Part shown: positions 1 through 64,000 of the stretch, in pieces
How the letters are laid out: each line of letters begins with the position of its first letter
How positions within the stretch are numbered: the first letter of the stretch is position 1
Notes under the pieces: model-generated
Told to the model about the DNA's origin: nothing
Database searches by the model: none
Seen by the model: the letters and a program-made list of their open reading frames with translations, nothing else
Source: Planoprotostelium fungivorum
Taxonomy: Eukaryota; Evosea; Variosea; Cavosteliida; Cavosteliaceae
Assembly (NCBI GenBank): GCA_003024175.1
Contig: MDYQ01000164.1
Coordinates: forward strand, 1-64,000
Length of the DNA stretch: 64,000 nucleotides
Reading direction: 5' to 3'
Program-made: the position numbers and the translations under genes

Positions 1-894
1 CCCCTACACGGTGGAACACGCTCATCATCTTCCCGATTCCCAAGACGGAGAATTCGCAGCACGTAGATGAATTCCGGCCCGTCGCCCTTACCGCAATGAT
101 GAGAAGATGGTTCGAGATGGGTGTCCTCGACTACATCAATTTCGACCGTTCGACCTCGAATGTGAGACAACTCAACCCAGCTCAGGCTGGCTTTCGAACT
201 GGCCATTCTACGCTCGCACCAGCTGTCACTGCCCACGAACGAGCTCTTCGTGACTCCGGACTTTACAGCATCTTCCTCGACTTCGAAGGAGCTTATGATC
301 TCACCGTCATCCTTCGACTTCTGGACAAACTGAAGAGGAAAGGAGCCACAGATGGCCTCCTCTCCATCATCGCATCACTCTTCCTCTTTGGCTCATCCAT
401 CGTCGTCGTCAACGGTAAGCTCACGAAGCCCATCCCACGACAACGAGGCCTCGCCCAGGGATCTCTCCTTTCTCCTACGCTATACAACATCTTTTTGGAC
501 GATCTCTTAGAGATGCTCGACGACATCGCACGAACACATGATCTGCCACCACCACTCGACGCGACAGCTCATCATCAGGTGAACGATCTCTCCGGCCCAC
601 ATCAATACGAGAGGGAAGCTCCTCTCACGCCTCCCATGCGAAGACATCACCTCTGTGATCCGGCCATCCCCTCGATGGACTTCTCGCCTCCGGAACGGCC
701 GCCACTTCTCGAACCGCAATTTTCGGACCATCACGCTTACGCAGATGATGTCATCCTTCAACACCGCCAACCGCTTCGCCTTCAACGGATGCTCGACGCC
801 TGCTCTCTCTGGTCACTCCACAACGGTGCCCGCTTCAAGGCGAGAAAATGTGGTGTCGTTCGACCCGCATCATCATCACACACATTTTCGATCG

Positions 895-1302
895 GCATTC
901 CGCGACTCCGGGACGACGGTCAGTACGAAATTGATATTCAAACCATTCCGGTGGTGGAAACGTATCGATATCTCGGTTTTCCCTTCTACCAACGAGGGAT
1001 CGCCTGGCAGGAACACACCAATAATGCCGTCACTCGAGCCGAAGCACTCTTTCACTGGAGCCAACGCTTGGGAGGCGACTGGTCAGAGTATAGCCGCCTC
1101 ACGGTCTTCAAGATATTCATCCGGCCAATTCTCGAATATGGCGGTGCTCTTCTCTCCTATGTCTCCCGCTTCGGCCGGCTCGACATGAGAAGAATGGAGG
1201 AGCTCGATCATCAGATCCAGAGGTGGATCTTCTCCGTCGCTCACGCCTCTATCTCCCTTCGTGCCGTGGCCGACATCCCTTCGCCAGCTGATCGCTTCTT
1301 CT
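895..1302 (+). repeat. Direct duplication within the LINE, copy 1
   Basis: This 408-base stretch recurs at 1443-1850 in the same orientation. I count about ten differences, several of them synonymous third-position changes. Both copies encode the same RT thumb region beginning near the residues RDDGQY. It ends exactly at the single N at 1303, so it may be two haplotype or repeat contigs joined without merging rather than a biological duplication. Confidence 0.93.
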
Positions 1303-1303
1303 N
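1303..1303. other. Single N: assembly join
   Basis: This is the only ambiguous base seen in the window. It sits at the exact end of the first copy of a 408-base direct repeat. The 139 bases that follow (1304-1442) do not continue the reverse transcriptase frame. A scaffold or gap-fill join of unknown true length is the simplest reading. Confidence 0.85.
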
Positions 1304-1442
1304 CCATGACTTTTATTGGACATTTCTACGTTCAAGAATGAACGATTTGAACACAATAAAATCACTTCTCAAGTCTTCCACATAGGAAGCAACCAGCAGT
1401 CGTCACTCTTCTTTATCATTCTACGGGGTCTAAGGACCTCAG

Positions 1443-1850
1443 GCATTCCGCAACTCCGGGACGACGGTCAGTACAAAATTGATATTCAAACCATTCCGGT
1501 GGTGGAAATGTATCGATATCTCGGTTTTCCCTTCTACCAACGAGGGATTGCCTGGCAGGAACACACCAATAATGCCGTCACTCGAGTCGAAGCACTCTTT
1601 CACTGGAGTCAACGCTTGGGAGGCGACTGGTCAGAGTATAGCCGCCTCACGGTCTTCAAGATATTCATCCGGCCGATTCTCGAATATGGTGGTGCTCTTC
1701 TCTCCTATGTTTCCCGCTTCGGCCGGCTCGACATGAGAAGAATGGAGGAGCTCGATCATCAGATCCAGAGGTGGATCTTCTCCGTCGCTCACGCCTCTAT
1801 CTCCCTTCGTGCCGTGGCCGACATCCCTTCGCCAGCTGATCGCTTCTTCT
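1443..1850 (+). repeat. Direct duplication within the LINE, copy 2
   Basis: This copy is offset by 548 bases from 895-1302 and is about 97-98 percent identical by eye. It continues without a break into the C-terminal part of the retrotransposon protein, so it is the copy that belongs to the downstream contig. Confidence 0.93.
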
Positions 1851-2834
1851 CCCTCTCGGCCACATTTCAACTCCACGTGAATGAGTACCCCCGGAGCTCC
1901 CCAATTCAACGCATGGTGACTCATCTTCGAGCTGCCTTTCTGGAGGACCGAACCGGAACGGTCCTTCGCCACATCAGCCGAGTCATCCCCACCGGTGTGG
2001 CCCCATTTCAGCTGCCATTTCTACCTCGTCAAGAAGAAGAGACACCCGGAGAGCTTCTCAACCGCCGCCTTCGTGAGTATCACCTCCTCAGGTATACCAC
2101 GACACCGCGAGGAGTCACCATGCCACGATGCATCCTTCCTATGGCCCGTAACGCTGGTCCTCGCAACATCGGGGCAGATCATGTGATGCGATGGCCATCT
2201 CCTGCTACAAGACGAACGGCAATCCTCTGGCGAGTCAACCTCTTCATCGGCTTTCAAGTCATCTGTCCGCACTGCAACGAGCGCTTCCATCGTGGCCATC
2301 TCAACGACTGTTGCCTCTACTACGGCCCTCTCCTCCAGGCGGGTGCTCCTCTCGTGGCCGCCCATCACGACACCTACGAGAATCTTCCCAACTCCTACAA
2401 CGAGATCGATGCTCTTCTCAACGCTCGTGCCTTCACCGAACTGGAACGGATCTTCACACACATGGACATCCACCTCTGCCGCCTCTCTCGAGTGCCTCAT
2501 GCTGCTCGGCCTGCATATATCAACCGTTTTGGACAAGTCGCTCCTCCTCTCATGGGTCCTGGCCTCCGTCCTGACGGTGCCGATGCTCTTTAGCCCTCCC
2601 GCATGTGATCGATCACATCATATGGCCCGATCGATCGACCCATCTCTCATCACATGAGATGATGTCCTCTCGCTGGTGCTCCTGCCTGTGATGCCCACTC
2701 TACCTACGCTCTCTCTACGCTCTTTCTAGCCTAGAGATGAATCTTTTCGCCTGGCCTTCTTCCCAAGTGGAATTTGGCCAGACACAACATAGTGGCACTA
2801 ATCTGTCACGCCATCGCGCGTAATAAAACTGTTG

Positions 2835-2855
2835 AACCCTAAACCCTAAAACCCT
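2835..2855 (+). repeat. Interstitial telomeric repeat (CCCTAAA type)
   Basis: About three units of CCCTAAA, one with an extra A, follow the LINE 3' end. This is the plant-type telomere unit (TTTAGGG on the other strand). It lies directly between the retrotransposon tail and the dispersed repeat at 2856, which suggests insertion into a telomeric tract or a healed subtelomeric end. Three units alone can occur by chance, so the adjacency is the main support. Confidence 0.65.
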
Positions 2856-3187
2856 CGATTTCACCGCATATCGATCAATGTGTTTTTTTGAGCTGCCGAT
2901 CTCAATATCGTCTGAAAGGTGGATCTAATCATGCTTCTTCGTCCTTTCTCTCTTCCTTCTATTCTTCTCTCTCTTCCTTCTATTCTTCTCTCTCTTTCTT
3001 CTTTTCTTCTCTCTTTTTTTGTGGTAAAAAAAAAGTGGACAGCCCAGGGTCCGATCACTGGTGTCACGCGGCCAGACAAGGCAGAGTGAGCAACCAGCTT
3101 GGCCACTGGAGCTGCCCGACTGCAAACCCAAAACTCGCAGCAAGACCCAATCACTCATTATGATATCTTGTTTTTTTGGCGCCAAAT
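2856..3187 (+). repeat. Dispersed repeat copy A (inverted partner at 62,117-62,259)
   Basis: Bases 2856-2896 and 3089-3187 match, on the opposite strand, one continuous block at 62,117-62,259. The shared parts include TTTCACCGCATATCGATCAA, a poly-T run, CCACTGGAGCTGCCCGACTG and the palindrome GGCGCC next to a T run. Copy A carries about 190 extra bases (2897-3088) with a pyrimidine-rich TTCTTCTCTC tract, so either A has an insert or B a deletion. No protein is recognised. The left edge coincides with the telomeric repeat. Confidence 0.85.
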
Positions 3188-5140
3188 ATACAACGTGGGC
3201 TCAAGAGCCACGTTGACTTTCACACAAAGGAAGAAAGAATCAGATTAAAGAGTCTTTATAAAATATGATAGATCCCCAACCTTGACAATCATCTCTGTGT
3301 GCTTGTGATGCAGATGGATGCCGGGTCAAGCATCACCTCGAGGACTTTGACATATGTGTTGTAACTCTGCTCAATGTGTGCTCCTCTTGTGACCACACTG
3401 ATAATTGCATCATCTCTTTTGTCGGGTGTGATTGTATTTGCAGAGTCTTTGCTCTCTTCCCACCTGGTGGAAAATTGATCAGAAGCAATCATTCACACAG
3501 ACGTCTTTATTGATAATGGGCCCATCGAGAAGGGAGATAGAGGAGGCAGTGGATGATCAATGGATGAAGGGTAATACGAGTACACACCTCTTTCTGATGT
3601 TTCTGCCTGCGACACAAAGACAACACATTGCATCGTCAATCAGGTTCTTGGATTATGTAAAATCTACAAGACGTTCAAAAAGTCAATCTGATCAGTGAAT
3701 GCATCGGAATCCTTCTGCTGACGATGGGTATGGTCTTGGTTTCTGTTCTCTTGGTCCAGATCAAACTTTCATTATTCGTGAAATCGTTCCAAGTCATCAC
3801 TGCAGATCTAGAGAACGTAATATCTATGTTCAAGTTATCCTGTGAGGAGGCTCAGGCGTGTTCCTGTTCTGATGTGCCCTACAAAATATTTGGTTGTAAG
3901 CTACAAAGGAAAGTTTTCAGGACGAAAATTTCATTCTTACAGAGTCACATCGACGCGCAGGCCTTGACCCTCACTTACGAATTTACTGGATTAACACTAC
4001 CCTCCATTACAAATCAACACCACCAGTTTTCGAGTGATCAACCATGTGATGGACATCCAATGGACATAGACGTGCACATTTAATCTCCAATGGCATCTAG
4101 GGTAATTCGTGGTCAGTCCCTCTCAAGGGGTTCCTTTGAGTCAGATTATTCCAAGTCTATACGCCCCTGTAGCACCCAGTCACCCTTCAGTGGTCTAAAC
4201 AAACACACCTTTTCTATTTCCTTTACAAAGTACACAATCGAATCACAGTCCCAAACATGTTGTGATCCCCGCTGTGTCTTCAGCTCCAGCAGGCAGTCAT
4301 TCCCGTGGTAAGAACTCAATATCAAACAACCTTCAATTCTCTACTTCACATCCCTCACAGCCAACAATCTTCAAAGTTTGAGGAGAGCACAACCACAGAC
4401 ATAGCCACAGAGGAGGAGAGATCCTTCCCCGTGTTACAATCGGAGGACCATCACTCGACCTGAACCATTCTCACGTGCAAATGAGATGTGTGGACGATGA
4501 CACAACCATGGGCCCCACCGAGCCATTACCCAATCATCTCAAGAGAATGAGAGATCTTCGTAATCAGAGAGCCAGCAATCGAAGTGATTTGTCACATTTC
4601 GGCACCACATTGACTCTTGTAGTTCCTTTCCGTGTGACCATGAAGGGCTCTTCTTACAAGACCTTTGTGCTGGCCGCTAACCAGTGGTTGCTTCAGATCG
4701 AGACATATCTTGCTCTGGACAATCTGAGAGCCATGTGCGGCAACATTTTTGTCTCTAAGAGTGAGACAGCAGACAATTAGTGGTTCACGACAAACAAGAC
4801 TCTTTTGGACAAGGTGATGATGAGACGATGGCGATGGTGACGACTGAAATTGGAAGACAAGTCTATATTGAAGACGAGTATACGTTCTCCCCTATCATCC
4901 ATAGTGAATCATCCTGATCATCATGCATCACACTCCGTGCATCGCTTCGACATCACGTTGGTTGCAATCATCATGATGATCATCGCGGACAGATATGCCG
5001 ACAATCTCCCCATTGGAAGCTGAACACCACTCACGATAAAGATGAGCTGGTGACGTCAACACTTTCGAAGAATGGAGGCTCCTCCAGGCCGAGTTTAATT
5101 CGTACAGAATAAAGGAACAACATCTGATTTATGACTGGGT
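3188..5140. other. Region with no recognisable gene
   Basis: Short open frames occur, for example 3724-4083 (+) and 4475-4780 (+), but none resembles a known family and I cannot chain them through convincing splice sites. A hairpin lies at 3191-3215, where CAACGTGGGCTC pairs with GAGCCACGTTG with one bulged G. The stretch lies between the subtelomere-like repeats and the first clear gene and may hold decayed or lineage-specific sequence. Confidence 0.6.
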
Positions 5141-6841
5141 TCAGAGCTTCCAGACTTTGACAGAATCAATCTGGAGGGCAGCATCTTCTCCCTTCCAGGT
5201 AGGGAGCCATTGGTTCCTTGCCTGCCAGAAGACAGTGGAAGCAGCTGGCTTTTTGTTGGACCATGGTTTTCCTCCCACATCATCAGGAAAATAATCTCTG
5301 CTTTCAATCAGCTCCTTCATCTCATACATTCACTCACGCGGCACCACCAACTGCAACATTGAGGATGATGTAGAACTCCTGATCAAAAGGAGCTGCGTTT
5401 CCTCTTCCCTGCCAAGGGTTGTGGGTGCCAGAAGGGAACTGACCCCTCTCAAAGAAAGACTTGTCAAACTTGACGTCCAGGACAACGTTCTTTGGGTCGT
5501 CAATGTAGGTGAAGAGTCTGTCCTTGGTCCACTGCAGTCCATACGTGTGGAACTTCTGGCCCAGATCACTTCCATCTGTGGTGTGCCACTCCTGATGGGG
5601 TCAGAGGGAGAAGATGAGAAGATGATCAGATGAGATGATCACCTGATGAGTGAGTGGCCAGCGGTTGGCGGTGGTGTAGGGGGCCCAGTGGAGGGTGGAT
5701 CCAAAGCCATCAATACCCATGTGGTTGGGGTAGGTGGCATTGTTTCCTCTGGACTCCATGATGTCGATCTCTCCACTGGCCTGTTCTCCGTCAGACTCTT
5801 TTCCCTTTCAACTTTCACTCACAGGCCAAGCTCCGTAAGAGTTACGCTTGGGAAGCATCCAGATGGCCTGGGAGGTGTCAGGAGGGGATGTCATGATGGA
5901 GATCGATGAGGGATGATGAGATCAAGGACTCACGGGCCACAACCAGTCACCGCGGGGGAGCTTGGCTCTGATCTCTACCTTTCCTCCGTTGACGGAGAAG
6001 GAGTTGACCGAGCGGAGTCGGGCAGATTGAATGGGGTTGATGATGTTGCCACCACCTCCGCTTCTCTCACATCTGTTTGTTCATTCAGTTCGTGCGAGAA
6101 GAATGGACGTACCCCCAGAAGGCGTTGGATGTGCACTCGTCAGCTGGAGCTCCACCCTGCGATGATGTCAGACGCGTAGATAGAAGAGACAAGGTGTGGG
6201 AGAGGGAGAAGAAGAGACGCACCCAAACGTTGAAAGAGCCGCCGTTCATGGTGTCCTCTCCGATGGTGTCGGCGGTGAGGGTTGGCTTGATGTAGAGGAC
6301 TCCATCTCTGACGTAACTGTTGCTGCGGTTGTTCGTGTAGTACTGGAACTCCCAGTTGCCACCTACGGATCGATTAGTGGACATCTTCTGGATCGGTCTT
6401 ACCTCCACCCATAGTTAACTCGTGCTGCCAGGTGTCGAGGTTCAAGGTCTGTGTTAATTAAGTCTCCGTGTAAGATGCATGCGGAGCGATATCTTGCCAT
6501 TTTTATGATACGATTTGATTACTCACATCGAAGTTGTCCTCGAACAGAAGACCACCAACGGGCACATCCTTTGTGGGAGTGGGTGTGGGGTTGAAAGTTG
6601 GCTGAGGCGTTGGGTTACCCGTGGGCTGGGGAGTGGGAGTGCTTGTCGGCTGAGGAGCCGGAGCGCTGGTCGGCTGGGGTGTGGGCTGATTGTTGCAGAA
6701 TTGCTTCTGGGTCAGCTGGCCATTGACGCAGCAATATGCGTCCTCGCTGTAGCATGCACCATTGCAGTTCTTGAGGAAAGATGGGCAGTCGGCCAGGGCG
6801 AGGGCGACGACAGCAAGCAGTACGACGACAGTTGTCTTCAT
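5141..6841 (-). CDS. Secreted GH16 beta-1,3-glucanase-like glycoside hydrolase
   Basis: The first exon (6841 to about 6527) encodes a signal peptide of about 17 residues, a Cys-rich segment of about 35 residues with paired cysteines, and a linker of repeated Pro-Thr-x units (PQPTSAPAP, PQPTGNPTP). It then opens the catalytic fold with FEDNFD. Later exons read NWEFQYYTNNRSNSYV, then GEIDIMES near 5770 with the two catalytic glutamates, then FGSTLHW, and the last exon ends in QWLPTW and ALQIDSVKVW. This order matches beta-1,3-glucanases and beta-glucan-binding proteins of family GH16. The enzyme would be exported and cut laminarin-like beta-1,3-glucans, for example of fungal or yeast prey walls. 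The Cys-rich head may bind carbohydrate, but I do not recognise the module. Five or more introns start with GTGAG. The exact donor and acceptor choices in the middle exons are uncertain. Confidence 0.9.
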
Positions 6842-6997
6842 CGTGGCTTCTACGGAATGATCTGGGGGTGTTGGTTATTCCCGAAGACGTCTCCGTTGAC
6901 GAGACAAATACATGGCATATGACGCATCTGCCGAGCTTAAGAACTGACGACTGGCAGTAAGGTGCAGCAGCGACTGCTCAAATTGAAATATGTGCTG

Positions 6998-8517
6998 TCA
7001 CGATCTTAGTTGTTTTACTCTCTGCTGCTCGCAGTCACACAGACCCTTGCCTTTCGTTCCATCTCGACAGGAATCGCAGCAGTACACCTCCCCTCCCTCG
7101 ATGCACTCTCTACACTCCACCAGGTGCAGGTGACACGTTGACCCCTGACACTTGTTCATCCCTCCGGCTTCTCTTCCACACCCTCTGCACAGCCCTACCA
7201 ACTTCTCCTTCTGTCCCTGTTTTCCCTCAGTTGCTTCCATGCCTCGCTACACACCTCCTGCAGCACCAGCCCCGTTGAGCCTCTCGCGTCAAAGACGTAG
7301 TTCCTTCCCAGCCACTGCGAGTCTTCCACGGACACTCTGCCCCCTTTGATTTCCTCAGACATCCAATCGAGATATCTCTGTATTCCTCCCTCTAAGGTGT
7401 ACACCCAAGGTGTCTCCTCTTCCTCTGTCTCGCATCACTCATCCATCTTCGTTTGTCCTTCACCTCTGAAGCTCTCGGACATCCAGCGTGTCAGTTTCTC
7501 GCAGCGAACACCACCGGTGCAATACGTCAGGATCTTCTTCTTCTCTCCTTTCGTCTCTTCTCCAAAGAGTGTATCTGTTCTTCTTCGTCAGGAGGGTGGT
7601 GATTCGTTTTCTCACCGCGATGATCGCTCAAATAATCTGGAAGGGAAGAGAATTTTCGAATGGGCGGCTTGACTGCCCCTGATGTCGATCAGCATCGTTC
7701 ATCATCGACAAGTGATGATGATCACGGAGAATGGTGAGAGAAGTGATCACCTTTGAAATAACCCAGAGAGCTCTCGTAATGGTTCCTGGCATCGATGACG
7801 ACCGTCGAAGACTCGTTCTCCCTCAACATCTCGTGGAATTCAGCTGGTGTGAGATAGATGACATCATTCTTTCTCTGCTTCACATCAACTCCGACCTCTC
7901 AGTCGACTCACCTTCGAATTCTCTTCCTTCCAATTGGTCGGTACATAATTACGTATACCCAAGGGTGTTACCTGTTCTCTTCAGTCTCCCTGCGATGTGT
8001 CTTCTGTGAGGAGATGTGTTGTCGTGGTGAGAGTGCATCACCTCTTCTGTGACTCTCACACTGAGTTCATCAAAAACATGAACGCAGCCCTTCGTGGGTT
8101 TGAAAAAGGCTCTGCATTTCTGTTTCCACAACAACTCTTTGTCTGTCGTATCTATACCATCTGTTTCCTCTTGTTAGATCTGAAGGCGAGAGACATCATC
8201 TTACCTAAAAGTTGTAAATCGGAGAAGAACCATCGAGGATTGTTCTCGATCACCCAGCTTGTGACGTCTTCTGAAGTACCAGCCAATGTTGCATTTATTC
8301 CTTCCGTGCTGAGGCGAATCTTGCCGGTGAGATGATGAGTGGAGCAGGATGTTTCGAAAACTCTCTGCAGATCTTTTGCCGTACAGGGTGGTGTGACAGT
8401 TGGAGGTAGTGGATAGTATCGGTAGAATAAGATGACAACTCCAAAATCATTGCATTGACAATCCAATCCTATGCGATCAGATTGATTCTTTGCGTTCCTT
8501 CGGCCACTTAGTGACAT
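6998..8517 (-). CDS. Rhodanese-domain protein of the TrhO/TSTD2 family
   Basis: The first exon starts at 8517 and contains GKIRLSTEGINATLAG, the signature of the N-terminal acylphosphatase-like domain of TrhO (tRNA U34 hydroxylase, formerly UPF0176) and eukaryotic TSTD2. A central exon reads ILTYCTGGVRCEKLTRWMS, the rhodanese active-site loop with its catalytic Cys. The next carries LEGGIQRYLDW, typical of the same family. The C-terminal exon has a dense set of CxxC and CxxxxC pairs (CRGCG, CRECI, CCDSC), probably a zinc site. Bacterial TrhO makes 5-hydroxyuridine in the tRNA wobble position; the substrate of the eukaryotic proteins is less clear, so only the family is asserted. The gene is divergent from thymidylate kinase across 95 bases. 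Confidence 0.88.
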
Positions 8518-8612
8518 GTTGCAAAGTGTGGATGTGATCCGAATCGGTGATGATCGGAAATTGTTCTCATTTTATTTCTTCTCTTAGCTTCCCGCCAAAA
8601 CACATATACAAC
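8518..8612 (+). promoter_or_regulatory. Shared divergent promoter with E2F-like site
   Basis: Only 95 bases separate the start codons of the rhodanese gene (-) and thymidylate kinase (+). Bases 8589-8600 read TTCCCGCCAAAA, a close match to the E2F/DP consensus TTTCCCGCC, and lie about 13 bases before the kinase ATG. Thymidylate kinase is a classical S-phase gene, so cell-cycle control through E2F is plausible. This is an inference from a motif match. Confidence 0.5.
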
Positions 8613-9375
8613 ATGATGAAACGGGGTGCGATCATCGTCTTTGAAGGCATCGACCGCTGTGGAAAATCAACGCAAGTCCAACTGTTACATGATGTTCTTC
8701 AGAAGAGCAGATCAGTAGAGCTGATGCGCTTTCCAAGTGAGACTGTCTTTCATTCAAAGGGTAACGTGTCGCAGATCGCCAGACACCCATTGGACAAAAG
8801 ATCAACAGTTATTTGACGGATAAGGCAGTACAACTCGATGATCATGTTATCCATCTCCTCTTCTCTGCTAATCGTTGGGAGGCAAGGTAAGCTTACGTTC
8901 CATTTCCATAGCTCATTCGATGAAGAAACCAAATGTTGGAGACGATACAGTCAGGTAAATCGATCATTGTCGACCGATATGCTTACTCTGGTGTGTCGTT
9001 CTCAGCAGCAAAGGTATGAAGTTGAATACATTACCATCACGCTCATTCCACCAGGGTTTAGATCTGGATTGGTGCAAGGATCCCGACAGAGGACTCCCAG
9101 CACCCGATGTGGTCATCTACCTCCAGCTCTCGATCGAAGAAGCACAGAAGAGAGGAAATTACGGGGAGGAGAGATACGAAACGGTCGAGTTCCAGAGGAA
9201 AGTGAAGGATCTGTACGAGAACAAGATGAAAGATCCCTCATGGAAGGTCGTGAACGCATCACAAAAACCAGAAGATCTTCACAACGACATCAGATCGATC
9301 GTGGAGAGTGTCATCCAAGATGTGGAGCACACACCACTCAACACCCTGTGGCCACGAGAATCAATTCATAAATGA
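8613..9375 (+). CDS. Thymidylate kinase (dTMP kinase)
   Basis: This enzyme phosphorylates dTMP to dTDP in the dTTP pathway. The start exon has a P-loop with [11 protein letters not shown] and ends near RFPS. The second exon reads [11 protein letters not shown], then LLFSANRWE, the conserved dTMP-binding helix region. The third holds [18 protein letters not shown], the DR[YH] motif of the family. The last carries [17 protein letters not shown] and a lid region with GNYGEERYE. Length (about 210 residues) matches eukaryotic DTYMK/Cdc8. The start could be the first or second of two adjacent ATGs. Introns begin GTGAG, GTAAG and GTATG. Confidence 0.95.
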
Positions 9376-9538
9376 TGGTGTCTTGTTGTATCTGGGACAG
9401 AACCATTGAGTGGTTTAGGCTGAATAGAGCCGGTATGGGGTATGGCCTCAGATCAGCACAAACATAGATATATGGCATCAACCCACTGTGATATTGTACA
9501 CAGTCGAACAGATTTTGTGGGTCTGCATGGAAAGAGAA

Positions 9539-11147
9539 ATGTCAGGTAGTCGTTGTTGTGTGTGGACGGAAATTCAAATTGAGAAAAACGATCTGGAAGA
9601 TCAACAAACGCCCTGCATGCAGGCCACTCTCCCCGATACACCAGAGAAGGATCATGAGCAGAAGAAGTGGGATGTGAATCAAATCAGGGAAGTGGTACTG
9701 CGTTTCACGGATGAAGAGCAGATGGTCTCTTTCTTTAACCTTGATCTCATCTTGGCCAATCTTAACGCGTGTGACGTTCCTGAAAATCGAAAGAAGCTCA
9801 AGTACACCATTGAAGAATCCGTCGAGATCATACTCGTGAGTTACATATAGAACCTAAAGAATGTTCGATATCAACTGATGTGCTTAGGAAACGAAAGAAC
9901 AACAGTCTCACTCCACCTATTCCTTGAGACCATCATCACCGGCCGTACCATTTCAAGTCCCTTCACCAAGTATCCGCAGGAACTATTACAACAGTTTCGA
10001 AGAGGTTCGCATCTCCACGTAATGTTGCTGATCGTCACAGTCACATCGAGAAGACGAAGAGTTTGCGAGGAACTTGCGAGAGCAGAGAGACATCGCAATG
10101 GAGCAGAGTGAGGAGGCATTGCGAGAGGCAGAAGCGGAAGTCAAGGAGCTGAGGAGGAAACTGAAAAAGTCCAATGAGGAGAACGAACTCCTCAAACAAG
10201 TGGCCGAGGACCTGGAGAGCACCAAGAGTGAACTCAAGGCATCCGAGAGTGAGAAGAAGGATCTACACAGACAGATCAGCCAACTGAAGAAGGAGCTCAG
10301 GGCGGCAGAGACAGGTGAGTGAAGAGACCGAACGAAAGAGATGACGAGATGAACAGAGAGGGAAGACCCCGAGAGAGACATAGCTACGGCTGCGTTAGAG
10401 CAACAGAACGTGAAATACAGAGAGGAGGTCAACCGACTGAAGGAACAGAGCAGGACGGACGCAGAAGAGGTGAGAGGAGAGGAGAGAGAGAGACTGAAAG
10501 AGACAGTACGAGGAGATGAAGCGCACAAACGAAGAGCTGACGAAGAAGACGGCAGAGAAGGACAAGATGATCGACAAGTACAAGATGAGATCCGTCAACT
10601 ACGAGGAGAAGATCCAGATCAAACAGTTCAACATCCTCAAATTACAGAATGAACTGTGAGTCCTCGAGGCAGGCCGCAGACATTGAAACGAGACAGGGAT
10701 CAGATGAGAGAAAGATCAGTGACACTGGCCGGAGCAGAGGACTTGGTCAGCGAGATCAAACACACGGAAGATGCGAGACACGAAGACACAAAAGAATCTT
10801 TCGCCGCGATGAAAGATCTCTTGGAAAAGAGGACGGCCTTGGAGGAGCGACTTGTGGTGAGAGGAGCGAGAGGAGAGGGTGCATGCTGATGAGATCAGGT
10901 GGAACAAGACAGAAAGAAGGAGAGGGTATCGAGGATGAGGATGCTGCAGGCCAAGATGGCGGACAAGAGGAGCGAGCTGTTGGAATCACCAGAGATGAGA
11001 ATCGTGACGGTGAAAGAGGAGACGATGCTCTACCATCTGTACGAGCACAGGTGGCTCCTGTTGGTGGTCTTCACCGCACTACTCCTGCTCGTTCAGATGT
11101 TCACTGAGCCCGATTATAACCGTCCCATGGCCAAATGGACCTTGTAA
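9539..11147 (+). CDS. Tail-anchored coiled-coil protein
   Basis: The N-terminal exon (about 9539-9835) holds an acidic helical region (DVNQIREVVLRF) with no recognised domain. A short Ser/Pro-rich exon follows. Several exons from about 10,040 to 10,990 form a long Glu/Lys/Arg-rich heptad coiled coil (for example EEALREAEAEVKELRRKLKK). The last exon ends with one hydrophobic segment, WLLLVVFTALLLLVQMF, and about 14 more residues. This C-tail-anchor layout is typical of golgin-like or ER/mitochondrial tethers, but no family could be named. Two in-frame ATGs (9527 and 9539) could start it. It lies about 160 bases after thymidylate kinase on the same strand. Confidence 0.75.
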
Positions 11148-11234
11148 ACACTTGTCTATACTCTCTTCCTTCTTCTCTCTCATCGACCTGCGACTCTATT
11201 TCTCTCAAGGGAGACAAGCTGACGCGTCACGTCC

Positions 11235-11459
11235 ATGGATGGGACATTGTTCACGCCTGACCCTCGTGAGAGACAGGAGCGAGAGATAGAGAGACAAAAT
11301 ATTGTTCGGTCGAAGATTCTTCCTCTACAAATTAGAATTTTTGGTGCACGCGCATTTCTTATACCCGCCGTCCTAGTCACCATCGGAGCGGTCTTTCATC
11401 TGGTGAACGTGGGACTAGCTGTTTCTTATCGATTTATACCTTCTATATCCAGCTCTTGA
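11235..11459 (+). CDS. Small single-exon membrane protein, unknown
   Basis: This is an uninterrupted 74-codon frame between the coiled-coil gene (ends 11,147) and myosin-I (starts 11,485). The N-terminal half is charged (RERQEREIERQNIVRSK). The C-terminal half has a hydrophobic stretch of about 30 residues (FLIPAVLVTIGAVFHLVNVG), enough for one or two membrane helices. No family is recognised. It may also be part of the 5' untranslated region of the myosin transcript, since only 25 bases separate them. Confidence 0.5.
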   Translation: MDGTLFTPDPRERQEREIERQNIVRSKILPLQIRIFGARAFLIPAVLVTIGAVFHLVNVGLAVSYRFIPSISSS

Positions 11460-11484
11460 AGGTTCATTAGAGACAGACATCCGA

Positions 11485-14400
11485 GATGGTGAGTCCCCTG
11501 TCCCCCCTAGATTCGATAGAAGGATCTGGAGAGATAGAAAGGACGGAAGACTGATTCATGTTTTGTAGTATTCCTCAAAGCATGGTGTCGATGACATGGT
11601 CATGTTAACCAAAGTCAACAACGACGGTATTACTGATAACTTGAAGAAGAGACACGCGGCAGATGTTATCTACGTGAGAACAAGATCCGATACTTTCTTT
11701 CTCTCTTTCTCTTCCTTTCTCATAACTCTTCTCCTCTGTTTCGTCTCATACTAGACAGACATACATTGGCCACGTGCTCATTTCGGTCAACCCTTTCAAA
11801 GAGATCAAGGACCTCTACACAGACCGAACACTCAAGGGTGAGAAAGAGACGGAAAGAAGAGACTGAGAGGAGGAATAGATTACAAAGGGAAATACCGGTA
11901 CGAATTGCCACCTCACGTCTACTCTCTGGCCGACGATATGTATCGTTCCATGTTGAACGACAGAGAGAATCAATGTGTAATTATCAGGTACTCACCTTCT
12001 CATCAATCACATCGAATTCACTTTCGTGTCACATTCCATCATTTCCATCATATGGTGCTCATCCTTTGAACAGTGGTGAGAGTGGTGCTGGAAAGACAGA
12101 GGCCTCCAAGAAGATCGTGAGGGTCTCCTTCTTCGATCTGAAACTGACGAGTAACAGATGCAATTCATCGCCGCCGTCTCTGGTAACTCACCCAGTGTCA
12201 CCCATGTAAAGAATGTCATCATAGAAAGTAACCCTCTCCTCGAAGCCTTTGGTGAGCTCATCTTCCCCTTCTATTCTGCTCTCTTCCTCTTCTCATCTGT
12301 TCGTCTTCTGATGACCTCTCAGGTAATGCCAAGACCCTCCGTAACAACAACTCTTCTCGATTTGTGAGTGGAGAGAGAGAAGAGAGAGACTGAAGGAGAG
12401 CAGGGAAAGTACATGGAGATCCAATTCGATCTGTCGGGAGATCCTCAAGGAGGTCGAGTGAACAACTACTTGTTAGAGAAGGTGAGAAGAGAAGGGTGGA
12501 CCTCACTGACAGACAACAGTCCAGAGTCTGCGGAAGATCACAGAACGAGAGATCCTTCCACATCTTCTACCAGCTCATCGCTGGTGCCGATTCCAGCTTA
12601 CAGAGTGAGTTCGTCTCCATCATCTCTTCGTCTCCTCTTCATCATCAACTCTATCGAGATGGATACTGATTCAGACAGGTGAGTTGGGACTGTCAGGACC
12701 AGACTACTTCAACTACCTGAGCTCCTCTCGATGCTACCAAGTGGATGGTATCGATGACAAGGCCGAGTTCATGGACACTATGGTGAGGAGGGGAAGACAG
12801 ACACGATTCATCGTCACAGAAATCGATGAACACGATGGGTATCGCCAAGGATGCTCAGCACGAGGTCCTCCGACTCTTGGCTGGAATCTTGTACCTGGGT
12901 AACATCGTCTTCGTTCACGGGGGTAAGGGTGACGAGTCAAAGGTCCAAGACCCTCAGGTGAAGGTTCTCCAACTCAAGGCAGGCAGCTGAAGACATCAGG
13001 TCGTGGACATGTTTGCTCACTTGATTCAATCGGACAGCATGTCCTGCACGAAGGCTCTCCTCTTCCGAACCATTCAGACGGGAACTGCCGGTAAATCAGC
13101 CCGTGTGTCCACCTACGATTGCCCCAACAACGTAGAGGCAGTGAGTCTCTCCTCATCTACATCTACATCTCATCTACATCTCTTCTCATCTACATCTACA
13201 TCTCATCTACATCTCTTCTCATCTACATCTCTTCTCATCTACATCTACATCTCACCTCTTCCCATCCGAGGGTGGACTAATGGATGTTCAGGCCGAATAC
13301 TCTCGTGATGCGCTGGCCAAGGCCCTCTACACTCGTCTCTTTGACTGGATCGTCATGCACATCAACTCTGCTCTCGGTGAATCATCCATCTCATCCTACT
13401 CTCTGAAGAAAGATGGACTGAATGATGACAGGATGGATCGAGGGTGAGTTCTTGACACTGGGTATTCTCGATATTTACGGTTTCGAAATCTTTGAGAAGA
13501 ACGGATTCGAGCAGTTCTGCATCAACTATGTCAACGGTGAGACATCATCATCTACATCCACTGAGAGGAACGAACAGAGAGACTGCAGCAGATCTTCATT
13601 CAATTGACCCTGAAGGCCGAGCAAGAGGAGTACGACAGAGAGGGAATCAAATGGGAGCACATCGATTTCTTCAACAACAAGATCTGTTGTGATCTCATCG
13701 AATCGAAGAAGCCCATCGGTATCTTGGTCATGCTCGATGATGTCTGCAACTTCCCCAAGGGCTCAGACGAGAAGTTCCTCCAGAAGTTGTGTGAGTCCTA
13801 CACTGGACACGCTCACTTTTCTGGTGGTATGGGTGCCGGAGAGTTCATCATTAAGCATTACGCCGGAGAGGTGAGTCTTGTTCTCTCCTCTTCTCCTCTC
13901 TTCTTCTCCTCTCTTCTTCTCCTCCTCTTCTTCTCCTCCTCTTCTCCTCCTCTGATGGTGTGATAGGTGGTCTACAACACGGATGGATTCTGTGACAAGA
14001 ACAGAGATCTCCTGGTGAACGATCTGATCGATCTGGCCCATTGCACTCAATCTTGGTTGATCCAAGATCTCTTCCCCGAGGCGAAGACCATCGCTGACAA
14101 GAGGAGACCCACCTCTGCTGGTTTCAAGATCAAGGAGTCCATCAATCAGGTACGTCCATCTACAACCTACCACCTCCCCACGTCCACCACATCATAGGAT
14201 GAATGCATGTGATCGATTTGTTGACGGAGAACAGTTGGTGGCAGCCCTGGAGATCTGTGCCCCTCACTACATTCGATGCATCAAGCCCAACGAGAAGAAA
14301 CAAGCAGGAGGGTTTGACAACGGTATGGTGCACCATCAAGTCAAGTACCTCGGTCTCCTGGAGAACATTCGTGTCAGAAGAGCAGGTTACGCTTTCAGAC

Positions 14401-16458
14401 AGTTCTACGACAAGTTCTTCTACCGCTACCGCGTCTGCTCCTCTCAGACGTGGCCCAATTATTCGGGAAAACCCACTGACCCCGCCGTGGCGGATGGTGA
14501 GGATGAATTCCTTCTCTCTGTGCTGACTCCATCAGCCATTCTGTCTGTCATGAATTTGGAGGCCGGACAGTACCAGAAGGGAAAGACAAAGGTATTCATC
14601 AGAGCACCCGAGACACTCTTTGCCCTCGAGGAGCTGAGAGAGAGGAAGGTGTACAGCTACGCCAACTCCATTCAGAGATTCTTCCTCCAGTTCTCCATGA
14701 ACAACTACTTTTACAACCTACAGATGACCGCCAACTCCAAGGTGAGACCCATCCATCACCATGACCTCAGAGAGATCGAATGGTACTGACGACGGACCAG
14801 GTGCAAGGAAAGAAGGAGAGGAGGAGATTGTCATTGGAGAGACCGTTCAAGGGAGATTACATCAACTACCGCGAGAACTTCCCACTCAAGGCCATGATCG
14901 AGAGGAACGGAAAGGAGAAGATGGGTTTCGCAGATCGAGTGAACAAGTACACGAGAAGTGTGAAGAAGCAGAGGAGACTGATCCTCATCACCGACCAAGC
15001 GGTGTATCTGATCGCCATCGACAAGAACAAGGACAAGGACAAGGTGGCCAGGGCCAAGAAGCCTTGGCTCTACGTGGAGAAGAGGAGACTGACTCACAGC
15101 TCCATTCGAGGCATCAGCTTCTCCACCCTCGGCGATAATTTCTTCGTCCTTCACGTTCCTGGCTCGTACGACTCCGTGTTGGAGTGCCGCAGAAAGACAG
15201 AGATGCTGTCTCTCCTCCTCAAGGTATGAAGTGAAGAGTTGCACAGGATGACGTGGAACAGTACAACAGTGGACTGAACATCGCCTTCTCGGACAACATC
15301 AACTTCTCGGTGAAGGAGAACAAGCAGGGACTCATCGGTTTCGCAAAGGACCCCACGATCGCTCAGGGACAAGCCAAGCCCAAGGGAAAGAGAATCATGG
15401 TCGGTCAGGGTCTCCCCGCATCCACCAGTGAGTTCATCCCTTCCATCATCCATCTCTACATCTCCCATCATCCATTGAATGCCTCTCAGCTCCCAACATC
15501 AAACCACCCGCCGCCGTGCCCGTGACGACCCAGCAGTCGGATCCCTACGGAAGAAACAGAGGAGGAGGTGCTGCAGCCGCAGGAGGTGCCAGAGGCCCCC
15601 AGAGCAACCGCGGAAATCCCTCAGCCCGTGCCGGTGCCGGTGGTGTACCCCGAGGAGGTGCCGCACCCAGAGGTGGAGGTGGAGGTGATCAACGACAGAG
15701 AGGATGTAGACTGACTCTCCACAGCTGCACCCAGACCCGCACCAGGAGGAGCACCCCCACCATCATCTGGTCCTCAGCCTCTCCGATGCGAGGCCCTCTA
15801 TGAGTTTGAGGCGGAGAACCCAGACGAGCTCTCCTTTGGAGTGGGAGCCACCATCGAGGTGAGAAGAGGAGGAGAGAGGGAGACTGAGCCGTGCAGGTGA
15901 TCAAACAAGAGGGAGAATGGTGGATCGGAAGCTACCAAGGCCGAGAGGGAATGTTCCCCGCCACTTACGTCAAGTTGTTACCCCAGTCTGCCCCCTCAGG
16001 TGCGTCCTTCATCTCTCTACCATGTCTAACGTAACGATAGCTGGTGGAGCCCCCAGAGGAGCCCCTCGTGGAGCACCAATGGGAGCACCTGCCGGAGGAG
16101 CACCCAGAGGAGCACCTATGGGAGCACCTCGTGGAGCGCCAATGGGAGCGCCAATGGGAGCACCAGGCGGAGCACCCAGAGGAGCACCCATGGGAGCACC
16201 CCGTGGAGCACCACCAGGAGCCGGTGGAGCCCCCAGAGGAGGTGAGAGAGAAAGAGGAGGAGGAACTGAAGGAGTGAAGGACCGGGAGGACCGATGAGAG
16301 GAGCACCACCAGGAGGAGCGCCACCAGGAAGAGGAGCACCTCCCAGTGCACCGAGAGGAGCGGCACCCCCCACAAGAGGAGGACCTGCGGGAAGAGGAGG
16401 ACCTCCAGGAGGCTTCCCCATGCCCGGAGCAGGACCCAGAGGAGGAAGAGGATATTGA
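11485..16458 (+). CDS. Long-tailed class I myosin (motor-IQ-TH1-SH3, Gly/Pro/Ala tail)
   Basis: This is an actin-based motor that links membrane to the cortex. The initiator ATG (11,485) forms its own exon, followed by [17 protein letters not shown], the standard myosin-I N terminus. Motor landmarks in order are [14 protein letters not shown], the P-loop GESGAGKT, switch [14 protein letters not shown], switch [13 protein letters not shown] and the actin-contact region RCIKPNE. About 16 residues before DALAK the sequence reads RVSTY, putting a phosphorylatable Ser at the TEDS position, as in amoeboid myosin-I controlled by PAK kinases. An IQ-like helix (IQRFFLQF) and a basic TH1 membrane-binding domain (14,800-15,420) follow. 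The SH3 domain ([18 protein letters not shown] ... [10 protein letters not shown]) lies between a Gly/Ala-rich stretch and a long [11 protein letters not shown] repeat tail ending in GRGY at 16,458. The usual order puts the GPA (TH2) region before SH3; here the larger block follows it. Confidence 0.96.
13144..13260 (+). repeat. Intronic microsatellite (TCTACATCTACATCTCA units)
   Basis: This intron of the myosin-I gene consists almost wholly of tandem TCTACA/TCTCA/TCTTCTCA units, close to perfect copies of a roughly 30-base unit. It lies between the exon ending NNVEA and the exon starting [10 protein letters not shown], so it does not touch coding sequence. Its length is likely to vary between strains. 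Confidence 0.85.
16041..16455 (+). repeat. Coding repeat: Gly-Ala-Pro tail of myosin-I
   Basis: Units of GGAGCACCx repeat in frame and encode [11 protein letters not shown]-type blocks after the SH3 domain, interrupted by one short intron near 16,241-16,280. The second part reads [15 protein letters not shown] and ends PRGGRGY. The opposite strand is also open here, which is a composition artefact. Gly/Pro/Ala tails of myosin-I bind F-actin in an ATP-insensitive way in Acanthamoeba and Dictyostelium. Confidence 0.85.
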
Positions 16459-16628
16459 GATCCCACACTGCTCCCTTGTTTCATTAGCCAACATTAGAGA
16501 TCAACATCAATACATCATGCCTGTTTCACTGTCTCGTTCGATTTGTTTCTTTATTGTCCATTTTATTTGTAGACGAAACGGAACTGTCTTGGGACGTCAA
16601 ACGCATCATCACCCATCACACGATCAGC

Positions 16629-17609
16629 ATGACGGTCCCTCTAATCATCCGAGTAGTCGCCTCTCTCTTTCTCAGTTCTTCCATCGCCTATAGAGGTTAT
16701 CGTAAGAGATCACTCAGTCGATACGGCTGCGTCTGTGCCTTCTTCACTGGACTCCTGACCACTCTGTCTGGATATCGAAACTCTGCTATCCTTTTGTCTT
16801 TCTTCTTCTCTTCCTCCACTCTAACGAAATACGGAGCAAAGCACAAGAAGAACTTGGAGGATGAATACAAAGAAGGTGATAGACGATCGTCTCTCGACGA
16901 TGATGTAATTGGAATAGGTGGTCAGAGAGATTCATATCAAGTATTGAGCAACAGCGCCACTGCGACACTATTGTGTCTTGTCTACCTCTATTTCTACGGA
17001 ATGGAAGAGATATCACTCGATTTCCAACAGGACTTTTTTGGCTCCGCCCTCCTCTGTGCCATCTTGGGGTGATCTTCCCTCATTCCATCCGATCATCAAC
17101 TCATACTGAACAGACACTACGCCTGTTGTAACGGTGATACGTGGGCCTCTGAGTTGGGCATTCTGTCTAAATCTGATCCCATCCTCATCACCACCGGAAA
17201 GAGGGTCAAGAAGGGTACGAACGGAGGTGAGCCATCATATAAACAGAAACAACCACGTGAAACGATTCGAGGTATCTCCATGGAAGGAACGGCAGCCAGC
17301 GTGGCAGGAGGACTCTTCATCGGTCTCATCTTCTATCTGTCGTCTCTGATGACCTCCTCACGCTCACCCCTCCTCGTTCTCCTCCTCGGTACCCTCTCAG
17401 GACTGATGGGTTCTCTCATCGATTCCGTTTTGGGAGCAACGTTACAATACTCTGGCTGGAGCGAGGAGAAGAAGAAGGTGGTCAACCAACCAGAGGCAGG
17501 GGCACACAGGATCACGGGGAAGGAAGTCCTCTCCAACAACTCTGTCAACTTTGTGTCGGCAGCCCTGACGGCTCTCTTCACCATTCCCCTCGGTGCTCTG
17601 CTCCTCTGA
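16629..17609 (+). CDS. TMEM19/DUF92 family integral membrane protein
   Basis: Three exons encode a polytopic membrane protein. Landmarks of the DUF92 family are KYGAKHKKNLEDEYKEG after the second helix, CCNGDTWASELGILSK, GTNGG followed by ISMEGTAASVAGG, and GLMGSLIDSVLGATLQYSG with NNSVNF near the end. The family includes human TMEM19 and plant VTE6, a phytyl-phosphate kinase; whether the amoebal protein has that activity cannot be told. I start at the ATG at 16,629 because upstream in-frame sequence lacks an ATG and a possible acceptor lies near 16,572. A short first exon may therefore be missing. It lies directly after myosin-I and converges on hyccin. Confidence 0.88.
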
Positions 17610-17762
17610 ATAAAAGAAGAGAAAGAGTTTCACAGAGAGATATTTTATATGAGATCAAGCGCGAGGTGCAGAATTCCTAACGAGTGTAAGTCCATCGTGC
17701 AAGGAGAGGAGATTGTGAGTGGAATGACGGAGGATCATGCACACCTGATCAGATCGGCAGAT

Positions 17763-19406
17763 TCACCGCGTGGGGTATGAGTCGTAGTCTGAATGTGAAC
17801 CGGTGGTGCACGCGTTGTCCTCTGCTCTCATCAGTTCCACCCTCCTTCTCTTTCTCACCTTGATCGCCTTGATGGTCACCAGAACGGAGGGATGCAACTC
17901 GTACGTTGCCCTCCTCTCCAACAGATCCAGGGCCCACAGTGCGTTCAGCTTCACACCGTGATGGAAGACGCAATAGTGGATTCCCTCAGCGAGAGCCTGC
18001 AGCAGCTCGGCCGACAGAGGTATCCGCTGGTTGCCGAACGTCTGCACCCTCGATGAGTCCAATCGCCACAGTTTGACTCACCGGACGAGGTTGAACTTGG
18101 ATCTGTTGAGAGAGGATGGTGCCCTGGCTGTCCACTGTGACGGTTCGAATGGTGTTCTCTGCCACTCCGTTCATGGAGGACTGGTAGAAGGGGAATCCGG
18201 CCGAAGTCAATCTGTGGGTGTGAGAGGTATCTGAGAATTTCTCTTCACCTGGCCGTCATTTCACAGAATGCCTCCAGGACAAAGTGAGAGTGGATGCCTA
18301 TCCCTTGTACAAACTGTCTCAGGACCTGTCATCTCATCACCATCTGCATCAGTTTGCCTAGGAGGAGAGTGTGAGATACGCACCTCTCTCAAGATTCTCT
18401 CCCTCTCGTGGAATCGGATACCGTGATCACCGATGAGAGGAAGTGGTGGCTCTAACTTGACTCCCTGCTTGTTGTCCTCACCGTTGGATACGTTCAATCC
18501 TCCGTTGCTCTTCGAGCTCATCTGTTAGTCAATCAGTCATCGATACAACACATCGGATGAACGATGAATAAAAGATAGAATAAAACACACGTTGAGGGAA
18601 TTGTCATCGTTGGATGATGCGGTGAGGTGTCTTCTAGAAGCACCCTTTGGTGTGGAACGCATTTCGGGTTGGATGGTGTGATAGATGGAAGAAGAGCTCA
18701 ACGTGGGTGGTTGCCAGGTGAGAGGTTGTCCGCTGTTGGCTCTGACCTGATGTGCGTAGATACCTAACAACACCGATTCGATTCCTGTGCCTCCGTTTAA
18801 TCCTCTGATGACTTTTCGTTTTCCTCCTCTGATGTCTTTCGCAATCAATCGTGTGATGTGGATGATATGGAACAAGGTGAAAACGAATGAGATTGTAGGA
18901 ACGAGAGAAAGAGCGCACCACTCGTGAGGTGAGTCTTCTTGGTGGCGTATAGATTGATGAGGTAGAGCTCTAAGAGGGAGGGGACGAAAGAGAGGACAAA
19001 GTTCTGTAGGTGTCTGTCACCAGTCAAGAACCAGTCGTAGAAAACGTTACAGAGTGGATCGTCCGTCTGAAATGAAGGTCAATCCGCTGCTTGATTATCG
19101 AATGGACGACATGAATGTAATGTCGAAGGGTGCCGCCATCTCTTACCTTATCCGTCAGGGAGAGGTAGGAATTGACTTCCAAGAATAAAGCCGAATCGTT
19201 CCTCCATACTTCTATATTACGATGCTCTGTCTCTGAATTCTCCTTCAAGCCGTTCTTCGTGGAACATCAATACGATCGCTCTCCATTCCAATTGAACTCA
19301 CGATTACACTTTGAGAGAAGGCCATCAATCCGGGCCTCAAACCTGATCGTATAGACGCAGAAAACAGTCGTAGCGACTCCTCAGCCGAGGGAACCGAGGT
19401 CGCCAT
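17763..19406 (-). CDS. Hyccin (FAM126) homologue, PI4KIII-alpha complex subunit
   Basis: In animals, yeast-like and plant systems hyccin stabilises the TTC7-EFR3-PI4KA complex that makes PtdIns4P at the plasma membrane. The N-terminal exons read SAEESLRLFSASIRSG, then LQNFVLSFVPSLLELYL. The next exon has GIESVLLGIYAHQV and LSSSSIYH, which match the hyccin blocks CIEALLLGVYNLEI and LSKPSVYH. The C-terminal exon (ALAEGIHYCVFHHGVKLNAL ... ELHPSVLVTIKAIK) matches the hyccin end MLTGIYFAFYNGEWDLA ... LVANAIKA. The middle exon is low complexity and divergent. The start at 19,406 (MATSV) is chosen over an upstream ATG at 19,433. The C-terminal tail is basic. Confidence 0.82.
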
Positions 19407-19993
19407 ATTGCCAGGCCGATGTTCACCGACCATTAAGTCCTCTCGTTGTAGTTGGACGACATCTCTCTGGAGATATCATATCACAGAAGAGAGAGAGAAA
19501 CTCTCTCAACACTTTCCAGGACAGGGGCAACCAACAGGTGGGGATCTCTTCATCATTCACACATCTGATTCACCTTTACGTGATGATAAACAGTTCTGCT
19601 TCTGCAAAGGCTTTGAAGAAAACTCATACCAAAAAACTTCTGATCATTATCACATCGAACATCTAAGCATGTTTTGAATCTCTGCTTACCAGATTCGTAG
19701 GTTATCCTCTCGGACCTGATCGATCAGGCTATAATGCCTTGTATATAAATCGAACTATGATTAACTGAATGAACAACTTCTCTATTGTTTGAATGCGAAA
19801 CCTGTGGCAAACGTTGATGACATCAGAGAGCATCCGCTTTTGTGCTGGATGAAGGTGTTCCTGTGGAACCAAGTGAGGGAGGCGTTGTGTTGTTCGAGAG
19901 GGTTCCGCTGCCCAATTAATTCAACCCTTGACAGTCTTTCTCTTCGGCAAAAGAAAATCTCCTCTTGGGTGGTAGCAGCACAGACACCGAGGG
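19407..19993. other. Divergent intergenic region, no gene seen
   Basis: About 590 bases separate the hyccin start (-) from the Rab32-like gene (+). I see no family-like reading frame. It probably contains both promoters. Confidence 0.5.
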
Positions 19994-21005
19994 ATGGTGG
20001 GGGCTTCGAAAGAGTGTCAGCTCTGATTTGTGCAGTCAGAATTTGAGGTAGAGAAGACGGAGCACATCTTTAAGATTCTGGTGGTTGGAGACATCGCTAC
20101 CGGAAAGACTTGTCTCATCAAGAGATACGTCCACGGTATATTCACAAATAGTTATAAATCAACAGTGAGTCTGTACTTCAAAATGGATCTTAATCGATCG
20201 CGAGAATGGTTGGCCCATATGCATTCGCACCGATCGCTCAAATGATATTCCAATCCATTGATCTCATATATATCTAAAAACTACACGGATCATATCATCC
20301 TGACTGTGAATATAGATCGGAGTCGAATTCGCACTCAAAGTCATTCAATGGCAGCCAAATGTTGAGGTGCAATTACAGCTGTGGGATATTGCTGGTCAAG
20401 AGAGGTTTACCAGCATGACGCGAGTGAGCATTCACATTATCCATCCGATGATATCAAACGTATGAATTGGTCACCAGGTATTCTATAAAGAGGCTGTTGG
20501 TGCTGTTGTTGTTTTCGATGCCACGAGACCAGGTGACATGATCACCTCCACTTCCATCATTCACACAAAGCAGCCACATTCACCGCCGCAGCCAAATGGA
20601 AAGCAGACATCGATGGGAAATTGGGAGTGGGCCACGAGATCCGAAAGATTCCAATCATTCTATTAGCCAACAAGGTGCTCCTCTCATTCAACAACATTAT
20701 GACACGTTCTCACGGTTCCAGATCGATTTAGACCATCCAGACATGCCAGACAAACAGACGATACAACGATTTTGCGAGGATCATAAATTTGATGGGTGGT
20801 TTGAAACAAGCGCAAAGGAGAACATTGGTGAGATGATGATGATGATGGAGACTGATCAGGAGTAGGAATAGATCAATCAATGAAGTTTCTGGTGTCAGAA
20901 GTGCTGGAGGATGCAGTGACAATGAGTAAGACAGCAATTGCAACAGAAGGGATCCGACTGCGGCAAGAAGAGGAGGTACCTTCGGAGCCCAAGAGATGTT
21001 GTTAA
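19994..21005 (+). CDS. Rab32/38-like small GTPase
   Basis: Exons give a complete Rab: [20 protein letters not shown] (P-loop), FTNSYKST (switch I), [30 protein letters not shown] (switch II), VVFDATRP, the nucleotide motif ILLANK-IDL split by an intron, and ETSAKEN. The Ile in WDIAGQERF instead of the usual WDTAG and the block [12 protein letters not shown] are hallmarks of Rab32/38, which act on lysosome-related organelles, mitochondria and phagosomes. The C terminus is KRCC, a di-cysteine geranylgeranylation signal, with stop at 21,003-21,005. The conserved frame opens at an acceptor near 20,033 without an ATG. The best reading is that ATG at 19,994 is spliced as a one-codon exon, as in myosin-I; this is an inference. 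Confidence 0.92.
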
Positions 21006-22043
21006 TACAAAAACCTTTAGAATCTTTCCTTCACCCTCAGACTTTTATCTAATCATGTTGTTTACCTCTCAGTCAACATCTGCACTGATGACCAACATAT
21101 TTCTCATCATGTCCTCTGTCTACACAACCATAAAAAGTAGATGCGTTCCCAACAGAAGCCTTCTTTGTGGACAGATATGACTTGCTGCAATCAATTGAAT
21201 GAGATGAACAATACATAATGAAGGCAGTTTGTTGTACAAAGCTGCAGTCCTAGATCATAGACCAAAACACCCAAGTTTTCGAGAGAATGCAAGAGTCCTC
21301 CGAGGTGCATGGGAATGTACCGCAATCACACGGATGAGGTGGACCACGCCTCAACGAGGTGTAGATCCACCGGCAAACAACCGTTGGATCTCATTTTCTT
21401 TCGTGGTTGGGACACACAAGAAGAGTCGGCTCCTCTACTCGGCGAGAGGAGGATGATCCAGAATGGGGCTGAGCTCCAGTCTTCGTTAAAGATTAAGAGA
21501 TCTCCCGGTTGATCTGCTGACGCTAGGTGATATGAGGAGGGGGCGGTACGAGACCGAGGGCGCAGGCCTCGAGTCAGGTGAAGGGTGTGTCTAATTATCG
21601 ATGGCTGACGCTGATGTCGCTGCAGGTGCATTTTCCTTTTGATGGTGCGGTGGTCTTCAAGGCTGTCTTCGTTGGCGGTTGAGGTGAGCGTTCCTCTTAG
21701 CCTCCCCGTCTTCGTTGTTGGAGTCATCCTCGTCCCTGTCGGTGAGATCTCTTCTCCTCGCGTGGCCGCTGGGGTCTGTGGCCTTTGGAATAAAGAATTT
21801 CTGCACTCTGTCTCTTTCTTCTTTTCCATGACAGTCGCGAGGTTGTGTCGCTGCGGTCGTTGTTGTCCTGAGAAAATACACTCCATCAGTGGAACACCTC
21901 TCTCAGCCCAGGCTGCCGATCTCAGAGACACAATCGACGGAAGCTGACATACAACAAACAGTCGATTCATGAGAATTCATAGAGAGATAGACGAAAGGGA
22001 GTGCGACTGGCCAAAACGTCTATTTACAATGGTCCTCCACCTC
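21006..22043. other. Region with only unrecognised open frames
   Basis: A minus-strand frame at 21,326-21,970 and an overlapping one at 21,657-21,881 (charged, EERDRVQKFFIPKATDPSGH) are the only sizeable ones. Neither resembles a family I know, and no exon chain is convincing. A lineage-specific gene is possible. Confidence 0.4.
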
Positions 22044-23378
22044 TCACGCCTTCGTCTCCATCTCCTTCAATTTGGCCAGCTCCTCCTGAACCTGCTTCAC
22101 TTGGATCTTCTTCGTGTTCAAGATCACATCCAATTCCTCCACGATCTTCGCCTCTCTCTCCTTGTGGGGAATGGCCTGCTTGATGTTCATGTTCGCCACG
22201 TGAGCTGCAGACATCAATCGATGGCTCATGGCCACATCCTGGTGGACTCCTTCCAGTGGCTTCCAGAACTGTTTCCCTTCAGTTCTCCTCTCCAAGAGAG
22301 AATCTCACCTCTTCTGCAATGCGCAGGGCCTCGCGGTAGCTGCGTACGGCAGCTCGTGGGTCGTTGGAGGCGAGCTGGATGGCACCCAACTTCTGCTTCA
22401 AGTGACAGATCTCAGGGTTGTCTCCTCCACCGGTCTTACGAATGAGAGAGATGGCTCTCATGAGAGTTCTCTTCGCTTCGTCGTGCAGGCCTGTTTGAGT
22501 CAGTCTCAGCGAGTGAATGGATGGTACCTTGTGAGCTGAAGGATTCCGCTTCGATGCGGAGGGCTGACCAGGCCAGTTCGTTGTTGTGAAGGCGCTTGGC
22601 GAGCGTCTTCATCTTGTTCGTGATCTCGTTGATCTGTCGTCATGCATCAGCATCTCCTGCGTGTTTCTCTCTCACCTTCTCGTATTGTTGTAAGAGGGTG
22701 TACGATCTCGATAGCTCGTTCGCTGCCTTAAGAAGATCCGTGGGGTTGAGGGTACTCTTGTTGAACTCGCTGCTCTTCGTCAGACGAGAAAAGGAGAACA
22801 CCTCCTCACCTTTGGAACAGTTGTAGGAAGACAATGGAAGCATCGGTCCACTGTTCATTTTGGATGAGGGACTCACCCAACAGCCACATGGACCTGTCGG
22901 CTCCTTCTTTGTCACCCGCCTGTGATGGTGTGAGGAAGAGATGGGTAGAATGAATCACCTCATTGCACAACTCGATGGATCTCCTGAAGAAGACAGGTCT
23001 TATCTGAGGCGAGTTGGGCATGTGGTCCGCGAGGGACTGGGCCATCTGTTGCAGGGATCAGCTCTGTTGTGATGAATCAATGCATTCTGCTCACCGGTAG
23101 AAAACGTTTGGCTATCTCAGAACGTGACTCGTATTGTTGCTTGAGAAGGTTCTCCATGATTTTCACCAGGTAATTACTGAAATCGTGAGCATCACAGATG
23201 GGAATGACAGTGAAATGTTGAGGACTATGCTAAATATGCTTTCAACTCACGCATCGGCGTTTAGAAGAGGAACCCTGTATATGCCAGAGGTTCTGTTGAG
23301 GAGGGGTGCCTGTTTATCGGTTGAATGGAAACGAATAGAGTTGTTGACTCTCAATGGCTTGAGAGTTCGGAGCAGCAT
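22044..23378 (-). CDS. TPR-repeat protein with probable mitochondrial presequence
   Basis: The start exon begins MLLRTLKPLRVNNSIRFHST, an Arg-rich, acid-free segment with a typical presequence look. Later exons contain helical repeats, including SIELCNEVI, RSMWLLGESLIQNEQWTDAS and an alpha-alpha hairpin (LKQKLGAIQLASNDPRAAVR followed by SYREALRIAEE) that fits a TPR unit. The last exon forms a coiled coil (REAKIVEELDVIL ... EELAKLKEMETKA). No exact family is recognised. TPR proteins usually act as scaffolds, and the presequence points to the mitochondrial matrix or inner membrane. At least six short introns interrupt it. Localisation is an inference from the first 20 residues. Confidence 0.7.
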
Positions 23379-23667
23379 GTTTGATGTTTGATGTGTGATG
23401 TGAGGGTTCGTTGAAAAGTGCACCGAATTCGGTGGACATTTCATTGTAGATGGTCGCTTTTGTCAATGACCTCAATATTACCTATCTTTTGTGGGGCTCT
23501 GAGAGGCTAAGATCTCTTCCAGAAGTGTATGTATCAACATTCGCTGCTGCAGCTGCAGCTGTTACACCTGTACTGCTAAGAAGGCACATTTCGGATTTTT
23601 TAATGTTCAAAGAAAAAGCAACGACCGACATCAGCACAGGAATAGCTCATCACGTGAAGGCTTCCGA

Positions 23668-24581
23668 ATGGCCTCCTCTCACCGTTCATTTGCTTTCTTC
23701 ATTCTCATCATAGCAGCGGTTCTCTTCGTCGACCTCCTTCACGCTCGTACTTATCCTCCCACCTTGACTGCTTTCAATGCTGCCAAGGTACAGAAGACGT
23801 TCAAACTGAATGACCCTGTTCTCGTCTTCCTCAACGTAAAGAGCAACTTGCAGCAAGGATCTCAAACCGCATATAGATGGCAACAGGCCGCTTACATGCC
23901 AACAGTAGACACGTTCTCTTTGTTTGTACTGAATGGATGTGAGTAGATGATTTTTTAGAACACAGAAGCTGATGTGTGTGAAGCGGGCGCTGCATACGGT
24001 AACGCGTCCGACATCTTCATCACTCTATCAACGGGTGGCACGACGGAATCGCAATACAGGTAGGTCGACCCCGAAGAACGCGATCTCATACTGATTATTA
24101 GATTTTGGAAGGTTGCTGCCAAACCTCTGCCTTTCGTTGGAGCATTCCAGGCAGTTATCCAGATGGACAGCGGAAACATCACGGACATCGTGTGGTCAGA
24201 CGGGTGCAGCGAGTGTGATGATTCAAGGTGATGTGGTTCAAGTCAGATTTCAACAGGTGTTGAAATTCGGCAGGTGTATTGGAGGCAACAACTGTGGCAT
24301 CACGTTAGATGATATCAACGGTAATTGTACAGCCAATCTCTGCGATTTGAAGGTGAGGAGGGAATAACATAGGGAACATTAAATCACGCACTAGGTTTAC
24401 GTCGCATGGATCGGTTCGGACAGTCAGGGGTACAATTGCAGGAGTTCAGGTGAGATATAAAACACGTACACCAATTCACAAACCTTCAGCCTCTCTTCCA
24501 AACGCTTTCTCTCGTTTTTCGGCTCAATCGACATTCAAAAACGCTGCAGGAGTGGCGAAGACCAGCGTTTTATTCTCTTGA
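23668..24581 (+). CDS. Secreted protein of unknown family
   Basis: The first exon has a clear signal peptide (SFAFFILIIAAVLFVDLLHA) and then a mature chain starting RTYPPTLTAFNAAKVQK. Later exons carry several cysteines (VCEAGAAYGNASD; WSDGCSECDD; GRCIGGNNCGITLDDING), some close enough to pair as disulfides. The last exon ends AGVAKTSVLFS. The region has N-glycosylation motifs (NAS, NIT, NCT). I do not recognise the family. Four or five exons are needed, and the middle splice choices are tentative. Confidence 0.65.
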
Positions 24582-24789
24582 ATACATCTCTTCTGTAAAA
24601 TGAGGTTTAATCGTGATCAAAAGCAATTGGTGGGTCGTCGACTCGTACAAAGAGAGAATCAGCTTCGATATGCTCATTCCATGAGAGAGGATTTGTACGC
24701 AAAGGACGTGAATTATGATGGTATGTGCGTGTAGACGACCATTTGAGGGAAATTGCAAATAAAGTTTCGCGATCACATCGTCTTTGGAG

Positions 24790-26072
24790 ATGGAAAAGTA
24801 CCAAAAGGTGAAGAGCTGATAGCTGAAATATCTCACTCTTCTGCAGAAGAAGAAACTTGGAGAGGGAACTTTCGGTGTCGTCTTTCTGGCCTATTCAAAG
24901 ATCTTGAACCGTGATGTTGCTCTGAAAAAGACAAAGATCAAGGATCCCAAAGACGGAGTTTCTTTCACCGCCATTCGCGAGATCAAGATACTCAAAGACA
25001 TCAGACACAAGAATGTCGTCGCTCTGTATGATGTGTTTGTGCAGAAGAGTAACATCTACCTCGTCTACGAGCTGATGTATACCGATCTGGAGAACGTAAT
25101 CAAAGATCAATCCACCGTGTTGATCGAAGCTGCCGCAGTGAAGACATACATGAAGATGCTTTTGGAAGGTATCGTCGCACTCCACAGTGCATGGGTTCTC
25201 CACCGAGTGAGCCAACTCCCTCTATATCCATATTGAACCAACGAACAGGATCTCAAACCAAACAATCTTCTCATCGGCACCGATGGAACGTTGAAGATTG
25301 CTGATTTCGGTTTCGCTAAACCATTCGGTAGCCCTGATCCTAGATTCACTCCTGAGGTGGTGACGAGGTGAACATCATGATGGTTCGTCCTCTGAGGAGA
25401 GTCTGACGCTGGAACAGATGGTACAGAGCCCCCGAGTTGTTGTTCGGTGCCAAGCAGTACGGATCTGCCATCGACATGTGGTCTGTGGGTTGCATCTTTG
25501 CAGAGCTGATGCTAAGAGGACCTTACCTGCCGGGTAGTTCGGATCTGGACCAGTTGACCAAGATCTTCTCTGCACTAGGGACTCCTACGGAGGAGCAATG
25601 GCCGGTGCGTCTTCTCTCCATCTCTTCATGAAACGATCGCGATGAGCTCGATCGGAGATGAAAGGACGTCACGATCAGGCTGATCGTGAGACAGGATCGA
25701 AACCTCCTGAGTAATTACATCAAGTTTCAACCTGCCCCCGCACCACCCCTCAAACAGTTGTTCACGGCGGCGACGAACGATGCTTTGGACTTGTTGTCTC
25801 AATTCTTCAAGTTCAACCCGTTATCGAGAATCACGGCACAAGAGGTGAGATGAAACGCGAGAGCAGAGAGTGAAAGGAGAAAGGCGTTGAAACATCCCTA
25901 TTTCTCCAGCGAGCCCGCACCACTCCATCCCTCAAAGCTCAAGTTACCGAGCAGCCCGGAGGAGGAGAGCAACAAGAGACAGCTACCATTGGATCCGGCC
26001 TCAGAGGAGAGGTCGTTCAAGAGGAGGACACTGAACAATGGTGATGTGATGATGGAGATGATCAAGTGTTGA
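24790..26072 (+). CDS. CDK7: CDK7-type cyclin-dependent kinase (CAK/TFIIH kinase)
   Basis: The kinase starts MEKYQK, with an intron before [13 protein letters not shown] (glycine loop). It continues with [10 protein letters not shown] (VAIK Lys), [12 protein letters not shown] (PSTAIRE-helix position), [11 protein letters not shown] (catalytic loop split by an intron), [17 protein letters not shown], a T-loop Thr in [20 protein letters not shown], and [22 protein letters not shown]. The block [12 protein letters not shown] and the activation segment FGSP...[15 protein letters not shown] are specific to CDK7 within the CDK family. CDK7 phosphorylates the Pol II tail and activates other CDKs. 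The C-terminal extension is Lys/Arg-rich and may be a nuclear signal. Seven or so exons are present. Confidence 0.93.
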
Positions 26073-26483
26073 CTGGGAACAGGAGAAGAAGAATCGATCA
26101 AGAGGAAACTCTTTTCTTGAGTTTTTGTTTGTATATATATAAAATGATCACTGCAAGAAGGTCTTTGGAAGGTTCAATGTATGTAAATCAAGAAAATATG
26201 GTGACAATTACACAGTTTTTGATTGTGGTGCTTATGTCTAGTATTACTAAAATGTACTGCCTGAGGTGCTGACTGTGATATTGAGGTGAATGGGTTTCGG
26301 CGAAAGCAAAACGGGTTGTATTTTGAAAACACACCAAACAGCGGAGAACGCATCATCAGCCGCCCATGTTGCGACCCCCCTTCTTTTATTCTAGCGCCCT
26401 CTGTGCGTTGCTTCTCTTTAGTTTGTTTTCCTCTTCTTATGGTGGGTTGTTGATGTCGTATCATGCTCTGAATCGATTCAGGG
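26073..26483. other. Intergenic, no gene seen
   Basis: This holds the CDK7 3' UTR (AT-rich, TATATATATAAAA near 26,133) and the promoter of the next gene. No coding signal is recognised. A first exon of the JKAMP-like gene may lie here. Confidence 0.5.
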
Positions 26484-27659
26484 CAAGAACTGGGATGTTA
26501 TAATTCAGCAAGCTGTAAGAGTCAATTTCAGAATAGCAATTCACTGTGCATCGGTCGCTATTGTGGAAGACATATGGACGAAGATTCTGGATTTGTTATT
26601 TCCCCAGTGTGCACGGTAAGTCTTTCATCCTTCTTCTATTTTAATATTCTGCACATCGCTCGCCTTAATCAAGATGCTCAGATGTGCCCTCGAGGATCGA
26701 AGACAGATCATTACGTCTGTGTACCATGCACGGAACCCATCACGAATTATGGAATATGCTACCTCGTCTTCATCATCATATTCTCCTTTGCTCTACAGAC
26801 AGAAGTCACCGTGATGTATCAAGTGAAACATTTCGAACTGTGAGTCCTCTCATAACCCACGTCATCTCACCTGTCTCAGCTTCCTCTGCATCGTATCCAT
26901 CGCGATAGAGCTGGCACTGAGCATGATATTTGCAGTCCTAACCGTAGAGCCGTTGGGATCATTGAAGATCTACTCGTGTGTGCAAGGGAGAGGAAGTCTA
27001 TCGGACTGGTACACCCTGGCCTTCTCCCCACACAACAATTATTGTGCAAACGAGGCCGTCTATCCCCTGTAAGTCTCGTTCGTTTTTATTCGATTTTATT
27101 CGCAGAGATGAGCTGATGAGATCTCATCAGGTGGACGATGGTGATGGTCTTCTATGGCTTCTGTGCTTTCACACCTCTCGTAGTGAGGTCCTCTATCCTC
27201 CTCATTTTCAGAGTGGACGGTATCGACAAGCCGTGGCGTACCCTTTACTTTCCCCTCTATCTCTACCCAGCCCTGACCGTCCTGCAAGCCATCTTTGGAG
27301 GCCTCATCTGTGCGTGTCTCTCTCCTATCCGTTCATTCTCTTCCTCTATCGATCTTCCATCGCTATCAATTGGTTCCAAATGAAAGTGATGATTGATGTT
27401 CTCCACAGATTACAGCTTCCCTTACTTGTCGATCATCAGCATGTTCACCCTCCAGATCGTGGCCATTTCCTCTCTGGGAAGAAAGGCTTACAAGTGGCCT
27501 CACCTCTTAGAGATGGTCTCCTCTTTCATCGTCATGTTCTTCGGCATCCTCTCCCTCCTCTTCTTCTTCAATTCCCCCTGGAGCCTCCTCTCCGTGGCCT
27601 TTATCATTCCCTTCTTCACCTTCTCCTTCTTCTTCTGCATCTCCATCTGCTGCTCTTGA
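26484..27659 (+). CDS. JKAMP/JAMP homologue (ER membrane protein)
   Basis: JAMP is a multi-pass ER protein that links the proteasome and ERAD to stress signalling. The N-terminal Cys motif reads CIGRYCGRH and, after an intron, MCPRGSKTDHYVCVPC, matching the human CGVCPRGQRTNAQKYCQPC. It is followed by LVFIIIFSFALQ, SLSDWYTLAFSPHNNYC (human LSDWYTMLYNPSPDY), NEAVYPLWTMVMVFYGFCAF, YFPLYLYPALTVLQAIFGG and YYSFPYLSI. Three later helices end at the stop at 27,659. The 5' end is uncertain: the frame is open back to about 26,484 but contains no early ATG, so a short first exon upstream is likely. It converges with the next gene at a distance of about 97 bases. Confidence 0.87.
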
Positions 27660-27756
27660 TCACCTCCACCGTCCGGTGATGATCTCCATCACGATGATGA
27701 TCGTGAGACGTTTCACTCTCGAGGTAAAAGGAGAGAGGAAGAATAAAGAGTGAAGC

Positions 27757-28640
27757 TCAAGATTTATCGATCTGTCTGTACCATTCGTTTTCGATGCGGT
27801 GGCCGAGATAGTGGAAGACCATGGCTAAGATCCAGTAGATGAGGCAAGCCACGGCGGCCAGGGCCCATCCTACGGGGCCGTGCCAGACGTTGAGGTGGTG
27901 GTTGTTCACGTCGATGTCTGATTCATCCCACAGGAAGCCAAACTTTTGTCCAGAGTTACGCGTGAATCTCATGCCGTATACGACCACGGAGACTATCTTG
28001 ACGTCAGTTCATCGGGTTTCCGTGATCGAGGCGATGGAGATGATTTCGTTCAGACGATGAGAGGTGATCACCGAATAGCAGGAGGCCACAGAGAGCGGAT
28101 AATTTGACAGACCACTTTCTGAATATTTCTCTGGGTTCGTAGAAGATGAATGTGTTGAGGAAGGTGAAGATAGTGATGAGAGTGCCGCATAACAGGGTGA
28201 TGCTCATCAGAGTGAGCACAGCAATGGAGGTACCTCTGAAACCACAGACGGGCTCCAGCAATGGATTCAACCTCGTCGTATTGTCTGATGCCTTGCATTC
28301 TCTCGTCCACTCATATCTGAATGAGTTGTCAATCCAGAGGAACTCATGATAATAAAACGACGAAGAAAAATACTCACGAGCCAGTGGCTATTTCGCATGA
28401 TGGGTGTCCTTCGTTATACACCCACATTGTTCTCCAACCTAGCAGAGTTATATTCTTGCATTCGTGTCCATTCAGGTCGCCTTGAACTTCTAATCGGTAC
28501 CAGGGTGTGCCTGACAGTGGTGATTCAGTATGATGTGGATGAGCGAGCGAATCTGAAAAAATCTCACCCACAGATACCACCAGAAAGACGAAAGCGGTCA
28601 ATACCAGAAGAGGATAGCAGATATCTGAGCACCTTCTCAT
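27757..28640 (-). CDS. Four-TM membrane protein, unknown
   Basis: The protein starts with a short cytosolic end and helix 1 (YPLLVLTAFVFLVVSV). A loop of about 70 residues with two or more cysteines follows (GHECKNITLLGWRTMWVYNE ... HPSCEIATG), then helix 2 (IAVLTLMSITLLCGTLITIF), helix 3 around LSALCGLLLFG, and helix 4 (VGWALAAVACLIYWILAMVF). It ends ENEWYRQIDKS. A four-helix plan with one large first extracellular loop containing W and C residues recalls the claudin/PMP22/Sur7 group, but the similarity is only of layout. The family is unassigned. Confidence 0.7.
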
Positions 28641-29068
28641 GATGTGAATTTTCTGTTACCGTTCAGAGGTGGGGCTGGTTGTAATCCCAATCGGATTTTT
28701 GCGAATCAGAAACCACCTCTTGCTTATAACTATAAATCACGGTGTATCGACCGAGGCTCTTCTTTTTGAAATTCATCAAGACAATCTCACTATTGCATGA
28801 CACGACAGCATGGCATCGATTCCAACTCTTGCGTCATGTTGGTATGGTCATCAAGAACAAGATCGATACTTCTTTTTATCACGTAGCAGAAGTGTAAAAG
28901 TATTGTTCTTGGTAGATGGATATGTACTCCCTCACTGCTGCCATCGTCCTTCCAAATACTCCACTCTCTCCCTTTCCTTCTCCCAGTATCCTCCTATTTC
29001 GTTCAGCATCATCACAATTGTCATCATCTCATTTCAGAGATGCATGATCTCATGATCTTGAATGAAAC
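28641..29068. other. Intergenic, no gene seen
   Basis: This contains the promoter of the four-TM gene (an AT-rich TATAACTATAAATCAC stretch near 28,726) and downstream sequence of PEX16. No convincing coding frame is present. Confidence 0.5.
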
Positions 29069-30167
29069 TCACAGTGTGACCGATTTAAATAGAGGATTCC
29101 TGAGCAGATAGAAAGACAAGAGAATGGTTCTTCTCGTCAACTCAAATTGTTGCATCTCCGTTGTCTTTCGGTTGCGATAGAGACTCAAAGAGGTCACATC
29201 CACGCTGAACGAGGCCAACAGGGGCAACCAACTCCTCTCCCCAAACTTGAGAATCGTCAAGACTGTGGAGTCAAAGAAATAAAATAGAATAAAAGTCGGT
29301 GAGGAGAAAGATACGGTAGACGATGGGTCGCATGATGTTGAGGACCTCGGCGGTGATGCTGGATGATGAAGATGGATTGATGGTGGAACCACCCAGGAGA
29401 GGGCTGTGAGTCGTGTTATCCAGAGCAGTCTGTTCTCTGAAGATTTGCATCTTGGCCTCAGAGATTGTCATTCTCTTTCGACGATTCGATTTTCTGCAAC
29501 ACGATTGATTTTGAAATTTGAAATGGGCGGGATAAATCGTTTTCTGCCATGAAAGATGAATCACCTCGCGCTGTCGGCTAGTTGCTCCTTTGCGTACAGT
29601 TTGATGCTCTCGATGTCTCTCAATTGTGGAAGGTGAACATAATGTTGTAAGATCATCCTTCCCTTCAGCTTGAAGAGTAGCCAGAATTTAATCATCGCTC
29701 TACCTGGGGTCAATCGTCTGTCGCCAATGTTTGAGATTGATGTCGAAAGCTCACTTGATCGATTCTACGGCCAGTGCGGCTCTGTATTTGTATTCTTTAC
29801 CCAGAGATGTCTTAGCGACCATCTCGATCAACAGCTCTACGAAACGAATGAAGGTCAGACTGGATGCAATGGGTATGATCTGATTGGGAGGGAAATAGAC
29901 ATTTTCTACGACCTCCTTCTCTTCCTTCACCGGAGGTGATCCCGGATTCGGTGTCGACTTCACCCTCTGACGCAGCGAGCTGAGATAATGGATGATGGAT
30001 AAGTCGTTGAACCAGCTGACCAACCCGAGTGCTGAATAAGCCGCCTCCAACTTGAGTTGTGAATCGCGAAGTCTTCCCGGCATGAAGAAGAGGAGGGTAC
30101 GTAAGGCATTCTCGACCGTGGCCACAGTCTCTACGTTCTCCACCAAGAACTTCTGATACCCCTCCAT
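29069..30167 (-). CDS. PEX16: Peroxin-16 (PEX16)
   Basis: PEX16 is an integral peroxisomal/ER membrane protein that recruits PEX3 and membrane proteins. The first exon reads YQKFLVENVETVATVENALR then LLFFMPGRLRDS, the signature of the Pex16 N terminus, followed by ALGLVSWFNDLSI. Further on come a hydrophobic segment with FIRFVELLIEMVAK, the internal block MTISEAKMQIFREQ, EVLNIMRPIVY, and the C-terminal SFYLLRNPLFKS. Length is about 320 residues after removal of short introns, usual for the family. It is transcribed away from the four-TM gene and lies 151 bases downstream of the TTLL stop. Confidence 0.9.
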
Positions 30168-30318
30168 CGTGCGATGTATGATGTGGTGCTGATCTCTTCT
30201 GGGAAAGTCGGAAATCGGGACGAAGGGTCAGACGTTCAGAAGAATAGTCTTTATTTCTCCTCTTCTCTCGCTCAACCCATGCACGGGGAGATTCATGTCA
30301 AAAAGGTTTCGAGTGCGT

Positions 30319-32622
30319 TCAAAAGTGTTGATCGAAGAGGGTGCTATCGGGTTGAGAAGGTTTGAGAGGTACCGTCTTCTCTTGGCCTCCATGGTTCGTC
30401 AAGATGTCTTCTCCATTGAGATGGCGGATCATCAGATGGTTGAAGGGTCGGTGCTGCTCAAAGTACTTGTCGTACTTACCACTGTCCGCTCTAGGGTAGA
30501 TTCTCGTGAACTCTCCCTTGCCCTGAGACGATGAGTGTGTCTCCCTCTCCTCCCTCTCACCTCTTCTTCGTCCTGCATGTCCTTCAGTAGTGTTTGGACG
30601 GTCTCCTTCGTGATCAATCCTTGATCGCTCAACACTCTCCACGCTCTGTCATGAACATGAGATGTCATCATCGTGTCATGACACTCACCGTTTCGATTGG
30701 GCATCCTGGGTGTCTCCTGGCAGGTTGTAGACTTGGACCATGTTGAGTATATCTGATATGACCATAGACTGCCGTCGTCACATTCAACGTCGATGGATAC
30801 ACACACCTTTAGATTGAGATCGATGGGAGCATCACAAGACATGGAAGGAGAGAGATTCACTTCCATCAGCCACGGGTTCAACTTCTCGTCCAAGAGAACA
30901 TCGAATCCAAACATCTCGAAACAATTTCTCCTGCTTCAAATCAGATCAAGAAGATCACATCAAGGTGATGAGATCGAGGTGATGGATGAGATGATGAATG
31001 AGGTGATGAGATCGAGATGATGGATGAGGTGATGAATGAGACCTGTATGGGATAAGCATCTGAGCGCCGATGTTGATGTGGGCTTCCGCTGTGAGGATCG
31101 TCTTGATGATGAGATCATTGATCGACTCCTTCAACTGGATGACATCAGGTGGATGATCAGATGATCTCTCACCTCATCAACGTTGATTCCCTTCTTTGCC
31201 ATGTGTTTATGTACATCCGTCAACAACCATTTGCTCGCATCCTCTCCCGATCTCTGTTCAGATCATTCTCCTCTCCTTCACTTCTTCGCAAATGAATGAT
31301 ATGGAATGTGATGGATGACGAATGACGTTTGATCTCCTGTCATCTCAATAGAATGAAAAGCTCACCTCTGCTAAATCGCTCCTGACGAATTTCTCGTTCT
31401 CCTTGTTGACCGAGTAATTGGTCAAGTGGATGAAATTGTTGTTGATACCCTCCGGGTTGGCATCGTATCTATCTCTATCAGTCACGTCCCAATCACCTCC
31501 TCCACCTCTCCGTGGAGAATCTTCCCAAGCCTTGGTTGTAGACGTAGAGCCTCAGGGGATTGATGGAAGTGAGGACGACGTAGATTCTCATGTCAAATTT
31601 GAAACCGTTGATGAGATAAGGATTGTCGACGTATTTCGAGATGACTGTGGGTCCATCGATCTCGGCCTTGTATCCTTTTCTCTTGAACACGTGGATGCCC
31701 CTTCCACGAGAGAGATTGATCGGCTTGGAGATCCACAAGGATTCACCTTTTTGGTTTCAGTAAGGTGATGTGATGATGCGATGATGTGATGATGTGAGTG
31801 ATGATGATGTGAGATGATGATGTGATGTGATGATGTGATGATGTGAGTGGTGAGTTATGATGAGAGAAGAGGAGAGGAATGGATGTCTCACTGTCGGCAG
31901 GCACCTCCGCCAGGAATTTGTTGTACTCTCTAGGAAAGACGTATGTCTCTGGCATGAAATTGTATTCCTCCTTGTGGTCCGCTCTGTTTCACGTCACTGA
32001 GAGGCTCCACTCGTTATCCTCACCTCATCACCATGTAATTATTCCAGATCACGTCCTTTCGAGTGAGACTCGATGTTCGTGGCCAGTGGTTGATGCGTTG
32101 ATACGGTTTCATCGCCGTGATGATCTGCGTCTTTGGATGTCCTTCGGACATCTATCAACAAGTGATGGAACAAGCGAGACAAACCTCCACACCACAAGAC
32201 ATTCCAATTCTCTTTCGATTCATCTGAGATCCCTTGTATCCCCTGCGCTCCTTTTCAATGAATGCTCATTGATTATCAACTGTGATCTGACGAAGAGAAA
32301 ACAAGGTTGATTGATACTCACATGCCATCTGAGGAGATGACCAAAGAGTTTGCATTTTGATGATGTCAGACGATAACCCAGATGAGGTATGACCGGACGA
32401 AACGTCGGGAGTCGGTTCTCAGCCAGAGGAATCAACTCTTTATCACTTTCAATCACACATATCATCCAAATGTTCACCTGTCAGAGGGAGTCCGCTGAAG
32501 CGGATCTTACGGCTATCGAGAGTCAGAAGAAATTCTCGTCGTCGAACTCACAGAGTCTGCGCAGCTACCGCTTGGCTCATGTCACTCTCCTTTGTGATCT
32601 GTCCTTCCTTTTCTTCGACCAT
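30319..32622 (-). CDS. Tubulin tyrosine ligase-like (TTLL4/5-type) enzyme
   Basis: TTLL enzymes add glutamate or glycine chains to tubulin using an ATP-grasp fold. Exons in order give TFRPVIPHLGYRLTSSKCKL, NWNVLWCG, MKPYQRINHWPRTSSLTRKD, MPETYVFPREYNKF, LWISKPINLSRGRGI (ATP-binding KP...SRGRGI), YVDNPYLINGFKFDMRIYVV, NFIHLTNYSVNK, and MFGFDVLLDEKLNPWLMEVN (Mg-binding Glu/Asn) then LSPSMSC. The C terminus reads GEFTRIYPRADSGKY ... FEQHRPFNHL, also a TTLL5 feature. More than ten exons are needed. The start at 32,622 (MVEEKEG) is tentative because the same frame extends 50 codons upstream. Substrate choice (glutamylase versus glycylase) cannot be called. Confidence 0.9.
31755..31862 (+). repeat. 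GATGATGTGATGATGTGAG minisatellite in a TTLL intron
   Basis: Tandem imperfect units of GATGATGTGA fill most of an intron of the TTLL gene on the opposite strand. Related GATGAGGTGATGAGATCGA units occur at about 30,950-31,040 in another intron of the same gene. These short-period repeats may vary in length between strains. Confidence 0.8.
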
Positions 32623-33007
32623 TCCCCGTCCGATTTTTCTGAAATTCTGACACCAACAACCAACCAACGACAGGCTAAAAATGGAGCCCCAAACAATCAC
32701 ACATCGAATGATAGCCCTGATATACACGATCTGCATCCAAGAATGGTGAAAGCAGTAATTTTTGAGCCAAAGACGGGACACGAAGAATCATTTGGTCTCA
32801 TTGCCACAGAGTACGCGTGACGAGTGCCACAACTCGCAACAATCGACGAGTGGCTTGAACTATCACAGATTCTTCTCACGATTTTCGTTGAGCATGAGCA
32901 TTCTTCTAAACAATGAGCTGAAATGACGGAAATTGGCCTTTGACGGATTTTATTTCCTCTTTCCGAGATGATCGGATTATCAGATCGATCATCGCAGCTC
33001 ATTCCAG
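32623..33007. other. Divergent intergenic region
   Basis: These 385 bases separate the TTLL start (-) and the C2orf69-like start (+). Open frames exist on both strands, including a possible N-terminal extension of the TTLL protein up to about 32,781, but no conserved domain is seen. Confidence 0.45.
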
Positions 33008-34192
33008 ATGATGACCGTATTTCCAAGAGAGAACGGCGTAGTACCTGATAAATTTGTCAGAATTACGGTCTCTGGTCACATCTCTTCTAATGAGTTGCTC
33101 ATTTTACCACGTCAGGATGCAGCGACCAACGTATTATTCTTTCCCGTGCGTGATCTAACAGAAACAACCTTTCATCAACGTTAGGGTGACATCCAAGACA
33201 CAGAGCCGAGGATGGCCAAGTTCGGTGATCTACCCTACTTGAAGTACAGTCTCGAGAGAACAGCAGAGGTGGTTGTCTGACGATCAAGCGTTCTCAATCG
33301 TACAGATGCTGCAAAAGAGGTATGCGAAAGAGAAAGCTGCAATCATCGTCGTGAGGTGAGATCCGTCAGACCATTTGATTTATTGATGATTGTTTAAGAC
33401 CTTCACGTAAAGTGGATAGCTTCAGTTGCTTCGACAATCTCCTTCGACCAGGCATGGGTATCGTCCACCTAGAGAAGCTCCTTCACAACGCAGGGGACCA
33501 TGTGAACCCTGATCTCCCCATCTGTCTCATTGCCTTCAGTAAAGGTACTCACACTTGACCCCATCCCGAGCCAGTCTCACATCCAGCAGGAGTCCTCGTT
33601 CTCAACTCTTTTTTGGCAGAACTGTCCACTTCAATCACACCCATCAAGAGTAAATACATCTTGGACTGGCAAGCAGAGGACATCGACTCTCTACTCCCCA
33701 CTTGGGAAGAATCCAGTAGAATCACGAGGCAACAGACTCCACAGGGCAGGGCAGTCATGTGGTCTTCCGTCAATCTCATCCGAGATTTTTTTGACAGGGT
33801 ACCTCCTCTTCACATCATCATCATCGTCTCATCCCACGCAGGTGAGAGACATTCACTATGTCGATGGACATCGCTTTCCAACAAATCCATCCGTTACGAC
33901 TCATTCCCTTCAACATCTGAAAGAGAAGAGGATCAATCTGTGGCTGCACGCGACACCGAGACAATTGAAGAGTGAGAGAGAGTGGATTCGAAAGGAATTT
34001 GAGGTGAGTGAGATACCCACACGGACGAGATGCTGATGATGATGGAAGATCTTCCTGAGGGAGTGTGCGCTTCTTTTAGACGAAAAGAATCTATTCCACC
34101 GATTGTATTACGAAGATGAAGCACCCACCATGGAACAACACTTTCAAGTGCTCTGGTCGTTTGAGAAGGAGAAAGAAGATAAAACGTCGTAA
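33008..34192 (+). CDS. C2orf69/UPF0565 family protein
   Basis: The first exon gives MTVFPRENGVVPDKFVRITV and ends NVLFFP, continued by GDIQDT, matching the family block VFYFPGDVQ. Later exons read DSFSCFDNLLRPGMG (family KFSCYDNF), LPICLIAFSKG (family FTLIGFSKG, a lipase-like nucleophile elbow with Ser), IHYVDGHRFPT (family MYWLDGGH), and LWLHATPRQLKSEREWIRKE with EDEAPTMEQHFQVL near the end (family HVTPYQVRDPMRSWIGKE, EAPSIENHF). Human C2orf69 is a mitochondrial protein linked to a severe childhood disorder, and its biochemical role is poorly known. The Asp after WLD/YVD and the final His suggest an alpha/beta-hydrolase triad. Stop at 34,190-34,192. Confidence 0.85.
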
Positions 34193-34207
34193 CTCTTTAT
34201 CTTCTCA

Positions 34208-34829
34208 TCAAGATCGCATGGGGTGAGACGTTTGAAACGTTTTGTACTCTTCGGAGGCTATCTCTTCCTCTGATATCAATTTTCCATCATTGAAAGTGAA
34301 GCGATAGAAGATGAAGGACCCAGATAACATCTTTGGCATCCAATGTGAATCGTCCTCCCACATCTCGTTGAATGGAATGTCTTTCCATTCGTACCATTGT
34401 GGTCTCATCTCTTTATAATGATGAGTTGAATGATCAATTGTAATGGCTGATGACATGATCACTCGATGAGAGGATTCACCTTCCGTCTCTTGTGGTTCTC
34501 CCTCCCATTCATGAGCAGTGTAAACGAAGCATTTGTTGTCCCATGATGGATGATCTCTGTAGATGAACTCCAACACTCCCCTGAAGGCGAGAGATCTTTC
34601 TCTGATGATCAATCCACATTCCTCTTTCGTCTCTCTCATAACGGCTTCTATGATCGTCTCTCTTTCCTCTACCTGTTCCAGCCGTCAGGAGGTTTCAAAT
34701 GATGGATCGCACCTTGCCGCCGACTCCATTCCATTTTCCGATGCCAAATCCTCGTTTCTAGATTCTATTGAGAGGTGAATCAAGTTGAATCCTCACCTTC
34801 ATGGCAAGCATGATACGCCTGGACGCCAT
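34208..34829 (-). CDS. MTH1/NUDT1-type Nudix hydrolase
   Basis: After a short first exon (LAMK) the second exon gives KRGFGIGKWNGVGGKV, followed across an intron by ERETIIEAVMRETKEECGL. Together these form a canonical Nudix box Gx5Ex7REUxEExGU. Further on, EMRPQWYEWKDIPFNEMWED and DSHWMPKMLSGSFIFYRF closely match MTH1 ([28 protein letters not shown]), which hydrolyses 8-oxo-dGTP and 2-OH-dATP to clean the nucleotide pool. The start codon at 34,829 is the nearest ATG; the family usually has about ten more N-terminal residues (TLVLVLQ), so an upstream exon is possible. Its stop lies 15 bases from that of the C2orf69-like gene. Confidence 0.88.
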
Positions 34830-35002
34830 CAATCTTTGCCTAAGAGAATCAAGATCACCTTGCGTCCATTTGTATGGGGAATAATAACGTCGTGTGGCGG
34901 AGAGTCTGCATCTTCCTTGGCAGTTCCGTATGATGTGATCTCAGTTAACGTTTGAGACCACTCTACAACGAAGTCGCCAGCTTCCTCGTGGCATCTGTAC
35001 AG

Positions 35003-36667
35003 ATGTTCGGTATTGCATTGACTCGTTATCATCTCATTCCTCTTGTCGTCATCTGTCTTGCATTTCTCATCGCAAATCGATCGTGAGTGTATCACATTCA
35101 AATAGTTCTAACAGAAACAGAGAGGTTCAAGATGAAGTAGATTCTAAAGAATACATCGACTATCCCTGGGTCAAGTCACAAGTGGATGTCATCTACCTGA
35201 ACCAAGAAGATGATTTCAGCGAGGAGGTGAGGTCGAACTTTCTTTGAATATTGAAGAGAATCAGATCGCAGATAGAGGACTGCCTGTGATAATACGCAAC
35301 ACATCCATTCACAAATGGCGTGCCACCCAATTGTGGACACCTGAATACATCGAGAGCAAGATGTCTCACTTCTACAACGTACAGAAGCATCAAGATAAAG
35401 TCTTCTCCTACTTTCAACAAGGAAGACCCATGTCGTGTGAGAGACAGTCATCCTTTCCATTCTGACGCAGAGGAAGCATTGAAAGGAGTCATCGAAAATT
35501 ATCGCTACACGACGTACCAACGCATCAATCTAACCTCCTCTCAATTCTTCCAAGAGATGAAGAAGACACCACCTTATCACTACTACACCGCATCAGCAGA
35601 GCAACTCGGTCCTCTCTATCATGATCTCTATCCCATCGAGCCGTTCATGGTGATCGCTTTCACCATCTCACTTTCTCACCTCTTTACGCAGGTGAAAAAT
35701 AGCAGCTGGAAGATTGAAGAGAGCTATCTACATCGATGGACGAACGTATGGTGATGGATGATGCAAAGAGATGATGTTCACGTCGAGCAGGTTCGGACCT
35801 GCGGGAGCGACAACTCATACCCATTACGATATATCACACAACTTCTACGCTCAGGTGAGAGATCGACAACTTAACCTTCCATTCACCCTCCTTCAGATCT
35901 ATGGTAAGAAGAGATTCGTATTGTTCTCACCAGACCAACTCAACAACCTCTACCTCTACCCCTTCTTGCATCCGGGTGGACAGCAGTCTCAGGTGTGTCC
36001 CTCCTTCATCTCCTCACCCTCTCTCCTCTCTTCGATTGGATCAACTCTCATCAGGTTCGATTCGACGAATGGGATCACAAATCGTTTCCCAACTTTGCCA
36101 AGGCAGAAGCGATCGAAGTGACTCTCTCGCGTTGAAGAGAGGTTCATCTTATGACAGGCCGTCTTAGAGCCCGGGGACGTCCTCTATCTGCCCCCTCTCT
36201 GGTTTCATCATGTGACGGCACTGACCACCTCCATGTCGGTGTCCATCTGGAGTCGATACCCTGAAGTACAGAGAATGTGGGAGCTAGAGAAGTTGCCCCT
36301 CCCCTTTCAGTCTCATTGGTCTCCACGGCGTCTCGCTCTGGCCGGGAGGATCTTCTTAGAGATTCTCATCAACAATGTCATCGGCGAAGAGGTGTCTCAT
36401 TTCGTGACGATCCTCCATGTTGATTCGTGGTAGGATGCATCCGCACCGGCTTTTGTCGAGAATCTGTTGGAACAGAGATACAAGAACCTCTACGGGGATC
36501 TCCTCTTCGATGACAAATCTTTCTGCATCGACCATCTGTCCTCAGAGGGTGACACTGTGGATTCGATCTTGAATGAAGAACAAGATCGATTCATCATGGC
36601 CGTGGAAGAGAGGTTGTCACTCTTTCAACAGGTGAGGAGAGATGAAAGAGAGGCTACGGCTGAATGA
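35003..36667 (+). CDS. Membrane-anchored JmjC/cupin-like oxygenase
   Basis: The first exon begins at the ATG at 35,003 and has one hydrophobic segment (YHLIPLVVICLAFLIA) within the first 26 residues, predicting a type II signal anchor. After an acidic stretch and IIRNTSIHKWRA the catalytic core reads FGPAGATTHTHYDISHNFYA, with the HxD iron ligands, then IYGKKRFVLFSP, then GDVLYLPPLWFHHVTALTTS with the distal His. This is the JmjC arrangement of the FIH/JMJD5/tRNA-hydroxylase cupin group: Fe(II)/2-oxoglutarate dioxygenases that hydroxylate proteins or RNA. A membrane anchor suggests an ER or Golgi lumen substrate. A C-terminal helical extension (ENLLEQRYKNLYGDLL) follows. The final exon end is uncertain. 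Confidence 0.82.
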
Positions 36668-37145
36668 GAGAGGTGGAGGACGTGCACAGGAGAGAGATCT
36701 GGTTGGGGAACACTGCAGAACAGCTGGCACTCACTGTGGCTGGTGTAGAGCACACGGCAAAATTTCTGTACGATTTTGCCTCTTGTTGATGTTGAAGAGA
36801 AGATGGAAGAAGCGAGGGGGTGTATCATCGGAAGGACAGAATTTTGATAGAGGATCGTGTAGGCTGTCTGTGGATAAAACAAAGGGAAGTTCAGCTAGAT
36901 ATAGACGATATATCGTATAGTATCTTTTATCTTCCTCCGATAGGGGTGATCATCATCTTACGGTCTCGTATTGAAATCGAGCGCACATGATGTTCTTCAT
37001 CTCCTCTATTATCTTCGATAGAGAAGAGTTGTCGTTATATGACGATATATTCACACCACTCACCTCTTAACTTTTTGTTCCCCTGTCGCTGACGTCAAGA
37101 TAAGTTCCACACTGCGTAAGAGCATTTGGTTGCCTAAGAACGGGT

Positions 37146-37429
37146 TTATTCAGCTGTGTTTCTCTCTTTGGACTCTTGTGTCTTTGTGACCTGTGTTTGT
37201 TGGCCTATGCTGGTGCCCTTCGCTCCCTTCTGGGGGAGCTCACCGTACTTCTCTCTCGTCAGCTTGTCTCTGAATAGTGTCAACTCTCCACTCATTCGAA
37301 CATTGAAATACGATATCACAGATGATCGATGGCTCACGCCGTTCTCTTCATATCAGGAGCCCATATATAGTATCCTGTGGCAGTGCCTAATATGGCTGCA
37401 ACCACCACCTGTTTGAGGAAGTGACTCAT
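37146..37429 (-). CDS. 71-residue single-pass membrane microprotein (two exons)
   Basis: Exon 1 (37,338-37,429) starts MSHFLKQVVVAAILGTATGY and continues YIWAPDMKRTA. The intron is 37,270-37,337 (GTGAG...CAG, 68 bases). Exon 2 (37,146-37,269) gives DKLTREKYGELPQKGAKG and ends ERNTAE. Total coding length is exactly 216 bases (71 residues and a stop). One hydrophobic helix near the N terminus followed by a basic, helical tail is the plan of small inner-membrane subunits or assembly factors of mitochondrial respiratory complexes and ATP synthase. The exact family is not recognised. The gene sits in an otherwise empty 1.4-kb stretch. Confidence 0.68.
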
Positions 37430-38081
37430 GCTACCACAACCCCAGCCGAGGAACGTGTGGTGTTAAAGTGGTAAAACAGTGTCTCGGATTCCACAGAACC
37501 ACCAAAGCACCGCACACGATCGTCCAGAATCGGGGAGATCTGGATGACGTCTCTTACTTTGAGCGGAATCATTGAAATCACCACGGAACCCGAAGTGTGT
37601 CACACATCGTGCTGATGTGAGCAACCCCTATCGTTGAGCACGTGGAGGGCGGGTAGAATGTCACGAGTGGGTGAGGCGGCAGAACATGTGCGCAATCGCA
37701 AAAATGAAGCGGCAGTCACACACAGTCGTGTTCCGGTCAACGTAGATGTGCGAGGCTTTCGGGGCTTCAGAAGGTTCTGAATTCCGTGTTCCGTTTACCG
37801 CGTGTTGACTCCGCATGAAGTCATCACGTGAGACGAGTTTTCCACTGGAAAACTATGAGGAGATGGACCACTTCGGAAAATAGGGAACACCGAAGGAAGG
37901 ACACGCCCCGGACGAGATTACCGAGGAGAATGAGGTGTATGAGGTAAGCAATGGAAGAGATACACCAACTCACAGATACACCGCCTCTGACACGGGCAAG
38001 CGCAACCCACAAATTTAGAAAACAGAAAGTAGAAAGTAGCCGCACACCGGTCACACACAACCACAACCACCACACTCGGCC
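37430..38081. other. Divergent intergenic region, no gene seen
   Basis: About 650 bases separate the microprotein start (-) and the HA-domain gene (+). Codon-like structure is absent on both strands apart from short frames. It is richer in CpG-like and ACCACA motifs than neighbouring introns, but no named site is convincing. Confidence 0.5.
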
Positions 38082-38780
38082 ATGGACATTCGAACACTGA
38101 ACAATGCCGAGCCAGCAGACAATGGACTAAAGAACCTCATCAAGTCGTTCCTCTTCTTCCCCGATGAGATACGCAACCAAAGACAGTTCGCTGGTCTCTC
38201 ACAATGCGGTTCCATCCGCTTAGCCACACCAGTAGAAGGACAATCGAACTCAGAAGAGCAACCCATCCTACAATGGACCTTCCCCGCCGCAGTAAGAGAG
38301 GCCCCACACACCCCAACCACACCCACAGCAATCCCCCGACAATTGGGTTCCATCGAACTCCAGAGGGCCGCCTCCACACCTGATTCCTACGCTTCACCTC
38401 TCAGCCACAGCACTTCTTCCCCCCTCAGCCACAATTCTTCTGAAGACGAAGAAGATGATGGAAACGGTGCCGCCGTTAACGGAGTCTGGATGAGACATTA
38501 CGAGGAGTTGAAGAAGTTCAAGGAAGTCCACCACCACACGAACGTCACGAGAACAAAGAAGGACACGAGGAAGCTTGGCAACTGGGTGGCCGAGCAGCGA
38601 AGAAAGAAGAAGCAGGGAAGACTCAACCAGCAGCAGATCGACCTGCTGACGTCGGCCGGCTTCGAGTGGGAGAAGAGAAGAAAGAGACTTCTGAGAGAGG
38701 AGCCCGCCTCACCCTCCGCCGACTTTGCCAGCACCGCCTCCAGCGCACTGATGAGTCTGTCACAGTCTGGAAGATGGTAG
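38082..38780 (+). CDS. Intronless protein with one helicase-associated (HA) domain
   Basis: A single uninterrupted 232-codon frame carries a Pro/Ser/Thr-rich N-terminal half, an acidic patch (SSEDEEDDGN) and, near residues 135-205, one helicase-associated domain. Its features are WMRHYEELKKFKEVHHHTNV, LGNWVAEQRRKKKQGRLN, and a closing LTSAGFEWEKRRK. The HA domain (Pfam HA, PF03457) is a three-helix, Myb-like DNA-binding fold. It is common as tandem repeats in Streptomyces helicases and in diatom and other protist proteins. Here it stands alone without a helicase. The basic stretch after it could be a nuclear signal. The lack of introns, in a region where nearly all genes have many, hints at retroposition, transfer or a recent origin. 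Confidence 0.8.
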   Translation: MDIRTLNNAEPADNGLKNLIKSFLFFPDEIRNQRQFAGLSQCGSIRLATPVEGQSNSEEQPILQWTFPAAVREAPHTPTTPTAIPRQLGSIELQRAASTPDSYASPLSHSTSSPLSHNSSEDEEDDGNGAAVNGVWMRHYEELKKFKEVHHHTNVTRTKKDTRKLGNWVAEQRRKKKQGRLNQQQIDLLTSAGFEWEKRRKRLLREEPASPSADFASTASSALMSLSQSGRW

Positions 38781-39086
38781 ACACACCACCATGTTACATT
38801 TTTCATCAGAGAGCAATTTTGTACATCACGGTAGATTTATATAAAGAGAACTAGTACCAACACCTCTTCGTATTGTTCACACAATTGAGATCGAGACCTG
38901 CTCATCTCCACCCTCGTTCTGATGGTGGGTCCACACGATGATCGTTGCTAGCCTTACAGATGTGTTCTGATAGTGAATCCACCAGAACCTTCTCGTGGTT
39001 TTATCTCGTGTTTCCCACCACTCCGCTCTATCAAATGCATGTTTCCAAGAGACAAGAGTGTAAGCTTCCAATACAGAAGAGTTCTA
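38781..39086. other. Convergent intergenic region
   Basis: This is 306 bases between the stops of the HA-domain gene (+) and TRRAP (-). It holds both 3' UTRs; an AT-rich stretch (TTTATATAAAGAG) lies near 38,835. No gene is seen. Confidence 0.5.
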
Positions 39087-42000
39087 TTAGATCCAAGGCT
39101 GCCACTCTGCAGAGTGACCCAATATCCTCTCGGTGGAAGAAGCCACATCGATGAGCCTCTCCACCCTCTCCATGGAGATCATTCCCTCCTGTTGATACGA
39201 TGGCCCCATCTCCACCAGACGAACGAGGGCGAGTTCCGTGTTCAACTCGGAAGCCTCTCTGAGCTTGCTCTTCCATTCGATCTCCGTCTTCCTCTCTGAA
39301 GGTTGGTCTGGCTCGTGGATTCTGCAGGCCGCAATGTCATCTCTGAGGGTGAGGGCGAGATGGTGTCTGAGATAATCTCGATTGTCCATGAGACAGCGGA
39401 GGACGGCTGCCATGGATGCTGCCATCGATCCTCTCGTGAGGAGGGGACCGACGAGTCTCTGGAGGTTCCTGCTCATTCGGAAGGGAGTGTGGCCCTCTAC
39501 GATCATCTTCCCTTCTGCCGTGTACTCTGGGTAGTATTCCTCTTGGGTGATGGTCCCCGTCTCTTGGAAGAACACAAGATCTTCTGGTCTGGCATTCTGA
39601 GAGTGTTCAGCACAAGAAGATCTATTATAGAAGGATAGGAACAAGAGAAGATATATTATATAGAAGGGTAGAACAAGAGAAGATATATAAAATAGAAAGA
39701 TAAAACAAGAGAAGAGAATAAGAGAGGAGAGGGAAGAGATTCTTACCTTAATACCCAGGACATAAGAGAGTGCAGACTGTGCGGCGAGCTGCAGAGTGAC
39801 TTGCCTTCGGTAGGCAAAGAGATTGGCCGAGTTGTGTGTCAGATTCGACACGTAATCCACCAGCATGGTGTCTGGTATAGACCCCACGATCTCCTGGTAC
39901 GTCTCCGTCCTCTTCTCCTTCCCTCCCTTTCTGTAGTAATCTTGCGGTGAATACACGTCCTTCTGTCCCACTTGGATGCACTTCTCTCGGTAGGGCAGGT
40001 GCATGTTGAAGTGTTCTACGCTGGGGATGTGAACGATGCGAGTGTCTGCAGAGAGGGGAATGGTGACGGGTACGTGGAGGTGGATGTTTCTCTTCCTCGT
40101 CTGGTGACTCTTGAGGAGCCAGCGACCGACGAGTCGCATGAGCTTCTGAGTCCTCTCCTCGCTGTGGCTGTGGAATCTCTGGCTGTTCTTCGTGTCGGTG
40201 TCCACCATAAAGTGTTGGGTTCGACCGTTGATGCCTCTCATGTGTATGATCCTCCTTCCCATGACATTGTCCACGGGGGATAAGATTCGATCCAATCGAA
40301 TGTGCAGCTCTGATGAAGGTTCTCCCTCCTGTATCTCATCAGTCTCTCTCTTGTGTGTGATGATGTCTGTGATGTATTCTCACCTGATAGTATTGACCGG
40401 GTATCTCGATGGAGCTGTTCTGGAGGGAGGCGAGGAAGGGTGAGAGGTCCTTCATGTTCTTCCTTCCACTCAACTCGGCCTTTGTCTTCAGCTTGTTGAG
40501 CCATTCCTTCATCTTCTCGATCGCTCCCGTCACACTCTTCTCTTCCCCAAACTGCTCTTGCAGTTCACTCGCGTACGTCTCCTTGGCCGATTCATACTGT
40601 CCTCCTTCAGTTTCACACTCTCCTCTCCTCTTACCTCTCTATGGCTCGTGGGTATGACACTGAAATCAGCCAATTGTTTCAGACGAAGGGAGAAGGTTTC
40701 ATCTTGGATGACATCCGATGTGTCATCCAGGCCATAAGCCTGTGAGGGTGAGGATGGATATGAATGGGAAGCCTTACCATACGGATGGTGTAGTGAATAA
40801 ATAGATACAAGAGGGTGGGAGCGGTGGGAGATAGATCGTGACAGATGTCGTGGGCGATCTTCTCCATGTCGTGCGTTACGGGGGCGAATTTTGTTCGGAT
40901 GAATCGAAGTAGCTCATCGATGTAGGCAGCCACGTTGGGTGCTGGGGATGCCGATTGACCCTTTGATGCACTCCTGCTCTACTGTCATTCTCTCTCACAT
41001 CACAACATCACGTGTCACACGATAATATCAAGGGTTGAATGAGTGTACAGACCTGAGGTGGAAGAAGACAGCTTGAGGATAGAAAGAGGCTGTCCTCTGT
41101 AAGGTCTTGATCAGCCCCGATTCATATTTCCTCAAAGAACGAAGGAGAGTGGGGACATAAGAGATCCATATCCACAGTGGAATACCCTCCACGTTCCTCT
41201 CCAGGCACTTCATCAGTCGATCACTCTCGTCATCGTGATCCACCAACAGCAGGACTCGTGCCAAGTGCATCCTACACCCTTCAGTCCATCGATGACGAAT
41301 CATCTCTTCACCTGGCCTTATCCTTTCCTCCTCTCAGCGCTTGCAGGTAACAAGAGATGGAGTGTTCGGCCCAAGTGAGGTCCTTCGTCTCGGTGAACTG
41401 CTCGTCACAGAATTTACCCCAGACTAACCAGGCTGAAGAAGAGTTCTCGAAGGTCTGAACGGATTCACTGAAGGACCTGTGAGCTTCTTCCAAGTGCCCT
41501 GTCTTCCACTGGAGCTCTCCTCTCATGCTGGCCACTTCGGCCTTCTGCTGGGGCGAGAAGAACTCGGTGGGAGTGGATGCCAGTGTATCCATACCTGCCT
41601 TCCACCTACAGACATTCAGTGTCATCCATCTACATGCAGTTCTACCGATTGGAGCTGCTCATGTGACACTTCATCTGCTCGCAGAACTTGTTGAATGCGT
41701 CCTGCATGTCGATGTTGACTAGGATGTGGATCTTGCTCTGGATCTGCAGACACAGATCGACCAGCTGCTGCTTCCTCGCCACGTGAGCGAACGTATTGAT
41801 GGTCCACGCTGTCTCTGCTTGAGCCAGTAGATTTCCTCCCACTTGTTGCTGCTTCACGTCACTTCTCTCCTCCTTCTCTCTTCTCACCCCTTCGGCTGCG
41901 GTGGAGTGTGAGTTGATGACGTTCAGCACGGTGTGTTGTCTCCATAGCAACAGGTCACTCCAGAAGGTGATGTCTTCCCATTCGTTGGGCAGACGATCTC

Positions 42001-45000
42001 TCCACTGGGTGAGAATGTTCTTCACATCAGCCGATGAAGTGCTCGTGCTCGTCTTCACTTCCTTCAACATCTGAACGGAATCCCTGCACACGATCAGTGA
42101 TGACCAACGAGGAGAACGAACCTCAGCTCCACGATCTTGTGGAAGGACTGTAAGAGAGGAATGTGTGCAGAAGAGGGGATGTCTGGGAGGCATTGGAAGG
42201 ATTTGAGTGCCAGCTGAGTTCCCTGGTTGAGAACGGATTCGACTTCTCCTCCTCGATTCTCGTGGATCCACAGGTAACTCTGAACGATCTTCTGAGACAC
42301 CGTGTCGGCTCCGAATTTAGACAGACAGTCCTTCACGTTCGTCCAATCAGATACCTTCCATGCTGATTCCTGTTCCATCATCAGATGATGTCCACGATGC
42401 ATCGATGATGACGATTGACGTATCGATGATGACGATTGACGTATCGATGATGTCACTCACCAGGAGTAGATCTGGATGTGGGACAGATTTTGCGATCTCG
42501 GTCAACACGTCCCATTGACCGAGGTGCTTGGCACACTTGACCCAGTGGTCTTCCCACAGAGATCCCTGTGTGTAATCCACACCGTCTCTCCTCGTCTCTC
42601 CACTTCTCATCAGCTTGTAAAACTCTTCTTGAGCTCCCTCCCATTGTCCTTGTTGTTCCATTCCAAAGGCCCTCTTACTCTCTTCACTGCTGTTGGCCAT
42701 CAGAACATGATAGTGTAGGTCCTCCTCGTTCAGTAGAGAGAAGATCTCAGCCAAGGCTCTGTATGTCTACGGATCGACTCAGTCTACGCTCTTCCAAGGT
42801 GAGAAGATGAAGGATCACCTCTGGTTCAGGATTCTGGTTGTAAGATCTCTCGATGAGCATGATGGCTGGGTTCCACGCGTTGAACGACTTTGCGAGATAC
42901 TTCAAGAGCTCCACGGGGATCTTTGGTGCTTGCTCGCAGCTCTGCATGGCCTCCAAGAAGGCTTGTATGACGTTGGGATTTCCTCTCATCTGCTTCGAGT
43001 GGTACTCCTTGGTCAAAAAGGTCACGATGTCCCTCGTCATCTCTTCTTCCATGTTCTTCATCTTCACCTGTTGGATGTCAACACATCATCATCACGACCA
43101 TGGAGGATGAGATGATGAGATGAGGTGACTCACAGATGACCACATGGATTGGAAGAGATCAGAGAAGACGGACAGACAGACATCCACGTCAGAGTGGATC
43201 ATGTCCCTGAGGTATCCGATGATGTCCGTGACGGTAGTTCCCTTGATGGTATTGACAAACTTGGATTGTTGAATGACCAACTGATCGTATCGATCCTCCG
43301 CAGAGGCATCAGCGGGGAGTGGATCTATATTTGGAACCACGTCCACCGTGGCGGGTTGTAGAAGAGCGTTGGGGAAGATGGAGGTGAGTCTGAAATCTGC
43401 GCCGATCTTGATGGTAGACAAGAGCAGATCTAACATCTGTCTGACCCAGAAGGTAGATCCCATGTTCTCCCAGTTCGACGATAAGATCTTCTGCAGCCTC
43501 GACGTCAAGTCACGTGGCATGTTCCCATCGTAGATCGAGAGGAACTTGTTTCGGATGGAGGACTCCTTCGTTCTCATTCCGGTCATGAAGCCAGATTCCA
43601 GAGGAGACAGGTCACTCCTCTCCACGCTGGGATCAGAATACATGAAGACGATCAACTCCAAGTAGGATTCGTGCAGGGCAGGCACCCCACTCTCGAATCG
43701 TGACATCTTGGTCAACAGAGCCACCTGATGAGGTCAGACGTACGTCGAAGACATGAGAGGGATGTCACCTTGTCCTTTGGTGTGAAGATCTCTGGAATCG
43801 ATTCGTCCATGGAATCAGATAGAACGGAGGGGTAAGGATCCACGGGTGTGCTCGCCTCGGCCGTTTCGCTGGGAATGCCCACGGACAAGCTGAGACCTGT
43901 CACCTGTCACTTTCGTCTGAAAGTCTCCCAGTCTCACCGTGGCTCACGGGTGTAGCCACACCGGTGGAATTTACGCTGACGCTGACGGACGCATTGGCAT
44001 CGTTGTTCGAGTTGAGGGTGGGAGGGTTCAGCTTCTTTCCCGTGATCCAGAATCCCACGACATTGACGATATCGGTGAGGAGCTCCACGTCGGTTGACTT
44101 TTCGATGAGAGAGACGAGGAGGGTGATGATCTGCTTCCTCTGCTCGGGAGTCATCGAGGTGGCGAAGCGTGAGGCCGCGCCGATGCAGATGATGAGACTG
44201 GCCGCTGTCTCCTTCACGATCTTCGATTTGGCTGCAGTGGCTTGCGTCGCTCCTCTACCTGTAACCCCTCGTGAGATGACATGTGACATGTGGCAGATGA
44301 CATAGGAGAGATTGTGCCCACCTGGAGCTACAGTGGGAGCGGAAGCAGAGGCAGCTGCAGGTGTGGCAGGAGTGGCAGCGGTGGAAGGATCAGCGGGAGG
44401 GTCGGCAGTATCCTTGGGAGGAGAGATGTGATCCTTGATGAGCTTGGTCATGGTGGTCAGTATGGGTGTCACCACACGATCAGCTGTCTCCACACGAATG
44501 GAAATGAGAGTCCTCAAGATGAGAACTGTCGAGTGGATGTTGGGTTGATCTGGATTGTTCAAGTTGTTCTCGATGATGTTGCAGATGTGCAGGTAGAGCG
44601 GTGCCATCTACAATGGTCACGCACACACTCTCTCCTTCTCTCACCTCCGTCTTGGCCTCACTGGTGGGTGGAAATTTGACGGAAATCTTCTGGAGGAGGG
44701 AACACAGAGATTGGGCGATCTGACACAGATGAGTGTGGCGGGTTGTAGATGGATCACCTTGGGATTGTTGGTGTTGACGATGGGAGTGAGGGCTGTGCAG
44801 AGAGCGGGAAGGTTGTCCGTGAGGAGACGAGTGAGGTTGGAATCGATGGCGATGGATAAGATGCTGAGGACCGTGACGATCATAGTGGGCTGTTGGACCA
44901 TGCCCAGCATCTTCTCGATGTACATGTACTTGATGTTCACCTCGGGCCAGATGGCGATGGCAGATTGGAGGATCTCCAGTATCCTGTCGATGGGATTCAT

Positions 45001-48000
45001 CTCTGCTGCATTCTGCTTCCTTTGTTACGATTTCATCCCACGAAGAGAAATAATGCGTAGAGAGGATAGATGAGTGGGTAGAGAAAGGATGAATGTGTAA
45101 AGAGGATAGATGAGTGGGGAGAGAAAGGATGAATGTGTAAAGAGGATAGATGAACTGACCTGAGCTGCCTTCTCAGAGTTGGCTTGTTGTGCGTCCTGTG
45201 GTTCACTCGAATTGTGAGCCATTCTCACGAGAAAGTTGACGATGATCTCAGCCCCATCGATGCTGCTCTTGGGTCTGAAGACATCCATCTTCTTGTTGTC
45301 TGCCGCCTCCACTGCCTTCTCCTCCGCCGTCTCCTTGTCGTCTTTCTTCTCATCGATCTGTCACTATCAATTCTCCATCCTCTCGTGGAGCTTCACCTCC
45401 ATCGAATCCGTATTGAGGGCGGGTGTCGTGAGAGTACCAGTGAGATTGTTTCCCTCTTCGTTCTCCTTCTCACTGTTGTTCTCTGCGATCTTCCTCTGTT
45501 CCCACTGGATGATGACACCTTATCACGGTCAATCGTACATCAAAGAACTAATACTCACTGGCTAGATCGAGGGCCAACTTCTTGTTCTCAAAGGAAGTGT
45601 TATTGGCCAGACCGATCTTGGCGAGGGAGTTGATCATGTGGAGGACGAAACCGGTGCGAGCGGGATAGAAGAGGGCTTGATGTCTGTGGATGAGATGGAA
45701 GATGTGAAGGAGTTGGTTCTGGGTGTGTGCCTCTTCCACGATGACCTTCCTGACCACTCTGACCCACTGCAAGCTGCCGAGTCTCTCGTTGAGTGAGGGT
45801 GTGATGATGTCCAGAGCTGTCTTCACCAGTCCTTCCGCTTCCATCTGGTAGGACTGCAACCGTTCAGCGAGATGTCTACGATGGATGGTCTCACCCTCAG
45901 TAGAGCGAAATAAACAGTGAGGATGATCTTGGGAGGTGTGTCGAAGGCTTCGATGAAACGAGCGACGAGAATGTGGGCGTGCTGTCTCGTGATGGTGTCC
46001 TCACACTTTAAAAAGTTCCACGCAAACTTGATGAAACTCTTTCGGATGTCTTGCAGGAGCTCGCCAGGGTTCGTCTTGACGATGAGTGCGGCGAGTTGTA
46101 GAGCCTCGATCTTGAAGGCATCTGAAGTCTGAGTGTCTCCCTCTTCGGTATTGTCCACACAGAAGACATCGGTGGCGATCTTTTGGATGGACTTCTGGTC
46201 CAGCACTTCCTTTGTTTCTCCCCTCTCCGATGCACACTGCAGCATGGGAATGATCAAGACCTGAAGGGCTTGCACCTTGTGCTCCTGAGGCACTGGCTCC
46301 TTGACAAAGGCGAGGAAGCGTGTGAGGATCTTCTTCTTCTCTTCGGGGGTGTATGTCTCTGAGATGGTCTTGTGGTAGTATTCCTTCAGGAAACTGTAGT
46401 CAGTCGTGTTCCTCGTCGTGAAGATAGTCAACATGTGGAACAAGACATCGACCTGCATGTCATTCAGTCATCCACTCCACATCGATGAGAGGATATCATC
46501 AAGATGTGACGCACCTCTCCGTGATTGTGACTGCAGTGATTGAGGAGACACTTGATGATCAACTTGGATTCCTTCAGGTGATGCAGAGGAAGTGCCTCGT
46601 CGTTGGCCAAACGAGTCTGTCTGGCTGGACTCTGCCACAACTCGATGAGACAGTCCAGGACAGGTTTACCCTCGTTGGATAGCCACAGGGGAAGATGCTT
46701 CAGCAGGATCTTCGTGATGAGCAGTCCTTGATATTGAAACTCGAAGCCACCCGAGGAAGATTTGAAGGTGTGAGTGATGAGGCGAGCGGGTTGACTGGCA
46801 ATGTGCTCTCGCAGGGGTCCGGCCTCTTTTTCAGACAGAGCGTTTCTGTACAGACGACTGAAGGGTGGCTGTCCCAACCTTGCCAAGAAGAATTCCGTGG
46901 CTTCGTTCTGGATGCAAATGAATACTGTGGGTGTGATGCGATGTGAGATGTTTCACCTTGTACTTGTTGAGGTACTTGACTAAGGGAGCTCTGTATGGAC
47001 TCGACGATTCCCTGTGCAGTTGAGATTCCAGATTGATGGTGATGGTGACCAGAGGCTCTAAGAACTTGAAGGCAGCGTTAGGGAGGAGGTGGTAGATCTC
47101 TATGACAGCAGCGATGATCTTGTTCTCTTCTCCGTCCTTCGTTCCCTTGTTCATTCTTCCCATCTCAGCCAATCGCTGCAAGTGCTCCAACAACTTGTCT
47201 CCCAGCGTCACGTTGAAGCTGCTGGCCAGAAGATCCAGCAGGTGAGACAATCCCGTCAGCAGTGGGATACTCAGCTTGCGGTAGTCCGCGAGATTCAACA
47301 GAACGGGACGGAGACTCGATTGGAGAGATTCCTTGGATAATCTCGTGTGGGGGTAGATCTATCTCCATCAGTCCCATCCATTCATCCACTACTCACCAAA
47401 AAGACCGATTTTCGTGCCACTTCGGCCACTTCGCGATTGCGTTGTGTCAAAAACTTGAAGAGCTCGGAGCAGATCTTGTTCTTGAATTCTTGATGTTCTG
47501 CACCGGACATCTCGGGGGACGTGATGGATGCGGTGAGTAATTCGATGGATGCGATCTTGAGTCCAGTGAGTAGGTTCATCTGCTTGGCTGTCATCTTCTG
47601 TTCGGCTCCCGTCGTCTCGTCTCTCTCTACGATCAATTGGGCCGGCTTCAAGACACCATCCATCACCTGCTCATCCATCAATCATCCCTCTTGATGACAT
47701 CGATGATGACATCGCATCGACGATGTGATACACTCACTTCAGGTGTGTAGTTGACGAGGTGGAGTTGAGCACAATACGCCATGGCATCGATGCATCCTGT
47801 TTGGAGAGTGCTGGGCATGTCACGGAGAGGTCGGTGGAGGATCCCCCCAATGAGTTCTTCCTTGATGGGCTCCAACAATTGAGACGGTGTCTTGTTGTAT
47901 TGTGTGGCCAAGTGGGAGATGGACTTCTGTGCCAATTGTCTCGAAGTGACGTTGCTGGATGCCAATTCGGAACAGAGGAACCGAACGATGGGTAACACGT

Positions 48001-51000
48001 GTGTCGTGTCTCTTGATGCGGAGGGTTCCAGGGGTAGCATGGGCGTATCTTCTTCTTCTTTCTCGACTTGCATCTCACTCCCCTTCGTCTCTTCATTTGG
48101 ATCTGTTTTATGTCACGAGAAAGTAATGAGAGAGATGAACAAGAGAGATGAATTACCGTGACGATTGCAGAGGGTGATGACGTTGTGGATGTTCTCAGTG
48201 GCCTCCTCGATGGTAGAGACGGAGATATCGGGTGCCATATCTCGAATGATGAAGAACATGGCCGGGATGATCTCGCTCTGGTACTTTCTCGTCCACGTCA
48301 CTGGCATCTTGGACGATAAGATCTGTATTCCACTGCACCCTCCACTCTTGTTGTGCCACAGCGAAGAAGAACACGCTCGGATCAACCTACTCCATCAGCA
48401 TCCATCGAAAGGAACGATGACTCACTTTGTGATCAAGAGGTCAAAGTGTGGACTATCATCGAGGTTCTCCTTGATGGTGAGCTTGCACATCTCCACCATG
48501 TTCTCGATGGCCTTGCATGCCATCTTGATGTGATTTCGATTGTCCACGCAGATGGCATCGACCATGGCATTCACCCACACGAAAGAATCCACCTTGGCCT
48601 CTCGACTGGGTTTCGCCTCGATCTTCTGAGCCCACAACACGGCAAAGTGTCTGCAGAGATCGTCGACGTATTCACCCGACAGCTCGTTCAATTTGTCGAC
48701 GGATGCAGCGATGAGAATGGACTCGAAGAGACCACTGACGCGAGACACGAGGGCCTCCCCTGCATTCTCCTTTGATGGTGGTACATCTTCTGTCTCCATG
48801 GCATCTTCTGTGCTCAATTCGGGGAAAGTCGTGAGGACGGTGTTGGTCATGGCCTTGACAAAGGAGAAGGACTGCCGGCGGTGGTCCATATCAGCCGAAC
48901 TATCGTTGTGAGAGGCTATTCAAGTGGTGGATCTCTATAGAGGATGGAGACACACCTCATGATCTTCTGTTTCGCCTGTTGTACGGAACGATCCAATTGG
49001 ATGACGACCTTACTTCCGTCCTCAAATTCTACGAGGGAGTCGAACGACTTCTCGGTGAACTCCTCCGTCTTCAATTTTGGTGGAACGTGGAGGAAATCTC
49101 GATTTCTTCCCGCTAATTTACCCAGAATACGAAGGGCTTGGGGGCCGTGGGGGTAAGGTGCAGGTTTCAGATGTCTCCACAAGGCAGTCATGAGCTCGAT
49201 CTTCACCTGATCATCTCCATCAACCATCGTTCTCTCTTCCTCTCACCTCGTTGATGGTGGGAGCTATGAATGCAGGCATCAGATTGTCCAGACAGAGCTC
49301 GAGAGTACGCAGACCATTGTTGACGAGATCCGTCCCACTCTCTAAAGCCACGACGAGAGGTTTCATCAGCACTCGCAGGGAGGGAAGGAGAGAAGAGAGG
49401 CGAACTGGAATAGTGAGTGCCAACTCCACGTAGATGTCTCGTAGCGCAGGTGACGGTGCACTGTTCTGCAGGCGAGTCAAAGTCTCCAGCATATCTGTTT
49501 CGTATGAGTGAAATGTCTGTGGAGAGTACAACTCACTCGGTAGGAGAGGTAGAAATTCCCTGTAGAACACGTCGAATTTTCCACTTCCAACACTTCGAAA
49601 GAGAGCCCTCAGGAGGATGAAGTAATTGTTCGAGTCCTTCACCTCCGTCGCGTGTTTGATGGCCGACGTGATGAGCAGAGCCAAGTGAGGCTGCAGCACC
49701 GGCTCGTTGTCCGCAAACAGAGTCACTGACCCGAACACCAGCTTGAACAGCCTCAAGAGAACCGATGAGACCGTCTTGTCTGGTCCAGATAAGCTCCCGA
49801 TCCTCTCGATGAGGAAATTGAGGAGGACGTCGGCAAAGTACTTTGAGCAATTGGGGTTGGCCAGGAAGTGCTGTGGGATGTTGAGCATGGCCTGGTTCTC
49901 CAAGATCCTCTCGAAGAGGAAGGGCATCTGAGTGGAGAAGGCGTCCTGGAAGATCCTGGGCTCCACCATGGTGAACACCGCGGCGAAGTGATCGAGCGTG
50001 TCCTTCTCTTCGGCCAGTGCGGGCTGATTACCCTCTGTGAAGATGGGGAAGCACTTGAGACCGTTCTTGAGCAAGCTGACAAACATGGAGCTCTCCTCGG
50101 GTGTCATCATCTTGGGAGGCTGCTGGGGTTGTGATGCATTGGGGTTCCTGACCATACCAGAACAATTGGAGATGCCCCACATGATGTTCTTCAGGGAGAC
50201 GACGAGAGTTCGCATGAGAATCCTGCAGTCTCTGATCTTGTCGTTGCCCTTCTTCTTGTTCTTCGCCTTTTCGATGACCTTTGGAATCTCTTTCCTCAGG
50301 CTGCTGAACTTGTTGACTGCCACTTCCAGGATTCGAATCAATAACGTTCTCCCTGTGAGAGTGAATCTCTCGACTTGTTGCATCGCTTCACCTTTTCCTT
50401 CGGCATCGTTTCGCTTGACGATGCCTTCCACGAGATTGATGATGAGTTTCACCGACATCGTCTGTACGGTGTAGATCAAGGTGGAGTCGTGCAGATTCCT
50501 CGTGTAGAGATAGACCACTCTCTGCAGTTGCGGCCACGTCAGGTCGTTACGGATGTGATGGATGAGATCGGCCAATGTACTGAAGGCGAGGGGTCTGCTC
50601 TCGTCAATTCAAATTTCAACGGTATCGTGTGATCTATCTATGAATCACCTCAAAGTATCGAAGGCCGTCTTTCCTGTACCGATGAGGACCCTCTCGTCTA
50701 AGAGAGTGTCGATGTGAGCCGAGAATCCCTCCCGGAAATCGGAGCTGGTCAGAATGTGCCTCGTGGCCACCAACAATTCCTTTCGGATCGTGGCTGATTC
50801 GTGTGGGCAAGAGGAGAGGAGTCCAATGACCGATTTGGGGATGGATTCTTGATGTGGATGTTGTAACGATTTGTTTCCTCCTCTGAGCATGAAGGCCAGG
50901 AAGGAGAGGGTCTTCACTTGTGTGGCGACCAGGTCGATGTACGCTAATCTGTCGTCGTTTCACTCTCTCTGTGACGAAGGGGAAGATGTCATACCTGTAA

Positions 51001-51958
51001 GGTGAATTGGGTGCACGAGCGTTGGGTGGAGCTTGTAATGCGATCGTGTTGGCCACCAGAGGAATGAAATTCTTGATGCTCGGTTGCACGAAAGCTGGAT
51101 ACAATCGTAACAACAAGACCACGATGATGGGACACTCTGTCAGCACCTACGTTCATGAGACGAACAAAAGGGACAGAATAGATGGATGATGATGATTCAG
51201 TACCTTGAAGGACTGATCAGCTTTGGTCGTCGGTGTCGGTTTAGAAGGGTCTTGTTGATTTTGATTGTTGATGTTCGTTGGCTTTGGGGGCTCCACGGGT
51301 TTACTGAAGACAGTAGATATGGTCTTAGGCAGGTCGTGATACGACTTCTGCACCATGTCCAAAAAGGGTTGAACTTCGTTCTCTTGGCTGGGTCGAAAAT
51401 TCTTGTGAAGATCGACGAAGATTCGGAGACATATGAGAGCGTTCTCTTCGTTCTCTATGGCCAAGAGATGGACCATCAGCTTGGCCAATCTAGATCAAGA
51501 TGAGACGATCGATTGGTAAATGTGATGTGATTACCCTGGAGCTAAGTTCTTGAGCAGCTCATTGTTGGGTAGACGATTGAGGGTTTCCAGTATCGTATTT
51601 CTTAATTTCTGTGCTGGATTATCTGCAAATTGAGGTTGTCCGGTCCTAAGAAGCTGGAGATTTTCAGTTCGTATCTTACGATCTTTCAAAGAAGGACTTA
51701 CCTCTATAAAGTGTGGAAAAAGATGAGTCAAAAAGTTCTTGTATTCATTGGCATTGATCAGCTCGATCCCTTCTCTGACGTCCGCTGCGATTTGGACTCG
51801 TTGAGTTACGTCTATACTGAGTCAATCCGTGTCTAACAAGGACTCATATAGGGTGAACACGGGAATGTGGTTTGATCACCTTGCTGAAACGTCTGTCCTA
51901 GGACCTCATAATCGATTGTTCCTTCTGCAGTCGTTGGTTTCGTGCTGGTGGACGACAT
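39087..51958 (-). CDS. TRRAP: TRRAP/Tra1, giant PIKK-family scaffold of SAGA and NuA4/TIP60
   Basis: The gene spans 12.9 kb and about 3,600 codons, matching the 3,700-3,900 residues of yeast Tra1 and human TRRAP. The N-terminal exons after [20 protein letters not shown] carry HEAT-type helices ([52 protein letters not shown]) and continue through a long alpha solenoid and a FAT region. The last exons give the PI3K-like domain: [20 protein letters not shown], then [20 protein letters not shown], then [15 protein letters not shown]. It ends HSAEWQPWI like the FATC end HPWL of TRRAP. No HRD or DFG-like catalytic motif is present where a PIKK would have one, so it is a pseudokinase as in all TRRAP proteins. 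It acts in the nucleus as the activator-binding subunit. More than thirty short introns are inferred; individual exon limits are approximate. Confidence 0.94.
39597..39746 (-). other. Stop-free, frame-preserving 150-nt TRRAP intron
   Basis: Splice sites GTAAGA (39,746) and CAG (39,597) flank exactly 150 bases, a multiple of three, with no stop in the TRRAP frame. If retained it would add 50 residues rich in Phe, Leu, Ile and Tyr ([20 protein letters not shown]). The intron is built of AAGAGAAGATATATTATATAG-like units in tandem on the + strand. Neighbouring exon ends (VLGIK and [10 protein letters not shown]) join well without it, so it is most likely spliced out. Confidence 0.75.
45040..45160 (+). 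repeat. Tandem 40-base repeat in a TRRAP intron
   Basis: Three nearly identical units of about 40 bases (GAGGATAGATGAGTGGGTAG and so on, ending GAATGTGTAAA) lie in tandem between TRRAP exons. They make this intron about twice the usual length. There is no coding role, and copy number is likely to vary. Confidence 0.85.
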
Positions 51959-52190
51959 GCACAGATGATTGCACGATGGTTTGTGGTGATTGACTTGGCA
52001 AAAATAATTTAAATCCATTTTTTCCAAATTTCAACGCTTCAACTGCCAGAAAGGCCGTTACAGAGCGAAAAACAGCAAGATCTAAGGCGGACGAGAGATC
52101 GATCACTCCCGTTATATTTCGTTTGCTCCTCAAGCCTGCCGACATCACCTAACATGATGCTGATCAGAAGATACACAACATCAAGGTATA

Positions 52191-52865
52191 TTAAAAGACG
52201 AGATCGTCAGGATCGAAATCGTCGGAATCTAAGTCACTGTCCACTTCCAGATCGTCGTCCCATTCTGATGCCGCAGCTGGTTGTTTGAACTCCACCTACT
52301 CGTCTTCAGCGAACATCGATGATCAGAACGCACCCTCTTATCGTATTGGAAAGCGGCATCTCCTGGTTTGACCTGATTCTCCACAAATGTCTCGTTCATC
52401 ACCCCTTTGGCCTTCACAATCTCCTCGTGCGATAGCTTGTTCAAATTCGTATCACCATCGAAGCCAGCAGCAGGTTGTGCTGATTTAATCGGTGGTGGTG
52501 CCGCGGTGATGCCTCCTCTTTCACGCATGGCGGAAGATGTTAACTTGTCGATCATCTTGGTCACCAGTTTGTTCAACTGATTGATGTTCAGAATGTCACC
52601 ATACAGAAGCTGTGCCACTCACCTGTGATCGCTTCACAATCTTCGGACTCAGGTGATTTGGATGACGCGTGATGAGGGCGTCAACGATTTGTCCAGCAGA
52701 AGACCTGGATGTCAACCCTCTCACAGGCATCTTCCTTCGTCTCACACGGCCATCTCTGATTCCGATCAGAATGTGGGACCTCTCAGAATCTTACCTTTCA
52801 TATTCTAGGACCAACAGGGGTGGAGAATAACGTACTGCAAAACGTTTCGGTTTTATGGAGTTCAT
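52191..52865 (-). CDS. CEP19: CEP19 homologue (centrosomal/ciliary protein)
   Basis: CEP19 sits at the mother centriole and recruits RABL2B and IFT-B at the start of cilium assembly. The start exon (52,865) reads FAVRYSPPLLVLEYE, the next MPVRGLTSRSSAGQIVDALI then HPNHLSPKIV, matching human IILIYE and [20 protein letters not shown]. The third exon (AQLLYGDILNINQLNKLVTK) and LNKLSHEEIVKAKGVMNETF then VENQVKPGDAAFQYD match [20 protein letters not shown] and EKNQKKKDDPNFVYD. The C terminus is very acidic (DDDLEVDSDLDSDD). Length is about 175 residues. The family is almost confined to ciliated eukaryotes, so the source organism probably has a flagellate or centriolar stage. It is divergent from the DIX-EF gene across 74 bases. 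Confidence 0.88.
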
Positions 52866-52939
52866 GATGTGTTTTTTAACGGTTAAAACCTGGACTTGGC
52901 CTACAACAGAATTTCCAAAACTCAGCCTTGAGCGCCAAA
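52866..52939 (+). promoter_or_regulatory. 74-bp bidirectional promoter with E2F-like motif
   Basis: The start codons of CEP19 (-) and the DIX-EF gene (+) are only 74 bases apart. Bases 52,932-52,940 read GCGCCAAAA, the reverse complement of the E2F core TTTTGGCGC, directly against the ATG of the DIX-EF gene. The two genes may therefore be co-regulated, perhaps with the cell cycle. The motif is short and the inference is weak. Confidence 0.45.
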
Positions 52940-54313
52940 ATGGCATCACCTGCCGACCAGACCATAGTCAAGTATATCATCTTAGAGACTGATGATTATA
53001 AAGAGCCGGAGCATCCCAACTTCTTTCGCTCTTCCAAGCCGGCACATCAGATGAAGCTGCACGACATCAAGGAGAGGTTCATAGACTGGAAGGTGTGAGC
53101 AGATCAACGATGGAGTCTCTGAAATCAGCAGGGATCTTTTCATTTTTATTTCAAAACCAAGATCAAACCTTCCAGCGCTGATGATGAATGGATGTGGGAG
53201 GATATCGATGCAGACGATTCTTACGTCCCGTTATTCAATGGAGAAATCTTTGCCAAGGCAGTGCGAACTGGTTTTAAACAATTCTTCGAGGTCAAGTCGA
53301 AAGACAAAGACGTCTCCGCTTCGATCGCTTCGATCGCGTCACCAGGTGTGACGAATACTTCGAATAGTGAATGATGTCAGGCGCAGGAAATGCGGCGAGT
53401 CCTGTTCTAAGTAGAAACGCATCTTTACCCACCAGTCCAACGGCTGCGTCTTCCCCCACTGCCTCACCCCTGGTGATGAGAAAGCGGTTTTCTATCGCAG
53501 GCATTCAAACTTCTCCCTTGCAAAGCCCGAGGGGTACCCGCAGTGAGGCTGATGAATCTGACGAATGGGTTGACACTTCTCCAGGTACGTCAAAGATCGA
53601 CATCTCGATGGAAGAGGAGGCCATGTTAGAGGATCTGGGAAAGAGCACTCACTGTGAGTCCGATCGTTGATGATGAAAACTGAAGAGTACCAGTTTCGAT
53701 CGTAGAACTGAAGGCGATGTATACGAAATTCAAGAGGGAAACGCCCAACATGCTGATCGACAAGGAAGGTTTCGTGAAGGTTACGAAAGGAATGGGTATA
53801 CAGGTGAGCCTTGTGAACATCTCGTTCGCTCATGAAGATAGGATGAATTCCTGCAAGATCTGATTTTCAACAAATTCGACCGTGATAAGAGTGGATCCGT
53901 TGATTTCATCGAATTTATCTCTGGGTTGAGTGTGTTGACCAGAGGAACACCGGACGAAAAATTGAGATGTGATCCTCATCACCATTCAAACCACGATTGA
54001 TCGAAATCAGCCGCATTTGAAATGTACGATATCGATGGAAACGGAAGCATCAGCAAGGAAGAATTCAAGAAGATCTTATCGAGTTTCATCGTTTTCCGTG
54101 GTGGGACCATCACGACGTTCACTGGAAAGACGTACAATAACATCGATGACATCTGCGATGAGTTTTTCAATGCGATCGAAAAGGTGAGATGACCAGCTTC
54201 ATCGTGCAACATTCAACTGAGAGAAGGTGAATCCGAATGAGGTCACATTGGCAGAATTCCAAGCTGGAGCATCGAAGAATCCAGACATCATGAGAGGGCT
54301 CAGTATTGTATAA
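52940..54313 (+). CDS. DIX-like domain fused to EF-hand module (368 aa)
   Basis: Seven exons (52940-53092, 53162-53345, 53381-53653, 53694-53803, 53842-53968, 54011-54183, 54227-54313) sum to 1,107 bases, exactly 368 codons and a stop, with all introns GT...AG and the frame kept. Residues about 9-86 form a DIX-like domain: [29 protein letters not shown], and [20 protein letters not shown]. The last block matches the Dishevelled stretch EEISDDNARLPCFNGRV, and EHPNFF recalls EHPHFM of plant SOSEKI. Residues about 90-200 are a Ser/Pro/Thr-rich linker with many SP and TSP sites. Residues 253-264 ([12 protein letters not shown]) and 289-300 ([12 protein letters not shown]) are canonical EF-hand loops in a calcineurin-B/NCS-like module with helices on both sides. 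DIX domains polymerise head to tail; EF hands bind calcium. A calcium-controlled polymerising scaffold is my inference. I know of no described DIX-EF protein. Confidence 0.78.
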
Positions 54314-54807
54314 ACATCTTAATCCTTATATCTACATCATATATCATGTATACACCCAAATGAGAGATGATGATGTTATCCTGTTGATTCCAATCGGTCG
54401 AATTCAGAATAGCTATACAAATAAAGTTTGTATACCGATGACTACTTCGATGCCTTGGTGTGTTGGGCTCCTGTAATTCTGAACAAGAATGATGAGAATG
54501 TTTTCTTCTATAGGAGCCACACATCTTGGTGACAAAATCACACGTGGAAAGTGAAGTCATGATGACGTCGAGAATTGTACACGTTCCTCATCAAGACTCG
54601 GAAGGACGTCATTGAATGTCTTTTGTTCGGCGGGCGGGGCCGCCAGATCTGTTGGTCTTGCCTGTGATCACAAGTTCTGAAAATACTTCGGAATTCAAAA
54701 ACGCGCTTACAACTGGCTGGGAAACGAGGAGATCCACCGAAATACAAATTGTATTCGAGCAGTTCATCTCTTCAAGGTCTGTCTAATACGCTGAAGAGGG
54801 ACAAGAG
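54314..54807. other. Intergenic, no gene seen
   Basis: About 490 bases lie between the DIX-EF stop and the PEX1 start. A minus frame at 54,538-54,747 is open but resembles nothing. The region is AT-rich near 54,320-54,360 (3' UTR) and holds the PEX1 promoter. Confidence 0.5.
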
Positions 54808-59400
<4,593 letters not shown>

Positions 59401-59441
59401 TAAACTATTTCATTCCTCTCATGATCCCATGTACAATTCAG

Positions 59442-61835
59442 TTATTGGGGTAGGACGCCCACCGTTCTCGCTTCGATCTTGTTCATGGTCATAAACTTGA
59501 CCAACTGTCTCCTCTCAGTTTCTCTTCCCTCTCGTCTTCCTTCTCACCTGCGTGGGTACTTCAGCTAGAGTCTCCTTGGCCAACAGATCGGGCCGGCTAG
59601 AAAACTTGTTGAAGGGAACAAATTGAACACAATCCCTGCTCAATCCTAATTTTCCATCATCATCGTCCAAGTTCTCCATCGAGGCGAAATCGGCGTTGCC
59701 GACGCCGACGATGATGACGGAGACGGGGAGGTTGGCCGAAGCTCTGAGAGATTTGACGGTGGCTTGGTAATCTGTCGAGGTGAGAAGGGAAGCAGTTGGG
59801 AGATGATTCACCGTTGATGACTCCGTCAGTGATCTGGTAGAGGTTCAGTTTTTGATCGTGTTGATGATCGATGATTTTTTGTGATGGATGTTGATGATCG
59901 ATGATCGATGATCGATGATGAAGAAGAGACTCACGATGAGAAGAACAAAGTATTTCGATCCGGGTCTTCCTCCCATCGAATTCTGAGCGAACCAGTTCAC
60001 TCGATCCAACACGGGAGAAAAGTGCGTCGGTCCCGACAGCGCCGCCCACGAGAAAGAATCCCTTCCACTCTATCAGCTCGATCTCCCTTTCTCTCCTCTC
60101 ACCGGTACACTTGGAGAACTCCATCGATGCCTCTGACTTCTGGGTTGGCTGGATTCCTGTTCAGTTCGAAACAGTGGCTGGTCTGTAGATGGTCAGGAGG
60201 TGAATGAGATGAGAGAACACACGGAGCCGTCTTGGAGAGCGGCGCCGAAACCGAAGACGGGGATATTTCCGTCGTGATCGTAAGGTGCACCTGTCTCTTC
60301 TTTCAATCTCTCTTCATCACGATGCATCGTGTGCATCATATCATCATCACGCATCATGTGGTGTGATGACATAGACATGGATGGTTCACTCACAGACGTC
60401 ACCAACGGAGCGTATGGCCTTTCCGTATTGATTGAGACTTCCATCGGGGGAGAAGTAGTGGAGGGACGTGGGGCTCCTCGGGTCTCCGTTGGAACCCGTG
60501 AAATCGACTGCAACAACCAACGAGATTTCGGTACCTCCGATGATGTACTCCAAGAAGCTGTAGAAAAGTGAGACGAGAGATGAAAACGGGGGGAGAGATA
60601 AATGTAAAGATTTGATTTGGGACTCACGAGGGATTCTTGTACTCTTTGTAGGTCAATTCGATGGTACCCGAGTTGGTGTAACTCTTCTTGGACACTTTCT
60701 TCGGTTCGATCAGTTGGAACGATTTCTCTCCCTTTCTCAATTTGCCCAGAGTCGTACTGGCTTCCCCCATCTGTTGTCTCATTAGATGGACGTGAGATGT
60801 GTGAAAGGTGTGGTGGTGATGTCATCTCGTGCATCACTTCCTGTATCATCATGATGTGACGACTCACAAAGTCCGGGCTGCCATAAGCGTCCCAATCGTA
60901 GCAGCGAATGATGATGGGAGAGTCCAAGCTGGTGGGTGCCAGTCTTAAACCCATCAGATGAGCTGACATGATGCAAAGAGGTAAAGAGATTCACCTAGAC
61001 ACGGGGAGCTCGAAAGGATGCCAGACTGGATTCAGATTGTTCTTGATGATTTCTGTCTTGTGGACAGGTGTGGTGCTTCCGCTGGGATCTTGTCTCTCGA
61101 TGACGATGTAGGGATCCGACTTTCCAAAGAAGTCCTTCTTCACGAGATTGACTCCACGCATCTGTGACACTCAACATCATGATGGAACAGGTGAATCAGA
61201 TGATTCGAGATGTGGACGATTGGACAGATGAGATCTCACTTCGAATCTGGCCATGTAGCCTTCCAGTCCCTTTGCCATCTCCACCGCCTTGACGTGTATG
61301 GTTCCATTGTTTCTTCCCGAGTGGTGAGGGTTGGTGAGTGGCTTGGTCAATTCACCATTACCGACTACTTCTCCTAGAGTCGTTATCTGCCCTCATCAAT
61401 CTCATACACCTCGAAGATCAGATATGACTCACCAGGTGTCCGATGGAGTCGAATTTTGTGACGACTTCTCCTTGTGTTGCATCTACATCTATGACATCGA
61501 ATCGAATGTGTTGGAGTTCTTCGAAGCGATATACGATCGAGACTGGTCTAGCGAACCTCGGGTTCAAGTTGTCTCTGTTCTTCCATCAGCGAATCATCAA
61601 CCGTCAATTGCTCCTTACTGAATGATTTCGGTCCTTCCAATAACGCTCCACGTGTCCACACCAGTGTCCTTCGCGTAGACAACAACCTGAGGATCTGATT
61701 TGGATAGCACGTCCAGATTGGGAAGGTGACTGGAGCGTGTGAGCGTTTGTATGATGACGGATGGACGACGAACCTGCAAGAGAATGATAGTTCCACACGA
61801 GTGGTGAGATCGGCAGGTGGGGCGAACGTAGTCAT
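59442..61835 (-). CDS. Copine (two C2 domains plus vWA/copine domain)
   Basis: Copines are Ca2+-dependent membrane-binding proteins that recruit targets to phospholipids. The start exon gives [20 protein letters not shown], followed by [18 protein letters not shown] and [16 protein letters not shown] (C2A). C2B has [20 protein letters not shown] and [20 protein letters not shown]. The A domain begins [20 protein letters not shown] with the copine MIDAS variant DxTGSN, continues [41 protein letters not shown] and [15 protein letters not shown], and ends [20 protein letters not shown] then LAEVPTQ. After the last intron a short tail ([20 protein letters not shown]) reaches the stop at 59,442. 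Acidic loop residues needed for Ca2+ (SDP, DWD) are kept. An alternative start lies upstream near 61,892. Confidence 0.94.
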
Positions 61836-62116
61836 GTTCGGTTCTAAAGTGTTCTTCTCGTGAGGATTTGATTGTGTTACAACGCGAATCACTTTTGGGT
61901 CTCCCTATTTTGCTTCATTTCTTTGAATTTTGTGTTTTTCAACAGACATAAACACAGAGACGCTACACAACGGAAACACACTGCGGTCTTGTCTGCGATT
62001 GAACTGAGACATGACGATCATTCTGTTAATGGACTCGTTGGTGTAAGAGGAAACGATCCTCTGACAGAGAAGTTGTTGAACAGTTGCTCTTGGGGGACAT
62101 GAATTTGCGTGAACTT

Positions 62117-62259
62117 GGCGCCAAAAATTATAATTTGGGTCTTGCTTCGAGTTTTGGGTTCGCAGTCGGGCAGCTCCAGTGGCCGAGCTGGTTGCAGCTC
62201 AAAAAAAAGCACATTGATCGATATGCGGTGAAATCGATCGACTACCATCAACAAGACCT
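62117..62259 (-). repeat. Dispersed repeat copy B (inverted partner of 2856-3187)
   Basis: Read on the minus strand this block matches copy A near the left end of the window, with more than 85 percent identity over the aligned parts (CCACTGGAGCTGCCCGACTG, AAACTCG.AGCAAGACCCAA, TTTCACCGCATATCGATCAA). It lacks the roughly 190-base pyrimidine-rich part of copy A. TTGGCGCCAA at 62,116-62,125 is a perfect palindrome kept as GGCGCCAA in both copies. The minus frame stays open and would encode PLELPDCEPKTRSKTQ; copy A keeps most of this frame. Confidence 0.85.
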
Positions 62260-62432
62260 GAATAAACCCTTCGCTTTCTGCTTCTTGACCCACAAAATAG
62301 GAGAAGCTTCGACCAGATATTTTTTGAACACATTTAGAATATCATTTCACATTAGGTCACCAATCTCATGTCGAGATATTAGTATAGCGACGGAAAGATC
62401 TTTTGAGTGATACGCATTTGAACCCATTTCAA

Positions 62433-62740
62433 ATGTCGTTCGGTAACGAGCGACAATTGAGCTACGGTGGGTGGAGACGTAGAGGCTCGGTGAGTGATTT
62501 ACATCATGTTACATTAAATGGAAATGACCTCTGATCTCAATACAGATCGACATTCAGCAAACAGGACTTGAACGCTGCATCCCCGGAACCGAGACAAAGG
62601 GGAGAGGTGAGTCTGATGTTGATAATGGTGTCCATGATTATGGAGGTGAAAATTGCCTCTGATCTTGAGGACAGATCAGTAATCAGTCAACAAGATTTGA
62701 ACACTGCATCACTGGGACCAATATAAAGGAGGAAAGTGAG
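62433..62740 (+). other. Possible micro-gene with two duplicated 61-nt exons
   Basis: ATG at 62,433 opens MSFGNERQLSYGGWRRRGS and meets a GTGAG donor at 62,490. Two exon-like blocks of exactly 61 bases follow (62,546-62,606 and 62,675-62,735), each with CAG before and GTGAG after. Their reading frames correspond as IDIQQTGLERCIPGTETKG and ISNQSTRFEHCITGTNIKE. The downstream course is unclear and no stop can be fixed, so it is listed as a candidate only. Confidence 0.35.
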
Positions 62741-62775
62741 TACAATGTTCAAGATGATGTCAATTTTGAATGATT
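62519..62775 (+). repeat. Tandem duplication, period about 129 bases
   Basis: Two units repeat in tandem, with shared stretches such as CCTCTGATCT, ACTTGAACGCTGCATC versus ATTTGAACACTGCATC, and AAAGG.GA.AGGTGAG. The repeat covers the exon-like block together with its upstream intron end. Divergence is about 25 percent, so it is not recent. Confidence 0.75.
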
Positions 62776-62997
62776 TATTCTGTAGTTAGTCACTGTTGTA
62801 GTGATGGTGGGAGTGAGATAGTCACTATTAGTCAATAGATGAGGGGAGATGGATGGCTTAAAGCACAAGACCTCTTTTTCACAAGGGGCTTTGAATAATT
62901 CCTTTTATTACTTAAGGTGGAAGGTTACCCAAGAATTCCGACTGGAAGATTCCGTCTCGACGATCTACAATAAATCCCATCATCGTCGCATCGATCT

Positions 62998-63912
62998 TTA
63001 CTTCAATCGGATCCGCATCACTCGTCTCTTCGTAAGATTACGTCGGGGTGTGTGAGGTAATACGATTCGTATTGGCCTTCGCTTAGCGAGCTGGCTCTCC
63101 TTGAGTCTTTCAATGATGCCCATTCCGGTGGAGTAATCGTGGTCGTCAGACTTCCTCTTCTTCGAAGCCTTGCTCTTTGTCTTCTCTCCTTTCAGTTCAG
63201 CTCTTCTCCTCTTCTGTGAGTCTTGTATTTTGTAATCAGAGTGATACTTTGCAGCATCTGCCAGTTTGGCCACGAATTTCGGCGAGAGTGGTATTTGGCA
63301 ACGTTCAGCAATCGTCCGATATGCAAATGCAATCCCATCGTTGACATGGATGATGGTGAAATCCACAGCAAAGGTGTAAGCTGTGCTTCGTGCCTTGTTG
63401 GTATCTTTTGGTGAGTATGTCCTCAATATTGAGTTGAACATCTCATTTCGTTGAGATGATGACATGTCGGCGATCTTCTTTGCGTTGACATCACATGCGA
63501 AGGCCTCCAGTGTGTCAGATAATTTGTCCCTCAGGCCCAGGTGTGTGAGGAAAGGTTTCTTGTGTGATCTGTTTCCTTTACACCAATCTCCGCACTGGGT
63601 GTGCTCTCCATAGTAGTGGGGGACAATTGTGCGCAGGTTCTTCTGAAGACTCTCCCAATCTCCAGCATTGCTCTTGACTGCCATCCGGAATGCAGTTTGG
63701 AGCCGTTTCACTTTGTCTGCAGTGAATTTTGTTCCACGCTCCATCTTGACTGCCTTGAATGAGGTCACTATGTTATACAGTTGGTTGCCAAAGTTCCGCT
63801 TGATGTGTGTGAAGTCTGAACGCTTTTCCACTTCTCCAATGATGTCCTTCAGGTCCCAAATGCGCTTCTGAACACTTGAATCCTCATCACCAATCAAGGT
63901 TGAAATGATCAT
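62998..63912 (-). CDS. Mutator-like transposase, C-terminal part
   Basis: The exon reads VIGDEDSS-like sequence at its start (ISTLIGDEDSSVQKRI), then NFGNQLYNIV. HTQCGDWCKGN follows, then DMSSSQRNEMFNSILRTYSP. These are landmarks of the Mutator-like transposase domain found in many animal and protist elements: a GDGDSS block with a catalytic Asp, an ECGxWC zinc-like motif and an SxQxNExxN block with the catalytic Glu. The tail is very basic (KRRRAELKGEKTKSKASKKR). The N-terminal part lies past the window edge; an acceptor AG lies directly before the first codon listed. The element looks unbroken within this exon. Terminal repeats cannot be seen. Confidence 0.8.
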   Translation of the reverse strand: MIISTLIGDEDSSVQKRIWDLKDIIGEVEKRSDFTHIKRNFGNQLYNIVTSFKAVKMERGTKFTADKVKRLQTAFRMAVKSNAGDWESLQKNLRTIVPHYYGEHTQCGDWCKGNRSHKKPFLTHLGLRDKLSDTLEAFACDVNAKKIADMSSSQRNEMFNSILRTYSPKDTNKARSTAYTFAVDFTIIHVNDGIAFAYRTIAERCQIPLSPKFVAKLADAAKYHSDYKIQDSQKRRRAELKGEKTKSKASKKRKSDDHDYSTGMGIIERLKESQLAKRRPIRIVLPHTPRRNLTKRRVMRIRLK

Positions 63913-64000
63913 CTATTATAAATGGATTGTCTCACTCTTGATGATGGGGTGAAGGATACACAAGGATGGATTAGTTGGATGGTATAAGTTCGAGACCTCT

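Follow-up and report, generated by a model that had tools for sequence, protein, structure and literature searches.

Does a single gene of the amoeba Planoprotostelium fungivorum join a DIX polymerisation domain to a calcium sensor, and if so, what might such a protein do? DIX polymers serve as organisers of animal Wnt signalling and of plant cell polarity. The locus that raises the question lies at 52940-54313 of a 64,000-nucleotide stretch of contig MDYQ01000164.1 (the window, G+C content 48.8%), for which a sequence-only reading had proposed seven exons in one frame, a DIX domain at the N terminus and an EF-hand module at the C terminus.

The predicted gene occupies the forward strand, as do all of its features described below, and runs from an ATG at 52940-52942, in the context CCAAAATGG, to a TAA at 54311-54313. 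Both the splice models and a gene finder reproduced, as a prediction, the seven exons in one open frame with start and stop. The count of 368 codons given earlier was not recovered: the favoured splice model has 376 codons (376 amino acids), and alternative acceptors at introns 2 and 6 lead to 378 or 379. Exon 1 (52940-53092, amino acids 1-51) encodes the N terminus and the first half of the DIX domain, and exon 2 (53132-53345, amino acids 52-122 plus one base) encodes the second half and the start of a linker; intron 1 (53093-53131, 39 nt, phase 0) falls inside the domain. The junction that makes the fusion is intron 2 (53346-53386, 41 nt, or 35 nt with the alternative acceptor at 53380), which leads into exon 3 (53387-53653), a Ser/Thr-Pro-rich stretch that continues the linker to amino acid 211 plus one base. 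Beyond intron 3 (53654-53693, 40 nt), exon 4 (53694-53803) begins an NCS-type calcium-sensor domain. Exon 5 (53842-53968), which follows intron 4 (53804-53841, 38 nt), contains EF2 with a canonical loop at 53878-53913, and exon 6 (54011-54183) contains EF3 with a canonical loop at 54028-54063; intron 5 (53969-54010, 42 nt), between them, has the lowest splice score of the six. Finally, intron 6 (54184-54226, 43 nt, or 40 nt with the alternative acceptor at 54223) is followed by exon 7 (54227-54313), with the EF4 region, which has no canonical loop, the C terminus and the stop codon. All six predicted introns are of the GT-AG type and measure 35-43 nt, alternative acceptors included. The sole A[AT]TAAA motif on the forward strand within 52701-55000 is an AATAAA at 54420-54425, 3' of the NCS domain.

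We rejected the open frame as stand-alone evidence for this structure, as 6,392 distinct GT-AG parses with six introns, each 30-70 nt long, are equally open between the same ATG and stop; no open parse with fewer than six such introns exists. Support for the chosen parse comes instead from domain homology and splice scores. Because openness alone is not evidence, we wrote a gene finder for the purpose, with codon, splice-site and length scores trained on the other predicted genes of the window (this gene excluded) and with hand-set intron and gene penalties. The training set comprised 149 introns with flanking exons of at least 60 nt, themselves predictions rather than cDNA-derived; 80 of the 149 measure 37-46 nt, and the mean of all is 54 nt. 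The output at this locus was a single seven-exon gene of 376 amino acids. Measured against the training introns, those of the favoured model span the 14th percentile (intron 5) to the 85th (intron 4), and the splice score of intron 1 is equalled by 0.22% of 20,196 forward-strand GT..AG pairs spaced by 30-110 nt. The used frame stays open through all exons until the final stop and has the best codon score of the three in every exon; exon 3, which encodes the linker, is open with a positive codon score in the fused frame only. At the level of gene prediction, these results confirm a single gene with the DIX domain and the calcium sensor in one predicted frame.

The N-terminal domain (amino acids 8-93; 52961-53257, intron 1 within) matches the Pfam DIX family PF00778 with 42.5 bits against a cut-off of 22.2 (E 5.9e-11, profile positions 2-76 of 77). 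Standing above the curated cut-off and covering nearly the full profile, this match upholds the DIX domain proposed for the N terminus. In a single-sequence search of solved structures, the DIX domains of Axin and DVL2 came top but were weak (E 0.037 to 0.54), and SOK4 was absent from the nine matches. The same search returned chromodomain helicases at chance level (E 0.29 to 5.6), one of them, at 0.29, amid the Axin and DVL2 matches.

The residues expected to form polymer contacts were compared with those of the plant SOSEKI protein SOK4, for which PMC7042713 names D33 and H34 on the head side, W83 and K103 on the tail side, and H36, F37, F81, Y84 and D85. The reference sequence was that of PDB 6rsn, a crystal that carries D85A. 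In the alignment, H25, F28, W73, D75 and K93 match five of the nine named contacts exactly, and E24 is a conservative replacement of D33; N27 and E74 differ from H36 and Y84, respectively, and F81 lies opposite a gap. The SOSEKI-type head motif EHPNFF (amino acids 24-29; 53009-53026) aligns with D33-H34-P-H36-F37, W73-E74-D75 (53195-53203) with W83-Y84-D85, and K93 (53255-53257) with K103. Overall identity to SOK4 is 20%, and at this background at least five identities among nine contacts have a p of about 0.02, a modest value. On the animal side, the strand segment PLFNGEI resembles PCFNGRV of DVL2. The earlier reading was fair in seeing a mixture of plant and animal DIX features, given the SOSEKI-like head motif and the partial match to the SOK4 contacts alongside this DVL2-like strand.

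Neither the SOSEKI nor the Dishevelled/Axin/Dixin group accommodates the whole protein. With SOSEKI proteins it shares the N-terminal position of the DIX domain and the alignment of the head motif D/E-H-P-x-F, the W-x-D and the lysine with SOK4, but we rejected membership in that family because the isolated domain scores 12.7 bits with the Pfam SOK model PF06136, below the cut-off of 24.3. SOSEKI proteins have a CG motif and a KEY/zinc-finger domain (PMC7042713). In contrast, the C terminus here is of the NCS type; inspection of the translation by eye found no CG dipeptide, the protein's single cysteine lying outside any CG motif, and no further plant domain beyond DIX had a Pfam match. Likeness to the Dishevelled/Axin/Dixin group lies in the Pfam DIX match and the DVL2-like PLFNGEI. 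The defining domains of that group are PDZ and DEP (Dishevelled), RGS (Axin) and CH; none of these four is found among the 15 Pfam matches of the protein with E <=1.

The C-terminal domain (about amino acids 212-375; 53653-54310, introns 3 to 6 within) is colinear with residues 22-185 of NCS-1, without large gaps (E 3.4e-24). After NCS-1, the best 60 of 395 distinct sequences matched include other NCS-1/frequenin chains, KChIPs and hippocalcins and, lower, recoverins, calaxin and calmodulins; a calmodulin-calcineurin chimera ranks tenth among these 60. EF-hand loops were called by a PS00018-like pattern. Canonical loops were found only in EF2 (amino acids 261-272) and EF3 (amino acids 297-308), and EF1 and EF4 have none. 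The two canonical loops that had been read at the C terminus are therefore these, and the module was correctly taken for one of calcium-sensor type with two loops; it was, however, under-described, being a whole four-EF-hand NCS domain. Membership in the NCS family is indicated by the colinear four-EF-hand domain and by canonical EF2 and EF3 with a non-canonical EF1. NCS proteins are N-terminally myristoylated and start with MG. Here the protein starts with MASPADQ, followed by the DIX domain, and the MG start is absent. The resemblance to NCS-1/frequenin thus extends over residues 22-185, with EF2 and EF3 canonical, and the differences are that DIX and linker replace the myristoylated N-terminal segment and that the EF4 loop is non-canonical.

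Between the two domains, amino acids 106-205 contain eight Ser/Thr-Pro pairs compared to a shuffle mean of 2.44, and none of 10,000 shuffles reached eight, which bears out the Ser/Thr-Pro richness noted earlier. The linker also contains a KRFS and one RNASLP, the latter fitting a 14-3-3-type pattern. This composition is compatible with phosphoregulation.

Our favoured interpretation, which we consider somewhat probable, is that this one DIX-linker-NCS gene encodes a DIX polymer with SOSEKI-type contacts that clusters NCS calcium sensors. The DIX domain would form head-to-tail chains through these contacts, and the chains would hold many copies of the sensor in one place. With a local rise in calcium, EF2 and EF3 would bind calcium and the NCS domain would open its hydrophobic groove and bind a target helix; this calcium-dependent contact, weak in itself, would become strong through the multivalency that chain formation brings. 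Clustering or target binding may be tuned by proline-directed phosphorylation of the linker. In proposing this sequence of events, we infer polymerisation, calcium binding, clustering and target binding alike.

An alternative that we regard as possible, though doubtful, accepts the fusion but has the DIX domain form no long chains; it would dimerise or cap another DIX protein and so bring calcium sensing to the polymer of its partner. Such a role would suit the two of nine SOK4 contacts that differ (N27 and E74), and different DIX proteins of one SAR species do co-purify (PMC12077222). However, the main contacts of both sides are retained, and the DIX domains of all six SAR species studied polymerised alone in vitro, like animal and plant ones (PMC7042713).

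Calcium might also control DIX polymerisation itself, as the sequence-only reading proposed. This is possible but follows less firmly than clustering, because calcium works on NCS proteins by uncovering a target-binding groove, and the DIX domain or linker is only a putative target of that groove. A specific version, which we judge unlikely, is that a flagellum-bearing amoebozoan uses the protein as a DIX scaffold at the basal body or a cell pole, its polymerisation directly started or stopped by calcium binding to the built-in NCS domain. The genomic neighbourhood offers a hint of location. A CEP19 gene (52191-52865, reverse strand; Pfam PF14933, 109.5 bits, profile positions 1-151 of 151) stands head to head with the DIX-NCS gene, and only the 74 bp at 52866-52939 separate their start codons, so one promoter may serve both genes. 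The CEP19 protein belongs to centrosomes and basal bodies; in compact genomes, neighbouring genes are often unrelated. The SAR DIX protein ATHOS is located near the flagellar insertion point (PMC12077222). By analogy, a flagellar or centrosomal role of the DIX-NCS protein may be taken as a lead, no more.

Several other genes were recognised in the window. A class I myosin at 11596-17609 has motor, TH1 and SH3 segments and was split and run on by the gene finder. Among PDB chains its motor is nearest to Dictyostelium myosin IE (1lkx and 4a7f), with 332 bits versus 308 for the next protein in one half but only 257 versus 254 in the other, and its SH3 segment matches GRB2, intersectin and others at the top, with Acanthamoeba myosin IB towards the bottom of 46 matches. 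A copine with C2 and copine domains (59442-61835, reverse strand) is another calcium-type protein nearby. Myosin, copine and CEP19 together would fit an amoebozoan with a flagellate stage, or possibly a heterolobosean or another amoeboflagellate. Directly downstream of the DIX-NCS gene, at 54808-59400, lies a gene with a PEX1 N-terminal domain (first 205 residues scanned). On the reverse strand are a predicted gene of 3,704 codons (39087-51958) that looks TRRAP/Tra1-like by eye; a tubulin-tyrosine-ligase family gene in two predicted pieces (30319-32151); a Mutator-like transposase (62998-63912, Pfam PF20700); and a protein that looks secreted and carries a domain of glycosyl hydrolase family 16 (5141-6841). 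The frames at 3-2590 look reverse transcriptase-like by eye. A hyccin-family gene lies on the reverse strand within 17763-19646, and beyond it a snR61-type snoRNA (19575-19646, forward strand; Rfam RF00476) is the one snoRNA returned by the Rfam search of the window; ARAGORN, run with the bacterial code, found no tRNA in the window.

It is improbable that the locus instead yields two products, a 131-amino-acid DIX-only protein that retains intron 2 and an NCS-type protein begun at a downstream ATG. NCS proteins usually stand alone, an unspliced intron 2 brings the DIX frame to a stop at 53374, and an open frame runs from an ATG at 53371 via the linker into the NCS domain. Nevertheless, one gene scores 31.8, compared to a sum of 19.2 for two genes (4.7 for DIX alone and 14.5 for the best NCS gene downstream), and we rejected the two-gene model as outscored. 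Among the 149 training introns, the 41-nt form of intron 2 ranks at the 63rd percentile (the 35-nt form is shorter than all 149), no A[AT]TAAA occurs between the halves, and the seven listed candidates for an NCS start all lack an MG opening. The first ATG, moreover, overlaps the stop as ATGA, which would place the promoter of the second gene inside the first. As a separate observation, transcripts of the single gene that keep intron 2 would encode the DIX-only protein ending at 53374, which could be a chain partner without a calcium sensor.

It is very improbable that the N terminus carries PB1 or some other ubiquitin-like domain in place of DIX: PB1 and DIX have a common fold, PB1 occurs with EF-hands in Protozoa and Chromista (PMC7051960) and single-sequence AlphaFold2 gave an uninformative structure of low confidence, neither for nor against a DIX fold, for the DIX region, modelled as a read-through with a 13-residue intron insert (mean pLDDT 40.4, pTM 0.31), but DIX scores 20 bits over its curated cut-off along profile positions 2-76 of 77, whereas neither PB1 nor any other ubiquitin-like domain has a Pfam match and PB1 families are absent from the 15 matches of the whole protein and the 4 of the isolated domain (E <=1).

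A single gene for a DIX polymer that clusters calcium sensors, the interpretation we favour, can be set against what has been reported for the family. DIX domains were found in plants, animals and SAR organisms and none in fungi or green algae, and their origin was explained either as ancient or by transfer from SAR organisms (PMC7042713). The sources named in that paper are plant, fungal and marine-microbe data sets, and the stem 'amoeb' is absent from its main text; Amoebozoa may therefore have been outside that search. A screen of eukaryotic genomes identified 1,452 DIX candidates, which fall into eleven subclades, and one unconfirmed chytrid sequence; seven of the subclades include proteins of animals or plants and four are confined to SAR (PMC12077222). 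The SAR-only subclades, absent from Rhizaria, have a C-terminal kinase, ELMO or DnaJ domain or none, and the Musketeer proteins of SAR are ATHOS, PORTHOS, ARAMIS and DARTAGNAN (PMC12077222). The plan of the Musketeers resembles that of the DIX-NCS protein in its N-terminal DIX domain, disordered linker with short motifs and variable C-terminal domain, but the accessible text mentions no EF-hand among their C termini (PMC12077222), where the protein described here has an NCS domain.

Two further systems bring EF-hands together with polymerising domains. In protists, PB1 domains occur alongside EF-hands, mostly in single sequences or species (PMC7051960); these proteins likewise combine a head-to-tail oligomerising beta-grasp domain with EF-hands, but theirs is PB1 and the domain here is DIX, with PB1 unmatched. 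In animals, the single EF-hand of Naked/NKD binds the PDZ domain of Dishevelled (PMC7581431), so that an EF-hand acts together with a DIX polymer protein, although the two are separate proteins. These cases qualify the earlier claim that no DIX protein is tied to a calcium sensor. It stands for fusions in the literature searched, largely open-access text in which we found neither a DIX-calcium-sensor fusion nor an amoebozoan DIX protein; it does not stand for partnership in trans, given Naked/NKD, and it has a parallel in the PB1-EF-hand proteins. Searches for relatives yielded 4 stretches by a DIX protein pattern and 83 by a DIX alignment in a viral contig collection and 28 in bacterial and archaeal genome contigs, none of which was confirmed. 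The DIX-NCS protein is probably a new combination of known families, and probably in a lineage for which the literature searched showed no DIX protein.

A DIX protein in Amoebozoa would bear directly on whether these domains are ancient or were transferred from SAR organisms. If the protein is indeed an amoebozoan DIX protein, DIX polymers would predate the split between the animal-amoeba and plant-SAR lineages, which would argue against transfer from SAR organisms. The DIX-NCS protein would also be a one-piece parallel to the Dishevelled-Naked pair. With its sensor built in, it could provide a single small protein for testing calcium control of a DIX polymer in the tube.
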